Below are positions 1-64,000 of a stretch of 64,000 nucleotides of DNA, piece by piece. A model generated the notes under the pieces. It saw only the letters and a program-made list of their open reading frames with translations, was not told the origin of the DNA and made no database searches. The stretch is taken from the NCBI RefSeq assembly GCF_000304315.1, contig NC_018485.1, forward strand, positions 2,946,501 to 3,010,500, in the 5' to 3' direction. The stretch's first letter is position 1, and each line of letters starts with the position of its first letter. Source of the stretch: Methylocystis sp. SC2 (GTDB taxonomy: Bacteria > Pseudomonadota > Alphaproteobacteria > Rhizobiales > Beijerinckiaceae). Both the position numbers and the translations under genes were made by a program.

Positions 1-117
1 CCAGTTCTGCACATAGGCGGCAAAGCGCGAGGCGAAGCTAAGCCAGCACAGGAAAAGCGCGACTGCGGCCATGGCGCCTGTGAGCATGAGCGCCATGACG
101 AGCGTCGTCTGCGACAT
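1..117 (-). CDS. Partial small membrane protein (N-terminus only)
   Basis: An open frame begins with ATG at 117 on the minus strand and runs off the left edge after 39 codons. The visible N-terminus (MSQTTLVMALMLTG...) holds one strongly hydrophobic segment at about residues 5-27, followed by a short polar stretch, which suggests a membrane anchor or a signal-anchor. There is no convincing ribosome binding site, and too little is visible to name a family. It is divergent from the kinase gene to its right. The call rests only on the hydrophobic pattern and the open frame to the window edge. Confidence 0.35.
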   Translation of the reverse strand, partial: MSQTTLVMALMLTGAMAAVALFLCWLSFASRFAAYVQNW

Positions 118-300
118 CCAGAATTTTAAGAGCACGTTTCCCCTCGAATCGACAGCCAATGGCGATTGAAGGGCATCATAAGCGAGATTCGCCGGACGAT
201 CGCACCCCTTGCCCGACGCCAGCTTCGCATGATGGGGTTCCTCTCGCGGCCAAGCGCGTTACCTTTCGCGAGGGCGATCGTCGATCTGAGTTCGGCAGGC

Positions 301-2601
301 ATGTCAAGCGAGACGGACATTTCCGCCTATGCGCGTTCGATCCTTGAGACTGTGGGCGTGCCGCTGCTGGCGCTTGATTCACAACTCACGGTGGAGTTCG
401 CCAGTGACGCGTTCCTCAGTCAGTTTCAGGTGACGCGCGAGGAGACGATCGGCCGGCCGGTTTATGAGCTGGGCGACGGTCAGTGGGACATTCCGGAGCT
501 GCGCCGGCTGCTAGAGCAGATTGTTGAGCAGGACGGCACGATCAAGGATCGCCGCGTCGAGCATGACTTCAAGCAGATCGGCCGGCGCATCCTGCGGCTC
601 CACGCCAAGCGAATCCGCAGGCCGGATGAAAAAGATTGCATCCTGCTCGCGATATCCAATGACGCTGAGCGTGAGCGGCTTCGTGATGAACTCGAAGGCC
701 GGATCGAACTTTCGGAGAAACTGATCGACTGCATGCGTGAAGCGCTGTTGATTCTCCACGGAGACCTCACGGTTCACTCGGCGAATCCGCCCTTCTATCG
801 ACTCTTCGGGGGAGACCCCAAGGAGACGGAAGGACGCCCCATTTACGCGCTGGGCGACGGCCAGTGGGACACACCGGAGCTGCGACGGCTGCTTGAGGAC
901 ATTCTCCCTCGCCGCCGGAGTTTTGACGACTACCAGATCGAACACGTGTTCCAAGGCGCCGGTCCTCGCGTGATGCTGCTGAACGGCCGTCGGCTCGACC
1001 AGCTTAACCTGATCCTACTCGCCATCAGCGACACGATGGAGCAGCAGACGTGCGAGGTGAACCGTCGGGACCGCGAGGCCCGGCAAAATCTCCTCATCGA
1101 TCTGAATGACCGCTTACGCCCGTTGGCGGATCCCGTGGCGATTCAGGCTGCCGCCAGCGGGGTCCTGGGCCGGCGTCTCGACGCCAACCAGGCGGCCTAT
1201 GCGGAGATCGACGAGGCCGGCGAATACGCAACTGTCGAACGCGACTGGAACGACGGCGCGTCGCCCAGCGCCGCCGGGCGCCATCGCCTCGCGAGTTGGG
1301 GAGAGGCCCTGATCGCAGACCTCAAGCGTGGCAGAACAATCGTCGTCAGCGACGTCCGCGCCGACCCACGCACGGCGGCGCCTGAGACCCTAAGGTCGTT
1401 CGAAAGCCGTTCGATTGCCGCTTTGCTGGCCGCGCCGCTGGTCAAGGACGACCGGCTGGTCGCGGTGGTTGCCGTTTACTCGCGGCTGCCGCGGACGTGG
1501 AGCGCCGCCGAGGCGGCTGTCGCGGAGGATGTCGCCGAGCGAACGTGGTCGGCGATCGAGCGGGCGCGCGCGGAAGAGGCGCTGCGCGAGAGCGAGTCGC
1601 GGTATCGCCTGCTGTTCGAATCCATCGACGAAAGCTTCACGGTGGTCGAGCCGCTCTATGACGAGCAAGGTCATGCGATCGACTACCGCTTCCTTGAGGT
1701 CAATCCAGCCTTTGAGGCTATAACGGGACTGAAGAACGTTGAAGGGCGGAGCGGTCGCGAGCTTGTGCCCAGCCTCGAAAAGGACTGGATCGACACGATC
1801 GGCAGAGTTGCGGTGTCCGGGAACGCCGAACGCGTCGTCCGCAGAGCGCGCGCGCTCGGCAAGATCTATGACGCCTTTGTCTTCCGCGTCGAGGAAGCGG
1901 AAAGCCCAAGAGTCGCGGTGCTGTCGAGAGACGTGACGGAGCGCGTGCGCGCGGAGGAACAGCGCGCTCTTCTCATGCGTGAGCTCAATCACCGCTCGAA
2001 AAACATGTTGAGCATCGTGCTCGCCATCGCACGAGCGACCGCGGGCGATCCAGGACGCGACTTCGAGGAAACGTTCCAAGAGCGCATTTTGTCTCTCGCC
2101 GCGAATCAGGACCTGCTGGTCGCCAGCGACTGGCAAGGCGTCACGCTAAGCGATCTCGTCCGCTCGCAGCTCGCTCATCTGGAGGATTTGATCGACCATC
2201 GCATCACGCTAAAAGGCCCGCCGCTGACGATCTCGGCCGCGGCATCGCAATCTTTCAGCATGGCGCTGCATGAGCTGGCGACCAACGCCGTCAAATATGG
2301 CGCGCTGTCCACCTCGGATGGTCGCGTCGACATCGAATGGGGCGTTAGCGGGCAGGAGGGTGAAGGCCGGCACGATGGCGAGGGCCGGCGCTTCACGATG
2401 AGCTGGCGTGAAACGGAGGGTCCCGCGGTGGCGCCGCCCGCGCGTAGCGGCTTTGGGTCCACAGTCATCCGCGATATGATCAGACTGAACCTCAGAGGGG
2501 CTGCAAGGCTCCAATACGACAGCGCAGGCGTCGTCTGGGAGTTCAACTGCCCGATCGAGAATGTGCTGGAGGCGACGGAGGCTTCCCGAGCCGAAAAGTG
2601 A
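301..2601 (+). CDS. HWE-family sensor histidine kinase with PAS-PAS-GAF-PAS input
   Basis: A 766-residue soluble sensor kinase. The C-terminal 200 residues are an HWE-type kinase: phospho-acceptor His at residue 564 in ELNHRSKN, a HELATNA segment of the ATPase N-box, and the diagnostic W702-x-E704 in SWRETEGP. Upstream come two closely related PAS domains (about 10-115 and 140-245), each carrying the same GDGQWD-x-PELRRLLE block about 127 residues apart, so they look like an internal duplication. A GAF-like domain (265-435) and a third PAS (445-555) follow. No membrane segment is seen. The frame is open back to a TTG at 166, but the residues between 166 and 300 do not look like conserved protein, so the ATG at 301 is preferred. 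No response regulator is adjacent. The signal sensed is unknown. Confidence 0.85.
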   Translation: MSSETDISAYARSILETVGVPLLALDSQLTVEFASDAFLSQFQVTREETIGRPVYELGDGQWDIPELRRLLEQIVEQDGTIKDRRVEHDFKQIGRRILRLHAKRIRRPDEKDCILLAISNDAERERLRDELEGRIELSEKLIDCMREALLILHGDLTVHSANPPFYRLFGGDPKETEGRPIYALGDGQWDTPELRRLLEDILPRRRSFDDYQIEHVFQGAGPRVMLLNGRRLDQLNLILLAISDTMEQQTCEVNRRDREARQNLLIDLNDRLRPLADPVAIQAAASGVLGRRLDANQAAYAEIDEAGEYATVERDWNDGASPSAAGRHRLASWGEALIADLKRGRTIVVSDVRADPRTAAPETLRSFESRSIAALLAAPLVKDDRLVAVVAVYSRLPRTWSAAEAAVAEDVAERTWSAIERARAEEALRESESRYRLLFESIDESFTVVEPLYDEQGHAIDYRFLEVNPAFEAITGLKNVEGRSGRELVPSLEKDWIDTIGRVAVSGNAERVVRRARALGKIYDAFVFRVEEAESPRVAVLSRDVTERVRAEEQRALLMRELNHRSKNMLSIVLAIARATAGDPGRDFEETFQERILSLAANQDLLVASDWQGVTLSDLVRSQLAHLEDLIDHRITLKGPPLTISAAASQSFSMALHELATNAVKYGALSTSDGRVDIEWGVSGQEGEGRHDGEGRRFTMSWRETEGPAVAPPARSGFGSTVIRDMIRLNLRGAARLQYDSAGVVWEFNCPIENVLEATEASRAEK

Positions 2602-2720
2602 ATGCGACGCCGCAGCAAGTTACGCCTTCACCTTCTACGCGAGGCGCTCGTCGAAGTGAGCCCGCTACCAGGGCCGGCGCTTGCTGAGATTTTTTTGCTG
2701 AGATCTTTTCGCTCTATGCA

Positions 2721-2756
2721 GAACGCCCCGCCGTTACATCCACGGTCGGGGCGTTC
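2721..2756 (+). terminator. GC-rich hairpin downstream of the kinase gene
   Basis: GAACGCCCCG (2721-2730) pairs perfectly with CGGGGCGTTC (2747-2756), and the loop can pair further through CCG/CGG. It lies 120 bases after the kinase stop. There is no clear U-tract on either strand, so termination is inferred from position and stem strength only. Confidence 0.4.
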
Positions 2757-2826
2757 GTCGCCGGAACGCTGTCGCGTCCCAATTGCGGGCGCGGTTGAGA
2801 GGCGCTCACGCGCCTGCCGCAAATTT

Positions 2827-3003
2827 CTAGCGGCGATCGCCTTGGCTGCTGCCGCTGGAGGCGCTGCGCGACAGCCTGGGTCGAGGCTGGCTCAACCATC
2901 CGCCAGAGTGCGGCAGATGATCCTCGCAGAACGGACGAGTCTCCAGGTTCTGGAGAATCGATCTGATCGCGTTTCGCCTTCGCTGAAGCTTCCTGGTGGT
3001 CAT
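2827..3003 (-). CDS. Putative 58-residue basic small protein
   Basis: ATG at 3003 is preceded at 7 bases by a near-perfect Shine-Dalgarno (GAAGGAG, 3011-3017 on the minus strand). The frame runs 58 codons to TAG at 2827. The product (MTTRKLQRRRNAIRSIL... ending SSQGDRR) is very basic at the N-terminus, has one Cys, and is rich in Ser/Arg at the C-terminus. It has no signal peptide and no family I recognise. The strong ribosome binding site in an otherwise gene-free 750-base gap is the main support. It could be a chance frame; conservation of the start region in relatives would decide. Confidence 0.4.
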   Translation of the reverse strand: MTTRKLQRRRNAIRSILQNLETRPFCEDHLPHSGGWLSQPRPRLSRSASSGSSQGDRR

Positions 3004-3349
3004 CGGAAATCTCCTTCTTTAGAGAAGGACCACTGAACAACCTGTCTAGAACGTCATCCTAACAACGACTGAAATCAATCTCTGTTCCGATTTTATCGCG
3101 TCTTTCGTCGACGAATTGCGCCGAGCGTTGCAAATTTGTCGCGGCGCTTCGCGCTTTCAGTTGATCGTCTGCGAAGCAGCTGCTCCTCAGCGGAGACGTA
3201 TGTCCGCCCGCGAAGGGCAATACAATCAATCGTGTAAATCGCTTATAGATCGGCGCGTGCATCGTCTGCCGTCGACCATCCGTTCATGCAGACATGCGAC
3301 CTCGTCGGAGGCGCTTCTTGGACGAGCGGTCAGCCTATCAGGGGGAATG
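3004..3349. other. Gene-free stretch before the HAD phosphatase
   Basis: About 345 bases, less GC-rich than the flanking genes, with no frame I can support. It probably holds the divergent promoters of the small minus-strand gene and the HAD phosphatase, but I see no confident -35/-10 pair. Confidence 0.4.
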
Positions 3350-4375
3350 ATGAAAACGCTGGTTCGATTGAGCTTCCTGATCGCTGTGATGGCCACAACA
3401 TTCCTGTTGGCGGGATCGTCTGTCAGAGCGGGAAGCGATCCGCTTCCGTCATGGAACGAAGCTCCGACGAAATATGCAATCGTCGAATTCATTCGAGCGA
3501 CGACCGATCCGTCCAATACGAAATTCGTGCCGCCCGAGGAGCGCATCGCGGTCTTCGATCAGGATGGCACGCTCTGGGCGTCCCATCCGATATACCCGCA
3601 GTTGATGTATTGTCTGGATCGCCTGCCTGCCGTCGTAAAGGCAAGACCGGCGCTTGCGAAGATCGAGCCCTTCAAGACAGCGCTCTCGCGCAACATGGAG
3701 GCTATCGCGAAGCTTTCCACGAAGGACCTCATCAAGATCATGGCCGTGCAGTCCAGCGGCATGAGCGTAGAGCGGTTTAGAGCGGATGCGGAGAGATGGC
3801 TTGAGACAGCGAGACACCCGCGCTGGGGCCGCCGCTACACCGAGCTGACGTATCTGCCGATGCTCGAGCTGATGAAGCATCTACGCGCCAATGGCTATAA
3901 GACTTACATCGTCACCGGAGGCGGGCAGGATTTCGTGCGAGTCTATGCAGAGCAGACCTATGGCGTTCCGCCCGAGCAGGTTGTCGGGACTCTGGAGAGC
4001 GCAAGCTATCATTATGACAAGCGCGGGCGTCCCGTTCTGATCGAGAGCCCCGAAACGCTGCTCAGCGACGTCGGCGCCGGCAAGCCCGAGGCCATCCATT
4101 TGATGATCGGTCGTCGTCCGCGCGCCGCGTTCGGAAATTCAACGGGCGACCGGCAGATGCTCGAATACACGACGTCCGGGGACGGCGCGCGGTTTGGCAT
4201 GTTGGTTTTGCACGACGACGCCAAGCGCGAATACGCCTATGGCCCAGCGCTCGGATTGCCTGACACCAGAATTGGGACGTTTCCTCAGTCTTTGTATGAC
4301 GAGGCGAAGCGGCGAGGATGGTTCGTCATCAGCATGAAGAGCGACTGGAGCCGGATATGGGCTTTCGAACAATGA
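3350..4375 (+). CDS. Exported HAD-superfamily phosphatase
   Basis: A 341-residue protein with an N-terminal signal peptide (MKTLVRLSFLIAVMATTFLL..., cleavage probably after VRA) and a HAD hydrolase fold. Motif I is FDQDGT, with the nucleophile Asp at residue 70 and the acid/base Asp at 72. Motif II is the YIVTGGG region, and motif IV is NSTGDR with Asp267 as metal ligand. This is the phosphoserine-phosphatase-like branch found as periplasmic phosphatases in many proteobacteria. The substrate cannot be read from sequence. Two ATGs are adjacent (3347 and 3350); the GGGGG-type ribosome site is better spaced for 3350. The frame stays open to 3116 upstream, but the signal peptide fixes the start. 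It converges on the porin gene. Confidence 0.8.
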   Translation: MKTLVRLSFLIAVMATTFLLAGSSVRAGSDPLPSWNEAPTKYAIVEFIRATTDPSNTKFVPPEERIAVFDQDGTLWASHPIYPQLMYCLDRLPAVVKARPALAKIEPFKTALSRNMEAIAKLSTKDLIKIMAVQSSGMSVERFRADAERWLETARHPRWGRRYTELTYLPMLELMKHLRANGYKTYIVTGGGQDFVRVYAEQTYGVPPEQVVGTLESASYHYDKRGRPVLIESPETLLSDVGAGKPEAIHLMIGRRPRAAFGNSTGDRQMLEYTTSGDGARFGMLVLHDDAKREYAYGPALGLPDTRIGTFPQSLYDEAKRRGWFVISMKSDWSRIWAFEQ

Positions 4376-4462
4376 AGCGCGTGGGAGAAGCGCCCTTAAA
4401 GCCGTAATCACGGCGCGGCGCAGAGGCTTGCGTCGCCCAAGCGGCGCGGAAAGTCATAAGAC

Positions 4463-4510
4463 GAGCAGGTTCCGAAAAAGTTGACAGGCTTTTTCGATGA
4501 GAACCTGCTC
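4463..4510. repeat. Nested inverted repeat between convergent genes
   Basis: GAGCAGGTTC (4463-4472) pairs with GAACCTGCTC (4501-4510), and the inner CGAAAAAG (4473-4480) pairs with CTTTTTCG (4489-4496), leaving an 8-base loop and a 4-base bulge. It sits between the convergent phosphatase and porin genes, so it may act as a bidirectional terminator. The layout resembles palindromes I associate with dispersed Rhizobiales repeats. No second copy was found in this window. Confidence 0.55.
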
Positions 4511-4572
4511 CGCCATTTTGATTTCGAGCGATTCCTGATCGATCGCACGATTCCATGTGATCGGAAAGCGCT

Positions 4573-6324
4573 CTAGAAGGGAAAGTAGCGGAAGCTCGTC
4601 AAGACGGTGTTTTCCGAGCCGTGCGGCGCGCCGCCGACCCCGACGAAGCCGTTGCGAATGATATGGGCGAACTGCACGCCGACTCTGATTTTGCCGGCCG
4701 GTCCCTCGTAGAACGTATGCCAGGCGCCAGTGGTGATTTCGCGTAGCGCGTGGGTCTGCCCGGAACAATTGAAAAGCGGATTGCCGAGCGCGGCGAGCGA
4801 CACGGCTGCGGAGACCCCCAGCGCAGTCTGCGATATCGGATTTTCCAGGCCGCAGCCGATATTGTTATAAAGCGGATTGCCATATCCGCCGGCGAAGATC
4901 GTGCCGTTGACGGCGGCGACCTGCGGATTTTTGCCGGCGATGTCGCCTCCTGCGAATGCAAAAACATCGGTTTGCGGCGTCGGATGCAGCGTTGCGCCGA
5001 CGAGGAGGCTTCGCTGGTAGAGCGGCTGGAGCGCGCCGAAAGCCGAATAGGTCGCGTCGGGAAGCTGACTCGATGCGAGGCGGCCGACGCCGCGTCCGAC
5101 CATGCCCGACACTTGGAATTCCAGGACCTTGGGAATGATCGGGATAATCGCGCCGGCGCCGACGGCGCCAGTCCAGATACGATGATTGCCGAAGTAGAGG
5201 CGCTCGGTCATCTCACGCGCCACCCCGAACGCTTCCAGATGCACCGTGCGGTCGCCTAATGGCGCGTCCCATGCGGCCTTGCCGACGAGATCGGGAAGTC
5301 GATTGAACGAATAAGTGTCCAAGGTGTTGAGCGAGCCGCCGTTCGTCGCCAAGGCGAGTAGAGCGGGCGCGGGGATTCCGAGATTGTTGGGAAGCAGCGT
5401 CGAGACATTGCCGAATGCCGGGCCGGGCGTTGCAAACGTGTTGGCTGATCCTTCAGCGGCGAAGGCCAACCAGAACTGCTTTCCGAAGTCCTTGTAGATG
5501 CGGATGCCAGGGTTTCGGTCCCAGACATAGCCCGGCATATAATTGGGATCGATCGTCGGCGGCTGCAATGACGTATCCGGCCGGGTCCCGAGCGTATTCA
5601 TCGTTACGAGCGACCAGGTCTGACCCGCCGCGAAATGAAGCCCATAATCGTCATTGTCGATATTCGTATAGGCCTGCCGAATGCGAAGATTATACGAGTT
5701 GCTCTGGTTCGCGTTCGCCGTCTGGGCCGCGCCGAGGAAGTCCGTTTCGAAATAGCCCTGGATATGCGTCGTGGGACTGAGATCGCCGCGCACGAGGAGA
5801 GCGGGGCGCGTCGCGCGGGCGCTGAAGTGAAACTCGTCCGTATGCCCCGCTGTCGAGAAGCCATAGGGAATGGCGTTGAAGGGCGTGGCGACGTCGGCGC
5901 CGACCCAGTGGTTGCGCCAGACCGACTCGAGCGCCAGAAAGCCGCCCGGGATGATCTCCAGACCCTTGTAGACGAACTTATCTGGGATTTTCGGAATGGC
6001 GACGGCGGCGGCCGGCGTCAGCGCCGTCCCCCTGACGTTCGCATCGCGAGCATTTGCTGTTTCGGTCCGGCGACGCTCCTGCTCGTCTCGGTCCTTCTTA
6101 TCCATGCGGGCTTTAAGTTGCTTCACCTGAGCAAGGAGCATTTGCAGCTGCTCCTTGTCCGTCATGGCCATCGCGCGATGCGCCGGCAATAGAGCCACGA
6201 CGCCAGCAGCCGTAAGCGCAATCGCCGAACGCTTGACGTCTCTAAGTAAATGGGTCCCCGCGGTTGCGTCGCTCCAGAAGGGTTCAACTCGAAAACAAAC
6301 CTTGGCGCTCTGGCGCATTCGCAT
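4573..6324 (-). CDS. DcaP-like outer-membrane porin with N-terminal coiled coil
   Basis: A 583-residue predicted outer-membrane beta-barrel. The N-terminus has a long signal sequence (hydrophobic core around residues 33-47, AMA-type cleavage), then a short coiled coil (about 55-80, KEQLQMLLAQVKQL...), then a barrel with alternating aromatic strands ending in a C-terminal Phe (YFPF), as expected for barrel insertion. Blocks such as YFETDFLGAAQTAN, RIRQAYTN and GQTWSLVTMNTLG match the DcaP-like trimeric porin family, which transports small anionic solutes in characterised members. ATG 6324 has an AGAGGA site 6 bases upstream. The gene follows the Ehr-like unit in the same direction across 167 bases that contain a hairpin, so it is probably separately transcribed. 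Its substrate is unknown. Confidence 0.75.
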   Translation of the reverse strand: MRMRQSAKVCFRVEPFWSDATAGTHLLRDVKRSAIALTAAGVVALLPAHRAMAMTDKEQLQMLLAQVKQLKARMDKKDRDEQERRRTETANARDANVRGTALTPAAAVAIPKIPDKFVYKGLEIIPGGFLALESVWRNHWVGADVATPFNAIPYGFSTAGHTDEFHFSARATRPALLVRGDLSPTTHIQGYFETDFLGAAQTANANQSNSYNLRIRQAYTNIDNDDYGLHFAAGQTWSLVTMNTLGTRPDTSLQPPTIDPNYMPGYVWDRNPGIRIYKDFGKQFWLAFAAEGSANTFATPGPAFGNVSTLLPNNLGIPAPALLALATNGGSLNTLDTYSFNRLPDLVGKAAWDAPLGDRTVHLEAFGVAREMTERLYFGNHRIWTGAVGAGAIIPIIPKVLEFQVSGMVGRGVGRLASSQLPDATYSAFGALQPLYQRSLLVGATLHPTPQTDVFAFAGGDIAGKNPQVAAVNGTIFAGGYGNPLYNNIGCGLENPISQTALGVSAAVSLAALGNPLFNCSGQTHALREITTGAWHTFYEGPAGKIRVGVQFAHIIRNGFVGVGGAPHGSENTVLTSFRYFPF

Positions 6325-6436
6325 TGGCGGGTCCTCTTACATCTCCACGCTTGCGTTCTAGCCAAGTTTTTATGCGCCAATTTTTCCCGTGTTTATCTCC
6401 GTGGTCTCAAATATTGCCCGTGCGTTTCGCAAAAGT

Positions 6437-6464
6437 GGCCGTCGCCATGCTTCTGGCGGCGGCC
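6437..6464 (-). terminator. Hairpin after the Ehr-like operon
   Basis: GGCCGTCGCC (6437-6446) pairs with GGCGGCGGCC (6455-6464), with one wobble, over an 8-base loop. Read on the minus strand the stem is followed by ACTTTTG, a weak U-run. It lies just past the hyfI stop and before the porin start, so it is the likely end of the seven-gene transcript. Confidence 0.45.
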
Positions 6465-6491
6465 ATCTTCAACAGGACTCGCCCGCGTCGT

Positions 6492-7007
6492 TCAGCTCAT
6501 CGTTTCAACGAAGGCGATCAGCCCTTTGAGCAGCGTTGTGGGATCAGGCGGGCAGCCGCGAATATGGAGATCGACCGGGACGACGTTCGCGACGGCGCCC
6601 ACGCATGCGTAGCTCTCGCAATAAACGCCGCCGTCAAAGGCGCAGTCGCCGACGGCGATCACCCATTTCGGATCCGGCGTCGCCGCATAGGTGCGCTCAA
6701 GCGCTTCGCGCATGTTTTTCGTCACCGGCCCGGTGACGAGCAGGACGTCGGCGTGACGCGGCGACGCCACGAAGCGCAGGCCGAATCTCTCGAGATCGTA
6801 ATAGGCGTTGCTCAGCGCGTGGATCTCCAGCTCGCAGCCATTGCAGGAGCCCGCGTCGACTTCGCGGATCGACAGGCTGCGGCCCAGTTTTCGGCGCGCG
6901 GCGCGCCCCAGCGTGTAGCCGAGCTCGGCGATCGACGCCGCATTCGGAATAGGGGCGTGTTCGGTCAGAGCGCGGCGGAGCAAGCCCTGAAGCAAGAATT
7001 TCTGCAT
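6492..7007 (-). CDS. hyfI: NuoB/HyfI-like small Fe-S subunit of the Ehr-like complex
   Basis: A 171-residue homologue of complex I NuoB (PSST) and group 4 hydrogenase small subunits (HycG/HyfI). All four ligands of the proximal [4Fe-4S] (N2-type) cluster are present: C55 and C58 in SCNGCELE, C122 in GDCAFDGG and C152 in RGCPPDP. The cluster-binding core is therefore intact, unlike the partner large subunit. It is the last gene of the unit, 12 bases after hyfG. Expected location is the cytoplasmic arm, docked on HyfG and HyfC. The name follows the family only; a hydrogenase role is not implied. No 2x[4Fe-4S] NuoI/HycF-like subunit accompanies it. Confidence 0.85.
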   Translation of the reverse strand: MQKFLLQGLLRRALTEHAPIPNAASIAELGYTLGRAARRKLGRSLSIREVDAGSCNGCELEIHALSNAYYDLERFGLRFVASPRHADVLLVTGPVTKNMREALERTYAATPDPKWVIAVGDCAFDGGVYCESYACVGAVANVVPVDLHIRGCPPDPTTLLKGLIAFVETMS

Positions 7008-7019
7008 CGCGCGCGAGTC

Positions 7020-8558
7020 CTAGAGATCATGCCCCGAGTAGGAACAGTTGAAGGATTTGTTGCAGAGGGGGAAGTCGGCGACGATGTTGTCCTTGATCGC
7101 CGCTTCGAGCAGCGGCCACTGGAACCAGGACGGATCGCGCAAATGACAGCGCTGCACCACGCCGTCGGCGCGGATGCGCAACCAGACAAATATATCGCCG
7201 CGGAATCCTTCGACGAGCGCGGCGCCTTCGCGCGTCCAGTCCTCCGGCAGCGCCCAGGCGGCGATGGTCGGCCCCTGCGGCGCTTCGTCGAGAATCTGTC
7301 TGACGATTCGCAGCGAGGCTCTGATCTCATCGAACCGGACCCAGACGCGCGCGTCGACGTCGCCTTCCTTCGAGGCGCCGATCTCAAACCTCAGCTGCGA
7401 GTAGGGGGCGTAGCCGATCGCCTTGCGCGCGTCGAATGTCCGGCCGGAGGCGCGTCCGACATAGCCCCCGCAGGCATATTGCTTTGCGAGCGCCTCGCTG
7501 ACGACGCCAGTTCCGACGGTCCGATCCTGCAGCGACGTCGTGTCGCCGAAGAGCGCGATCAGCCGCGGAGTCATGAGTTCGATCCACTCGATCAGCGTGA
7601 AAAGCGCCGTGACGTTCTTTTGCTCCAAATCGACGAGAACGCCGCCCGGCGCGATGCGATCCATCATCAGGCGGTGTCCGAAACAGCTCGCTGCCTCCCT
7701 CAAAATGCGTTCGCGGACGATGCCGCATTGCGCATGCATCAGTGCGAAGGCCGCGTCGTTGCAGATGCCGCCGATATCGCCGAAATGATTGGCGAGCCGT
7801 TCGAGTTCAGCCATCAGCGCGCGCAGATATGTCGCGCGCGGCGGAACTTTGACGTCGAACGCCGCTTCGATCGCCTGCGAAAAGGCGAGGCTATAGGCGA
7901 CCGTGCTGTCGCCGGACACGCGCGCCGCGAGACGCCCGGCGCGCTCCATCGAGGCGCCGGTCATCAGCTGGTCGACGCCCTTGTGAACGAAGCCAAGCCG
8001 CTCCTCAAGCCGCACGACGGTTTCGCCATTGGCTGAAAAGCGGAAGTGGCCGGGCTCGATAATGCCGGCGTGCACGGGTCCGACCGCTATCTGGTGGAGC
8101 GGTTCGCCTTCCGCGGGAAGAAACGCGTAGGCGTCATTGGCGGAGTCGATCGTTTCGGGCGCGCTGCAGGGATGGCGCACGCCCCAGCGGCCATGATCGA
8201 GCCAACGCCGCTCGTCGGGCGCATTTTCGGCTCGCAGGCCATAAAGATCGCGGATCGCGCGCTCGAGCCTCAACGCCGGCGGATGCAATCGCCCGACCGA
8301 TGGAAAGGAGCCTTCAGGGCACTCCAATGTGATGATGCGCAGGCGGGGCTCCCGCTCGTCGAGCACCGCCATGTGAACGCTCGAACTTTCGCCCCAAAGG
8401 CTGAGGAGTTCGCGCTCGCCCGTCACAAGACTTTCGGTAAGAGCGAGCCAGCCAGGTCTGTCGACGATCTCGCGCGGCCAGGGCAGGCATGTCGGCGGCG
8501 ACGGCTGGGCCGCTATCTGTTTGCTGGCGAAGTTCATCTTTTCATCCTTCGAACTCAA
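7020..8558 (-). CDS. hyfG: HyfG/NuoCD-like large subunit lacking NiFe ligands (Ehr type)
   Basis: A 512-residue fusion of a NuoC-like (30 kDa) domain (about 30-150) with a NuoD/hydrogenase large-subunit domain (155-512), as in HycE/HyfG. The characteristic LGFVHKGVDQL block is present. In hydrogenases the next helix carries RxCGxC; here it reads RVSGDSTVAYS (S215, S218). The C-terminal DPCxxC motif is replaced by NCSYSG (504-509), with no Cys at the ligand positions by my alignment to HycE. All four NiFe ligands are thus missing, so H2 chemistry is not expected. This matches the energy-converting-hydrogenase-related (Ehr) group and complex I. It overlaps hyfF by 4 bases (ATGA). A second possible start lies at 8537. 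Confidence 0.85.
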   Translation of the reverse strand: MSSKDEKMNFASKQIAAQPSPPTCLPWPREIVDRPGWLALTESLVTGERELLSLWGESSSVHMAVLDEREPRLRIITLECPEGSFPSVGRLHPPALRLERAIRDLYGLRAENAPDERRWLDHGRWGVRHPCSAPETIDSANDAYAFLPAEGEPLHQIAVGPVHAGIIEPGHFRFSANGETVVRLEERLGFVHKGVDQLMTGASMERAGRLAARVSGDSTVAYSLAFSQAIEAAFDVKVPPRATYLRALMAELERLANHFGDIGGICNDAAFALMHAQCGIVRERILREAASCFGHRLMMDRIAPGGVLVDLEQKNVTALFTLIEWIELMTPRLIALFGDTTSLQDRTVGTGVVSEALAKQYACGGYVGRASGRTFDARKAIGYAPYSQLRFEIGASKEGDVDARVWVRFDEIRASLRIVRQILDEAPQGPTIAAWALPEDWTREGAALVEGFRGDIFVWLRIRADGVVQRCHLRDPSWFQWPLLEAAIKDNIVADFPLCNKSFNCSYSGHDL

Positions 8559-10003
8559 CCCAACAGCCGCGCGACATTCTGGAACCAGGTCACGACGTCA
8601 GAGGGGAGATAGGTTCCCGCCAGCAGCACAAGCGAGAGATGCGCGTAGACAGGCCACATCGAAGCCTTCACCTCGCCTTGGTCGTGGCTTGGCGCGCCGA
8701 ACGCCATCCCGGTGAGCCGCAACAGCAGGGCGCCAAACGCCAGCAGCAGGCCGAAAACCAGCGGAATAGCCAGGAGCGGCTGGCGCGCGAAGGTCGAACT
8801 CACGACGAGAAATTCGCTCATGAAGATGCCCAGCGGCGGCAGGCCGATGATGGCGACGACGCCGGCGACGAGGGACCAGCCGAGCGCCGGCTGGCTCTGC
8901 GTCAGCCCTCTGATGTCGGCGATTCTCTGCGTGCCCTTGACCTGCGCGATGTGACCGACCGAGAAGAAGATCGCGGACTTCGTCAGGCTGTGCATCGTCA
9001 TGTGCAGCAGACCGGCGAAATTGGCGAGCGGTCCGCCCATGCCGAAAGCGAAGGCGATGATGCCCATGTGCTCGATGGAGGAGTAGGCGAACAGCCGCTT
9101 GATGTCGCCGCGGCGGTAAAGCATGAAGGCCGCCATGATGAGAGATGCAAGGCCGAGCGTGATCATCAGCGGGCCTGGCGTAATCGCCGCCGCATTCGCC
9201 GTCAGCAGCATCTTGAACCGCAGCACCGCGTAGAGCGCGACATTGAGCAGGAGTCCGGACAAGACCGCCGAGATCGGCGTCGGGCCTTCCGCATGCGCAT
9301 CCGGAAGCCAGGCGTGCATCGGCGCCAGCCCCACCTTGGTGCCGTAGCCGAGCATCAGGAACACGAAGGCGACGTTGAGCATCCGCGGATTGAACTGCGG
9401 CGCCTGCGACATCAGCGTCTTCCAGACCATGGCGTCATAGCCCTGCCCCAGCACCGGCTCGGCCGCCATGTAAATGAGGATCGTGCCAAAAAGCGCCAGC
9501 GCGATCCCGACGCTGCCGAGGATGAAATATTTCCAAGCGGCCTCGAGCGCATGCGGCGTGCGGTAGATGCCGACCATCAACACGGTCGTCAGGGTCGCGA
9601 CCTCGACCGCGACCCACATGAGGCCGATGTTGCTGGCGAGCAGCGCCAGATTCATCGCGCACATCAGCGACTGATACATCGCGTGATAGAAGCGGACGTT
9701 TTTCGTGGTCAGCCGGCCGGTTTCGATCTCATGATCGATATAGCTCGCGCTATAGACGCTCGTGGTGAAGCCGATGAAGGTCGAGAGCACGACAAAGACG
9801 ATGTTGAGATCATCGACAAAGAGATAGCCGCCGCTTTCGGGCTCGACGACGAGAAGCACAAGCGCGAAGAGAAACGTCGCGCCGGAGGCGCAGAGATTGA
9901 TGATCGCCGAGCGTCGGTAGACCGGTTCAAGCGCGACCGCGATGGCCGCGGCGGCGGGAATGCCCACAAGCGCGTTCGACACCAGCAAAAGATCGGAACT
10001 CAT
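8555..10003 (-). CDS. hyfF: HyfF/NuoN-like antiporter-type membrane subunit
   Basis: A 482-residue polytopic protein of the Mrp-antiporter/NuoLMN family, with about 14 hydrophobic helices. The conserved central block KVGLAPMHAWLPDAH is present, as is the TM5-type acidic site in WVAVEVATL. The TM8 position that is Lys in NuoM is Asn (GLLLNVALY), a state I associate with HyfF-like proteins. It should conduct or gate H+ or Na+ in the membrane arm. It overlaps hyfE by 4 bases and hyfG by 4 bases, consistent with translational coupling. Confidence 0.85.
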   Translation of the reverse strand: MSSDLLLVSNALVGIPAAAAIAVALEPVYRRSAIINLCASGATFLFALVLLVVEPESGGYLFVDDLNIVFVVLSTFIGFTTSVYSASYIDHEIETGRLTTKNVRFYHAMYQSLMCAMNLALLASNIGLMWVAVEVATLTTVLMVGIYRTPHALEAAWKYFILGSVGIALALFGTILIYMAAEPVLGQGYDAMVWKTLMSQAPQFNPRMLNVAFVFLMLGYGTKVGLAPMHAWLPDAHAEGPTPISAVLSGLLLNVALYAVLRFKMLLTANAAAITPGPLMITLGLASLIMAAFMLYRRGDIKRLFAYSSIEHMGIIAFAFGMGGPLANFAGLLHMTMHSLTKSAIFFSVGHIAQVKGTQRIADIRGLTQSQPALGWSLVAGVVAIIGLPPLGIFMSEFLVVSSTFARQPLLAIPLVFGLLLAFGALLLRLTGMAFGAPSHDQGEVKASMWPVYAHLSLVLLAGTYLPSDVVTWFQNVARLLG

Positions 10004-10662
10004 GAACGTCCTCCACGCACGCGATCGAGTTCAGAAAGGTCGACGTTGTCGAATCGCTCGCGGATGCGGAACAGGAAGATGCCGATCACGATGAAGGCGA
10101 TGAGAATGGAAAATGCGACGCTGATCTCGACGACGAGCGGCATGCCGTTCGCCCCCGCCGCCGCCAAAACCAGACCATTTTCCAGCGACATGAAGCCGAT
10201 AATCTGGCTCACGACGTTGCGCCGCGTCACCATCATCAACAGCCCCAGCAGCACGATCGCCAAGGCGAATGCGATGTCCTCGCGCGACAGCGGATCGGCG
10301 GAGGCGGTCGCCGGCAGCATGACGACGAGCGACAGCGCCACGAGAAATATGCCGATAAGCATGGTGACGCCGACGCCGCCAACGACCTCCACGGTGCGGT
10401 GGATGCCCAAGCGCTTGATGATTCGGCGGAGGCTGAAGGGAATGATCAGCGCCTTGAAGATCGCCGCGATGGCGGCCGTTAGATAGAGATGATGTGCGTC
10501 CTGGTAATAGGCCTGCCAGGCGACCGACAGCGACAGAATGACGGCGTGGAGCGTGTAGATATTGATGAGCCCCGACAGTCGGTCCTGATACAGCAGCATG
10601 AAGCTCGTCAGCAGGAGCGCGCCCGCCAGCACATGGGCGATGTCGATTGTCAAAAGCTCCAT
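10000..10662 (-). CDS. hyfE: HyfE/NuoK-like membrane subunit
   Basis: A 220-residue membrane protein with six or seven hydrophobic helices. The C-terminal half resembles NuoK/MnhC, with the conserved acidic residue in GFMSLENGL. The N-terminal half is the HyfE-specific extension. The frame is open to 10824, but the start is placed at ATG 10662 because it shares one base with the hyfC stop (TGATG), a classic coupling arrangement, and because the residues upstream are hyfC read out of frame. Confidence 0.85.
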   Translation of the reverse strand: MELLTIDIAHVLAGALLLTSFMLLYQDRLSGLINIYTLHAVILSLSVAWQAYYQDAHHLYLTAAIAAIFKALIIPFSLRRIIKRLGIHRTVEVVGGVGVTMLIGIFLVALSLVVMLPATASADPLSREDIAFALAIVLLGLLMMVTRRNVVSQIIGFMSLENGLVLAAAGANGMPLVVEISVAFSILIAFIVIGIFLFRIRERFDNVDLSELDRVRGGRS

Positions 10663-11615
10663 CAGAGACTCCGTGTCACAAAAACGAGCAGCGTCGCGAG
10701 GAGGCCAAGCATCAGCCCCGCGCCGAGAAAGTCGGGAACGCGGAAGATGCGCATCTTGGCCGTGGTCGTCTCGAACAGCGCAAGCGCGCCGCCGCCGATC
10801 GCCAGCTTCAGGACGTAAGCGCAAAGCCCAATCATCATCGCTTTTGCGCCCGCGTCATGCGAGGCGAGCCCAACGGGGAAAAAGACGCAGGCGATGAGCG
10901 AGAGATAAAGGAGCAGCTTGAGCGCCGAGGCGAGTTCAATGAGCGCGAGATAGCGCCCGGAATATTCGAGAACCATCGCCTCATGCACCATCGTCAGCTC
11001 GAGATGGGTCGCCGGATTATCGACGGGGATCCGTCCATTCTCTGCGATGGCGACGATGAGGAGCGCAACGAGCGCCATCCCCACCGAGGCGCGCAATTCC
11101 AGATTTCCGGCCATATAGGCCGCAATTTCAGAGAGCTGCGTCGTTCCGGCGACAAACGAGACGGTGAAGACGATCATCATCATCGCCGGCTCCGCGAGCG
11201 AGCCGAACATCGCCTCGCGGCTTGAGCCGATGCCGCCAAAACTCGTTCCAATGTCCATGCCGGCGAGCGCAAGGAAAAAACGGGCGCTGCCGAGCAGGGC
11301 GATGATGGCGATGAGATCGGCCGACCAGCTGAACGTCAGTCCCGTGGCGAACGTCGGCACGAGCGATGCGGCGACCCATGTCATCGCGAAGATGAGATAG
11401 GGCGCAGCGCGGTAAAGCCACGAAGCATTCTCGGCGAGGACGACGTCCTTGCGCAGCAACCGGATGAGATCGCGCCAGGGTTGGATGATCGGCGGCCCTT
11501 TGCGGCGCAAGAGGCGCGCCTTCAGCTTTCGAAGGAAGCCGATAAGCAGCGGCGCGAGCGCAAGCACCAAAAGCATTTGGACGCTCTGCGCCAGGATGTT
11601 GAAAAGAAGCGTCAT
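10662..11615 (-). CDS. hyfC: HyfC/NuoH-like membrane subunit
   Basis: A 317-residue polytopic protein of the NuoH/HycD/HyfC family, which links the peripheral Fe-S arm to the ion-translocating arm. The hallmark ENGRIPVDNPATHLEL segment followed by MVHEAMVLEYSG is intact, and the N-terminal RRKGPPIIQPWRDLI block matches the family. Eight hydrophobic segments are visible. It overlaps hyfB by 4 bases upstream and hyfE by 1 base downstream. The acidic residues implicated in coupling in the family are kept, so the membrane arm looks functional even though HyfG lacks its metal site. Confidence 0.88.
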   Translation of the reverse strand: MTLLFNILAQSVQMLLVLALAPLLIGFLRKLKARLLRRKGPPIIQPWRDLIRLLRKDVVLAENASWLYRAAPYLIFAMTWVAASLVPTFATGLTFSWSADLIAIIALLGSARFFLALAGMDIGTSFGGIGSSREAMFGSLAEPAMMMIVFTVSFVAGTTQLSEIAAYMAGNLELRASVGMALVALLIVAIAENGRIPVDNPATHLELTMVHEAMVLEYSGRYLALIELASALKLLLYLSLIACVFFPVGLASHDAGAKAMMIGLCAYVLKLAIGGGALALFETTTAKMRIFRVPDFLGAGLMLGLLATLLVFVTRSL

Positions 11616-13609
11616 ATCGCCACCAGGACCAGGAGGAAGACGAGCGCCGCGAAAACCAGCGCGAGATATTCCTGGATCGTCAGGAGACTGAGGATGTTCA
11701 GCCCGGCGGCGCAGGACTCAACCGCCCGCGTGAGCGGCGCATAGAGATAGTCGAAGATCCGATCCTTGATGTCGACGCTCAAGCGCGCCGCCCGCGTATC
11801 GCCAGGCGCGGGCATGTCGAGGCGCTCCCGCACCGAAAAGGCGATGACGCCAAGGGTGCGCCGGATCGGCTGCGCGAAGCTGCTGCCTGTGTATTGCGTC
11901 ATGGGGCTGGTTTCGATGAAGCCGCAGTCCCAGGCCGGCGCGCGCCGCGACCGCGTCGCGCCAAATTTGTGGATGACCCATCTCGCCGAATACGCGGAGA
12001 AGAGAATGAACACGAAGACCAGAAGCCCATTGTAGGAGCTGCGGCTTTCGGCGATCGGCGCGATCGAGAGCCAGGAGAGTTCAGCCTGCGTCGGCATGCG
12101 GCCGCCGACAAAATCTTTCGCCACGGGCGAGATCGTGTCGATGAGGAGGCTCGGCAGCAGACCGGCCGTGAGGCACAGCGTCAGCAAAACCGCCATGGTC
12201 GCGAGCGACCAGCGATCCGGGTCGTGCGCCGCGCGCGCCGCTTCGCTGCGGGGGCGCCCTAGAAAAGCGACGCCATAAGCGCGTATGTAACAGCCCGCGC
12301 CGAGCGCCGCGCTCAGCGCCAGCGCCACGCCGACCGCCGGAACGAGGAGCTTCACGGTCCATTGCGGCAGCGCGGGGCTCAGCAGGATCGCCTGAAAGAC
12401 CAGCCATTCCGAGACGAAGCCGTTCAGCGGCGGCAGGGCGGCGATGGCGACGCAGCCGCCGAGAAAAAAGACCGCCGTTTTCGGCATGGCGTGAATAAGA
12501 CCGCCGAGGCGTTCGATGCTTCTTTCGCCGCTCGCGTTCAATACCGCGCCGGCGCCAAAAAACAGCAGGCTCTTGAACAGTGAATGATTGAAAACGTGAA
12601 AGAGCGCGGCAGTGAAGGCGAGCGCGGCCGGCAGCGCCATGCCATTGGCCTTGAACGCCAAGGCAAGACCGAGCGCGATGAAGATGATGCCGATGTTCTC
12701 GATGGTGCTGTAGGCGAGCAGCCTCTTCAGATCGCTCTGAATCGTCGCGAAGAGAACGCCGATGAGGGCGCTCGCCGCGCCAAAGCTCATCGGCTCGATC
12801 GACCACCAGAAGGCGGGCGGGCCGAGCAAATCGAACACGACGCGAATGAAGCCGTAGACGGCGACCTTCGTCATAACGCCGCTCATCAGCGCCGATACGT
12901 GGCTCGGCGCCGCGGGATGGGCGAGCGGGAGCCAGATATGCAAGGGCGCGAGTCCGGCCTTGGATCCCATGCCGACGATCGCGAGAGCCAGGACGAGGCC
13001 CGCCTTCCATCCCTCCTTGGTTGACTCGCGAATCGAGGCGAAGTCATAGGCGCCGCCGACGCCGCCAAGAATGCCGAACGCCATCAGCAGCGCAAAACCG
13101 CCGAAGCTCGCCATCAACAAATAGACGAAGCCGGCGCGCCTGTTCTCCTCCTCATGATGATGCGTCAGCACGAGCGCCCATGAAGCAAGCGACATGAACT
13201 CCCAGGCGACGAGAAAGGTGAAGGCGTCGTCGGCCAGCACGACGAGGTTCATGCCAGCGAGAAAAGCTGGATAGAACGGCAGCACGCGCATCGGCTCTTT
13301 CTCATGCGCGCCATAGCCGATCGCATAAGCGCTGGCCGCCGCGCCGCCCAGATTGACGACCGCGAGAAAAAAGGCGGTCAGGACGTCGATGCGAAAATGC
13401 ATGCCGATCCACGGCAGTCCGAGCGGCAAGGCCGTCGAAACGACGTGAGCGCCCCTCGGCATGACCGCAGCGAGGAAGAGAACGCCGCAGAGGCCGATGC
13501 AAAAGCGGTAGACGTTTCGGCTGACGTCGTGGTTCCGCCTGTCGACTATCGCGTAGATGCTGACGGCGAGCAGGGCGCTGACACAAGTCAGCGCGAGGTA
13601 GAGCGGCAT
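11612..13609 (-). CDS. hyfB: HyfB/NuoL-like antiporter-type membrane subunit
   Basis: A 665-residue polytopic member of the NuoL/NuoM/MrpA family and the second gene of the unit. The TM5 Glu (VAWEFMSLASW), TM7-type Lys (KAGLAPLHIWLP) and TM8 Lys (SGVMTKVAVYG) of the proton path are all present. The C-terminus carries extra helices and a HyfB-like soluble loop (around residues 530-640). A GTG lies at 13618, but ATG 13609 has the better spaced AAAGG site. Fifty-odd bases separate it from the SulP stop, compatible with co-transcription. DabB of DAB inorganic-carbon systems is in the same superfamily, but no DabA (DUF2309) gene is nearby. Confidence 0.85.
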   Translation of the reverse strand: MPLYLALTCVSALLAVSIYAIVDRRNHDVSRNVYRFCIGLCGVLFLAAVMPRGAHVVSTALPLGLPWIGMHFRIDVLTAFFLAVVNLGGAAASAYAIGYGAHEKEPMRVLPFYPAFLAGMNLVVLADDAFTFLVAWEFMSLASWALVLTHHHEEENRRAGFVYLLMASFGGFALLMAFGILGGVGGAYDFASIRESTKEGWKAGLVLALAIVGMGSKAGLAPLHIWLPLAHPAAPSHVSALMSGVMTKVAVYGFIRVVFDLLGPPAFWWSIEPMSFGAASALIGVLFATIQSDLKRLLAYSTIENIGIIFIALGLALAFKANGMALPAALAFTAALFHVFNHSLFKSLLFFGAGAVLNASGERSIERLGGLIHAMPKTAVFFLGGCVAIAALPPLNGFVSEWLVFQAILLSPALPQWTVKLLVPAVGVALALSAALGAGCYIRAYGVAFLGRPRSEAARAAHDPDRWSLATMAVLLTLCLTAGLLPSLLIDTISPVAKDFVGGRMPTQAELSWLSIAPIAESRSSYNGLLVFVFILFSAYSARWVIHKFGATRSRRAPAWDCGFIETSPMTQYTGSSFAQPIRRTLGVIAFSVRERLDMPAPGDTRAARLSVDIKDRIFDYLYAPLTRAVESCAAGLNILSLLTIQEYLALVFAALVFLLVLVAI

Positions 13610-13671
13610 TCTTGTCACCTTTCAGTCGACGTGGCCTTCGTCGGTCGACCTTGCCCGAGACGCTCAGGGAC

Positions 13672-15462
13672 TCAGGCGGCGCGCTTGCGCGGCGCGAGAG
13701 GATGCTTTGACGTCGCGACGTGTTGATCCAATCCGCAAATCTCTGCGCGGCCGCCATTTGCTTCATAGTCCTCGCAAAAGTGATGAAGGTTCTCCATCAC
13801 CGTATGGTCGACGCACCAGGATTCCGAGAGATCAAAGATGACCGTCTTCCCCTTTGGGAGCTTTGCGAGGTCGCCCTTAAGCGCGAGGTAGTTGGCGAAG
13901 AAGGCCGCGCCGCCGATTTTGACCTGATAGACGCCGGGCGCGCTCTCCACGATGTCGCGACGCAGCTTGAAGACCTGTCCCCAATTGACGCTCCGCCAGA
14001 AGTGGAACAGGAACTCGGCGGCGATGCCGATGGCGACGCCGATAAGCAGGTCCGTCGCCAGCACGCCGACGATGGTAATCACGAAGACGGCAAGCTGGTC
14101 CCAGCCGATCGCCAGCGTCTTCTTGAACTCGAGCGGCGACGCAAGTCGGTAGCCGGTGAACACCAGCAGCGCTGCAAGCGAGGCAAGCGGGATCTCGTGA
14201 ATCACCCTCGGGAAAAGCGCGACGAAGATCAGCAGGAACAGTCCGTGAAAGAAATTCGCCCATCCCGTGCGCGCGCCATTATTCACATTGGCGGAGCTGC
14301 GGACGATTTCCGCGATCATCGGCAGACCGCCAATCAGGCCGCAGATGATATTGCCGAAGCCGACCGCCGCGACGTCGCGGTTGAGATCCGAGGTGCGCTT
14401 ATAGGGATCGAGCTTATCCACCGCCGCGGCGCTGAGCAGGCTCTCCAGGCTGCCAACGAGACAGATGGCGAAGACCTGCTGCCAGAACAGACCGGTGCGG
14501 ATCATCGAGAAATCGGGAAAGGCGAAGCCCGAAAGGAAGTTCTGGGGGATGGAGACCAGAAATTTCGGACCGATCGTGAATTCATGATGCGGCAGGAACG
14601 GAGTGTCCGGCAGGAACAGATAGATATGTTCGTCGTCGAGATCGAAATATTGCGCGAGCGCCATGCCGATGATCACGACGACAAGCGGCGCAGGGATCAT
14701 TTTCAGTCGGCGATTCTTCACCAGCGACCAGGCGATCAGGATCAAGAGCCCGATGCCGCCGATGATGGCGACTTCCGGATTCATGTCGCGAAGGCTTGCG
14801 GGAATCGCGCCAATCGTTGCGAACAGAGTCTGCGCATCCGGCTTCACGCCGAGCATGACGTGTATCTGCTTGGCCATGATGATGATGCCGATCGCCGCCA
14901 ACATGCCATGGACGGCCGACGACGGAAAAAAGGCGCTCATCTTGCCGGCTTTCATGATGCCCATCAGCATCTGAATGACGCTGGCGCATACGATCGCCGC
15001 CAGGGTGTAGTGATAGCCGGCTTTGGCGTCGCCGCCGCCGAGCGCCTGCACCGAGTCCAGAATGACCACGATGAGGCCTGCCGCCGGACCCATGATGGTG
15101 ACGAAGGAGCCATCGATCCGCGACACCAGCAGGCCGCCGACGACGGCGGTGATGATGCCCGCCTGAGGCGGAAAGCCCGACGCCATCGAAATGCCGAGGC
15201 ATAGCGGCAGCGCGATAAGAAAGACCAGAAAGCCGGACAGAATGTCGGCGCGCCAATTTTCGGCCAATCCGGCGAGGCCGGTCTTCGGCGTGAACCGGGT
15301 TGGAATCGTCCCTGCGGGATTTGAGCTATTCTCATCCATGGCGGGCCCAACGAGGTCCGCGCCCTGCCATTCTTGCGACGATGAACTGGGGCGGTGAGAG
15401 GCGCTCGCCTCCGTTGCAACCGCCTCGATGTCGTGGGTGACAGCCTGAGCCTTGCTTTTCAT
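13672..15462 (-). CDS. SulP-family anion permease with C-terminal STAS domain
   Basis: A 596-residue SulP/SLC26 transporter. After a polar N-terminal tail of about 75 residues comes the membrane domain (about 80-470) with SulP landmarks such as LPLCLGISMASGFPP, SIDGSF-like and GFGNIICGLIGGLP. The C-terminal STAS domain (about 485-580) includes TVIFDLSES. Bacterial SulP proteins carry sulfate, bicarbonate or other anions, and sequence alone does not decide between them. ATG 15462 has an AAGGA site 6 bases upstream and is preferred to a TTG at 15477. It is the promoter-proximal gene of the Ehr-like unit and diverges from the two-component genes. Confidence 0.88.
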   Translation of the reverse strand: MKSKAQAVTHDIEAVATEASASHRPSSSSQEWQGADLVGPAMDENSSNPAGTIPTRFTPKTGLAGLAENWRADILSGFLVFLIALPLCLGISMASGFPPQAGIITAVVGGLLVSRIDGSFVTIMGPAAGLIVVILDSVQALGGGDAKAGYHYTLAAIVCASVIQMLMGIMKAGKMSAFFPSSAVHGMLAAIGIIIMAKQIHVMLGVKPDAQTLFATIGAIPASLRDMNPEVAIIGGIGLLILIAWSLVKNRRLKMIPAPLVVVIIGMALAQYFDLDDEHIYLFLPDTPFLPHHEFTIGPKFLVSIPQNFLSGFAFPDFSMIRTGLFWQQVFAICLVGSLESLLSAAAVDKLDPYKRTSDLNRDVAAVGFGNIICGLIGGLPMIAEIVRSSANVNNGARTGWANFFHGLFLLIFVALFPRVIHEIPLASLAALLVFTGYRLASPLEFKKTLAIGWDQLAVFVITIVGVLATDLLIGVAIGIAAEFLFHFWRSVNWGQVFKLRRDIVESAPGVYQVKIGGAAFFANYLALKGDLAKLPKGKTVIFDLSESWCVDHTVMENLHHFCEDYEANGGRAEICGLDQHVATSKHPLAPRKRAA

Positions 15463-15660
15463 AGTTCGTCCTTGCAATCGCGCTCAATCGAAACCTTGGC
15501 GCCGATCGGTTAGCGCGGCCGCAACATAGGACAGGCCAGTGGCTGTGATGTTTCTCCAGTTTTTCAGGCCACAGAGATTATTTCTGATTCTTTTCCCAAA
15601 TCCGACGAGATCAGACCAGACCTATTGAAGCGCCGCGGGACAGCGCCCTTTTTTCTGATG

Positions 15661-15679
15661 GAAACACTCTAGAAACACT
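15661..15679. promoter_or_regulatory. Direct repeat, candidate response-regulator operator
   Basis: GAAACACT occurs twice, at 15661-15668 and 15672-15679, with an 11-base period. That is one helical turn, the usual layout for OmpR-family dimers. It lies in the 264-base divergent region between sulP and the regulator gene, 48 bases before the regulator's start. Autoregulation and control of sulP are inferred from position. Confidence 0.4.
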
Positions 15680-15726
15680 GCATTATTAGGTTTCGACGAG
15701 CACCAACGAAAGCGACAGCGCCTCCC

Positions 15727-16446
15727 TTGACCCCTTCCATTTCAATTCTGATCGTCGAGGACGACGCCGAAATCGGCGAGTTCATCTCCCTCTATCTCGC
15801 GGCGCATGATATCGAGACAAAGGTGGCGGCGAACGCCCAGGCGATGGACGCCGCGTTCAGCGCCGGGGCCTATGACCTGCTGATCCTCGATCTTAATCTT
15901 CCCGGCGAAGACGGATTGTCGATCTGCCGGCGGGTGCGATCCGAGAGACGCATCCCTATAATCATCCTGACGGCGCAGTCGGAGGACATCGACAAGATAT
16001 TGGGTCTGGAGCTCGGGGCCGACGATTACATCGTCAAGCCTTTCAATTCGCGCGAGCTGCTGGCGCGCATCCGCGCCGTGCTGAGGCGAACGGAGCCCCC
16101 GAACGCCGTCGACGGGCGCGCTGGGCGGCAAGCGTATCTTTTTTCGGGCTGGCGCGTCGATGTGCTCGCTCGAGAGGTCGTCGCGCCTTGCGGCATAAAG
16201 GTGGCCATGACCGGCGCAGAATTCGATCTGCTGCATGCCTTGTGCGAAAATCCCAATCGGGTGCTGACGCGTGAGCAGCTGATCAACATGACGCATGGCC
16301 CGACGACCGGACCCTTCGAGCGCAGCATCGACGTGCTGATCAGCCGGCTTCGCCAGAAGATCGAGGCGGATCCAAAAAAGCCTGCGTTCATCCAGACGGT
16401 TCGCTCCGAGGGCTACATTTTCTCCACTCACGTGGCGCGCGCATGA
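15727..16446 (+). CDS. OmpR-family response regulator
   Basis: A 239-residue response regulator. The receiver domain (5-118) has acidic pocket E11-D12-D13, phospho-acceptor D55 (LILDLNLPG), and K104 in the IVKPF loop. The winged-helix DNA-binding domain (135-235) has the typical LTREQLI and SIDVLISRLRQKI helices. The only available start is a TTG at 15727; an in-frame stop lies 55 bases upstream with no ATG or GTG between, and there is no clear ribosome site, so translation may be weak. It overlaps the kinase gene by 4 bases. It is divergent from the SulP-Ehr operon, its most likely target. Confidence 0.85.
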   Translation: MTPSISILIVEDDAEIGEFISLYLAAHDIETKVAANAQAMDAAFSAGAYDLLILDLNLPGEDGLSICRRVRSERRIPIIILTAQSEDIDKILGLELGADDYIVKPFNSRELLARIRAVLRRTEPPNAVDGRAGRQAYLFSGWRVDVLAREVVAPCGIKVAMTGAEFDLLHALCENPNRVLTREQLINMTHGPTTGPFERSIDVLISRLRQKIEADPKKPAFIQTVRSEGYIFSTHVARA

Positions 16447-17882
16447 ACCCTACTCGCGTTCCCTGGCGTTTCCGGCTCAACAAGCTGGCCGTGCAAATCA
16501 CGCTGCTGATCTTCGTGTCGATCGTGGCGTTCCAGACCATCGTTATCGGCATGTTCCATGTGTTCGGCAGGCGGCACATCGTCGACCAAGGCGATTTCAT
16601 CGCGAGCATCATTCTCGCTTTGGACGTGGCCCCGCTCTCGGAGAGAGCCGATGTCATTTCAGCGCTTTCTCACGCCGTTCCCTACGCCAGCATCGAGATT
16701 CAGGAGTCGCGCCCGGCGGCGGCGACGTCTTCGACGGGCGGCGGCGATCTCGCCTTTGAAAACGAAATCCGCCACATCGACTCGCTGTTGTGGGACGGCG
16801 CAGACGTGTTCGAGGTCGAAAGTTCACCGCCTGGAGATTACGGCGTCCTCGCCGTCGAATTGCATAAGGGCGGCTATGCGACGGTCTCGATCGCCGAGCA
16901 TCAAAAATCTCCCGGTTCGATATGGCGATGGCTTTGGCAGCATGCCGATGACGAACCGTTCATCCTGACTCAGGGCGCGCGAACGGCGCTGTCCTTTATC
17001 ATATTCACGGCGATCTTCGTGTTCTGGGCGCTGAACGCGATCATGGCGCCGCTGCGACGGCTTGCAAAATATGCTGAGCAGATTCCGAACGATGTCGATA
17101 CGAAAGCGCAGCTCCCGGAGCGAGGTCCCCAGGAAGTTCGCGAATTGACCCGCTCGCTCAATCGCATGCAGGCGCGCATCAGCAAGATGATCGCCGCGCG
17201 CGCCCATGTGCTTGCGTCCGTCAGCCATGACTTGCGAACGATCATCACGCGCTTGAAGCTGAAAACCGAGTTCGTGTCGGATCAAAACCTGCAGCAGCGG
17301 ATGATGCGCGACGTCGATCTCATGGACGCAATGCTGTTCAAGAATCTGCAGTATTTGCGCGCCGAGGGAGACGACAAATCCGACTGTTCGCTGGTCGATC
17401 TCGATAGCGTTCTGCAAACTGTCGCGGACGAGTTCTGCGACCTCGGGCATCATGTGACCTACCATGGCGGCGGGCGCCAGATGGTCTTCGGATCGCTTTG
17501 CGACGTGCAGCGCATTTTCACCAATCTCGTCGAAAACGCGACGCATCACGCGAAGACAGTGGACATCTACATCGCGGATGGCCCGGGAGGGCTCATCCAG
17601 GTCGACGTCGTCGATGACGGACCGGGAATGTCAGCGGATGGCAAGAGCACTGCATTCGAGCCCTTCGTTCGCGGTCAGCCGGGACGAACGCTCGACGAGC
17701 ACAGCGGATTTGGACTCGGCCTGTCGATTGTGCGCTCGCTCGTCGACAACCATGGCGGAACCGTGTCGCTGCTCGATCGAGAGCCCAACGGGCTGATCGC
17801 GCGCGTCTGTCTGCCCCGCGCGGCGGAAGGGGACGATAGGCTGGGTTCGACCGACTTCAAGGCGGCGCCGGCGCTCTTCTGA
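16443..17882 (+). CDS. EnvZ-like membrane sensor histidine kinase
   Basis: A 479-residue kinase. One membrane segment at about residues 18-42 and another at about 180-200 bracket a periplasmic sensor region of roughly 140 residues. A HAMP linker follows, then a HisKA domain with H262 in VSHDLRT and an HATPase domain with N-box NLVENATHHA, G1 DDGPGMS and G2 GFGLGLSIV. It is translationally coupled to the regulator (ATGA). The periplasmic region matches no ligand-binding fold I recognise. Given the divergent operon, an anion, pH or energy-state cue is possible but unproven. Confidence 0.85.
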   Translation: MNPTRVPWRFRLNKLAVQITLLIFVSIVAFQTIVIGMFHVFGRRHIVDQGDFIASIILALDVAPLSERADVISALSHAVPYASIEIQESRPAAATSSTGGGDLAFENEIRHIDSLLWDGADVFEVESSPPGDYGVLAVELHKGGYATVSIAEHQKSPGSIWRWLWQHADDEPFILTQGARTALSFIIFTAIFVFWALNAIMAPLRRLAKYAEQIPNDVDTKAQLPERGPQEVRELTRSLNRMQARISKMIAARAHVLASVSHDLRTIITRLKLKTEFVSDQNLQQRMMRDVDLMDAMLFKNLQYLRAEGDDKSDCSLVDLDSVLQTVADEFCDLGHHVTYHGGGRQMVFGSLCDVQRIFTNLVENATHHAKTVDIYIADGPGGLIQVDVVDDGPGMSADGKSTAFEPFVRGQPGRTLDEHSGFGLGLSIVRSLVDNHGGTVSLLDREPNGLIARVCLPRAAEGDDRLGSTDFKAAPALF

Positions 17883-17973
17883 ATGACATCGAACGGTTCG
17901 CCGACGCGCCGCGCCTGCGCGCGCGGGGAGGGCGCTCCGCTCTTGAAAGGCGCCCGAACTGCGCGAGGCGCGT

Positions 17974-18390
17974 TCATGCGGGCGCAAGCAGCAGGCTCGT
18001 CTCGCTTCTGGCGATCCCCTCGATCATCCTCACGCCCGACAGCACCCGATCGAATTCCTCGAGATTGGCGCACTCGATTTCCGCGATGAGGTCGAAAGGC
18101 CCGTTAGTGCTGTAAAGCGCGTGGATCTGCGGGAGTCCCCGCAGCGCCTGAGCGACGCGACGGGAATTCTTGCCGGAGACTTCGACCATCATGATCGCCC
18201 GAATGCGATCGGATGCGGCGGGATTTTTCAGCCGAACCGTAAAGCCCAGGATCACATCGGACGCGATCAGCTTATCGAGGCGGTTCTGGACGGTCCCGCG
18301 CGAGACGCCGAGCGCCTTGGCGAGCTGGGATAAGGAGGCGCGCGCGTTTGTCCGCAGCAGCGCGATCAGTCGGTGGTCGAGATCGTCCAT
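17974..18390 (-). CDS. Lrp/AsnC-family transcriptional regulator
   Basis: A 138-residue Lrp/AsnC protein. It has an N-terminal helix-turn-helix (about 4-55, SLSQLAKALGVSRGTVQNRL) and a C-terminal RAM ligand-binding/oligomerisation domain (65-135). Lrp-type proteins respond to amino acids. It is divergent, across 123 bases, from ornithine cyclodeaminase and arginine dihydrolase genes, so arginine or ornithine is the obvious candidate effector. That pairing is inference from context. Confidence 0.85.
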   Translation of the reverse strand: MDDLDHRLIALLRTNARASLSQLAKALGVSRGTVQNRLDKLIASDVILGFTVRLKNPAASDRIRAIMMVEVSGKNSRRVAQALRGLPQIHALYSTNGPFDLIAEIECANLEEFDRVLSGVRMIEGIARSETSLLLAPA

Positions 18391-18513
18391 GACCTATGCC
18401 TTTGTGGAAACGGTCAATATCTATGCCGGAAATGACAAAATCCCAGCCATTTCGCGAATTTGTGGCGATTTTGATTAGCGTCGCCGCGTTCTAGTCTCTC
18501 TCGCGAGGGATCG

Positions 18514-19593
18514 ATGGGAGAAGGCATGGTCACGTTTCTCAGCGCGCGAGATATCGCCCGCATCGTTGGAGAAGTGGGCGCGCGACGCTTTTGGCTGCGG
18601 CTCGTCGACGATCTGCGTCGCGACTTTATCCGCTGGGACGCGTTCGAGAAGTCGCCGCGCTACGCGAGCCATTCGCCGCGCGGCGTCATCGAACTGATGC
18701 CGACGAGCGACGGCGAGGCTTTCGCCTTCAAATTCGTCAACGGTCATCCCGGCAACGCGCGCTTCAACCTCCAGACCGTCGTCGCCTTCGGTGCTCTCGC
18801 CGACGTCGACACCGGCTATCCGACGCTCATCGCCGACATGACGCTCGCCACCGCCTTCCGGACCGGCGCGACCTCGGCTCTGGCGGCGGCGCATCTCGCG
18901 CGACCCGACAGCAAGACGATGGCGCTGATCGGTCTTGGCGCCCAATCGGAGTTTCAGGCGTGCGCCTTTCACGCCGTTCTCGGCGTCGACCAGCTTCGTA
19001 TCTTCGATGTCGACCCTCGCGCCGTCGAGAAGTTCGAGCGCAACATGGCGGACTTCGGCCTAACGATCATTCGGTGCGCCGACGCGCGCAGCGCCGCATC
19101 CGGCGCGGACATCATCACGACCATCACGGCGGATAAGAAATTCGCCACGATACTCGCCGACGACATGGTTCAGCCGGGAACCCATATCAACGCGGTCGGC
19201 GGCGACTGCCCAGGCAAGACCGAGCTTGCGCGGGAACTGCTGCTGCGTTCCGAAATCTTCGTCGAATATGCGCCGCAGACGCGCGGCGAGGGCGAAATTC
19301 AGCAACTCGACCCGGAACATCCGGTGACGGAGCTGCGGGAGATTCTTGCGGGTCATCGACCGGGGCGCTCCTCCAAAGACGCGATCACGATCTTCGACAG
19401 CGTCGGTTTCGCCATCGAGGATTTTTCGGTGTTGCGCCTGTTGCGCGATCTTGCGCGGGAGACCGGCGTCGGGCGCGCGATCGAACTGATCGCGGAGCCG
19501 ACTGACCCGAAGGATCTGTTCTCGCTGCTGCATCCGCTCGACGCGGAGCAGGAAGACGTCGCAACCCGCGTAAGGATGGAACAGCCCGCATGA
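18514..19593 (+). CDS. Ornithine cyclodeaminase family protein
   Basis: A 359-residue OCD/mu-crystallin family enzyme. Ornithine cyclodeaminase converts L-ornithine to L-proline and ammonia with NAD+. Visible features are the substrate-side RGVIELMPTSDGEAFAFK region, the TAFRTGATSALAA helix, and a Rossmann NAD motif GLGAQSEFQ with an acidic end (FDVD). The NAVGGDCPGKTEL segment carries the Asp expected at the catalytic site. The length is typical of the longer OCD branch. Two starts are possible: ATG 18514 (GAGG at 5 bases) and ATG 18526 (GGGAG at 5 bases). It overlaps the next gene by 4 bases. The next gene's product would supply ornithine, which favours true OCD activity over alanine dehydrogenase or related activities. 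Confidence 0.8.
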   Translation: MGEGMVTFLSARDIARIVGEVGARRFWLRLVDDLRRDFIRWDAFEKSPRYASHSPRGVIELMPTSDGEAFAFKFVNGHPGNARFNLQTVVAFGALADVDTGYPTLIADMTLATAFRTGATSALAAAHLARPDSKTMALIGLGAQSEFQACAFHAVLGVDQLRIFDVDPRAVEKFERNMADFGLTIIRCADARSAASGADIITTITADKKFATILADDMVQPGTHINAVGGDCPGKTELARELLLRSEIFVEYAPQTRGEGEIQQLDPEHPVTELREILAGHRPGRSSKDAITIFDSVGFAIEDFSVLRLLRDLARETGVGRAIELIAEPTDPKDLFSLLHPLDAEQEDVATRVRMEQPA

Positions 19594-20546
19594 CTGAGGG
19601 TCGTTCAATGCAAGAGAGTTCGCCGATGAGCTACGACGCTGAAGCCGCTGTAGTGAACGACGCCCCGCCAAGCGACGCGCGCGAGGCGGCGCCGCCACGG
19701 CCTGCGCCTGCGCGTAGCGCCATACTGATGTGCGCGCCGGACCATTTCGGCGTCGATTACATCATCAATCCGTGGATGGAAAATCAGATCGGGCAAGCGG
19801 CGCTGCCGCGCGCGCAGGCGCAGTGGGAGAACTTGCGCGGCAAGCTGGCGGCGCATAGCGACATCGTCTTCGTCGCGCCGACGCCCGGCCTGCCGGACAT
19901 GGTCTTCACCGCCAATGCGGGGCTTGCGATCGGCGACACGGCCGTCGTGAGTCGTTTCAACGCCAAGGAGCGGCGGCCCGAAGAGCGGCTGTTTTGCGAA
20001 TGGTTCCAAGCGCAGGGTTATTCGATCGCACGCTGGCCGGAGAACATTCCGTTTGAGGGCGCCGGCGACGCGCTCCTCGATCACGCGCGGGGCATTGTCT
20101 GGTGCGGATATGGCTGGCGCTCAGGCGAGGAAGCGCCCGAGCATCTACAAAAGATCTTCGCTCTGCGCGCCGTCGCGCTGAAGCTCGTCGATCCGCGCTT
20201 CTATCATCTCGACACCTGCTTCTGCCCGCTGAGCGGCGGCTGGCTGATGTATTACCCAGCGGCCTTCGATATCGCGTCACAGGAAGCGATCCGAGCCGTC
20301 GCGCCAGTGGAGAAGCGGATCGAAGTCGGCGAGAAAGACGCGCTCTCTTTCGCCTGCAACGCTGTCGAAGTCGCCGGGCGCGTTTTCCTCAACGCCTGTT
20401 CCGACGATCTTCGTTCGCGCCTGCTCGACGCGGGCTTCACGCCCGTCGTCACGCCGCTTTCGGAATTCATGAAGGCGGGCGGCGCCGCGAAATGTCTGAC
20501 GCTGCAGTTGCCGGGCGCCGCGTCCGCGGTCATGCCGCCGGGATAA
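19590..20546 (+). CDS. argZ: ArgZ/AgrE-type arginine dihydrolase (guanidine-modifying fold)
   Basis: A 318-residue amidinotransferase-fold protein. After a low-complexity N-terminal tail of about 40 residues, the blocks DYIINPWMEN, MVFTANAGL, PFEGAGDALLD (E156), FYHLDTCFCPLSGG (H206) and KAGGAAKCLTL (C302 as probable nucleophile) match my memory of the N-terminal domain of cyanobacterial ArgZ/AgrE. That enzyme hydrolyses arginine to ornithine, CO2 and two ammonia. In cyanobacterial AgrE/ArgZ this domain is fused to an OCD-like domain; here the two activities are separate, overlapping genes. Together they would convert arginine to proline and release nitrogen. Its 3' end overlaps the convergent peroxiredoxin gene by 17 bases. 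DDAH or arginine deiminase activity remains possible. Confidence 0.75.
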   Translation: MTEGRSMQESSPMSYDAEAAVVNDAPPSDAREAAPPRPAPARSAILMCAPDHFGVDYIINPWMENQIGQAALPRAQAQWENLRGKLAAHSDIVFVAPTPGLPDMVFTANAGLAIGDTAVVSRFNAKERRPEERLFCEWFQAQGYSIARWPENIPFEGAGDALLDHARGIVWCGYGWRSGEEAPEHLQKIFALRAVALKLVDPRFYHLDTCFCPLSGGWLMYYPAAFDIASQEAIRAVAPVEKRIEVGEKDALSFACNAVEVAGRVFLNACSDDLRSRLLDAGFTPVVTPLSEFMKAGGAAKCLTLQLPGAASAVMPPG

Positions 20547-21087
20547 GCGTTTCTCCGCCGACCGGCCGGCTGCAGGGGCAAAGCGCGCCGGTCCGCAAGG
20601 CGTCGAGGACGCGCAGCGTGTCGTCCGGCGCGCGGCCGACGTCGAGATTCGTCGCATAGACATGCTGGATGACATTGTCGGGATCGACGACGAAGGTGGC
20701 GCGATAGGCGACGCCTGAAGGCGCGCGCACGCCGAGTCCATCGACCAGATCGCCCCTCGAGTCGGCGAACTGCCAGATCGGCAAGCTCTTCAGGTCACGG
20801 TGGTCGCGCCGCCAGGCAAGCTTCACGAACTCATTGTCGGTCGAGCCGCCGAGAACGACGGCGTCGCGCTCGGCGAAATCCTTCGACAGGCGCGCGAAGG
20901 CCGCGATTTCCGTCGGACAAACGAAAGTAAAGTCCTTCGGATAGAAGAAGATGATTTTCCACATGCCTGGAAAGCTCGTCTCGCAGAGCGTTTCGAAGGC
21001 TGACTCGCCGTTTTCTTCGATCTCGTTAAATCCCGGCTTGACGCCGGTAACGACGAAAGGCGGTATGCTGTCCCCAATTCCCAACAT
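20530..21087 (-). CDS. AhpC-type peroxiredoxin
   Basis: A 185-residue thioredoxin-fold peroxiredoxin. The peroxidatic Cys57 sits in the universal FVCPTE motif with the upstream YPKDFTF strand. C-terminal C170 and C172 (GALCPCSRP) are candidate resolving cysteines, giving a CxC arrangement like that of mycobacterial-type AhpC. It should reduce H2O2, alkyl peroxides or peroxynitrite in the cytoplasm. It is the last of three co-directional genes (small protein, ABM monooxygenase, peroxiredoxin) with gaps of about 30 bases. No AhpD or AhpF gene is adjacent, so the electron donor is unknown. Confidence 0.88.
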   Translation of the reverse strand: MLGIGDSIPPFVVTGVKPGFNEIEENGESAFETLCETSFPGMWKIIFFYPKDFTFVCPTEIAAFARLSKDFAERDAVVLGGSTDNEFVKLAWRRDHRDLKSLPIWQFADSRGDLVDGLGVRAPSGVAYRATFVVDPDNVIQHVYATNLDVGRAPDDTLRVLDALRTGALCPCSRPVGGETLIPAA

Positions 21088-21116
21088 GTTTTTCTCCTAG
21101 AAAACGCCGTCGGCGC

Positions 21117-21422
21117 CTATTGCGGATTGCTTCTGGAGACGGTCGCGTCGAACTCCTCCAGCCTCGAAGCGCAACGCGGTCCAATGCTGCCGCTTGGCGG
21201 GCCATAGAGTTCGGCGCGTCGCCAATCGATGAAGTTCTCTTCCGTCTCCCACATGGTCACCGAGAAATAGAGCACGTGCGGACCGCATTCCTTTCCGCGA
21301 TGGAATTGAAAGCCGATGAGACCGGCCGCTTCCCGCAGCCGGACGCTTGTCTCCCGCCAAGCCGTTTCGAATGTTTCTTCGCAGCCCTTGACGACCTTGA
21401 ACTGGTTCGAGGCCATGAACAT
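21117..21422 (-). CDS. ABM-domain (HmoA-like) monooxygenase
   Basis: A 101-residue single-domain antibiotic-biosynthesis-monooxygenase (ABM) protein. NQFKVVKGCEETFETAW at the start, LREAAGLIGFQ and SVTMWETEENFIDWRRAE follow the ferredoxin-like ABM pattern seen in HmoA/IsdG-like heme-degrading enzymes. ABM domains also occur in quinol and other monooxygenases. The frame is open to 21470, but ATG 21422 carries a good AAAGAAGGA site and matches the domain start. The peroxiredoxin gene follows after 29 bases, so a heme- or peroxide-stress role is reasonable but inferred. Confidence 0.75.
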   Translation of the reverse strand: MFMASNQFKVVKGCEETFETAWRETSVRLREAAGLIGFQFHRGKECGPHVLYFSVTMWETEENFIDWRRAELYGPPSGSIGPRCASRLEEFDATVSRSNPQ

Positions 21423-21454
21423 CGCGCGTTCCTTCTTTCCTGCTGCCGAATATT

Positions 21455-21694
21455 TCATGACGTCTGCCATGCATGCCGCTGCGCGCGACGCGACAGCGCG
21501 ACGAGCGCGGCGAATTCGTCACATCTCTTGCGCATGCATTCATCAGAACAGGAAAGCGCATAATGGCTGCGCAGCGCCGCGAGCCCATAGCCAGCGAGTT
21601 CGACTTCATCGATCGACAGTCGAACCGAGTTTTGGTTCATCGCTTCGGCGAGGATCGAATCAATGCGTTTTCTCTCGCGCGCCAATTCGCACAT
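21455..21694 (-). CDS. Conserved-looking 79-residue hypothetical protein
   Basis: A 79-residue helical, charged protein (MCELARERKRIDSILAEAM...) with three Cys, two of them in CSDEC. There is no signal peptide and no family I recognise. Two adjacent ATGs (21697, 21694) follow an AAGGAG site; 21694 has the better spacing. It is first in a likely operon with the ABM protein and peroxiredoxin. The clear ribosome site and operon position support it as real. Confidence 0.6.
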   Translation of the reverse strand: MCELARERKRIDSILAEAMNQNSVRLSIDEVELAGYGLAALRSHYALSCSDECMRKRCDEFAALVALSRRAQRHAWQTS

Positions 21695-21697
21695 CAT

Positions 21698-22064
21698 TAT
21701 CTCCTTGAGGACCCGAAACGCCACGCGTGGATTGCGCGCCCTGATCCTTCGCTTGAAGGTTCGATGCCGAAAGTCTCAGCGGCGCCGCGTGCATGGCGCA
21801 AAGATTTAACAGGCGACTCCTTGCGTCAATACAATTGATCCCTCATCGGAAATCTTTCAGAAAGCGTCCTTCGCAGCATTCTTACTTGCGAAATATTCCA
21901 ATTATAAGGACACGAATTAAGCGTCGCATCGGACGCCCGCCGCCGGTCGTCACGCCGAGGCCGCGTTCTGGCCCGCGGCTTCACGACGGGGCCATCGTTC
22001 TGGCGCAAATCTGGGTTCATTCGACGACGCGCCGCGAAGGCTTGGCTTCTGCCGAGGCGGCGAG
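21698..22064. other. Gene-free divergent region
   Basis: About 367 bases between the divergent small-protein operon and the glycine-zipper gene. It includes an AT-richer core (about 21830-21920). Frames of 64-91 codons here have low-complexity Arg/Pro content and no ribosome sites, so I reject them. Promoters for both sides are expected, but no confident boxes are seen. Confidence 0.4.
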
Positions 22065-22373
22065 ATGAGTGTGAACAAGGGAATGAAAATGCACAGCATC
22101 GCCACGCCCCGCCGGGTCAAGAAAGCTCTCGTTCTCGCGACGCTTCTGACGGCCTCACTGCCGCTTTATGGCTGCTACACGCCGGCGGAACGCGCTCTCG
22201 GCGGCGGCGTCATCGGCGGTCTGGGCGGCGCCGGCATTGGCGCGCTCGCCTCGGGCGGACTCGCCGGCCCGACGCTCGCCACGGCGGCGGTCGGCGCAGC
22301 GGGCGGCGCGATCATTGGCGCCGCGACGGCGCCGCGCCCATATTACCGTCGTCATCGGCGTTACTACTACTGA
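22065..22373 (+). CDS. Small exported glycine-zipper protein, possible lipoprotein
   Basis: A 102-residue protein with a basic N-terminus, a hydrophobic segment (ALVLATLLTASLPLYGC) ending at a lipobox-like LYGC, a glycine-zipper region (GGGVIGGLGGAGIGALASGG and following, about 45-90) and a Tyr/Arg-rich tail. This layout is common in Rhizobiales envelope proteins related to the 17-kDa surface antigen type. ATGs at 22065, 22083 and 22089 are all possible; AAGGGA at 22079-22084 would be best placed for 22089. The function is unknown; cell-envelope localisation is inferred. Confidence 0.65.
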   Translation: MSVNKGMKMHSIATPRRVKKALVLATLLTASLPLYGCYTPAERALGGGVIGGLGGAGIGALASGGLAGPTLATAAVGAAGGAIIGAATAPRPYYRRHRRYYY

Positions 22374-22391
22374 GACAGGACGGTCTCGCCT

Positions 22392-23135
22392 ATGTGCGGG
22401 CGCTTTACGCAGCATCTTTCCTGGGAGGAGCTCCAGCGGCTTGCCGATTTGATCGGCCAGCCGCGCAATCTGCAGCCGCGCTACAATGTGGCGCCGACGA
22501 CGATGATCGAGGTCATCAGGCCGACGCCGGCGGGACATGAGCTTGTTCAGATGCGCTGGGGCTTCGCGCCCTCCTGGTGGAAGAAGCCCCTGCGCGACCT
22601 GCCTGCAACCTTCAATGCGCGCGCCGAGACGATCGCCGAAAAGCCGATGTTTCGTTCGGCTTTCGCAGCGCGGCGCTGCATCATCCCCGCGTCGGGCTTG
22701 TATGAATGGACCGGGGCGAAAGGCGCCAGGACTCCGCATTATTTCACGGCGCGCGACGGCCGCCCGCTCGCATTCGCCGGCGTGTGCGAGAGCTGTCGCG
22801 ACGTCGAGAGCGATAAGAAGATCGAGTCCGCGACGATCATCGTCGGTCCAGCGAATGGCTGGATGCGCCGGTTCCATGATCGCATGCCGGTGATCCTCGA
22901 CTGGCGCGACGTCAGCGCATGGATGTCGGGCGAGGATCCCGGGGCGTTGCTCCGCGCGCCGCCCGAAGAGGCTCTGCAGGAATGGATCGTATCGCCCCGC
23001 GTCAACCGTTCGGGCGAAGCCGACGACGATCCGACGCTGATCGCGCCGAGTCTCACGGCCTCTGATCTTATCGATCGCCTCGGCGCCCTGTCCGGCGAAG
23101 CAAATCACCCGAGTTCGAAGGTCGTGACGCCGTAG
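22392..23135 (+). CDS. SRAP/HMCES (YedK-like) abasic-site processing protein
   Basis: A 247-residue SOS-response-associated peptidase (SRAP) family protein. Catalytic Cys2 is directly after the start Met (MCGRF), and the family's other signatures are present: ARYNVAP-like RYNVAPT, NARAETI, the Glu in SGLYEW, and the His in FHDRMPVIL. YedK/HMCES proteins crosslink covalently to abasic sites in single-stranded DNA through Cys2 and so protect them. Cys2 fixes the start at 22392. It lies 18 bases after the glycine-zipper gene, and its 3' end overlaps the convergent GNAT gene by 31 bases. Confidence 0.9.
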   Translation: MCGRFTQHLSWEELQRLADLIGQPRNLQPRYNVAPTTMIEVIRPTPAGHELVQMRWGFAPSWWKKPLRDLPATFNARAETIAEKPMFRSAFAARRCIIPASGLYEWTGAKGARTPHYFTARDGRPLAFAGVCESCRDVESDKKIESATIIVGPANGWMRRFHDRMPVILDWRDVSAWMSGEDPGALLRAPPEEALQEWIVSPRVNRSGEADDDPTLIAPSLTASDLIDRLGALSGEANHPSSKVVTP

Positions 23136-23947
23136 CAGCGGTCGATGCGTCCCGGCGGCGGTCCTTCCGTATACATGCGCGCCGTGTCGAACACGGCGGT
23201 CATCCGGCGTCGCCGCGCCAGCGCGATGGCGGCGGCGTTTGCTTCGGGCGTATCGAGAAACACCGGCGCGCCCGCGGCGCGCGCGCATAAGCCTTGAAAC
23301 AGCGCGTCGGCGATTTGTGAATCATCCGCGAACAGCGGCCCGATTTTGTAGCCGTCGCGACACGCGCGCAGCACGCCATAGCCGGCGAGCCGGCCCTGCT
23401 TGACCATGGCGAGCGCGGCGCTCTGCGGCTGAGCGATCCAGCGCGAAAGAAACTTCGCACGCGATGCGGCGAAGACCGTCCGGTCGTAACGCACGATCTC
23501 GTCGAATGGAACTTCAGCCAATTCGGCCACGTCTGCAGGCGCTTCGCCGCCGCCGACGCATCGATGACGTATGTTGCGATAGGCGAATGTGAAGCCGTAG
23601 CGCGCATAGGTCTGCTGAAGGTCGATCGCGGCGTCGAGGCCGACATTGCGCCCCTGCACATGCCGCAGCGCGACGTCCAGGAGCCGAAGGCCGACGCCCT
23701 GTCCACGATGAGCCGGACGAACGATGAAAAGCCCGACATAGCCGAAGGACTCGTCATAGGCGACGGCGGAGACGCAGCCCAGAGGCTCGCCCGCGCGCTC
23801 GGCGATGAAGAATCCCGCCGGGTCGACGGCGTAGAAACTCTCCGCGTCATAAAGTCCGGGATTCCAGCCTTCGGCCGCGGCCCAATCGAGCGCGCGGTCA
23901 ACTTCGCTCTTGGACATTCGGCGAATGACGATGTCTTCGAAGTTCAT
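23105..23947 (-). CDS. GNAT acetyltransferase with second C-terminal acetyltransferase-like domain
   Basis: A 280-residue protein with an N-terminal GNAT domain (about 7-140). It shows a YVGLFIVRPAHRGQGVGLRLL acetyl-CoA loop of the R/Q-x-x-G-x-G/A type, followed by the RYGFTFAY motif. The C-terminal part (150-275) resembles the Acetyltransf_18/DUF1248-type second lobe, containing GRLAGYGVLRAC and GPLFADD. Such tandem proteins are widespread and uncharacterised, and the substrate is not predictable. It lies 51 bases downstream of the PRPP-synthetase-like gene in the same direction. Confidence 0.8.
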   Translation of the reverse strand: MNFEDIVIRRMSKSEVDRALDWAAAEGWNPGLYDAESFYAVDPAGFFIAERAGEPLGCVSAVAYDESFGYVGLFIVRPAHRGQGVGLRLLDVALRHVQGRNVGLDAAIDLQQTYARYGFTFAYRNIRHRCVGGGEAPADVAELAEVPFDEIVRYDRTVFAASRAKFLSRWIAQPQSAALAMVKQGRLAGYGVLRACRDGYKIGPLFADDSQIADALFQGLCARAAGAPVFLDTPEANAAAIALARRRRMTAVFDTARMYTEGPPPGRIDRCYGVTTFELG

Positions 23948-23998
23948 GCGAGGCTTGTGGCGCGAGTCGCTGCAGGACGCAACCGGAGCGCCCGGCGG

Positions 23999-25519
23999 CT
24001 AGGGACCGTCCTCCAGCAGCTGCGTGATCGAGCCATTTGCGTGCAGGCGTCGGATCGCCTCGGCCAGGAGGCCGGCGACGCCGACCACAATCAACCGGTC
24101 GCCAAGCGCGGCCGCCATGGGCGGTTGCAGCGGCGCTGTATCGGTGATGATGAGCTGGTCGATTGGCGCGCTCTTAAGCGCGGACGCCGCCTTTTCGGAA
24201 AAGACGCCGTGGGTCGCCGCGACCCAGACATGCGCCGCGCCATTCGCGCGGCAGGCCGCGGCGGTGCGCGCCACCGTGCCGCCGCCGGCGATGAGGTCGT
24301 CGATGATGATCGCGGTGCGATCCTTGACGTCGCCCGCGAAAATATCGCCGACGACGTGGCCTTCGCTTCGATATTTATCCATGAAGGCCTTGGCCACGGG
24401 CCGCTTCAGCATGCGTTCAAGCCGCAGCCGAAAAAGTTCCGCGCGCTTCTCGCCGCCAAGATCGGGAGAGACGACGGCGACGGGCCTGTCCCCGATGTTG
24501 GCCGCGACATGACGCGCAAACAGCGCCTGAGCGTCAAGGTGAACCGTCTCGCAACGAAAGGCGTTCTGAAAGGCGGCGATGTTGTGCACGTCGACGCAGA
24601 CCACACGATCCGTTCCCAGCGCTTCAAACAGCTGCGCGACATAGCGCGTAGTGACCGGATCGCGGGGCTTGGTGCGCCGGTCCTTGCGCGCGAAGCACAG
24701 ATAGGGCGTGACGGCCGTGACGCGCCGAGCGCCCGCGTCCTTCAGCGCGCCGATGAAGAACAGCAGTTTGCACAGCTTGTCGGCGCTGCTCGCGACCTCG
24801 TCGCCATTCAGGGTGAAAACGACGTAGCAGTCGCGGCCGCGCACGTTTTCGAGCGGCCGGATCTTATATTCGCCGTCTTCAAACTCGCGGTCTTCCAGCG
24901 GCGCGAGTTCGACGCCGAGCGCCTGCGCGACGTCTTCGCCAGCAGATATGCTGGCGCCGAGCGCGAAGAGCGCCAGGCCGGCCTCCGCTGTTTCGCGCGT
25001 CGCCCGTCTGGGCGCGCCATCCAGAACATGCGCCGAAATCGCGGTGAGCGCCGAGTCGATCGTGCTCCCGTCTTCCGAAAGCGGCGCCACCAGAATTTCC
25101 ACGATGGCGCGATCGCGTCCACGTTCCGCGCTGGTGTATTGCGCGAGCACGGGTTGGCCGGTTCGCCGCACCTCCTTGAACAGACGACGCAGCCGCACCG
25201 CGCTGCGGCGATTTCCCGCTTCGCTCAGCCTGTCGCCGATCCGGTAAGGGCCCAGCAACGTCGCCGCCGCCGCCGCGCCTTCGATCAGGACGCCGTCGTC
25301 GTCCTGTCCCTCGAATCGATGAACGAACAAGGTTTCGGCGGCGCCGCGCTCTTCCGGCGCAAAGCTGATCGCGCTTCGCCGAGGCGCGACGGCGCCGGCG
25401 CGCGCCGCCTCCCAGCGCTCATGTAAGACATCGAGTTCCTGTCGTTTCGGCTGAGGCGCGAAGTCCAGACGTTCGAAAAGCCGCTTGAGCGGTGGTTCGG
25501 TCTGCGCCATCGTCGTCAT
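23999..25519 (-). CDS. PRPP-synthetase-like enzyme with N-terminal PAS-like domain
   Basis: A 506-residue fusion, against about 310-320 for ordinary ribose-phosphate pyrophosphokinase. Residues 190-500 form the Prs fold: FEDGEYKIRPLENVRGRD (PRPP/ATP side), a flexible loop-like CFARKDRRTKPRDPVTT, SPDLGGEKRAELF, the MDKYR segment in place of the usual KRR, and the PRPP-binding loop IIIDDLIAGGGT. The N-terminal ~185 residues resemble the PAS_5-type sensory domains of alphaproteobacteria (HERWEAARAG, RFEGQDDDG, LGPYRIGDRLSEAG, VEILVAPLSEDG). The product may therefore be a regulated or stress-specific PRPP synthase, or a non-housekeeping paralogue. The alpha/beta hydrolase gene lies 30 bases upstream in the same direction. 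Confidence 0.75.
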   Translation of the reverse strand: MTTMAQTEPPLKRLFERLDFAPQPKRQELDVLHERWEAARAGAVAPRRSAISFAPEERGAAETLFVHRFEGQDDDGVLIEGAAAAATLLGPYRIGDRLSEAGNRRSAVRLRRLFKEVRRTGQPVLAQYTSAERGRDRAIVEILVAPLSEDGSTIDSALTAISAHVLDGAPRRATRETAEAGLALFALGASISAGEDVAQALGVELAPLEDREFEDGEYKIRPLENVRGRDCYVVFTLNGDEVASSADKLCKLLFFIGALKDAGARRVTAVTPYLCFARKDRRTKPRDPVTTRYVAQLFEALGTDRVVCVDVHNIAAFQNAFRCETVHLDAQALFARHVAANIGDRPVAVVSPDLGGEKRAELFRLRLERMLKRPVAKAFMDKYRSEGHVVGDIFAGDVKDRTAIIIDDLIAGGGTVARTAAACRANGAAHVWVAATHGVFSEKAASALKSAPIDQLIITDTAPLQPPMAAALGDRLIVVGVAGLLAEAIRRLHANGSITQLLEDGP

Positions 25520-25549
25520 TTGTCGGAGCCTTCTGTCGTTGCGATGGCG

Positions 25550-26206
25550 CTATGCGTCCACCGCGCCGCGACCGGCGCAAAGATGCTCGATGAACCATTT
25601 GGTCGCGCGCTCAACGACGCTCTCCAATGTGCCGGGCTCCTCGAAGAGATGGGTGGCGCCGGGGACGATGTCGAGACGGCTGCGGCATCTGAGCAGCTGC
25701 TGCGCGCTGCGATTGAGTTCAATCACGCCATAGTCCAGTCCGCCGACGATCAGCAATGTCGGCGCTTGAACCCGCCGCAGCGCGTCGCCTGCAAGATCAG
25801 GCCGGCCGCCGCGCGAGACGACGGCGGCGACGCGCGGTTCGTCGGCCGCGGCGACGAGCGCGGCGGCGGCGCCCGTGCTCGCCCCGAACAGCCCGACCGG
25901 CAAGCGAGCAATATCGCTGTCGCCGATCCAGGCGATCGCCTCGCCGACGCGCGCGCCGAGCAGCGGAATATCGAAGACGTTGCGCCGGAATTCGCCTTCC
26001 TCGGCGGTGAGGAGATCGAACAGCAAACAGGCGAATCCCTGCGCGACAAGTCGCTCGGCGACATATCTGTTGCGCGGACTGAAGCGCGAGGAGCCGCTGC
26101 CATGCGCGAAAATGACAAGCCCCTGTGGCGATTGGGGCAGGTACAGCGAACCCTCCAATCGATGGGGGCCGATTGCGACGTCGGCGGTCGTGAAGTCGCT
26201 CGTCAT
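25550..26206 (-). CDS. Dienelactone-hydrolase-like alpha/beta hydrolase
   Basis: A 218-residue alpha/beta hydrolase. It has an oxyanion-side FAHGSGSS motif, nucleophile elbow LFGASTGAAA (Ser), acid in GGLDYGV and catalytic His in GATHLFEEPG. This compact type often sits beside or is fused to phosphoribosyltransferases in bacterial stress islands. Here the phosphoribosyltransferase is encoded 1.5 kb away on the other strand. The substrate is unknown. It is first in an operon with the PRPP-synthetase-like gene and divergent from the hibernation-factor remnant and kinase gene. Confidence 0.8.
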   Translation of the reverse strand: MTSDFTTADVAIGPHRLEGSLYLPQSPQGLVIFAHGSGSSRFSPRNRYVAERLVAQGFACLLFDLLTAEEGEFRRNVFDIPLLGARVGEAIAWIGDSDIARLPVGLFGASTGAAAALVAAADEPRVAAVVSRGGRPDLAGDALRRVQAPTLLIVGGLDYGVIELNRSAQQLLRCRSRLDIVPGATHLFEEPGTLESVVERATKWFIEHLCAGRGAVDA

Positions 26207-26335
26207 CGGGACCTCGTGCGGATGGGACGTTTCAGCCTAAATGGCGTCGCCCTATAAATCGTCGATCTGGAGAAGCGGCTCAGACCTCGCCATATCCTGT
26301 TGCGGAGGCCCATTGCGCGCCACAGCTTTATTTCG

Positions 26336-26589
26336 ATGCATTCGCAGCCGAAGATCGATGTTCAGGGCGTTGAGCCGTCATCCGACCGCAAGAAAAGATC
26401 ATGCGCAAGATCGAGAAGCCCGACGAACGCTTTGAACATGCGACAGCCTGCCGCGGCTTGGTCGAAGGCCGCGGCGCGCTGCAAACTGGCGCGCTTTACG
26501 AGATTAACCTGCATCTTATCCTGTCGGACCGGCGGACGGCCGGAAAGGCCCGCACGCGAGCCGCGCCGCTCATCTGCGTCAAGGGCTGA
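26336..26589 (+). pseudogene. Frameshifted HPF/RaiA-like ribosome hibernation factor remnant
   Basis: Two frames together resemble a hibernation-promoting factor. From ATG 26336 one frame reads PKIDVQGVEPSSD, like the N-terminal strand of HPF. From about 26383 the next frame reads QEKIMRKIEKPDERFEHATACRGLVEG, then GALYEINLHLIL, the central HPF pattern, ending at a stop at 26589. The third frame continues with DGRKGPHASRAAHLRQ, possibly the lost C-terminus. No single frame encodes a whole protein, so it is probably decayed, or the sequence carries indels. Intact homologues in relatives, or raw reads over 26380-26400 and 26530-26560, would decide. Confidence 0.5.
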
Positions 26590-26604
26590 GAAAGCAGCGC
26601 GACG

Positions 26605-27669
26605 ATGGAGTCGATCCCCCCTAGCGGAACGCCCGCCACTGGCGACGCGGACTCGCCCTCAACCGCCGAAAAGGTTCGATTTCTCAGCGCGCCTGATTCC
26701 TATCCGCATGCGCCGGCGTCGGTGGCCGTGCTGGAAACGCATATGTCCTATGTGTTTCTGGCGGGCGATAAGGTCTACAAGCTCAAGAAACCCGTTCGCT
26801 ATCCCTTTCTCGACTTCTCGACCATCGATGCCCGCGAACATAATTGTCGCGAGGAGGTGCGCCTCAACCGCCGGCTCGCGGCCGATGTGTATTTGGGCGT
26901 CGCGCCGCTGACCTGTGGTCCGATGCGCCGGATGGCGCTCGGCGGCGAGGGCGCCGTCGTCGACTGGCTTGTCGAAATGCGCCGCCTGCCGCGCGAAGCG
27001 ATGCTCGATCGGCTGATCGCTGAAGATCGCTTGAGCGCGGCGCAGATCGACGCGCTCTGCGACACCTTGGGGAAATTCTATCGCGGCGTGGAACGCTCCT
27101 CGATCAGCGCCGAGGATTATGCGCTGCGGTTTTTTCGCGAGCAGGAAAAGAATCGAGACGTTCTGACGCGGCGGGATTTCGCGCTCGATCATGGGCGCAC
27201 GCCCGTTCTGCTCGATATCCTCGACGCCAGACTGGCGGCCAGCCGATCAGAGTTGCAGGAGCGCGTCTTTCAGGGCCAGGTCGTCGATGGGCATGGCGAC
27301 TTGCGCCCGGAGCATATCTGCTTTCGCGACCCCATCGTCATCTTCGACTGTCTGGAGTTCAACGCCGAACTGCGCCAGGTCGATCCCTTCGACGAGCTTG
27401 CCTATCTTGGCGTCGAATGTGCGCTGCTCGGCGCGAAAACGTTCGGCGCGGCGCTTGTCGATAAGGTGGCGCAGCGCCTCTCCTGCGACCCCCCGCGACG
27501 CCTGGCGTCGCTTTACGCGGCTTGGCGCGCGGTGCTGCGCGCGCGGCAGTCTGTCGCGCATCTTCTCGATGACGCGCCGCGGGAGCCAAGGAAGTGGGAG
27601 CCTCTGGCGACGCGCTATCTTAACGTTGCGCAGTCGGCGCTCGCCGCCGACAATCCGACACGAAGGTGA
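26605..27669 (+). CDS. COG2187-type aminoglycoside-phosphotransferase-like kinase
   Basis: A 354-residue kinase-fold protein. The N-lobe has YVFLAGDKVYKLKKPVRY (probable ATP-binding Lys) and a DFSTIDAREHNCREEVRLN helix. The catalytic loop is VDGHGDLRPEHICF (Brenner-type HGDLxxxH) and the metal motif is IFDCLEFN. The domain order matches the COG2187 family, elsewhere often found with gluconokinase-like or dormancy genes. The substrate is not known and antibiotic resistance is not implied. It is followed after 10 bases by the phosphoribosyltransferase gene, so the two are likely co-transcribed. Confidence 0.8.
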   Translation: MESIPPSGTPATGDADSPSTAEKVRFLSAPDSYPHAPASVAVLETHMSYVFLAGDKVYKLKKPVRYPFLDFSTIDAREHNCREEVRLNRRLAADVYLGVAPLTCGPMRRMALGGEGAVVDWLVEMRRLPREAMLDRLIAEDRLSAAQIDALCDTLGKFYRGVERSSISAEDYALRFFREQEKNRDVLTRRDFALDHGRTPVLLDILDARLAASRSELQERVFQGQVVDGHGDLRPEHICFRDPIVIFDCLEFNAELRQVDPFDELAYLGVECALLGAKTFGAALVDKVAQRLSCDPPRRLASLYAAWRAVLRARQSVAHLLDDAPREPRKWEPLATRYLNVAQSALAADNPTRR

Positions 27670-27679
27670 GGGCGCCGCC

Positions 27680-28351
27680 ATGACCTTTTACGACCGAACC
27701 GACGCTGGACATCGCCTTGCCGCCACGCTTGAGAAATTCAGGGGCGAGGATGTTGTCGTCTTCGCTCTGCCGCGCGGCGGAGCGCCCGTCGCCGAGCCAA
27801 TCGCGGTTTTGCTGAAGGCGCCTCTCGATCTCGTGCTCGTCAGGAAAATTGGCGTGCCCTTCCAGCCGGAGTTGGCGATGGGCGCCGTGGCGGATGGCGG
27901 CGCGCCGGTCGTCGTGCGCAACGACGACGTGATCGCCATGGCGGATGTGAGCGAACAAGAGTTTGAGAGAGTTTGCGCGCGCGAGCTTGAGGAGATCGAG
28001 CGTCGCCGTCAGCTCTATCTTGGCCGGCGGCGGCGGCCGGAGGCGAAAGGGCGCATCGCCATCGTCGTCGACGACGGCGTCGCCACCGGCGCGACGACGC
28101 GCGCAGCCTTGCGCGCCGTCCGCGCGCGTGCGCCGAAAAAGCTTGTGCTGGCCGTGCCGGTCGCGCCTCCAGACACGCTGGAGTCTCTCAGCGATGAAGT
28201 CGATGAGATTGTCTGTCTTGAGACGCATCGCGCATTCGGCGCGATTGGCTTTTTCTACCGGGACTTTCGCCAGATCAGAGATGACGAAGTAATCGAAATC
28301 CTCGACCGATGCGCCAAAAGGGCCGGGGACGCATCGAACGCGACGATCTGA
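27680..28351 (+). CDS. Phosphoribosyltransferase family protein (COG1926 type)
   Basis: A 223-residue type I phosphoribosyltransferase. It has an N-terminal FALPRGGAPVAEPIA and VRKIGVPFQPELAMGA block and the PRPP-binding loop IAIVVDDGVATGATTRAAL. Members of this group are found in stress islands and their base substrate is uncertain. The open frame reaches back to 27191 inside the kinase gene, but ATG 27680 with GAAGG upstream matches the family N-terminus (MTFYDRTDAG). With the PAS-fused PRPP synthetase 2 kb away, a local PRPP supply-and-use module is plausible but inferred. Confidence 0.83.
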   Translation: MTFYDRTDAGHRLAATLEKFRGEDVVVFALPRGGAPVAEPIAVLLKAPLDLVLVRKIGVPFQPELAMGAVADGGAPVVVRNDDVIAMADVSEQEFERVCARELEEIERRRQLYLGRRRRPEAKGRIAIVVDDGVATGATTRAALRAVRARAPKKLVLAVPVAPPDTLESLSDEVDEIVCLETHRAFGAIGFFYRDFRQIRDDEVIEILDRCAKRAGDASNATI

Positions 28352-28453
28352 GCCGCCGAACGGCGCGTATCGGATCCATGGCGTCGTATCGGCGACCCGA
28401 AATCAGCCATAATCGGCCAAAAAGCTCGGTGCGCGGCTTTCGGGAGATCGACC

Positions 28454-29023
28454 ATGCGCCGAAACAGCGGACCTATGATTCTCGCCGCGCTTCTCTTCAT
28501 CGCGGCCCCGGCGCAGGCGTTCGACAGCCCGATCAATCGCGGTCCGCTCGCCGACTTCCTCAATGTATTTCGCGAGCAGGCGATACCGCGGCAGGTCGTC
28601 TATTGGCGCCATCCGCAGTTCAAGCGCGGCACGGTCGTCATCTCGACCAAGGACCGTCGGCTCTATTACGTGCTCGGCGATGGACGCGCGATCGAATATG
28701 GCGTGGGCGTCGGCCGAATGGGCTTCACCTGGTCAGGCGTGAAGACGATTTCGCGCAAGCGCGAGTGGCCGGACTGGAGTCCGCCGCCGCAGATGCTCAA
28801 GCGCAGGCCGGATTTGCCGCGCCATATGGCCGGCGGCATGGAAAATCCGCTTGGCGCGCGCGCGCTCTACCTCGGTTCGAGCCAATATCGCATTCATGGC
28901 TCCAACGAGCCGGACACGATCGGCGCCGCCGTGTCATCGGGCTGCATCCGCATGACCAACAAGGACGTCGTCGATCTCTACAGTCGCGTCAAGGTCGGGA
29001 CGAAAGTCGTCGTGCTCAATTAA
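28454..29023 (+). CDS. L,D-transpeptidase (YkuD family)
   Basis: A 189-residue exported L,D-transpeptidase. It has a signal peptide (MILAALLFIAAPAQA) and then a single YkuD catalytic domain (about 55-189). The active site is the HGSNEP...SSGCIRM signature, with His, nucleophilic Cys and Arg. Such enzymes crosslink peptidoglycan 3-3 or attach proteins to it. No LysM or other binding domain is present. Its stop overlaps the convergent yidD gene by 4 bases. Confidence 0.88.
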   Translation: MRRNSGPMILAALLFIAAPAQAFDSPINRGPLADFLNVFREQAIPRQVVYWRHPQFKRGTVVISTKDRRLYYVLGDGRAIEYGVGVGRMGFTWSGVKTISRKREWPDWSPPPQMLKRRPDLPRHMAGGMENPLGARALYLGSSQYRIHGSNEPDTIGAAVSSGCIRMTNKDVVDLYSRVKVGTKVVVLN

Positions 29024-29361
29024 GGGCGGCCGGCGTTCGTCTTGTCTTCGGGCGCGACGGCTTCACAGACCAAGCGCTGGCGCCAGACGCCATAGCGCCA
29101 GGGCGTGAGCGGGCTCGCGTCGGCGCGCAGAGTTGCGGGCGCTGGGTCGAAACCCGCGCCGCCGCCCGGACGGCAGCGGCAGATCCGCGCGAACGCCATC
29201 CAGCCGCCAGCCCAGAGGCCATGTTTCGCGATGGCTTCGTCGGCGTATTCCGAGCAGGTGGGCGCATACCGGCAGAAGCGTCCCGCGAAGGCCGAGAAGG
29301 TGACGCGATAGACGAAGATCAGCGCGCGCGCGGCGCGCGCGGGCAGGGATGGGGACATCAT
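29020..29361 (-). CDS. yidD: Membrane protein insertion efficiency factor YidD
   Basis: A 113-residue YidD. The family core GRFCRYAPTCSEYADEAI and KHGLWAGGWMAFARICRCRP (Cys-rich, amphipathic) and GAGFDP are present. YidD assists YidC-dependent membrane protein insertion at the inner membrane. It normally sits between rnpA and yidC, but here it stands alone between an L,D-transpeptidase gene and rpoC. Start ATG 29361 (or 29358) is chosen because the residues upstream are encoded by a palindromic repeat. The C-terminal tail after residue 80 is longer than usual. Confidence 0.85.
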   Translation of the reverse strand: MMSPSLPARAARALIFVYRVTFSAFAGRFCRYAPTCSEYADEAIAKHGLWAGGWMAFARICRCRPGGGAGFDPAPATLRADASPLTPWRYGVWRQRLVCEAVAPEDKTNAGRP

Positions 29362-29375
29362 GCGCGTCGGATATT

Positions 29376-29481
29376 CCCTCTCCCGCTTGCGGGAGAGGGT
29401 GGCCCTGCGAAGCAGGGTCGGGTGAGGGCCCTCATCCGTCGCCACGAAGCGGCGACACCTTCTCCCGCAAGCGGGAGAAGG
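29376..29481. repeat. Palindromic mosaic repeat, copy 1 (3' of rpoC)
   Basis: A run of hairpins: outer palindrome CCCTCTCCCGC-TT-GCGGGAGAGGG (29376-29399), small stem CCTGC-GAA-GCAGG, core GGTGAGGGCCCTCAT, small stem GTCGCC...GGCGAC, and outer palindrome CCTTCTCCCGC-AA-GCGGGAGAAGG (29458-29481). A reverse-oriented relative lies at 33751-33854. This is a REP/BIME-like dispersed repeat. It may also terminate or protect the 3' end of the rpoC transcript. Confidence 0.75.
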
Positions 29482-29503
29482 GAGTCCTTAACATATGGCG
29501 ATC

Positions 29504-33682
<4,179 letters not shown>

Positions 33683-33750
33683 GGTCTTCTCCTGGACCGG
33701 GATGGAAGCGCGCCTTGCGTCTTCCGCCGGTTGAAATTCTTTGTCGCGCT

Positions 33751-33854
33751 CCTTCTCCCGCTTGCGGGAGAAGGTGTCATGCGAAGCATGACGGATGAGG
33801 GCCCTCACCCGGCTCGACTGCGTCGAGCCACCCTCTCCCGCGAGCGGGAGAGGG
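33751..33854. repeat. Palindromic mosaic repeat, copy 2 (rpoB-rpoC junction)
   Basis: The element has CCTTCTCCCGC-TT-GCGGGAGAAGG (33751-33774), stem GTCATGC-GAA-GCATGAC, core ATGAGGGCCCTCACC, stem GGCTCGAC...GTCGAGCC, and CCCTCTCCCGC-GA-GCGGGAGAGGG (33831-33854). The core is the reverse complement of that in copy 1, so the two copies face each other across rpoC. The small stems differ in sequence but keep pairing. It lies within the transcribed rpoB-rpoC spacer. Confidence 0.75.
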
Positions 33855-33864
33855 AAACGCGAAC

Positions 33865-38001
<4,137 letters not shown>

Positions 38002-38126
38002 GTCGCTTTTCGAGCCTCTTTCTTCGTTGGGCCGACCGTCCCGCTGCGAGAGGTCCTTCGCCCGTCAAGCGCTCGTCATTGCGGCGTGAGTCCCGCGTCG
38101 GTGAGCGCCTTCTTTTTTCATTGGCC

Positions 38127-38150
38127 GCAGCCCCGGCGCGCCGGGGCTGC
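38127..38150 (-). promoter_or_regulatory. Perfect 24-base palindrome in rplL-rpoB spacer
   Basis: GCAGCCCCGGCG followed directly by its exact reverse complement (38127-38150), with a second stem GCCGCC-AGA-GGCGGC nearby at about 38163-38178. There is no U-tract, so full termination is unlikely. In E. coli the same spacer holds an attenuator and an RNase III processing site that set the L12:beta ratio, and an equivalent role is inferred here. Confidence 0.5.
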
Positions 38151-38182
38151 GACAATCGCGACGCCGCCAGAGGCGGCGGCGA

Positions 38183-38560
38183 TTACTTGAGTTCGACCTT
38201 GGCGCCGACCTTTTCGAGAGCGGCCTTGATCTTCTCGGCCTCGTCCTTGCCCACGCCTTCCTTGATGGGCTTGGGCGCGCCTTCGACCAGGTCCTTGGCT
38301 TCCTTCAGGCCGAGGCCGGTTATTGCGCGGACCTCCTTGATGACCTCGATCTTCTTCTCGCCGGTCGCGGCCAGGATCACGTTGAACTCGGTCTTCTCCT
38401 CCACGACCGGCGCGGCGGCGGCGGCGCCCGGAGCGGCGGCGACGGCGACGGCGGCGGCGGCGGAGACGCCCCACTTCTCTTCGAGGAGCTTCGCGAGTTC
38501 AGCCGCCTCGAGGACGGTCAGCGCCGAGAGGTCTTCGACGATCTTTTCGAGATTTGCCAT
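38183..38560 (-). CDS. rplL: Ribosomal protein L7/L12
   Basis: A 125-residue L7/L12. It has an N-terminal dimerisation helix pair ([27 protein letters not shown]), an Ala-rich hinge (about 35-52), and a C-terminal factor-binding domain with KTEFNVIL and [13 protein letters not shown]. It forms the ribosomal stalk with L10. An AAAGGA site precedes ATG 38560. It follows rplJ by 42 bases. Confidence 0.97.
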
Positions 38561-38602
38561 TTGTTGCGTCCTTTGAATTTGGTTTGTCTGGTTCTCGGCC
38601 TC

Positions 38603-39118
38603 TTAGGCCGCGTCTCGATTGGCGTAGGCTCCGAAGACGCGCGCGAGCTTGGCGGCTGGCGCGGTCGAGAGCTGAGCGACCTTGGTCGCGGGCGCCTGAA
38701 TAAGGCCCACGAGCTTGGCGCGCAGTTCGTCGAGGGACGGCATCGTCGCAAGCGACTTGACGCTGTCCGGATTCAGAGCAGTCTTGCCCATGGCCCCGCC
38801 CAGGATCACAAACTTGTTGTTGTCCTTGGCGAAGGCCACGGCGACTTTCGGCGCCGCCACCGGATCGTCCGAATAGGCGATCAGGGTCGGCCCCTTGAGC
38901 AGGGGCGCGATGGAGGCGACGTCGGCGCCATCGAGAGCGATCTTGGCGAGGCGGTTCTTCGCGACCTGGACCGTCGCGCCAGCATTGCGGGCCTGCTTGC
39001 GCAGGTTTTGCAGCTGGGCCACGGTCAGGCCGGAGTAGTGAGCGACCACGACGACGCCGGTCTTCGAAAAGACTTCGCGCAACGCCGCGACCGCTTCCTT
39101 TTTCTCCGCTCTGTCCAC
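38603..39118 (-). CDS. rplJ: Ribosomal protein L10
   Basis: A 171-residue L10, the stalk base that binds 23S rRNA and L12 dimers. The [16 protein letters not shown] start, [12 protein letters not shown] and [11 protein letters not shown] blocks and the Ala-rich C-terminal L12-binding helix are clear. The start is GTG at 39118, with AGAGAG upstream; the frame is open to 39259 but the family N-terminus fits GTG. rplA/rplK are not upstream; instead a long non-coding leader is present. Confidence 0.95.
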
Positions 39119-39550
39119 GGTTGCTCTCTCTAACGGGCGGGAATCCCGCCGGTTGCGACATGTCGCTCGCTTGAGGCGAGCGACGCCGTAGATCCTGTCC
39201 CCGTCACGGCGCAACGCCGCGGCGGTTGAAGGGGCGCGAACCAAATTCGAAGGACGCACGCGGAAAGCCCGTTTGCGGCCTCTAAAATTCCGGTTTCCCC
39301 GTCTGTGCAGGCCGCCTTCAAGATGACGGATCGCTCCGCCTTCCCTTGGGCCGATTGAGCCGCTACAGGGTTGAAACCCCTTGCGTGCGCCGGCAGTCTC
39401 GGACAGGACATGGCCGGACGGGACACGAGGGAGAACCCCCGGGTCCGCCGGCCTATCCGCCGCCTTTTCCTAGGCCCTGTAGGGACTTGGGTCGAGGCGG
39501 AAGCTCAAAACTGAAAACGGGGCCGCAGGTCGATTGGCCAGCCCCGGATC
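39119..39550 (-). promoter_or_regulatory. Long 5' leader of rplJ, candidate L10 leader
   Basis: About 430 untranslated bases precede rplJ. Close to the gene, on the transcript strand, is a 9-bp hairpin (GTCGCTCGC...GCGAGCGAC, about 39161-39182), then GGCGGGA-TTCCCGCC-type pairing just before the ribosome site. L10 leaders bind L10(L12)4 and repress the operon. The position and stacked hairpins fit, but I cannot run a covariance model. Confidence 0.5.
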
Positions 39551-39554
39551 GTCT

Positions 39555-39583
39555 ATTTAAGGGGAGTGGGCCGGTTTGCCAAG
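39555..39583 (-). promoter_or_regulatory. Candidate sigma-70-type promoter for rplJL-rpoBC
   Basis: On the minus strand TTGGCA (39578-39583) is followed after 16-17 bases by TTAAATA (39555-39561). It is well placed between the upstream gene's stop (39619) and the leader, and would start transcription at about 39548. It is the only good match in the region. Confidence 0.5.
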
Positions 39584-39618
39584 GGGAAAAACAATGTTTC
39601 TCACCCAGTTCAGGAGCG

Positions 39619-39912
39619 TTACCGCCGCCCCGGCGTGAACTCCATCCGCACGCGGCCGCCGCGCCCGCGCGCCAGCTCGGCGCGCCCGGAGCGCGCGGCG
39701 GGGCGGGAGGCGCTGCGGCCCGACGCTTTCCCGCTGTGGCCGCCCTCGCTGGCGACGCCGGGATAGCTCGCTCCGCGCTGACCGCGCGTGGGACCGAAGG
39801 AGGCCAGGCAGCGGTTGTAGGCGTCGGCGTCCTTGATCGCTTCGCAATCATCGATGCTTCGCGGCGCGGCGAGCGCCGGAGCGGCGAAAAGGAGCGATGA
39901 GGCGAAGAGCAT
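39619..39912 (-). CDS. Small exported Rhizobiales-type hypothetical protein
   Basis: A 97-residue protein with a signal peptide (MLFASSLLFAAPALA) and a mature region starting with SIDDCEAIKDADAYNRCLASFGP, in which two Cys could form a disulfide. A basic Gly/Ser/Arg-rich tail follows. I recognise the DCEAIKDADAYNRCLA-type motif as recurring in hypothetical proteins of Hyphomicrobiales, but no function is known. The start at 39912 is set by the signal peptide; the frame upstream to 40041 lies in a palindromic repeat. It precedes the rplJ promoter. Confidence 0.65.
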   Translation of the reverse strand: MLFASSLLFAAPALAAPRSIDDCEAIKDADAYNRCLASFGPTRGQRGASYPGVASEGGHSGKASGRSASRPAARSGRAELARGRGGRVRMEFTPGRR

Positions 39913-39930
39913 GGCGCCAATAATGCGCGC

Positions 39931-40010
39931 GTCATTGCGAGGAGCGGAGCGACGAAGCGCTCCAGGGGCGGCCTCAAAGCGCTGGATTGCTTCGCTTCGC
40001 TCGCAATGAC
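39931..40010. repeat. 80-base palindromic repeat with GTCATTGCGA termini
   Basis: Terminal inverted repeats GTCATTGCGA (39931-39940) and TCGCAATGAC (40001-40010) enclose further pairing (GGAGCGGAGCGACGAAG... / ...CTTCGCTTCGCTC; GCGCTCCAG / CTGGA). This family of 'bad-seq'-like repeats is typical of alphaproteobacterial intergenic regions. It sits 6 bases after the pheT stop, so it may end the pheST transcript. Confidence 0.7.
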
Positions 40011-40016
40011 GGACGG

Positions 40017-42431
40017 TCATCCCCTCAGCGTCGCGCCGCATTTCTTTTCCGCCTCCGTTACGATCTTCTGGGCCACCGCTTCGATCTCCGCGTCCGTCAG
40101 GGTCTTTTCCCGCGGCTGCAGCGTGACCGCGAGGCCAATCGATTTCTTGCCCTCGGCGACGCCCTTGCCCTCATACACGTCGAAGACGGCGACGTCGGCG
40201 ATCAGGGTCCGCTCGGCGCCCTGCGCGGCCTTCACCAGATCGCCGGCCGGGGCGGCGCGATCGACGATGAAGGCGAAATCGCGGGAAACCGGCTGGAGAT
40301 CTGAAATGTCCAGCTTCGGCTTGATCTTCGTCGGCTTCGCCTTGGGCGCGGGGAGCGCGTCGAGAATGATCTCGAACGCCGCCACCGGCCCCCCGACGTC
40401 CATGATTTTCAACGCCCGCGGATGCAATTCGCCGAAATGGCCGACGACGGTCTTCGGCCCGAATTGCAGCGTCGCCGAGCGGCCGGGGTGAAACCATGGC
40501 GGGCCCCCGGGAACGATCTGCAGACCGCCGGCGGCGACGCCGAGCGCATTGAGCAGCGCCATGGCGTCGGCTTTGGCGTCATAGGCGCCGGACTCGCGCG
40601 GCGGCGCCGACCAGTGGCGCCCGGCGCCCGCCAGTCCGCGCCGCACGCCCGCCGCCGCGAGGCGCTGGCCGGTCTCGGTCGCGTCGAGAAAAATCTGGCC
40701 GACTTCGAAGAGGTTCTGATCGCCGAGGCCCCGCGCGGCGTTGCGGCCGGCGGCGGCGACGAGGCCGGGCAGCAGGCTCGGCCGCATGTCGGAAAGATCG
40801 GCGGCGATCGGATTGGCGAGCGCCAGCGCCGGCTTGCCGCCGCCAAACGCCTCCGCCTGCGCCTTGGAGACGAAGGACCAGGTCACCGCCTCGACGAGGC
40901 CTTGGCCGGCGAGCGCGCGGCGGGCGTTGCGGGCGCGCTTCTGCATCATGGTCAGCACGGGCGGCGCGACGCCCTCGGCGCGCGGCAGCGGCGTCGAGGG
41001 CACATTGTCGACGCCGATCATGCGCACGACTTCCTCGACGATATCCGCCTTGACCTCGATGTCGGGACGCCAGGAGGGTACGGCGATGCGCGCGTCGGCG
41101 TCGCCGGCTTTCTCGACGGTAAAGCCGAGGCGCTGGAGGATGACCGTCGCCCGCGCGGGCTCGACGTCGATCCCCGCGAGGCGCTTGATCTCGCCCCACG
41201 GAAAATCGATGACGCGCGGCGCGCGTGGAACCGCTCCGGCGAGGGCGAGGTCCGACGGCTCGCCGCCGCAGAATTCCAGCACGAGCTGCGTCGCGAGTTC
41301 GATGCCGGGCAGCGCAAAGGCGGGGTCGACGCCGCGCTCGAAGCGATAGCGCGCGTCGGTGACGATGCCGAGCTTGCGGCCGGTGTGGGCGATATTCATC
41401 GGGTCCCAGAGCGCCGTTTCGATCAGCACGTCGGTTGTCGATTCATCGCAGCCCGACGCTTCGCCGCCCATGACGCCCGCGAGCGATTCAGGGCCATTGT
41501 CGTCGCAGATGACGACCATGCTCTCGTCGAGTTCGTATGTCCGACCGTCGAGCGCGAGCAGCGTTTCGCCTTCGCGCGCGCGGCGCACGACGAGATCGCC
41601 CTTCACCTTTTTCGCATCGAAGACGTGCAGCGGCCGCGCGCGATCGAAGGTCAGGAAATTGGTGATGTCGACCAGCGCATTGATCGGGCGAAGGCCGATC
41701 TCGCGCAGCCGCGCCTGCAGCCAGGCGGGGCTTTGTCCGTTCTTGACGCCGCGCACGAGCCGCAGGCCAAAGAAGGGCGCGAGATGCTTGTCATCTTCTT
41801 TAAAGTCGAGCGTCACGCTGACGGGGCAGGGGAACTTGCCTTCGACGGGCAGAATGTCTTTGTTCTTGAGGACGCCCAGCTCCGCCGCCGCAAGATCGCG
41901 CGCTATGCCATGGACGCCGGCGGCGTCGGGACGGTTGGGCGTCAGATTGATCTCGATGATCGGATCGTCGAGGCCCGCCCATAGCGCGTAAGAGGCGCCG
42001 ACCGGCGCGTCTTCGGGCAGATCGATGATCCCCTCATGATCGTTGGAGAGTTCGAGTTCGGCCGCAGAGCACAGCATGCCGAGCGACTCGACGCCGCGGA
42101 TGACGCCCTTGCCGAGCGTGATCTTCTTGCCGGGGATGTAGGTTCCCGGCGGCGAAAAGACGCTCTTCATGCCGGTGCGGGCGTTCGGCGCGCCGCAGAC
42201 CACCTGCACGGGCGCGCCGGCGCCAGTATCGACCATGCAGACGCGCAAACGGTCGGCGTTTGGGTGCGGCTTCGCCTCGATCACGCGCGCGATGGTGAAG
42301 TCTTTGAGCTGCGCAGCGGGGTCGTGCACATGTTCGACCTCGAGGCCGATGCGCGTCAGCGTCTCGACGATCTCGCTGAGCGAGGCCGACGTGTCGAGAT
42401 GTTCTTTAAGCCAGGAGAGGGTGAATTTCAT
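40017..42431 (-). CDS. pheT: Phenylalanine-tRNA ligase beta subunit
   Basis: An 804-residue PheT of normal bacterial length. Domains in order: N-terminal tRNA-binding (EMAP-like, about 40-150, [24 protein letters not shown]), B3/B4 (about 215-375), B5 (about 405-475), the core catalytic-like fold, and the C-terminal ferredoxin-fold anticodon-binding domain (about 710-804, SRDFAFIVD). The start [13 protein letters not shown] is at 42431; the open frame to 42542 belongs to the overlapping upstream gene. It overlaps the HEPN-like gene by 4 bases, so the pair is translationally coupled although unrelated in function. Confidence 0.97.
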
Positions 42432-42901
42432 TGGGTGCGGTTCTTGAAGATGAGATAGACGGCGAGCGTGCGGCGATCTTGAGAGGACAGATTCTTCAGT
42501 TCCGCGACGATGGATCGAGCTGATTGAACGAGCCGATCGCACTCGGACTTCCTGTATAAGCGTCCGCTTGGCAGATAGTCCGACCGAATCCTCTCGCTTT
42601 GAAGTTCTACGACGCGGTTTCCTATCGCCTTGAAGATTTGGTTATTGTTCAGGGGGGCGGCGCTGAACGCCAGTTTAAGTGACTTGTGGTCGAGGGCTCT
42701 ATATACGCGCTCAAATTCCGGCGTCTTCTTTGAAGCGGCGCCCGAACCCAAAAGCTCTGATGCACATAGAGCGGTGATCGCGTGAAACACCGCATAATAG
42801 GCGGTGCTTACGGCGCGTCGTTCGACAGCGGCGCTCTTAATCTCGCGACTTCGGCGACTAAGCTCATCGGCCAGCCATAGCAGGCGTTCCACCATCGTCA
42901 T
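42428..42901 (-). CDS. HEPN/UPF0332-like protein embedded in the pheST operon
   Basis: A 157-residue all-helical protein. The block [24 protein letters not shown] matches the HEPN/UPF0332 pattern (xAYYAxFHA), followed by a conserved-looking [11 protein letters not shown] canonical catalytic Rx4-6H of HEPN ribonucleases is not evident, so it may be a non-catalytic HEPN or use another active site. It lies between pheS and pheT, starts 2 bases after the 100-residue upstream gene and ends in a 4-base overlap with pheT. The gene pair could be a toxin-antitoxin-like unit or a phenylalanyl-tRNA-linked stress factor. Neither is proven. Confidence 0.65.
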
Positions 42902-42903
42902 GG

Positions 42904-43206
42904 CTAGTGCATTCCACGACTAACATCTTCGTCTTCTCCGTCGAAATCGTCCGCGCCCGGAAAGTCTTGATTGAGGAAAACGAATCTCTTGTCGCCCTGC
43001 TGTTGGAGGCGCTCGCGGATTTCGCCGACAGACTCATAGAGTTCGTCGACATTTTCGACCGGATGAGCCAAATGAACCGTGACGCGAATGATCTCTTCGC
43101 CGTCGAAGTCTTCCTCCACCTGCACATCCGCGCTGGAATAGCCGTCCTTGGCGAATCGCTGACTGAGCACGCCAGTGACGACTTCTGTTACCTGGGCCAA
43201 GTTCAT
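42904..43206 (-). CDS. 100-residue partner of the HEPN-like protein
   Basis: A 100-residue acidic protein (MNLAQVTEVVTGVLSQRF...) with alternating strand/helix pattern: a likely beta strand EEIIRVTVHL, helix NVDELYESVGEIRERLQQQ, strand KRFVFLNQD, and a strongly acidic tail. No MNT nucleotidyltransferase GSxxxG motif is present, so it is not the usual HEPN partner. I recognise no family. It lies 11 bases after pheS and 2 bases before the HEPN-like gene, which argues that the two act together, perhaps as antitoxin and effector. Confidence 0.6.
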   Translation of the reverse strand: MNLAQVTEVVTGVLSQRFAKDGYSSADVQVEEDFDGEEIIRVTVHLAHPVENVDELYESVGEIRERLQQQGDKRFVFLNQDFPGADDFDGEDEDVSRGMH

Positions 43207-43217
43207 CGTCGCATCTC

Positions 43218-44327
43218 CTACAAGCCGCTCAACCCGCCCGCGAGCGTCGGGAACTCGAGCGGCCTGAATCCATAATGCTCCAGCCAGCGCGTGTCGGCGT
43301 CGAAAAAGGCGCGCAGATCCGACATGCCATATTTCAGCATGGCCAGCCGGTCGACGCCGACGCCGAAGGCGAAGCCCTGATAGCGGTCCGGATCGATGCC
43401 GCAGTTCCTGAGCACATTGGGATGCACCATGCCGCAGCCCAAAATCTCCATCCAGTCCTCGCCCTCGCCGAAGCGGATCTCGCCGCCCTGGCGCCGGCAC
43501 TGAACGTCCACCTCCATCGACGGTTCGGTGAAGGGGAAGAAGGACGGACGAAAGCGCAGCTTCACGCCCTTCACCTCGAAGAAGCTCCTTAAAAATTCTT
43601 CGAGCGTCCATTTGAGATGCCCAAGATGCGTGGTCTCGTCGATGACGAGCCCCTCGATCTGATGGAACATCGGCGTATGCGTCTGGTCGAAGTCGCAGCG
43701 ATAGACCCGGCCCGGGCAGATGACGCGGATCGGCGGCTTCTGGGACAGCATCGTGCGTACCTGCACCGGGCTCGTATGGGTGCGCAGCAGCCGTTTCTCG
43801 CCAGTCTCCGCCGTCAGAAAGAACGTGTCCTGCATCTCCCGCGCCGGATGCCCCTCGGGGAAGTTGAGCTTGGTGAAATTATAGTCGTCGCTCTCGATGT
43901 CCGGCCCCTCGGCGACCGCGAAGCCCATGTCGGCGAAGATGATCGAGAGCTCGTCCGTGACCTGCGAAATCGGATGGATGCGCCCGCGCTCCAGCGGTCC
44001 CGCCGGCGCAGGCAGCGTCATATCGAGCGTCTCGGCCGTAAGGCGCATCGCCAAAGCCGCATCGGCAAGCTGCTCGCGTCGCGCGGCGATCGCCTCCGCC
44101 GCCTTGTCCTTCAGCGCATTGATCTTCGCGCCCTCGGTCTTGCGCTCCTCGGGCGACATCTTGCCCAGCGTCGCGAGCAGCGCCGAGATCGCGCCCTTCT
44201 TGCCGAGCGCGGCGAGGCGCACGGCTTCGAGCGCCGCCTCGTCGGCGGCCTCGTCGATCTGGCGCAGCGTGTCTTCTTCGAGTTTGGCGAGGTCGGTCAT
44301 TTCGGTTTCGATTTTCGCGAAGGCCAT
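43218..44327 (-). CDS. pheS: Phenylalanine-tRNA ligase alpha subunit
   Basis: A 369-residue PheS. The N-terminal coiled-coil tRNA-binding domain (about 10-95) is followed by the class II catalytic domain. It contains motif 1 ([19 protein letters not shown]), motif 2 ([23 protein letters not shown]) and motif 3 ([17 protein letters not shown]). ATG 44327 has TGAGGA upstream, inside the edge of a palindromic repeat; ATG 44300 ([10 protein letters not shown]) is also reasonable and closer to the family start. The two-gene insertion and then pheT follow. Confidence 0.97.
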
Positions 44328-44330
44328 CGA

Positions 44331-44480
44331 GTCCTCATCCTGAGGAGCCCGCGCCCGAGCCGGGCTTGCCCGACTTGGGGATGGGCGTCTCGAAGGACGA
44401 GGACGCGATGGGCGCGCGGCCTATGCCCTCGTGCTTCGAGACGGCTCCTGCGGAGCCTCCTCAGCATGAGGGCATAGGAC
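44331..44480. repeat. 150-base palindromic (MITE-like) repeat upstream of pheS
   Basis: The ends are related inverted sequences (GTCCTCATCCTGAGGAG at 44331-44347 and CTCCTCAGCATGAGGGCATAGGAC at 44457-44480), with an inner pair CGTCTCGAAGGACGAGG / CCTCGTGCTTCGAGACG and a GGCTCCTGCGGAGCC hairpin. This is a typical alphaproteobacterial dispersed palindrome. Its left edge supplies the purine-rich site before the longer pheS start. Confidence 0.65.
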
Positions 44481-44544
44481 AGCCGTTCACGCCGGGAATA
44501 CTTGCGCCGCCTTCTGCCATGCGGGGGGCCGCCTGTCGAGAACG

Positions 44545-45537
44545 CTAGGGAACGGCGCGCGGGCGGTGGGTGAAGATCTGCGCCAGCGCCGAAGAGACGA
44601 CGCGCGAATCGACGTCGTCGGCGCGGCTCGTCAGCACGATCGGAACGCGCGCGCCGAGCACCAGCCCCGCGGTGTCGGCGCCGCCGAGGAAGACGAGCTG
44701 CTTCGCCAAAATATTGCCCGCCTCGAGATCGGGCGCGACCAGAATGTCGGCGTCGCCGGCGACCTCGGACTCTATGTGCTTGGCGTCGGCCGCTTCGCGC
44801 GAGATGGCGTTGTCGAAGGCCAGCGGACCGTCGAGGTCGGCGCCGGCGATCTGGCCGCGGTCGGCCATCTTGCACAGCGCCGCCGCCTCGATGGTCGAAG
44901 GGATTTTCCCTTCGACCGTCTCCACCGCCGAAAGCAGCGCCACCTTGGGACGTTCGATGCCGATCGCATGGGCGAGATCGACCGCGTTGCGAACGATGTC
45001 GCGTTTAAAATCCAGCGTCGGCGCAATGTTGATCGCCGCGTCGGTGACGAGCAGCAATTTGTGATAATATGGCGCGTCGATCACGAAGACATGGCTGATC
45101 CGCCGGTCCGTGCGCAGTCCGGCGCCCTCGCGTATGACAGCGGTCATCACCTCGTCGGTGTGCAGCGCGCCTTTCATCAGCGCATGCAGCCGGCCGCGGC
45201 GCACGAGCTCCACCGCCTGATCGGCGGCGGCGTGGCTGTGCGGCGCGTCGACGATCTCGACGCCCTCCAGCGAGACGCCGCTCGTGCGGGCGGCCGCCTC
45301 GATCTTCGCCCGCGGTCCGATAAACGTCGGGACGATCAGCCCTTTGTCGCGCGCGGCGATCGCGCCTTCGACCGAGCGCGCGTCACAAGGATGGATGACG
45401 CCCATGCGGATGGGCGGCAGCGCCTGCGCCTGGCGCACCAGCGCATCGAGCAAGGCGCCGCGCGTGCGCGCTTGCGCCACCATGGACCAGGGCGGGCGCG
45501 ACGTCGCCGTCGGTTCACAGCCAGCGCTCTGGCTCAT
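44545..45537 (-). CDS. Phosphate acetyl/butyryltransferase family protein
   Basis: A 330-residue phosphate acyltransferase (Pta/Ptb fold), interconverting acyl-CoA and acyl phosphate. IRMGVIHPCDARSVEGAI, ALMKGALHTDEVM, DAAINIAPTLDFKRDI, PKVALLSAVETVEGKIPST and LVAPDLEAGNILAKQL are the expected blocks. It resembles the Pta-like enzymes often annotated as bifunctional enoyl-CoA hydratase/phosphate acetyltransferase, but lacks the hydratase domain. No acetate kinase gene lies in the window. It is downstream of the DUF2380-type gene by 15 bases. Confidence 0.85.
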   Translation of the reverse strand: MSQSAGCEPTATSRPPWSMVAQARTRGALLDALVRQAQALPPIRMGVIHPCDARSVEGAIAARDKGLIVPTFIGPRAKIEAAARTSGVSLEGVEIVDAPHSHAAADQAVELVRRGRLHALMKGALHTDEVMTAVIREGAGLRTDRRISHVFVIDAPYYHKLLLVTDAAINIAPTLDFKRDIVRNAVDLAHAIGIERPKVALLSAVETVEGKIPSTIEAAALCKMADRGQIAGADLDGPLAFDNAISREAADAKHIESEVAGDADILVAPDLEAGNILAKQLVFLGGADTAGLVLGARVPIVLTSRADDVDSRVVSSALAQIFTHRPRAVP

Positions 45538-45552
45538 ACGGGCCTCCTTCGA

Positions 45553-46080
45553 TCAGTTCGGCGGATCGCGGGCGATGCGATCGACGAAGAATTTCGTCGC
45601 GCGCGCCCAGGATTGATCATTATCGCCGCGAAAATCGAATCCCTGATGATAGATCAGCTCGCCCGTCGAGACGCGCGCGATTGAAACGCCCATGCTGAGG
45701 ATCAGCGTGCTGACCTTATTGACGACGCCGGTTAGAACGAGATCGGCGCCCGCCTTGCGGGCCAGCGACGCTTCGCAGCCGTTGCAGGTGCGAATGTAGG
45801 TTTGTTTCAAGATCGCGTCGAGATCCGCCGCGATGGGGCCCCGGTCGACGATGTCATAGACGCGACGCGCGGCGAGTCCCGCTCCGATGTCGTCACGCGC
45901 CCGCGCCAGTCGTTTTGCATGTTCGGCGCTTTGGTCGACAGGCTCGTTTGACGTGTCGACCAGCTCGAAATCGAGAACGAGCAGGCGTTTGCGCGGCTCT
46001 TCGGCCAGCGCCGACGCGGCGCGCGACAGCGGGAGCGACAGGAGCAGGGCGAGTCTGAGCAGGCCGCGGCGGTCGATCAT
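45553..46080 (-). CDS. DUF2380/DUF3280-type exported protein
   Basis: A 175-residue protein with a signal peptide (basic MIDRRGLLRLALLLSLPLS, cleaved near ALA) and a mature domain beginning RLLVLDFELVDTS. It contains CNGC and GADLVLTGVVNKVS, typical of the DUF2380/DUF3280 group, periplasmic proteins often found in methylotrophs. The function is unknown. The start at 46080 overlaps the metalloprotease stop by 4 bases and is fixed by the signal peptide. Confidence 0.7.
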   Translation of the reverse strand: MIDRRGLLRLALLLSLPLSRAASALAEEPRKRLLVLDFELVDTSNEPVDQSAEHAKRLARARDDIGAGLAARRVYDIVDRGPIAADLDAILKQTYIRTCNGCEASLARKAGADLVLTGVVNKVSTLILSMGVSIARVSTGELIYHQGFDFRGDNDQSWARATKFFVDRIARDPPN

Positions 46081-46853
46081 CGCGCTTTGGCTCCATATTT
46101 GTGGAGGTGCGCGCCATGGGCGGAGAGCCAGGCTTCGGCGTGATCCGTGTCGGCGCAGAGCCGCCGCGTCAGCTCCCAAAATCGCGGCGAATGGTCGAGA
46201 TGCACGAGATGCGCGACCTCATGGGCGGCGAGGTAATCGAGGACGAAGGGCGGCGCCATGATCAGCCGCCAGGAAAAGTTCAGCGAGCCGGAGGCCGAAC
46301 ACGATCCCCATCGGCTGATCGGATCGCGCAGGCCGACGCCGCGGGGCGGCAGACTGAGCGCGGCGGTGTGGCGGGCGACGGCCTCTTCGAGGTCGCGCCG
46401 CGCCTCCCGCTTCAAATAATCCTGAACGCGGCGGTGCACATGTTCGGTCTGACCGGCGACGCACAGCGCGAAGGGAGCCTCGGCGTCGTCTCTTGGTTCG
46501 ATCCAGGTGACGCCGCGGCGGTCCGGATGATGGGCGATCATATGATCGACGCCGCGAAGAGGCGCGACCGAACCATGCGCGAAGGGAATGGTTGCAGGCA
46601 GCCTGTCGAGACGCGAGGCGATCCAGGCGGCGTGACGCTGAGCGAAATCCCGCGCATCGCGCAGTGACGCCCGCTTCGGCATCGTCAACACCGCATCGCG
46701 CGCGGCGAAACGCACGCGCAAGGTGAATCGCCGCGCATTCTGCGACCGACGCAAAGCGACGAGAATTGTTTCGCCGGCGTGAACCAATGTGAGAATCGAC
46801 GCGCCGCCATTTGGCGCCGGTCCCTCGCGCAGGAGTCGAAGCATAGCGCTCAT
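46077..46853 (-). CDS. YgjP-like (M48/DUF45) zinc metalloprotease
   Basis: A 258-residue member of the YgjP/UPF0104-type metallopeptidase family (COG1451). It has the zinc motif AHEVAHLVHLDHSPRFW (HExxH with a third His), preceded by SRWGSCSASGSLNFSWRLIMAP, the family signature. There is no signal peptide, so it is cytoplasmic. The physiological substrate is unknown. It is first of three co-directional coupled genes and 108 bases after SCO1. Confidence 0.88.
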   Translation of the reverse strand: MSAMLRLLREGPAPNGGASILTLVHAGETILVALRRSQNARRFTLRVRFAARDAVLTMPKRASLRDARDFAQRHAAWIASRLDRLPATIPFAHGSVAPLRGVDHMIAHHPDRRGVTWIEPRDDAEAPFALCVAGQTEHVHRRVQDYLKREARRDLEEAVARHTAALSLPPRGVGLRDPISRWGSCSASGSLNFSWRLIMAPPFVLDYLAAHEVAHLVHLDHSPRFWELTRRLCADTDHAEAWLSAHGAHLHKYGAKAR

Positions 46854-46961
46854 GCTAGCGCAAACGCCATAGGAGTCGCGAGTTCCAAAATTGCGGCAGG
46901 ATGAAAATATTTCCCTTGCGTTGCTTTTTTGCGCGCTCTGCGATGCGGGCGACTGTGCGCG

Positions 46962-47609
46962 CTACAGATGGCGTTCAAGCTCACGCGCGGCTTCGGCGGG
47001 GCGTCGCGCCACGTTGAACGGGCTTACAAAGCGGCCCTTTTTGTCCATCAGATAAACGACAGTGGTGTGGTCGACGGAATAGTCCTCGTCCTTGCCGGGC
47101 GCACGCTTAGAGAAGATGCGATATTCGCGCAGCACGGGATCGATCGACGCGCGCGGACCGGTGACGCCGATGATGCGCGGATCGAAATTGGAGAGATAGT
47201 CTTTGAGCGCCTCGGGCGTGTCCCGTTCCGGATCGACGGTGACGAACAGCGCGCCGACTTTCGTGTCCGGTCCCATCGCCCGCAAGATCTCCGACATCTC
47301 GAAGAGCGTCGTATGACAAATATCAGGACAATGCGTATAGCCGAAGAAGACGAGGAAGGGCCGGCCGAGAAAATCCTGCTCGGTCACCTGCTGCCCGGTA
47401 TGCGCGGTGAGCTGAAAAGGTCCGCCGATGACTTCCGTCGACGTCGTGGGCTTGCCGCTGGTGAAGTAGACGAAGGCGCCGAATATGAGCGCGAAGACCG
47501 CGCCGACGCCGATCAGCAGCGGCCTCGAAATGCCTGGTCCGCTGGCGGATTGTGCGCCCTTTGCGCTGCGTTTCATTCCCTTTGCGCCACCCTTCGATCC
47601 GTTGGCCAT
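46962..47609 (-). CDS. SCO1/SenC-family copper chaperone
   Basis: A 215-residue membrane-anchored thioredoxin-fold protein. After an unusually long basic N-terminus (about 30 residues) comes a transmembrane anchor (LLIGVGAVFALIFGAFVYF), then the SCO domain. The copper ligands CxxxC (HCPDICHTT) and the distal His in VDHTTVVYL are intact. SCO proteins deliver copper to the CuA site of cytochrome oxidase or act as thiol reductases. No oxidase genes are adjacent. Confidence 0.9.
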   Translation of the reverse strand: MANGSKGGAKGMKRSAKGAQSASGPGISRPLLIGVGAVFALIFGAFVYFTSGKPTTSTEVIGGPFQLTAHTGQQVTEQDFLGRPFLVFFGYTHCPDICHTTLFEMSEILRAMGPDTKVGALFVTVDPERDTPEALKDYLSNFDPRIIGVTGPRASIDPVLREYRIFSKRAPGKDEDYSVDHTTVVYLMDKKGRFVSPFNVARRPAEAARELERHL

Positions 47610-47680
47610 CGTGCGTTTCCTGATTGTTGTCGTGTGCGGCGCGCGCCGCAGCGGGTCCGCTTGGCGAACCGCGAATAGGA

Positions 47681-48031
47681 TCAGTCCGCGAAAACTATAT
47701 GGGCGTCATTGCATAAGTCCACGTCGCCTGAATCCTTCGCGTCGTCGAACGCCCAACGCGCCTCAAAGCGGCAACCTCTGGCGCCGGTGATCGGAAACCG
47801 CGTGTGGCCTCCGGCGGCCAGCGGCTTATCGAGCTTGCCGACGATGGCTTCCGGGGTCTTGTCTTTGGCCGCCATGACGATCTCGAAGCTCTTGAGCGGC
47901 ACGGGACGCTGGTTCTCCAGATCGACGGTTTGCGCCAGCTTCGCCGGCGCCGTTCGCGGCTTCGGCGCGCCGACCGCCGGCGCGACGCCGGCGGCGGCGA
48001 TGACGCCGATCATCGCCAAGCGTAGCTTCAT
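47681..48031 (-). CDS. Small exported hypothetical protein
   Basis: A 116-residue protein with a signal peptide (MKLRLAMIGVIAAAGVAPAVGA). The mature part contains LENQRPVPLKSFEIVMAAKD and two Cys (GARGCRFEARW and VDLCND) that may form a disulfide. I do not recognise the family. ATG 48031 has GGGAGAGG upstream; the longer frame to 48079 is rejected. It lies upstream of SCO1 in the same direction by 71 bases, so a role in metal or envelope functions is possible. Confidence 0.65.
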   Translation of the reverse strand: MKLRLAMIGVIAAAGVAPAVGAPKPRTAPAKLAQTVDLENQRPVPLKSFEIVMAAKDKTPEAIVGKLDKPLAAGGHTRFPITGARGCRFEARWAFDDAKDSGDVDLCNDAHIVFAD

Positions 48032-48184
48032 TGGACCCTCTCCCGGCGGGAACTTATCCCGCCCTTTTGCATTCGCCAAGCACTGTCGGCGCCTGTGCGG
48101 CGCCGAACGGGCGGATATGCGCGTCCCGCGCCGATGGTGTAGCTTCGCGCAATTGCGATTCCTGACTGTGAAAGCGCTTTAACC

Positions 48185-49702
48185 ATGAGCGAAACTCCGA
48201 GCCCCGCTCCAGGCAAAATCCTCATCGGCGCAAGCGTAACGGACGGGAAACCGCGCGCTTACCGCTACCTTCTGCTCGCGCTTGGCAATCGCCATGGCTT
48301 GATCGCGGGCGCAACCGGCGGCGGCAAAACCGTTTCGCTGCAGCTGCTCGCCGAAGGCTTCTCGAACGCCGGAAGCTGCGTCTTTCTCGCCGACGTCAAA
48401 GGCGATCTCGCGGGACTGTCGCAGCCGGGCGAAGGCAAGTCGGCCTTCGTCGCGCGCGCCAGGGAGATTGGCGTCGCTTACGAGCCCGATCGGTTTCCCG
48501 TCGCCTTCTGGGACGTTTTTGGCGAACAGGGACACCCGGTTCGCGCTTCGATCTCGGAAATGGGGCCGCTGCTGCTGTCGCGCCTGCTCGATCTGAACGA
48601 CACGCAAGAGGGCGTTCTCAACATCGTTTTCAAGGCGGCCGACGAGCAGGGCATGTTGCTGCTTGATTTGAAGGATCTGCGGGCGATGCTCGCGCATGTC
48701 GCCGAGAACGCCGCGGCCTACAAACAGAAATACGGGAATGTGGCGCCCGCGAGCGTCGGCGCCATTCAGCGCCAGCTGTTGGTGCTGGAGACGCAGGGCG
48801 GCGATCAGTTTTTTGGCGAGCCGGCGCTCGACATCATGGATTTCCTGCGTGCCGATCGCGACGGCCGCGGGGTCATCAACATCCTCGCCGCAGACAAGCT
48901 CATGCGCGCGCCGCGGCTCTATGCGACCTTCCTTCTTTGGATGCTTTCCGAACTGTTCGAAACCCTGCAGGAAGTCGGCGATCTCGAAAAGCCGAAGCTC
49001 GTCTTCTTCTTCGACGAGGCGCATCTTCTGTTCAACGACGCGCCGAAGGCGCTGCTGTCCGCGATCGAACAGGTCGTGCGTCTCATCCGCTCGAAAGGCG
49101 TCGGCGTCTATTTCATCACGCAAAATCCGCTCGACGTGCCGGATACGGTTCTGGGCCAGCTCGGCAATCGCATCCAACATGTGCTGCGCGCATTCACGCC
49201 CCGCGATCAGAAGGCGGTGCGCGCCGCCGCCGAGACGTTTCGCGACAATCGCGCCCTCGAGGAAGCCGAGGCGATCATGCAGCTTGGAGTCGGCGAAGCG
49301 CTGGTGTCCATGCTCGACGCCAAGGGAACGCCGGAAGTCGTCGAACGAACGCTGATCGCGCCGCCGTCCGCCCGCGTCGGACCGATATCGCCGCAGGAGC
49401 GGAAGGCCGTCATGGCCGCGAGCGCCTTCGGGGGAAAATACGACACGATGGTCGATCGCGAATCCGCTTTCGAAATGCTGCAGGCGCGCGCCGCCAAGGG
49501 CGAGGCCGAAAGCGGCGCAGGCGGCGGTCTGCTCGGCGCGCTCGGCGGCATATTGGGCGGCATTTTTGGCAAGGGCGACAAGAAGCGCATGTCGCCCGCG
49601 GAGCTTGCCGCGCGCGCCGCGATCCAATCGGCGGCGCGGTCCGCCGGGACGCAGATCGCGCGCCAAATTCTGCGCGGCGTGCTGGGCGGAATGTCGAAGT
49701 GA
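48185..49702 (+). CDS. HerA-like ATPase (DUF853/YjgR family)
   Basis: A 505-residue FtsK/HerA-superfamily ATPase. Walker A is [12 protein letters not shown] (about 39-50), Walker B is [12 protein letters not shown], and the sensor region is [13 protein letters not shown]. The C-terminal third has [14 protein letters not shown] low complexity and a helical tail. The family (DUF853, E. coli YjgR) is widespread and poorly understood; DNA translocation or repair is assumed from kinship with HerA. No NurA nuclease gene is nearby. It is divergent from the small exported protein. Confidence 0.88.
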
Positions 49703-49849
49703 ATTCGCGCCTCAAGATCGCGGGATCATAACGGGCAGGATCTTCGCCAAACTTGCGCGGCTAAACTTGCGCGGCCGAGCCTTTGAAACGCGCCATTCAC
49801 ATTGCTGAATCTTAATCCGTGCTTTAGCCTCCCTTCACGCAATTGTCAT

Positions 49850-49878
49850 TTTCCAGCCCTCTAGGGGCGCCCTATAAT
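49850..49878 (+). promoter_or_regulatory. Candidate rpoH promoter
   Basis: A consensus -10 TATAAT (49873-49878) lies 79 bases before the rpoH start, with a poor -35 (TTTCCA, 49850-49855) at 17 bases. It is the only strong -10 in this spacer. A heat-shock promoter overlapping it cannot be excluded. Confidence 0.4.
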
Positions 49879-49956
49879 GTCCCCCTGTCGCGGCCGGCGT
49901 TTCGTGGCCGCGCTTTGCGGACCCGCCATACTCAGGGGGTTCGTCAGGAGGGACTT

Positions 49957-50835
49957 ATGGCGAATGCCTTGCCAATCGTCTCAGAAGACGGCCTAGCCCG
50001 CTATCTATCTGAAATCAGGCGGTTTCCAATGTTGGAGCCGCAGCAGGAATATATGCTTGCCAAGCGCTGGCGCGAACATGAAGACGCGAAAGCCGCGCAG
50101 GAGCTGATCACGTCGCATCTGCGACTCGTGGCGAAGATCGCCATGGGCTATCGCGGCTACGGCTTGCCGATCGGGGAAATCGTCTCCGAAGGCAATGTCG
50201 GCCTCATGCAGGCCGTCAAGCGCTTCGAGCCCGAGCGCGGCTTCCGCCTCGCGACCTATGCAATGTGGTGGATCCGCGCCTCGATCCAAGAGTATATTTT
50301 GCGCTCCTGGTCGCTCGTCAAAATGGGCACCACCGCGAGCCAGAAGAAGCTCTTCTTCAACCTTCGCAAGGCCAAGAGCCGCATCTCCGCTTTCGAAGAA
50401 GGCGACCTGAAGCCCGAGAACGTCGAAAAGATCGCGCATCGGCTTGGCGTGTCCAAGCAGGACGTCATCGACATGAATCGCCGCATGGGCGGCGACGCTT
50501 CGCTCAACACGCCGTTGCGCGAGGAGGGCGAAGGCGAATGGCAGGACTGGCTCGTCGACGACAGCGTCGATCAGGAGCATCTGCTTGTCGCCCACGAAGA
50601 AAGCGACAATCGCCTGAAGGCGCTGCGCGGTGCGCTTGACGTGCTCAATCCGCGCGAGCGGCGCATCTTCGAGGCGCGGCGACTGTCAGACGATCCTGTC
50701 ACGCTCGAAACGCTCTCCGAGGAATTCGGTGTGTCGCGTGAACGCGTGCGCCAGATCGAGGTGCGCGCCTTCGAGAAGGTCCAGGCGGCGGTGCGCGACG
50801 GCGTCGCGCGGATCGAAGCGGCGCCCGCGGCGTAA
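49957..50835 (+). CDS. rpoH: RNA polymerase sigma-32 factor
   Basis: A 292-residue RpoH. Region 1.2/2 begins RYLSEIRRFPMLEPQQEY and includes SHLRLVAKIAMGYRGYGLP and the region 2.4 TYAMWWIRASIQEYILRSWSLVK. Next comes the RpoH box-like QKKLFFNLRKAKSRI. The region 4 helix-turn-helix is TLETLSEEFGVSRERVRQIEVRAF. It directs heat-shock gene transcription. ATG 49957 has a strong CAGGAGGG site. It is likely monocistronic, with a good hairpin 25 bases after the stop. Alphaproteobacteria often have two rpoH paralogues; which one this is cannot be told here. Confidence 0.95.
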   Translation: MANALPIVSEDGLARYLSEIRRFPMLEPQQEYMLAKRWREHEDAKAAQELITSHLRLVAKIAMGYRGYGLPIGEIVSEGNVGLMQAVKRFEPERGFRLATYAMWWIRASIQEYILRSWSLVKMGTTASQKKLFFNLRKAKSRISAFEEGDLKPENVEKIAHRLGVSKQDVIDMNRRMGGDASLNTPLREEGEGEWQDWLVDDSVDQEHLLVAHEESDNRLKALRGALDVLNPRERRIFEARRLSDDPVTLETLSEEFGVSRERVRQIEVRAFEKVQAAVRDGVARIEAAPAA

Positions 50836-50859
50836 CGGCGCCGAATCCGAGGAATGATT

Positions 50860-50887
50860 GACGCGGCGCAGGAACGCGCCGCGTCTT
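50860..50887 (+). terminator. Rho-independent-like terminator of rpoH
   Basis: GACGCGGCGC (50860-50869) and GCGCCGCGTC (50876-50885) form a perfect 10-bp stem with a 6-base loop, followed by TT. The short U-run makes it weak, but it is placed 25 bases after the stop. Confidence 0.55.
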
Positions 50888-51015
50888 CCCAGCCGGTCAC
50901 GCCAGGTCGGTCTGCTCCTGCAAAAACGCGCCAACTCACCAGAGCTGGTTGCGCCTGCCCCAAGCCGTCGCTCGCTCTATATGGGTGAGACAGGGAGGCG
51001 CGCCAAAACAGCGAT

Positions 51016-51693
51016 ATGTCCCATTGGCTCATCGTCGGCGCCAGCCGCGGCATCGGACTTGAAACTGCGCGCCAGCTTTCGGCGCGAGGGGAGCGCGTGA
51101 CCGCGAGCGTGCGCAGCGCGGCGGGGCTGGCGGCGCTGAAAGCGGCCGCGCCGCAGGCGGCGACCCTGCATTTCGACGTGCGCAATGAGGCCGAGATCGA
51201 GGCCGCCGCCGCGCGTGTCCGCGATCCGATCGACGTGCTGATCGCCAACGCCGGCGCCTATGGGCCGCAGCGCCAATCCTCGACCGACATGGATTTCGAA
51301 GGCGCGCTCGATCTGCTCTCGGTCAATACGCTCGGCCCGCTGCGCGTCGTCCAGGCCTTTCTGCCGCTGGTGAAGCGGAGCGCCCATCCCCGCATCGTGT
51401 TGATGACCAGCAGACTGGGCTCGATGTCGCTGGGCGGGACGGTCAATGTCGCCTACCGCGTCTCGAAAGTCGGGTTGAACAAGATCGCGCAATGTCTCGC
51501 CGACGATTTGAAGCCGGAAGGCGTCATCGTCGTCGCCCTCAGTCCGGGTCGGGTGCGCACCGACATGGGCGGGCCGAACGCCACGCTCGACGTGCGCGAC
51601 AGCGTGGCGGGCGTCATTCACACCGCCGAGTCGCTGACGCTCGCCGATACGCGCCGCTACCTCGACTATCGCGGGGAGGAGCTTCCCTGGTGA
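51016..51693 (+). CDS. SDR-family oxidoreductase
   Basis: A 225-residue short-chain dehydrogenase/reductase. Cofactor motif IVGASRGIGLETA, then DVRNEAE, the NAGAYG motif, the catalytic Ser in LMTSRLGSM and Y-x3-K in AYRVSKVGLNK, then the SPGRVRTDMGG segment. It resembles the csgA/sniffer-like SDR group; the Arg after the first Ser suggests NADP(H) preference. The substrate is unknown. It is separated from rpoH by a terminator. Confidence 0.88.
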   Translation: MSHWLIVGASRGIGLETARQLSARGERVTASVRSAAGLAALKAAAPQAATLHFDVRNEAEIEAAAARVRDPIDVLIANAGAYGPQRQSSTDMDFEGALDLLSVNTLGPLRVVQAFLPLVKRSAHPRIVLMTSRLGSMSLGGTVNVAYRVSKVGLNKIAQCLADDLKPEGVIVVALSPGRVRTDMGGPNATLDVRDSVAGVIHTAESLTLADTRRYLDYRGEELPW

Positions 51694-51753
51694 CGCGTTT
51701 GAAGATGCGCGCTGATTAGGTTCGCAAAACCAAGATTGCTGGATCGGCGCTGG

Positions 51754-51785
51754 ATTCCCGGTCAGGCCGTCGGCCTGCCGGGAAT
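51754..51785. repeat. Intergenic hairpin between convergent genes
   Basis: ATTCCCGG...AGGCC-GTC-GGCCT...CCGGGAAT forms a strong stem with a small internal loop, between the SDR and the ABC ATPase genes, which converge. The sequence type (CTGGATTCCCGG ... CCGGGAATGAC) is one I know as a dispersed alphaproteobacterial repeat. It may serve as a bidirectional terminator. Confidence 0.55.
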
Positions 51786-51803
51786 GACGCCCAAGCGAAC
51801 GGA

Positions 51804-52580
51804 TTATCCGCAATCCGTTTGAGACTGCTGCTGCGGCCCGGCGCGCGCGACGGCGAGCGCGTCCCGCGCCTGGGTCTCGAGCTTCTCCGCGGTCTCTCTC
51901 TCCAACGCGCGTCGCGGCGTCGGCACGTCGAGCGTCGCGACGACGCGCGCCGGACGCGGCGATAAAAGGAATATCCTGTCCGCGAGCGCAATCGCTTCGG
52001 CGAGATCATGCGTCACGATCAGCGTGGTGATCCGCCGCTCGTCGATGAGTCTTGCGATCATCTCGCGCAGGTCTTTAGCAAGCGCCGCGTCGAGCGAGAC
52101 CAGCGGCTCGTCGAGCAGCAGCAGGTCCGGCTTGACCGCGAGCGCGCGCGCCAGCGCGACGCGCCGGGCGAGCCCCAGCGAGAGTTCGCGCGGGAAATGC
52201 GACGCGTGTTCGGCGAGCCCGAGTTCGTCGAGAAGCGCGGCGATGTCGTCTTCGCGCGCATGCGGCGCGGCGATGCTTATATTATCGATGACGCTGCGCC
52301 AGGGCAGCAATCGCGGCTCCTGGAAAACCATGCCGAGCCGGCCGTGTTCGGGCAGGACGATCGCTCCGACATAGTCCTTGTCGAGTCCGGCGATGAGCCG
52401 CAGCAGAGTCGTCTTGCCGCAGCCGGACGGACCGACGACCGCGCCCGCCTTTCCGGCGGGCAGCGTCAGCTGCAAATCCTCCAGCGCGCGCAGCGGCCGT
52501 CGGCTCGCGGCATGATAATCCTTAGACGCGATCGAGACGTCGAGAGACGCCGCGCCGCCAGCGCGAGACGTGTCGTTCAA
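51804..52580 (-). CDS. ABC importer ATPase (SsuB/TauB/NrtD type)
   Basis: A 258-residue ABC ATPase. Walker A is VGPSGCGKTTLLRLIAGL, Q-loop VFQEPRLLPW, a degenerate signature LSLGLARRVALARAL (consensus LSGGQ changed to LSLGL), Walker B LLLLDEPLVSLD and H-loop VTHD. It belongs to the nitrate/sulfonate/taurine importer group. Its start at 52580 overlaps the permease gene by 59 bases with no later in-frame start near, so the overlap appears real. It is last in the three-gene operon. Confidence 0.9.
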   Translation of the reverse strand: MNDTSRAGGAASLDVSIASKDYHAASRRPLRALEDLQLTLPAGKAGAVVGPSGCGKTTLLRLIAGLDKDYVGAIVLPEHGRLGMVFQEPRLLPWRSVIDNISIAAPHAREDDIAALLDELGLAEHASHFPRELSLGLARRVALARALAVKPDLLLLDEPLVSLDAALAKDLREMIARLIDERRITTLIVTHDLAEAIALADRIFLLSPRPARVVATLDVPTPRRALERETAEKLETQARDALAVARAGPQQQSQTDCG

Positions 52581-53277
52581 GAGGCTGCACCAGAAAGGTT
52601 TCGACGCCGAGCATCAGCGCGACGAAGGGAAGCGCGTAAGCAAGCAGAAGCTTCATGTCAAAGAGCTGAAACGCCATATTGATTTCAAAACCGACGCCGT
52701 TGGAGCGCCCCAACAGCTCCACGACGAGGACGATCTTCCAGACGAGCGACAGGCCGGAACGCGTCGCCGCCGCAAGATAGGGCGCGAGCTGCGGCAGGAC
52801 GAGATGCTTCGCGCGTGCGGCCGGCGAAAAGCGGAAGACCTGCGCCATGTCTTCAAGATGCGGATCGAGCGCGCGCGCGCCCTCGCGCACGACGACGATG
52901 GCGTTGGGCAGCTTGTTGAGCGCGACGGCGCCGATCGCGGCGACTTCGGTCAGTCCCGCCCAGACATAGGCGAGCACGATGACGACCAGCGCCGGCAGAT
53001 TGAGCAGCGTGACGAGCCAGGGATCGAGCAGCCGGTCGGCGAGCTTGCTGCGGCCCATGACATAGCCGATCGCTGCGCCGAAACTCATCGCGAGCGCAAA
53101 GGCGGCGACGACGCGCGCAAGCGTGATCGCGAGATTGAAGAACAGCCCGCCGGAGAGCGCCTCCTCATAAATCTTCTCGAAAACGGCGGCGGGTCCCGGG
53201 AGGCGATGCGGATCGGACAGCCACGCGCCGATCTGCCAAAGCAGAAGCAGCGCCGCAAGCGAGACCAGACGGATCAA
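52522..53277 (-). CDS. ABC importer permease (SsuC/TauC type)
   Basis: A 251-residue BPD-type permease with about six membrane helices. The EAA loop region reads LNKLPNAIVVVREGARALDPHLEDMAQVF, and LPQLAPYLAAATRSGLSLVWKIVLVVELLG is the classic SsuC/NrtB C-terminal block. It overlaps the binding-protein gene by 4 bases and the ATPase gene by 59. Confidence 0.9.
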   Translation of the reverse strand: MIRLVSLAALLLLWQIGAWLSDPHRLPGPAAVFEKIYEEALSGGLFFNLAITLARVVAAFALAMSFGAAIGYVMGRSKLADRLLDPWLVTLLNLPALVVIVLAYVWAGLTEVAAIGAVALNKLPNAIVVVREGARALDPHLEDMAQVFRFSPAARAKHLVLPQLAPYLAAATRSGLSLVWKIVLVVELLGRSNGVGFEINMAFQLFDMKLLLAYALPFVALMLGVETFLVQPLERHVSRWRRGVSRRLDRV

Positions 53278-54257
53278 TGCGGCTTGCCTTCGGCGCCCTT
53301 ATAGAAGGTTCCAGGATCGAGCGTTTTGCCGGGGCCGACGAGCTTTTCGCCGCCGAGCGCGGCGAGCGCCCCATAGAGCGTCCGGGCGTCGGCCTCTTCC
53401 TGGGCGATCGAGCGTTTCGGCGCGCCGGCGACATAGCGCTTGCGGTAGATGTCGAGCGTCTTGGCGTCCTTGCCGCCGAGGCGCTGCGCGATGACTGCGC
53501 CCCAGGCCCTATCGGACGTCGCAATCAGCTCCTTGGCTTTCTTCGTCATCGAAAAGAACCGCGCCAGCGCGTCCTTGTTCTTCGCCGCGAAATCCTCGTC
53601 GAAGACATAGCCGGTGACGACGACGTCGCCCTTGGCGCCGAGCGCCTTTTCGACCTCGGTGAGCTCAACGGCGCGGGCGAAGCCTTGGGCTTCGAGGTCG
53701 GCGGCGAAATTCCAGAATTCGAGCGCCGCGTCAATTTCGCCCTGCAGCGCCTTTTCGGCGATGAGCGGCGGCGCGCCGTACAGCACCGTCGCCGTCTTAT
53801 CGAGATCGACGCCATCTTTGAGCGCATAGGCTTTGAGCATCAGCCAGCTCTTGTCGAGCGGCCCGCCGGCGACGCCGAGCGTCTTGCCGGCGAGGTCATT
53901 GACGCTCTTGATCGCGGGGTTCTTGGTCATCACCGCGCCGATCGCCGATGAGTGCGGGTAGAAGGTCAGCTTCGCGCCCTGCGCGCGCTGGCGGGCGACC
54001 CATAGCCAATCGGAGACGATGATGTCGGCGCCGCCGCCCTGGATGGCGATCTTGCCGGCGTCGGTCGAGGCGAGTTCGGCGGCGTCGATGTCGAGCTTCG
54101 CATTCTTGTCGAGGCCGAACGCCTTGGCGACGGCAAGCTCCCAGCCGAGCGTGCCAGTCTTCTGCAGCGCGATGCGCAGTTTTTCCGCCTGCGCCGGCGC
54201 GCCGGCGAGGAACAGGCTGGCGAGACAGGCGGCGAGAGCGACGAAGAAGCTGCGCAT
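53274..54257 (-). CDS. ABC importer periplasmic binding protein (SsuA/NMT1-like)
   Basis: A 327-residue exported binding protein with signal peptide MRSFFVALAACLASLFLAGAPAQA. The NMT1/SsuA-like fold shows LQKTGTLGWELAVAKAFG, GGGADIIVSDWLWVARQRAQG and the domain-linking DLAGKTLGVAGGPLDKSW. It is first in the operon. The family covers nitrate, taurine, aliphatic sulfonates and thiamine precursors. No sulfonate monooxygenase or nitrate reductase is adjacent, so the substrate stays open. Confidence 0.85.
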   Translation of the reverse strand: MRSFFVALAACLASLFLAGAPAQAEKLRIALQKTGTLGWELAVAKAFGLDKNAKLDIDAAELASTDAGKIAIQGGGADIIVSDWLWVARQRAQGAKLTFYPHSSAIGAVMTKNPAIKSVNDLAGKTLGVAGGPLDKSWLMLKAYALKDGVDLDKTATVLYGAPPLIAEKALQGEIDAALEFWNFAADLEAQGFARAVELTEVEKALGAKGDVVVTGYVFDEDFAAKNKDALARFFSMTKKAKELIATSDRAWGAVIAQRLGGKDAKTLDIYRKRYVAGAPKRSIAQEEADARTLYGALAALGGEKLVGPGKTLDPGTFYKGAEGKPH

Positions 54258-54360
54258 GTTTTCCTTTAGCTGTGCGCAGAAGTCTTACCGCAGGTAAGAC
54301 TTTTCGTCGATGCGTCTGCACCCTCTTGACGATAGCGTTCGATCCCACTTGCGCGATTTC

Positions 54361-54383
54361 ACCCTCCCCCTCAAGGGGAGGGT
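54361..54383. repeat. Palindrome downstream of the MBL gene
   Basis: ACCCTCCCC and GGGGAGGGT pair around a 5-base centre (54361-54383). It resembles the outer palindromes of the rpoC-flanking repeats but with a shifted sequence. It lies between the MBL-fold gene's stop and the ABC operon start, both minus strand, so it could terminate the former. Confidence 0.5.
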
Positions 54384-54413
54384 GGGCGCTCGCGCTTCGC
54401 CGAGAGTCCTGCC

Positions 54414-55157
54414 TCAGGGCGAGGGCAGGCGCGAACTCTTCGCCGCAAGCGCCGCGTCATAATAGTCGGCGAGCTGCGCGAGCAGGGCGGCGCAGTCGCC
54501 TTCGTAGCTCGAGCCGTGCATCATCGCGAGGCGATGGGGCGCGAGCGCCGCGAGGACGCGGATCGTCGGGCCGGTCATCGGCGTCAGCGACGTGGCCTGG
54601 AAGGCGTTCTCCGCCGTGATCGCCGCTTGGAGCAGGCTGTCGCGCGTCAGGGCCGGCCCCTGACCGATCTGCGTGAGGAGATCGCCGCAGAACAGCGTGC
54701 TTGTCGTCTCCTCGTAGATCACCCCCGATTCCCACGCATGCGGCACATGCGGCGTGTCGATGTAGCGCACGCGCCTTCCGCCGATGTCCATGATTTCGCC
54801 ATTCGCAAGGGCGCGCGGCGGCCGGTCGGCGAGATCATTGAGCGACACCATGCACGCCGTCTGGCCATGAACCACCTGCGCCCGCGGCGCAGCGGCGAGC
54901 CAGAGATTCATCGCGCCGCATTCATCGGCTTCGACATGGCCGAAGGAGATCCAGCGCAGTCGCTCGACCGGCATGATCGCGCCCAGGGCCTTGGACACAA
55001 GCGGAAACAGCGCACGCGGGCCGCAATGAAAGAGCAGCGGCTCGTCGGCGTCGATGAGGAACTGGTTGAAGGTGAAACCGGCGGGCGCCGCGATCTCTGG
55101 CATATATGTCGACAGACGATAGATGCGCTCGGCGATTTCATCGACCTTCGTTTCCAT
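54414..55157 (-). CDS. MBL-fold protein (ODP/flavodiiron-like)
   Basis: A 247-residue metallo-beta-lactamase-fold protein. The metal motif is HVEADECGA (H-x-E-x-D), as in the oxygen-binding diiron (ODP) domain of flavodiiron proteins, with later ligands in TPHVPHAWESG, FCGDLL and MHGSSYEGD. No flavodoxin domain is fused, so it is a stand-alone ODP-like protein. In this group functions range from O2/NO reduction partners to hydrolases. It is 156 bases upstream of the ABC operon in the same direction. Confidence 0.8.
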   Translation of the reverse strand: METKVDEIAERIYRLSTYMPEIAAPAGFTFNQFLIDADEPLLFHCGPRALFPLVSKALGAIMPVERLRWISFGHVEADECGAMNLWLAAAPRAQVVHGQTACMVSLNDLADRPPRALANGEIMDIGGRRVRYIDTPHVPHAWESGVIYEETTSTLFCGDLLTQIGQGPALTRDSLLQAAITAENAFQATSLTPMTGPTIRVLAALAPHRLAMMHGSSYEGDCAALLAQLADYYDAALAAKSSRLPSP

Positions 55158-55218
55158 CTCACCCTCTGACGGCGTTCGGTCGCCGCATGCGTGAATTCGC
55201 GCGGCCCTTCATCTGCGC

Positions 55219-55704
55219 CTAGCCCTTCTCCGCGTCCCATCGATGGCGAAGGTAAAGCAGCAGGAGCAGCCAGAGCGCGATAAAGCCGTCGGAGAAGATC
55301 GTCAAAAAATTGTAGGGCGCATAGTCCCCGGCGCGAAGCGTCTGCGCGATGTGGCCGTAAGTCGCCCCGAGCATGAACAACGACCATCCAAGCCCGGTGG
55401 CGAGCCAAAAGGCGCCGCGGATCCAAATGCAGAGAAATCCGAGAACGCCCCAGGCGCCGTCGTGAACGCCGACTTCGAACTGGAACGGGCTGCCCGGCGC
55501 CCAGCCGATGCTGCGCGCCGTCTGATCGGGGAAGAAGACATGCGGGACGAAGCCGAGCGGCAGGCCGATGACGCCGACGTCGAGAACCAGCGCATACAGC
55601 AGCAGCAGGCGAATGACGCGCGCGCGAGTCCTTGGGACTCTGCTGAGCGCCAAATGCGCCAGCGGCAGCAGCACGCTTAAGAATGCGACGATCAGTCCGA
55701 TCAT
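55219..55704 (-). CDS. DUF6790-like integral membrane protein
   Basis: A 161-residue membrane protein with four clear hydrophobic helices. Landmarks are GLPLGFVPHVFFPDQTARSIGW, PFQFEVGVHDGAWGVLGFL and YGHIAQTLRAGDYAPYN, which I associate with a conserved DUF6790-type family of unknown function. The FQFEVG and YGH motifs suggest buried polar residues. It overlaps the upstream hydrolase gene by 4 bases. Confidence 0.7.
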   Translation of the reverse strand: MIGLIVAFLSVLLPLAHLALSRVPRTRARVIRLLLLYALVLDVGVIGLPLGFVPHVFFPDQTARSIGWAPGSPFQFEVGVHDGAWGVLGFLCIWIRGAFWLATGLGWSLFMLGATYGHIAQTLRAGDYAPYNFLTIFSDGFIALWLLLLLYLRHRWDAEKG

Positions 55705-57269
55705 GTTGAAGCCGCCTGAACAGCGTCTTGCGCCGTAGCGGCGGCGATGCTGCGTTCGCTGGGCTTGAGCGCCTTGATCTGATGTTCTTCACATAGCGCG
55801 CTCAATGCGGCGAGACCGCCATAGAGCTTCTCCGTGTCGCCATAACCGATGGCGGCGAATCGATAAATGAGCCGACGCACGAGGCTGGGCTTCAAGAAAT
55901 AGCCCGAGTGAACGTCGACTTCGCCTTTCACATAAATCCAAAGCAGGCGGAGATGTCCGAGCCAGGACAAGCTCGGCGCCGCGCCGCGCGTGGCGTCCGT
56001 CACCACGCCATGACCCTCATCGTCGATGCTGTCGGTGCAATCGAAATAGGTCAGTCTCTGGGCGAATGATTCTTCCGACTGCACGGCGTCGAGTTGGGCG
56101 TAAAGCTCATAGAGGGTGCAGGCGCCGACGCGCAAATTGCCGAGCGTGAGCTGTTCGGAAATTCCCCAGCGCGTCAGCACGCCGACATTGCCAAGTCGGT
56201 AGCCGAATCTGCGGCTCTTCGTCGGCAGCGAGAAGAAATTCGCCGTCGTCGAAATGTCGCGCAAAACCTCGTCGCCTTCGTTGCAGAAAAGATGCGCCTC
56301 CTGAAAGCGGATCAATGACGAGTGCAGCGCGTTGCTTCGGCCGAGCAGCAGCACCTCCGCCGGAATGTCGGGCGAGACCAGCACGAGGCGGCGCAAGAGA
56401 AAACTCTTGCCGATCTTCGATCTGACTTCCCGTTGCTGACGCTCGACTTCGCTTCCCAGCAGCGCCGGTCCGTGACGCATGGCGGCGATCGCCTCGGGCG
56501 AAAACACGTCGGACAAAATGCGCACGGCGTTGGTGACGACGAAGCCGCCCATGCTGTGTCCGATAAAGGAGAGGTCGACCCGTCCGGCGAGATCGTCGGC
56601 GTCGGTTCTGAGGGATCGCCGTTTCGGGTGTTTGGATAATTTATCGTCTATATCCCGAATGAGATTCACGAGGTCGGGCACGCCGTAATTCGTCGCTCGA
56701 AACCCGTCACGAAAATAGACGATGAGCCGAAGCAGAAACAGCGTAAGCGGAACGACGGCCATCGCGGCCGTTATGGCGGTTATGGCGACGCGCGCAAACG
56801 TCCACCAATCGCAGATCTCAAAATAGAAGTTCACCAGATAAACCGCCGCGAGGGCGGTAAACAGAACGCCGATGAGGAATAGGGGAGCGGCTTGCAAACC
56901 GCTCCGCCAGGGCGTTCCCATCGCTTCAGACGGCCAACGGTAGCCGACGCAAACAAGGCCCCGCCCTTGAAGCTCGGCGTCCTCGCTCACCGCAAGGAAG
57001 GACTTCTGATAGGTGTCAAGAACGCGGTCGCGCGGCGTATTGAAGCCATGCACGGTGATCAAAAGCTTGGGATTTTCCCGGTCGGCCAATGTTTCGACGA
57101 TATGATCGATCGTTGAAGGCTTGCAGTATTCTGGGGTCGAGGGGACGCTTTCCTTATCGTCGATATTTTCGGGAGCTGTGCTTTCGACAAAGAACGCAGG
57201 CGCAAAAGCTTTTCCCGCTCCGGTCGCGACCTCGACCTCGTACACCGCCAATTCTTGAATCTGCGCCAT
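55701..57269 (-). CDS. Membrane-anchored alpha/beta hydrolase, unknown function
   Basis: A 522-residue protein. The N-terminal part holds a hydrolase strand with oxyanion motif LLITVHGFNTPRD. Two or three transmembrane helices (about 125-190) are inserted before the nucleophile elbow SFIGHSMGGFVV (GxSxG). The C-terminal ~250 residues contain ISTTANFFSLPTKSRRFGYRLGN and a candidate acid/His region around DDEGHGVV. Insertion of membrane helices inside an alpha/beta hydrolase is unusual; the DUF900-like lipase group is the nearest I can name. It is co-directional and overlapping with the DUF6790-like gene. Confidence 0.65.
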   Translation of the reverse strand: MAQIQELAVYEVEVATGAGKAFAPAFFVESTAPENIDDKESVPSTPEYCKPSTIDHIVETLADRENPKLLITVHGFNTPRDRVLDTYQKSFLAVSEDAELQGRGLVCVGYRWPSEAMGTPWRSGLQAAPLFLIGVLFTALAAVYLVNFYFEICDWWTFARVAITAITAAMAVVPLTLFLLRLIVYFRDGFRATNYGVPDLVNLIRDIDDKLSKHPKRRSLRTDADDLAGRVDLSFIGHSMGGFVVTNAVRILSDVFSPEAIAAMRHGPALLGSEVERQQREVRSKIGKSFLLRRLVLVSPDIPAEVLLLGRSNALHSSLIRFQEAHLFCNEGDEVLRDISTTANFFSLPTKSRRFGYRLGNVGVLTRWGISEQLTLGNLRVGACTLYELYAQLDAVQSEESFAQRLTYFDCTDSIDDEGHGVVTDATRGAAPSLSWLGHLRLLWIYVKGEVDVHSGYFLKPSLVRRLIYRFAAIGYGDTEKLYGGLAALSALCEEHQIKALKPSERSIAAATAQDAVQAAST

Positions 57270-57459
57270 GGATTGGCTCCAATTTTTCGGTTGAGCAAAA
57301 ATCCTTAAGTGAGTATTTAGCCGGTCCGAGCATGCCTCAGCGCCGCCTGTGCGACAAGCCGAAGCGCTGTCTGCCTTTTTGTGAACTCCCTATGTCGGCC
57401 AGGCGAGGGCGCTTGCGCCGCGCCGGCCCACAGTGTCGCGAATCGCGCTAATATCGCCC

Positions 57460-59475
57460 ATGGCTTCAAAACCCGATCTGTTCAGCGGCGCGCCGCGCAA
57501 GGCGCCTGCGTCGAAACCCGCCCCGAAGCGCGGGCCGGCGGAATATTCCGCCGCCTCGATCGAAGTGCTGGAGGGGCTCGAGCCCGTCCGCCGGCGCCCC
57601 GGCATGTATATCGGCGGCACCGACGAGGCGGCGATGCATCACCTCTTCGCCGAGGTGCTGGACAACGCCATGGACGAGGCCGTCGCCGGCCATGCGACCT
57701 TCATCGAAGTGACGCTGGAAACTGACGGCTGGCTTACCGTCAACGACAACGGCCGCGGCATTCCCGTCGATCCGCATCCGAAATTTCCCAAGAAATCGGC
57801 GCTGGAGGTGGTGATGACCACGCTCCACGCGGGCGGCAAGTTCGATTCAGGCGCCTATCAGACCTCCGGCGGCCTGCACGGCGTCGGCGTCTCGGTCGTC
57901 AATGCGCTGTCCGAAAAGCTCGACGTCGAGGTGGCGATCGCCGGCCAGCTTTACGGCCAGGAGTTTTCGCGCGGCCTGCCGCTCGGCAAGCTCAAGACGC
58001 TCGGCCGCGTCAACAACCGGCGCGGCACCAAGGTGCGCTTCAAGCCCGACGCCCAGATTTTCGGCGCCGGCGCGCATTGGAAGCCGGCGCGGCTCTTCCG
58101 CATGTCGCGGTCCAAGGCCTATCTCTTCGGCGGCGTCGAAATTCGCTGGCGCTGCGATCCTTCGCTGATCGACCCCGGCGCGGACACGCCGACGGAGGCG
58201 GTGCTGCGCTTTCCCGGCGGCCTGAAGGATTATCTGGCGCGCGAAATCCATGGGAAGGAACTTGTCGCCGATCAGCCCTTCGTCGGCAAGATCACGCGCG
58301 AAGGCGGCCATGGCTCGCTGGAATGGGCGGTCTCCTGGCTCGCCGAGGATGACGGCTTCGTCCATTCCTATTGCAACACCATTCCGACGCCGGACGGCGG
58401 GACGCATGAAGCGGGTTTTCGCGCCGCGCTCCTGAAGGCGCTCAAGGATCACGCCGAGCGGGTCGGACAGGCGAAGCGCGCCAAGGACATCGGCGCCGAC
58501 GATCTCATGGGCCAGTCGGCCGCGATGATCTCGGTCTTCATTCGCGAGCCGGAGTTTCAGGGCCAGAACAAAAGCCGGCTGATGAGCGCCGAGGCGGCGC
58601 GCATCGTCGAAAGCGCGGTGCGCGACGCCTTCGACCATTGGCTCGCCGGCGCCCCCTCGCAGGCCAATAAGCTCCTGGATTTCGCCGTGGAGCGCGCCGA
58701 GGAGCGCCTGCGCCGGCGCGCCGAGAAGGACATCGCCCGCAAGACCGCGACCCGCAAGCTGCGGCTGCCCGGCAAGCTCGTCGACTGCACGAATAATTCG
58801 GCGCAGGGCTCGGAACTGTTCATCGTCGAAGGCGATTCCGCCGGCGGTTCGGCGAAGGAGGCGCGCAACCGCACGACGCAGGCCATTTTGCCGTTGCGCG
58901 GCAAGATTTTGAACGTCGCCTCGGCGACGAAGGACAAGCTCCTCGCCAATCAGCAGCTCGCCGATCTGACCCAGGCGCTCGGCTGCGGACTGGGCGCGCA
59001 TTACCGCGACGAGGATCTGCGCTACGAGAAGGTCATCGTGATGACCGACGCCGACGTCGACGGCGCGCATATCGCCTCGCTGCTCATCACCTTCTTCTAT
59101 CGGCAGATGCCGCGCCTCATCGAGAACGGCCATCTCTATCTGGCGCAGCCGCCGCTCTATAAGCTCACGCAAGGCGCGAAGACCGTCTATGCGCGCGACA
59201 ATGAACATCGCGAGGAATTGATCGCCAAGGAGCTGACCGGCAAGGGAAAAATCGAGACCGGCCGCTTCAAGGGGCTGGGCGAGATGAGCGCGGCTCAGCT
59301 CAAGGAAACGACGATGGATCCGAGCAAGCGCACGCTGCTCAAAGTCGTCGTCGAGCCGGAAGATCGCGAGGAGACTGCGGACTGCGTCGAGCGGCTGATG
59401 GGCAACAGGCCGGAAGCGCGCTTCGCCTTCATTCAGGAGCGCGCCGCTTTCGCGACGGAACTCGTGGATATCTAG
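57460..59475 (+). CDS. parE: DNA topoisomerase IV subunit B
   Basis: A 671-residue type IIA topoisomerase ATPase subunit. GHKL motifs are EVLDNAMDEAVAG, NDNGRGIPVD and TSGGLHGVGVSVVNAL; the transducer contains QSAAMISVFIREPEFQGQNK; the TOPRIM domain has EGDSAGGSAKEARNR and MTDADVDGAHI. The length and the lack of a GyrB-type C-terminal insert favour ParE over GyrB. A GTG at 57433 is in frame, but ATG 57460 (MASKPDLFSG) begins the recognisable protein. Neither has a good ribosome site. parC is not in the window. Confidence 0.92.
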   Translation: MASKPDLFSGAPRKAPASKPAPKRGPAEYSAASIEVLEGLEPVRRRPGMYIGGTDEAAMHHLFAEVLDNAMDEAVAGHATFIEVTLETDGWLTVNDNGRGIPVDPHPKFPKKSALEVVMTTLHAGGKFDSGAYQTSGGLHGVGVSVVNALSEKLDVEVAIAGQLYGQEFSRGLPLGKLKTLGRVNNRRGTKVRFKPDAQIFGAGAHWKPARLFRMSRSKAYLFGGVEIRWRCDPSLIDPGADTPTEAVLRFPGGLKDYLAREIHGKELVADQPFVGKITREGGHGSLEWAVSWLAEDDGFVHSYCNTIPTPDGGTHEAGFRAALLKALKDHAERVGQAKRAKDIGADDLMGQSAAMISVFIREPEFQGQNKSRLMSAEAARIVESAVRDAFDHWLAGAPSQANKLLDFAVERAEERLRRRAEKDIARKTATRKLRLPGKLVDCTNNSAQGSELFIVEGDSAGGSAKEARNRTTQAILPLRGKILNVASATKDKLLANQQLADLTQALGCGLGAHYRDEDLRYEKVIVMTDADVDGAHIASLLITFFYRQMPRLIENGHLYLAQPPLYKLTQGAKTVYARDNEHREELIAKELTGKGKIETGRFKGLGEMSAAQLKETTMDPSKRTLLKVVVEPEDREETADCVERLMGNRPEARFAFIQERAAFATELVDI

Positions 59476-59528
59476 TCCAAGGCGATCGAACGCCGAAACA
59501 TACGCGAAAGCGGGTTTGCTCATACTTC

Positions 59529-59551
59529 GAGGCGGCGTATGAGGCCGCCTC
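59529..59551 (+). terminator. Hairpin after parE
   Basis: GAGGCGGC (59529-59536) pairs with GCCGCCTC (59544-59551) across a 7-base loop, about 55 bases past the parE stop. There is no U-tract, so termination is only suggested. Confidence 0.35.
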
Positions 59552-59635
59552 AGGGAGAGGAAACCCTTCGCCAAGCCTCTCGCGCGCGGACGCATCTGGG
59601 AGTATGCTGGTGTCCTCCCAACAGACAGGCGCCGC

Positions 59636-60703
59636 GTGACAGACACGGAAATTCGCCCAACGACGACCGAGGATGCGCGCTCCGCGCGGTCCTTCTGCGA
59701 CGAGCAGGCCTTCGCCCTGGAGCGGATGCAGCTCGCGCTCGACGCCGGGCGCACCGGCATCTGGGATTGGAACCTCCTGACCGGCGAAGTGCATATCGAC
59801 GAGCGCGTGCGCCGCTTATGGGGCCTTCCCGAGGGCGTTCCGGCAAGCTTTGAAATCTTCCGCAGCGCGCTGCATCCGCAGGACAAGAAGCGTACGAAAG
59901 AGGCTGTCGGCGTCGCGCTCGATCCCACCCACGAGGGCGACTACGAGATCGAATATCGCGTGATCGGTCAGACCGACCGCATTGAGCGCTGGGTCTCGGT
60001 GCGCGGCCGCACTTTTTTCGACGAAGGCCGCGCGGTCCGCATTCTCGGCACCGCGCGCGACATCACGCCGCGCAAGCAGCGCGAGCAGCATGTGCGCGTG
60101 CTCCTGCGCGAACTCGTGCATCGCTCGAAGAACCTGCTCGCCGTGGTGCAGGCGATGTCGCGGCAGACGGCCGCCGGTTCGCCCTCGGTCGAAGATTTTC
60201 AGCGCAAATTCGGCGCCCGCCTGCAGGCGCTGTCGATGGCGCATGATCTGCTCGTGTCGCAGGATTGGCGCGGCGCCTCGATGCGCGAATTGGTGCGCGC
60301 TCAACTCGCCTATTGCATGGACGTGCCGCAGGGCGACGTGACGTCCCGCGCGACGATCGATGGCCCGAAAATCATGCTGAAGCCGGAGGCGGCGCAGAAC
60401 ATCGGCCTCGCGCTGCATGAACTCGCCACGAACGCGCTAAGCTTTGGCGGCCTGTCGCGGCCGGACGGCGCCGTCTCGCTGACATGGCGGTTCGAGGACG
60501 GTCGGCTCAATATTGAATGGCGCGAGAGCGGCGGCCCCGCGGTGGCGATGCCGCCGCGCGAAGGCTTCGGCCATAAGGTCATCAAGCGACTTGTCGCGCA
60601 GGCGCTGGATGGGACGGCGACGCTCAACTTTCCGCCCGACGGATTGATCTGGACTCTGTCAATACCGGCGAGCTACGCGACCGTCAGGGACGTGCAGGCG
60701 TAG
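59636..60703 (+). CDS. HWE-family sensor histidine kinase with one PAS domain
   Basis: A 355-residue soluble kinase. A PAS_3-type domain (about 28-150, with GIWDWNLLTGEVHID and the PAC end GTARDITPRKQRE) is followed by the HWE kinase core. The phospho-acceptor His lies in RELVHRSKNLLAVVQAM, the ATPase N-box in HELATNALSFGG, and the W-x-E motif in IEWRESGGPAV. The start is GTG 59636. There is no adjacent response regulator. It shares the kinase type, but not the input architecture, of the kinase at the left end of the window. Confidence 0.88.
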   Translation: MTDTEIRPTTTEDARSARSFCDEQAFALERMQLALDAGRTGIWDWNLLTGEVHIDERVRRLWGLPEGVPASFEIFRSALHPQDKKRTKEAVGVALDPTHEGDYEIEYRVIGQTDRIERWVSVRGRTFFDEGRAVRILGTARDITPRKQREQHVRVLLRELVHRSKNLLAVVQAMSRQTAAGSPSVEDFQRKFGARLQALSMAHDLLVSQDWRGASMRELVRAQLAYCMDVPQGDVTSRATIDGPKIMLKPEAAQNIGLALHELATNALSFGGLSRPDGAVSLTWRFEDGRLNIEWRESGGPAVAMPPREGFGHKVIKRLVAQALDGTATLNFPPDGLIWTLSIPASYATVRDVQA

Positions 60704-62051
60704 CGCCCTGCTGCGCGCAAAAGGCTTTGTAGTCTTCGGCGTTCTGACGCGCATAGAGCATCGCGAAGGACGCGAGCGCGTCGTCGAACGCCTCGCTTTT
60801 CCCCATGTATCCCGAAAGAGTCGCCGCATCGGTGGAACGCGCATGCGCGCGCGCCAAGGCGCGTCCGCACAATTTGGCGTAATCCAGCAGGTCGTGGCGT
60901 TGCATCAGTTCGGTAAGATCGCCGAGACGGCGCGTCTTCAGCTGACGCATGTAGAATTCTCGCTGCGAAGCAGGGTCGCGCGTCGGGCCGAGAAAAACGT
61001 CGGTCGCCGCCTGCATCATGCGTTGGCCTCTGACGACGCGCTCGCCCTGAACGCCAGGCCAGACGCCAAGGCCAAAGCGCTCAAGCACGGACCGCTTTGC
61101 TTCTTTCACCTGGATGTACAAGGGCTCGTCGTCCGGGCTCATAAACAGCGCGATCGTGCAATAGGTTCCGAGGCTGCCGACGCCGACGGCTTTGAAAGCG
61201 ATGTCGCACAGACGGTAGCGGCCCAATAAAGCGGCGACGTGCGGCGGCAAATTCGCGAATGCGGCGGCGATGAGCCCGTTGACATCGAATTGGTTGGCGA
61301 CGCCTTCGTCGAAGTGAAAGAGCCGCGGCGGCCGATCCTCGATTCGCAAGGCGCCGTTTGCTCCCTTCGCAATCTTCGGAAAGTCGTCGGCGTGGTCGTC
61401 TTCGTCCCCACGCGCCGACTGAGCGGCGCGTGCAACGGCGGAAAGAACTCGGTTACGGAGCTCCGCGAGGACGTCGCGTAGCGGCACGCGCGTGTTCCAG
61501 GCCTGGAGCGGCGACACGGCGGCGAGTTCCGTCACGGCCCTGCGATAGGCATTAAGAGCGGCCCGCGCCATTGATCTTGAGTCGCGCTCGCTCTTACCTG
61601 CGCAAAGCGCCGCGACGACGACGCTTGTCGCGAAGCGGCGCAGATCGACCGTGACGTCCGCATCGGGCAGCGTCTCGTCGAAATCATTCAGATCGAAGAG
61701 CGGATGTCCTTCCGGCGAAACGAAGGCGCCGAAATTCATGAGATGACAGTCGCCGCAGACCTGCGCGCGAATTCCTGGGGCCGGCTGCGCAGAAAGATCG
61801 GCGGCCATGACATCGGCGGCGCCGCGTAGAAAAGCATGCGGCGATTTGGCCATCGACTCGCGGCGAAGCGGAAGCAGGGATTGAATGCGGTCGCGCTCGG
61901 TCTCGGCGATGATCGCCGCCGCATTCCGGTTGGGGGCGGGCGTAAAGTCCCCCAGCGACTCGCGGGGGACGATCTTGCGCAGGGTCTTGCCTGCCGCGTA
62001 GCGCGCGCGACGGTTGGAGCTTTCTGTATGCGCAGCGCCTTCAATGATCAT
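60684..62051 (-). CDS. DUF2252 family protein
   Basis: A 455-residue DUF2252 protein. The N-terminal block RESMAKSPHAFLRGAADVMAADL and CGDCHLMNFGAFVSPEG, then LFDLNDFDET, form a kinase-like (aminoglycoside-phosphotransferase-like) fold typical of the family. GVGSLGTYCTIALF and IQVKEAKRSVLE complete it. The function is unknown. ATG 62051 is preferred to a GTG at 62084, although its ribosome site is weak. It converges on and overlaps the HWE kinase gene by 20 bases. Confidence 0.82.
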   Translation of the reverse strand: MIIEGAAHTESSNRRARYAAGKTLRKIVPRESLGDFTPAPNRNAAAIIAETERDRIQSLLPLRRESMAKSPHAFLRGAADVMAADLSAQPAPGIRAQVCGDCHLMNFGAFVSPEGHPLFDLNDFDETLPDADVTVDLRRFATSVVVAALCAGKSERDSRSMARAALNAYRRAVTELAAVSPLQAWNTRVPLRDVLAELRNRVLSAVARAAQSARGDEDDHADDFPKIAKGANGALRIEDRPPRLFHFDEGVANQFDVNGLIAAAFANLPPHVAALLGRYRLCDIAFKAVGVGSLGTYCTIALFMSPDDEPLYIQVKEAKRSVLERFGLGVWPGVQGERVVRGQRMMQAATDVFLGPTRDPASQREFYMRQLKTRRLGDLTELMQRHDLLDYAKLCGRALARAHARSTDAATLSGYMGKSEAFDDALASFAMLYARQNAEDYKAFCAQQGATPARP

Positions 62052-62113
62052 GATCAGGAAGTCCTTCAGCTCATGACAACGCACAAAAAATTCCGGTCAG
62101 CCGGCTGTCGCGC

Positions 62114-62527
62114 TCATCCCAGCAGATCGATCAGCGGACCGATCAGCGGCGCGTCGGCGGGCGGCATCGGATAGTTGCGCAGATCGCGCGCCCGCGCCCA
62201 TTTCACCGCCTGGCCTTCCATCGGCGAAATAAAGCCCTCCCACTTACGGCAGACGTAAAGCGGCATCAGAAGATGGAAGTCGTCATAGGCGTGGCTCGCG
62301 AAGGTCAACGGCGCGAGGCAGGGCGCGCAGACCCGCACGCCAAGCTCCTCTTCGAGTTCGCGCGCGAGAGCGTCTTCCGGCCGTTCGCCGGGATGTAGCT
62401 TGCCGCCGGGAAACTCCCATAGACCGGCGAGCTGCTTGCCCTCGGGACGCTGCGCGATCAGCACGCGATTGTCGGCGTCGACGAGCGCCGCCGCCACGAC
62501 GAGCAATAGAGTCACAGGCGCGCTCAA
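62114..62527 (-). CDS. mutT: MutT-like Nudix hydrolase (8-oxo-dGTP type)
   Basis: A 137-residue Nudix hydrolase. The Nudix box GGKLHPGERPEDALARELEEELGV fits GX5EX7REUXEEXGU exactly, and the flanking LIAQRPEGKQLAGLWEFPGG and C-terminal AVKWARARDLRNYPMPPAD are MutT-like, so sanitation of 8-oxo-dGTP is likely. The start is either TTG 62527, overlapping the lipoprotein stop by 4 bases, or GTG 62515. It lies 62 bases upstream of DUF2252 in the same direction. Confidence 0.88.
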   Translation of the reverse strand: MSAPVTLLLVVAAALVDADNRVLIAQRPEGKQLAGLWEFPGGKLHPGERPEDALARELEEELGVRVCAPCLAPLTFASHAYDDFHLLMPLYVCRKWEGFISPMEGQAVKWARARDLRNYPMPPADAPLIGPLIDLLG

Positions 62528-63042
62528 TTGCCGGAGAGAACGACTTTCACCGGGCCGTTTTCCTTGCCGGTGAGCGTCACTTCTTCATACATCGCGCCGC
62601 CTTCAGGCGCGAGCGCATCCTTCGGCTTCCAGATGAGCTGGGTGGTAAGATAGTAGCGTCCGGGCGCGACATTTTCGAAGGTGAATCGCCCATTCGACTC
62701 CGTCGTCGTCGTGCGGGTCAGAGAGGCGTATTGCGTGTCCGGCTCGACCTTCGGAATTGACGCGGCCGGCAGGAATTTCACCGACCCGTAAAAATTCTTG
62801 ATGCGGGTCTGGGCATAGGTCGTGGCCGGTATCAGCCTCACGGTTTCGCCGGCGGCGTAGCGCACGTTCGATCCCGAACCATCGCGCAGAAAGGCCTGTC
62901 CGGCGATGACGCCCCTGCCGGGCGCCCTGATGTAATTCGCCTGCGAGGGATCGAAGCCAACGCTTGGCGACGGACCACGCGCGGCGTTGCAGGCTGAGAG
63001 CAGTACGAGCGGCGCGGCGAAGAGAAGCTTGACGCAACGCAT
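62524..63042 (-). CDS. Lipoprotein with carboxypeptidase-regulatory-like domain
   Basis: A 172-residue lipoprotein with signal MRCVKLLFAAPLVLLSAC (lipobox LSAC, lipid-modified Cys18). The mature region is a beta-sandwich like carboxypeptidase-regulatory/CNA-B domains: GVIAGQAFLRDGSG, GETVRLIPATTYA and GRFTFENVAPGRYYLTTQ. The function is unknown, with a periplasmic-facing location. ATG 63042 is set by the signal; the frame extends to 63099. It is coupled to mutT. Confidence 0.75.
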   Translation of the reverse strand: MRCVKLLFAAPLVLLSACNAARGPSPSVGFDPSQANYIRAPGRGVIAGQAFLRDGSGSNVRYAAGETVRLIPATTYAQTRIKNFYGSVKFLPAASIPKVEPDTQYASLTRTTTTESNGRFTFENVAPGRYYLTTQLIWKPKDALAPEGGAMYEEVTLTGKENGPVKVVLSGN

Positions 63043-63186
63043 GACAATAACGCTCCACCAGAACGCAGGTCGCACACTTTGACCGGCGCCGACGCCCACC
63101 CCCCGCGGATCAGACCGGCGAGGCGGCTTCGGCGACGATCAGGCAATCTAGCACGTCATGCATCGTTCTGACGACTGCGACGGCGG

Positions 63187-64000
63187 TCAGCTCCGGTAGT
63201 CGCCGTTGATCGCGACGTATTCCTTGGTGAGATCGCAGGTCCACACGGTCGCCGCGCCTTTGCCCAGTCCAAGATCGACGTTGATGACGATGTCGTCGCG
63301 CTTCATGAGCTGCGACACTTCCGCTTCGTCATAGTCGGGGTCGCGCAGACCCTTGTGGGCGACGCGCACGCCGCCGAACCAGATCGCCAGCCTGTCGCGG
63401 TCGGCGCGCTCGCCGGCCTTGCCGACCGCCATGACGATACGGCCCCAATTGGCGTCTTCGCCAGCGATCGCCGTCTTCACGAGCGGCGAATTGGCGATGG
63501 AGAAGGCGACGCGCTTCGCCGCCTTGGCGCTGTCGGCGCCCGTCACCGTCACCTCGACGAATTTGCGCGCGCCTTCGCCGTCCTTCACCACTTGATGGGC
63601 GAGATCGAGCAGCACGGCGTCGAGCGCACGCTTGAAGTCGGCGAGCCGCTTGTCGTTCGCCTTTTCGATCTTCGGCGCGCCGCGTTTTTTCGCCGCGCCG
63701 GTGGCGAAGAGCAGCAGCGTGTCGGAGGTCGACGTGTCGCCGTCGACGGTGATCGCGTTGAAGCTGCCCTTGACGCCGCTCTCGAGCATCGCCTGCAGCG
63801 CCTCGGCGCCGATGACGGCGTCGGTGAAGACGAAGGCGAGCATCGTCGCCATATCGGGCGCGATCATGCCCGCGCCCTTGGCGAAGCCGCTGATCGTCAC
63901 TTCGACGCCGGCGATCGTCGCCGTGCGGGTCGAGAGCTTCGGATAGGTGTCGGTCGTCATGATGGCGCGCGCGGCGTCCAGCCAGCCGTCGGGCCGCGCC
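63187..64000 (-). CDS. argJ: Bifunctional ArgJ (ornithine acetyltransferase), 3' part
   Basis: The C-terminal 271 residues of ArgJ; the frame runs off the right edge ([16 protein letters not shown] is readable to the boundary), so the N-terminus is outside. The self-cleavage site and nucleophile Thr lie in [15 protein letters not shown], after [39 protein letters not shown] and the C-terminal [12 protein letters not shown] are intact. ArgJ transfers acetyl from N-acetylornithine to glutamate in arginine synthesis, and in bifunctional forms also makes N-acetylglutamate from acetyl-CoA. An internal ATG at 63960 should not be taken as the start. Confidence 0.95.

What the first reader, a model, noticed from the sequence alone, without database searches (positions are those of the whole stretch)
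6492..15462. SulP transporter heading a hydrogenase-4-like complex operon with no hydrogenase
Seven co-directional, mostly overlapping genes encode SulP plus HyfB, C, E, F, G and I homologues. The membrane arm keeps its coupling residues (NuoH-like ENGRIPVD, NuoL-like Glu/Lys path) and HyfI keeps all four N2-cluster Cys. There is no ferredoxin-like NuoI/HycF subunit, no NiFe maturation gene and no formate dehydrogenase. An ion-translocating Ehr-type machine physically tied to an anion transporter (bicarbonate or sulfate) would be a new functional pairing, conceptually near DabAB inorganic-carbon pumps, which also use a NuoL-like subunit.
Basis: partly seen in the sequence, partly recalled or inferred. 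Interest (0 to 1): 0.82.

Follow-up and report, generated by a model that had tools for sequence, protein, structure and literature searches.

The report
Anion transporter leading a hydrogenase-like complex
In Methylocystis methane-eating bacteria, a probable bicarbonate transporter gene has replaced the regulator gene in front of a widespread complex that looks like a hydrogenase but lacks the metal site, which gives a new handle on what this unexplained complex does.

Summary
On the minus strand, SulP and HyfB, C, E, F, G, I run co-directionally (15462-6492). HyfG has none of the four NiFe cysteines; HyfI keeps its four cluster cysteines; the membrane arm keeps its coupling residues; no HyfA- or HyfH-like ferredoxin subunit is present.

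The six-gene complex is not new. It is the Hyq/Ehr type, described as an "endo-hydrogenase" in Azorhizobium (hyqRBCEFGI) and elsewhere as an Ehr complex of unknown function. In 96 homologous rows the former NiFe site is a different, conserved pocket (S-G-D; N-K-S-F-N), and 30 of 55 genomes with the complex show no HypD. So most are probably not NiFe hydrogenases.

What is new is the SulP lead gene. It heads the operon in 29 of 39 Methylocystis genomes, is near none of 68 homologous loci outside the genus, traces to one clade (support 100), and goes with absence of the usual small regulator gene. Beyond its own small group, its nearest relatives are SulPs beside carbonic anhydrase, so bicarbonate is likelier than sulfate. 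SulP also occurs alone, so it is probably a co-regulated partner, not a subunit. Function remains inferred.

The parts
13672..15462 (-). SulP family anion transporter (PF00916), weak C-terminal STAS-like domain; lead gene
   Evidence: PF00916 204.3 bits; STAS 21.7 bits, cut-off 22.6; tree
11612..13618 (-). HyfB/HyqB, antiporter-like subunit (GTG start)
   Evidence: NF005086 829.6 bits, over cut-off 667; coupling residues
10662..11615 (-). HyfC/HyqC, NuoH-like subunit
   Evidence: PF00146; closest solved relative 7z0s_D (formate hydrogenlyase subunit 4)
10000..10662 (-). HyfE/HyqE, small membrane subunit (Oxidored_q2-like)
   Evidence: Below curated cut-offs: NF008556 91.1 bits (cut-off 136), PF00420 24.2 bits (cut-off 26.1); scanned with a slightly longer start
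8555..10003 (-). HyfF/HyqF, antiporter-like subunit
   Evidence: NF005043 832.3 bits, over cut-off 533; coupling residues
7020..8558 (-). HyfG/HyqG, fused NuoC/NuoD-like subunit without NiFe ligands; conserved S215-G216-D217 and N500-K501-S502-F503-N504 in their place
6492..7007 (-). HyfI/HyqI, NuoB-like subunit with the four [4Fe-4S] cysteines
15463..15726 (.). intergenic region between divergent sulP and response-regulator gene; no NifA (TGT-N10-ACA) or sigma-54 (TGGC-type) match on the sulP strand
15727..16446 (+). divergent OmpR-like response regulator (candidate regulator of the operon)
   Evidence: divergent RR beside SulP in 19 of the 24 SulP-headed loci that are not cut there
16443..17882 (+). 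EnvZ-like histidine kinase, likely partner of the response regulator

Best explanation
The operon encodes a Hyq/Ehr-type complex: a six-subunit relative of complex I and formate hydrogenlyase that keeps an intact-looking ion-translocating membrane arm and one [4Fe-4S] cluster site, but has a conserved non-NiFe pocket where a hydrogenase has its metal site. In one ancestor within Methylocystis, the small helix-turn-helix gene in front of it (the counterpart of hyqR by position) was replaced by a SulP transporter related to the carbonic-anhydrase-linked kind, and control probably passed to the divergent OmpR/EnvZ-like pair. Most likely the two are made together and cooperate through the ion gradient: SulP takes up an anion, most likely bicarbonate (for the serine cycle, since the host has no RuBisCO), while the complex moves H+ or Na+ to pay for or balance that uptake, in response to an envelope signal such as pH, salt or low CO2. 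Shown: gene content, motifs, one clade, retention. Inferred: co-transcription, bicarbonate, direction of ion movement, electron donor, signal.
For: Same six genes and order as hyqBCEFGI (PMC2650096, PMC3357923; sections read). 0 of 97 Hyq rows (96 plus the window; about 30 are from one genus, so not independent) have the four NiFe Cys, while D217, K501, N504, G509 and D511 are 97/97. Coupling residues are conserved in 83-93 relatives. SulP heads the operon in 29 of 39 genomes of the genus; the 23 SulP-headed rows of the tree are one clade, support 100; from SulP stop to the start of the HyfB match is 15-197 bp in 26 of 26 loci. The small regulator gene was found in 0 of 26 SulP-headed and 26 of 74 other loci. 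After Methylomagnum and Persicobacter, the nearest plasmid SulPs (34-37%) have a beta-CA gene next door in 6 of 6 examined (of 8 listed), as do both other SulPs of this genome. The SulP scores 251-287 bits against these six and own SulP3 (161 against a piece of own SulP2), and 110 against E. coli DauA.
Against: SulP pairing is seen in one genus only; three Methylocystis genomes have the operon without SulP, and SulP also occurs alone beside unrelated genes. No carbonic anhydrase hit in the window or in the homologous loci, nor beside the two nearest relatives outside the genus, Methylomagnum and Persicobacter. The paper that defines the CA-linked clade says it is not fused to STAS (passages), whereas this SulP has a near-threshold STAS match. 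No transcript or protein data. SulP substrate cannot be settled by sequence: it is far below the cut-offs of the BicA and DauA models. Genetics in Azorhizobium link the orthologous operon to H2 (PMC2650096, PMC3357923).
Confidence: 0.5

Rival explanations
1. It is a true H2-reacting 'endo-hydrogenase' (H2:quinone oxidoreductase) with an unknown catalytic site, used to recycle H2 from nitrogenase, as claimed for Azorhizobium Hyq; SulP is incidental.
For: hyq deletion slowed diazotrophic growth by about a fifth and changed H2 balance in A. caulinodans (PMC2650096 section read; PMC3357923 sections). The host has two nifH. Hyq co-occurs with nifH: 15 of 55 vs 27 of 342 genomes; 16 of 38 vs 14 of 193 genera.
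Against: No row among 97 has the NiFe ligands (the 2012 paper itself calls a NiFe site unlikely). 30 of 55 Hyq genomes show no HypD and 40 of 55 no nifH at the cut-offs used. No NifA/sigma-54 pair before any of the loci scanned, though Azorhizobium itself was not among them as a positive control. Ehr of N. moscoviensis not raised by H2 (passage in PMC12342949).
Confidence: 0.15
2. Promoter or operon capture without functional link: SulP happened to land at the head of the operon and stays because separating them would break expression.
For: One clade in one genus; each part exists without the other.
Against: No loss of SulP inside the SulP-headed clade: 23 of 23 rows in the tree, although HyfG identity to the window drops to 65-70% in its deeper members.
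Confidence: 0.22
3. SulP is a subunit of, or directly docked on, the complex, making an energy-coupled bicarbonate pump comparable to DabAB or NDH-1MS.
For: Close, conserved linkage in one clade; Hyq co-occurs with RuBisCO: 31 of 55 vs 50 of 342 genomes, 19 of 38 vs 23 of 193 genera; hyf next to a beta-CA gene in At. caldus (passage in PMC3826726).
Against: SulP absent from all 68 loci fetched outside the genus; this host has neither a RuBisCO nor a DabA match; solo SulPs exist.
Confidence: 0.08
4. SulP is an ordinary sulfate transporter and the pairing reflects sulfur demand.
For: Pfam family name is Sulfate permease; that many SulPs carry sulfate is recalled.
Against: Nearest relatives outside its own group are CA-linked SulPs.
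Confidence: 0.05

Closest known systems
Azorhizobium caulinodans hyqRBCEFGI 'endo-hydrogenase' (PMC2650096, PMC2930871, PMC3357923)
   Same: Same six structural genes and order, same lack of CxxC NiFe ligands in HyqG, HyqI with four cluster Cys; HyqG Cys258/491/497 fit C266/C499/C505 here (a constant shift of 8; the Azorhizobium sequence was not fetched).
   Different: hyqR is replaced by SulP; no NifA/sigma-54 match; divergent OmpR/EnvZ-like pair.
Ehr (energy-converting hydrogenase related) complexes
   Same: Group-4-like subunits and Mrp-like antiporter subunits without NiFe ligands.
   Different: Ehr is a loose class; some were proposed to work with formate dehydrogenase, and Mbx with ferredoxin (PMC6349859, passages). 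None of the passages I read reports a SulP gene in such an operon.
E. coli formate hydrogenlyase / hydrogenase 4 (7z0s, HyfA-J)
   Same: Best solved relatives of HyfC and HyfG by sequence; best fold match of HyfG is 7z0s_E (TM 0.77/0.74). For HyfI the FHL subunit 7z0s_G is second, after MbhJ 6cfw_J.
   Different: No NiFe Cys; no HyfA or HyfH homologue in the window and only two antiporter-like genes, so no separate HyfD. HyfJ and HyfR were not searched for.
CA-linked SulP transporters (clade C of PMC6458275, passages)
   Same: Closest SulP group outside methanotrophs and Persicobacter; shared ALPLCLGI and VRSSAN motifs.
   Different: Window SulP has no adjacent CA, has a longer N-terminus and a near-threshold STAS match, and forms a separate clade.
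DabAB / DAB2 (PMC13144422, abstract and outline seen)
   Same: Both use complex I-like proton-conducting membrane subunits.
   Different: No DabA match in this genome; different partner protein.

Membership tests
Group 4 [NiFe] hydrogenase (Hyf/Hyc) | Four NiFe-ligating Cys in the large subunit | tested here: not met
   S215, S218, S506, G509 at the Cys columns; 3 true hydrogenase rows in the same alignment read CCCC
Group 4 [NiFe] hydrogenase (Hyf/Hyc) | HyfA- and HyfH-type ferredoxin subunits | tested here: not met
   tblastn with E. coli HyfA/HyfH: none in window
Hyq/Ehr complex | Group-4-like large subunit without NiFe ligands | tested here: met
Hyq/Ehr complex | Antiporter-like and NuoH-like membrane subunits with coupling residues | tested here: met
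Hyq/Ehr complex | NuoB-like subunit with four cluster Cys | tested here: met
Hyq/Ehr complex | HyqG three conserved Cys reported in 2012 | tested here: met
   C266, C499, C505 in the window; of 100 other rows of that alignment 91, 66 and 84 have Cys there, so the feature is not universal
hyq operon of Azorhizobium (operon layout, not the complex) | hyqR regulator first, NifA box and sigma-54 promoter | tested here: not met
SulP transporter family | Sulfate_transp domain over cut-off | tested here: met
   204.3 bits vs 23.2
SulP transporter family | STAS domain | tested here: inconclusive
   21.7 bits vs cut-off 22.6
BicA bicarbonate transporter | NF050096 cut-off | tested here: not met
   119.2 bits vs 880
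CA-linked SulP (bicarbonate) | beta-CA gene next to SulP | tested here: not met
   No CA hit in the window or in the hyf loci; the works-like claim rests on nearest relatives
DAB complex | DabA (PF10070) | tested here: not met
Any of the above | Ion pumping, substrate, physical association | not testable with these tools
   Needs bench work

The most novel reading that the evidence does not exclude
Hyq/Ehr complexes are a third family of energy-coupled inorganic-carbon machines: the conserved S-G-D / N-K-S-F-N pocket at the old NiFe site binds CO2 or bicarbonate rather than H2, ion flow through the complex I-like arm drives its one-way conversion, and in Methylocystis a SulP has been wired in as the dedicated bicarbonate port.
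Probability: 0.06. Interest if true: 0.92.

Novelty: new variant of a known kind. Interest (0 to 1): 0.52.

Why it matters
HyfG relatives of this kind were found in 55 of 397 sampled Pseudomonadota genomes, and a 2025 paper finds Ehr complexes in about half of its Nitrospirales genomes and calls their function unknown (passage); the one genetic study I found calls them hydrogenases although the metal ligands are missing. A clade in which the complex is tied to a named kind of transporter, and a list of invariant residues in the former active site, turn an open question into simple tests: bicarbonate versus sulfate versus H2, in methanotrophs that can be grown.

Tried and rejected
Nif regulon: scanned up to 900 bp upstream of sulP or, where there is no SulP, of hyfB for TGT-N10-ACA and TGGC-type sigma-54 sites (consensus recalled, not from a call). 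In the loci the two never occurred together; single matches are scattered. I rejected conserved NifA control, with the caveat that no positive control was in the set.

Recurrent neighbours: clustering of neighbouring ORFs gave small regulators (XRE-like by eye; the Rhizobium johnstonii record annotates its copy as a helix-turn-helix regulator; another XRE-cupin-like type in 12 loci, 11 of them family f41) but no recurrent carbon-fixation gene by eye; a carbonic anhydrase search found none in the hyf loci. That weakens a general Ehr-DIC link, although genome-level co-occurrence with RuBisCO is strong. That co-occurrence is not corrected for phylogeny beyond counting by genus, and nifH is as strong by genus.

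RuBisCO count: 101 genomes matched at E<=1e-50. I kept 81 (strong matches, plus two cut by contig ends, G171 and G234) and dropped 20 at the strength of RuBisCO-like proteins.

Structure: the HyfG model (mean pLDDT 72.2) gives the expected fold but is below 50 in the pocket loops, so I drew nothing about pocket geometry. The model of the downstream outer-membrane-like protein (mean pLDDT 27.3) was not used.

Solo SulP neighbours: unrelated genes by eye (for example an adenosylhomocysteinase-like protein, not scanned); no clue.

Rows dropped: L134, L136, L137 (true hydrogenase type) and L135 (divergent, about 31%) were left out of the 96 Hyq rows; short fragments were left out when the alignments were built. 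G121, one of 52 further places, was not fetched. Of the 68 loci outside the genus, 13 have less than 2.5 kb before hyfB or no hyfB match. Of the 8 plasmid SulPs at 34-37%, H3 and H6 were not examined.

Tree is FastTree with no bootstrap; the SulP tree flags long branches and its deep splits are unsure.
Full report
What is there. Seven genes lie head to tail on the minus strand, from SulP (start 15462) to HyfI (end 6492). The hyf genes B to G overlap by a few bases each, HyfG and HyfI are 12 bp apart, and SulP is 53 bp from HyfB with no promoter-like or terminator-like match around the gap. A divergent OmpR/EnvZ-like pair starts at 15727. HyfB and HyfF pass the NCBIfam cut-offs for hydrogenase-4 subunits; HyfC, HyfG and HyfI match NuoH-, NuoC/D- and NuoB-type families; HyfE matches only below cut-off. 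No molybdopterin oxidoreductase, HypD or E. coli HyfA/HyfH homologue lies in the window.

Host. The genome has two nifH, two HypD, several NiFe hydrogenase matches elsewhere, no RuBisCO match and no DabA match.

The complex. By sequence the best solved relatives of HyfG and HyfC are E. coli formate hydrogenlyase subunits; for HyfI they are MbhJ (1.3e-36) and then the formate hydrogenlyase subunit (1.9e-35). The HyfG model's best fold match is the formate hydrogenlyase large subunit 7z0s_E. The four NiFe cysteines of E. coli HyfG (C243, C246, C517, C520) are S215, S218, S506 and G509 here. In 96 homologous rows plus the window none has the four Cys (three rows have one), and new residues are nearly invariant instead: S215 95/97, G216 95/97, D217 97/97, D495, F496, P497, K501, S502, N504, G509, D511 97/97, N500 96/97, F503 95/97. 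These rows include about 30 from one genus, so they are not independent; the 25-row alignment shows the same residues. HyfI keeps C55, C58, C122, C152; those columns are Cys in 97, 97, 97 and 96 of the 97 other rows. In HyfB, HyfC and HyfF the charged residues of the ion path (assignment recalled) are conserved in 83, 90 and 93 rows and mostly shared with E. coli Hyf. E. coli HyfA finds only three true hydrogenase loci and E. coli itself; HyfH finds those, L135, and two loci (L046, L161) that carry a second, different cluster. So the membrane motor looks intact, no electron-input subunit is encoded, and the metal site has become something else.

Prior art. This six-gene set is hyqBCEFGI of Azorhizobium caulinodans (PMC2650096: abstract and three sections read; PMC3357923: abstract and sections 5, 7 and the first part of 8; PMC2930871: abstract and one section). 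There a deletion slowed growth on N2 and altered H2 balance, and the authors called it an endo-hydrogenase while noting that HyqG lacks the CxxC motifs and that its catalytic site is speculative. Others call such complexes Ehr, of unknown function (passages in PMC12342949, PMC6349859, PMC6688271), and the At. ferrooxidans hyfBCEFGI cluster was judged non-hydrogenase (passage in PMC7735108). At. caldus has a hyf cluster beside a beta-CA gene (passage in PMC3826726). The founding Ehr paper (Marreiros 2013) I saw only in a reference list.

How widespread. HyfG relatives at E<=1e-60: 55 of 397 sampled Pseudomonadota and 32 of 39 genomes of the genus; in the family sample of 119, 13 places outside the genus are 57-65% identical. 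Of the 55 genomes, 15 have nifH, 25 HypD, 31 RuBisCO; in the other 342 the numbers are 27, 64 and 50. By genus the odds ratios are 9.3 (nifH), 4.0 (HypD) and 7.4 (RuBisCO). The 30 of 55 without HypD argue against a NiFe enzyme; the nifH and HypD associations are points for the hydrogenase view and are reported as such.

The SulP lead gene. In the genus, 29 of 39 genomes have SulP directly before hyfB; 3 have hyf without SulP (G089, G516, G514); 1 cannot be judged (G521, contig end); 6 show no hyf (some are incomplete), 2 of them with a solo SulP. None of 68 loci outside the genus has SulP in the stretch fetched; 55 of them have at least 2.5 kb before hyfB. On a tree of HyfB+F+G the 23 SulP-headed rows form one clade, support 100. 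The small helix-turn-helix gene, the counterpart of hyqR by position, is found in 0 of 26 SulP-headed and 26 of 74 other loci. So SulP most likely replaced the regulator once, and was kept.

What SulP carries. Closest plasmid-borne relatives are in Methylomagnum (55%) and Persicobacter (45%), with no CA hit in the stretches fetched, then eight 34-37% relatives. Of those eight I examined six, and a beta-CA gene sits beside SulP in all six; it also sits beside both other SulPs of this genome. A published tree places CA-linked SulPs with a bicarbonate transporter, and says that clade lacks STAS (passages in PMC6458275); the near-threshold STAS match here is a point against. Bicarbonate is the better guess, no more. 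That PEP carboxylase of the serine cycle uses bicarbonate is recalled knowledge.

Literature on the pairing. Searches for SulP with hyfB and bicarbonate, SulP with hydrogenase-4 and inorganic carbon, Methylocystis with hydrogenase-4 terms, and SulP with Methylocystis (zero papers) gave no report of a SulP-hyf operon in the listings and passages I saw. This covers open-licence PubMed Central only.

Verdict. The complex is a member of the Hyq/Ehr kind; the operon is a new variant, SulP-headed, of Methylocystis. Functional pairing by co-expression is the best reading (0.5); a physical machine is possible but has no support beyond linkage.

Noticed in passing
window 4573-6324 (-); L004:12325-14073: An outer-membrane-protein-like gene (by eye) follows the operon on the same strand. 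In L004 it is Porin_O_P (PF07396, 130.6 bits), in the window and in L094-L096 a different protein; the window's has no Pfam match.
   Followed up: partly
L119 (G531 second copy), L118 and L116 (G504): Two genomes carry a second hyq copy without SulP before it; in G531 it is followed by SulP fragments and the response regulator gene, in G504 most of the second copy's front genes give no match.
   Followed up: partly
L030, L160, L178, L181: Two hyfB-like genes in tandem at the head of the operon.
   Followed up: no
L134, L136, L137: Distant family members (about 30%) are true hydrogenase type with four NiFe Cys and a HyfA homologue.
   Followed up: partly
G000:C1:3305378-3306514 and 1209821-1210927 (L210, L211): Both other SulP genes of the host lie beside a beta-carbonic anhydrase gene.
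   Followed up: yes
L199 (Methylomagnum ishizawai plasmid): The nearest SulP found outside Methylocystis (55%) is on a plasmid a few genes after genes annotated amoABC.
   Followed up: no
window 18514-20546 (+): Ornithine cyclodeaminase-like and dimethylarginine dimethylaminohydrolase-like genes side by side.
   Followed up: no
window 166-2601 (+): PAS/GAF sensor with HWE histidine kinase domain.
   Followed up: no
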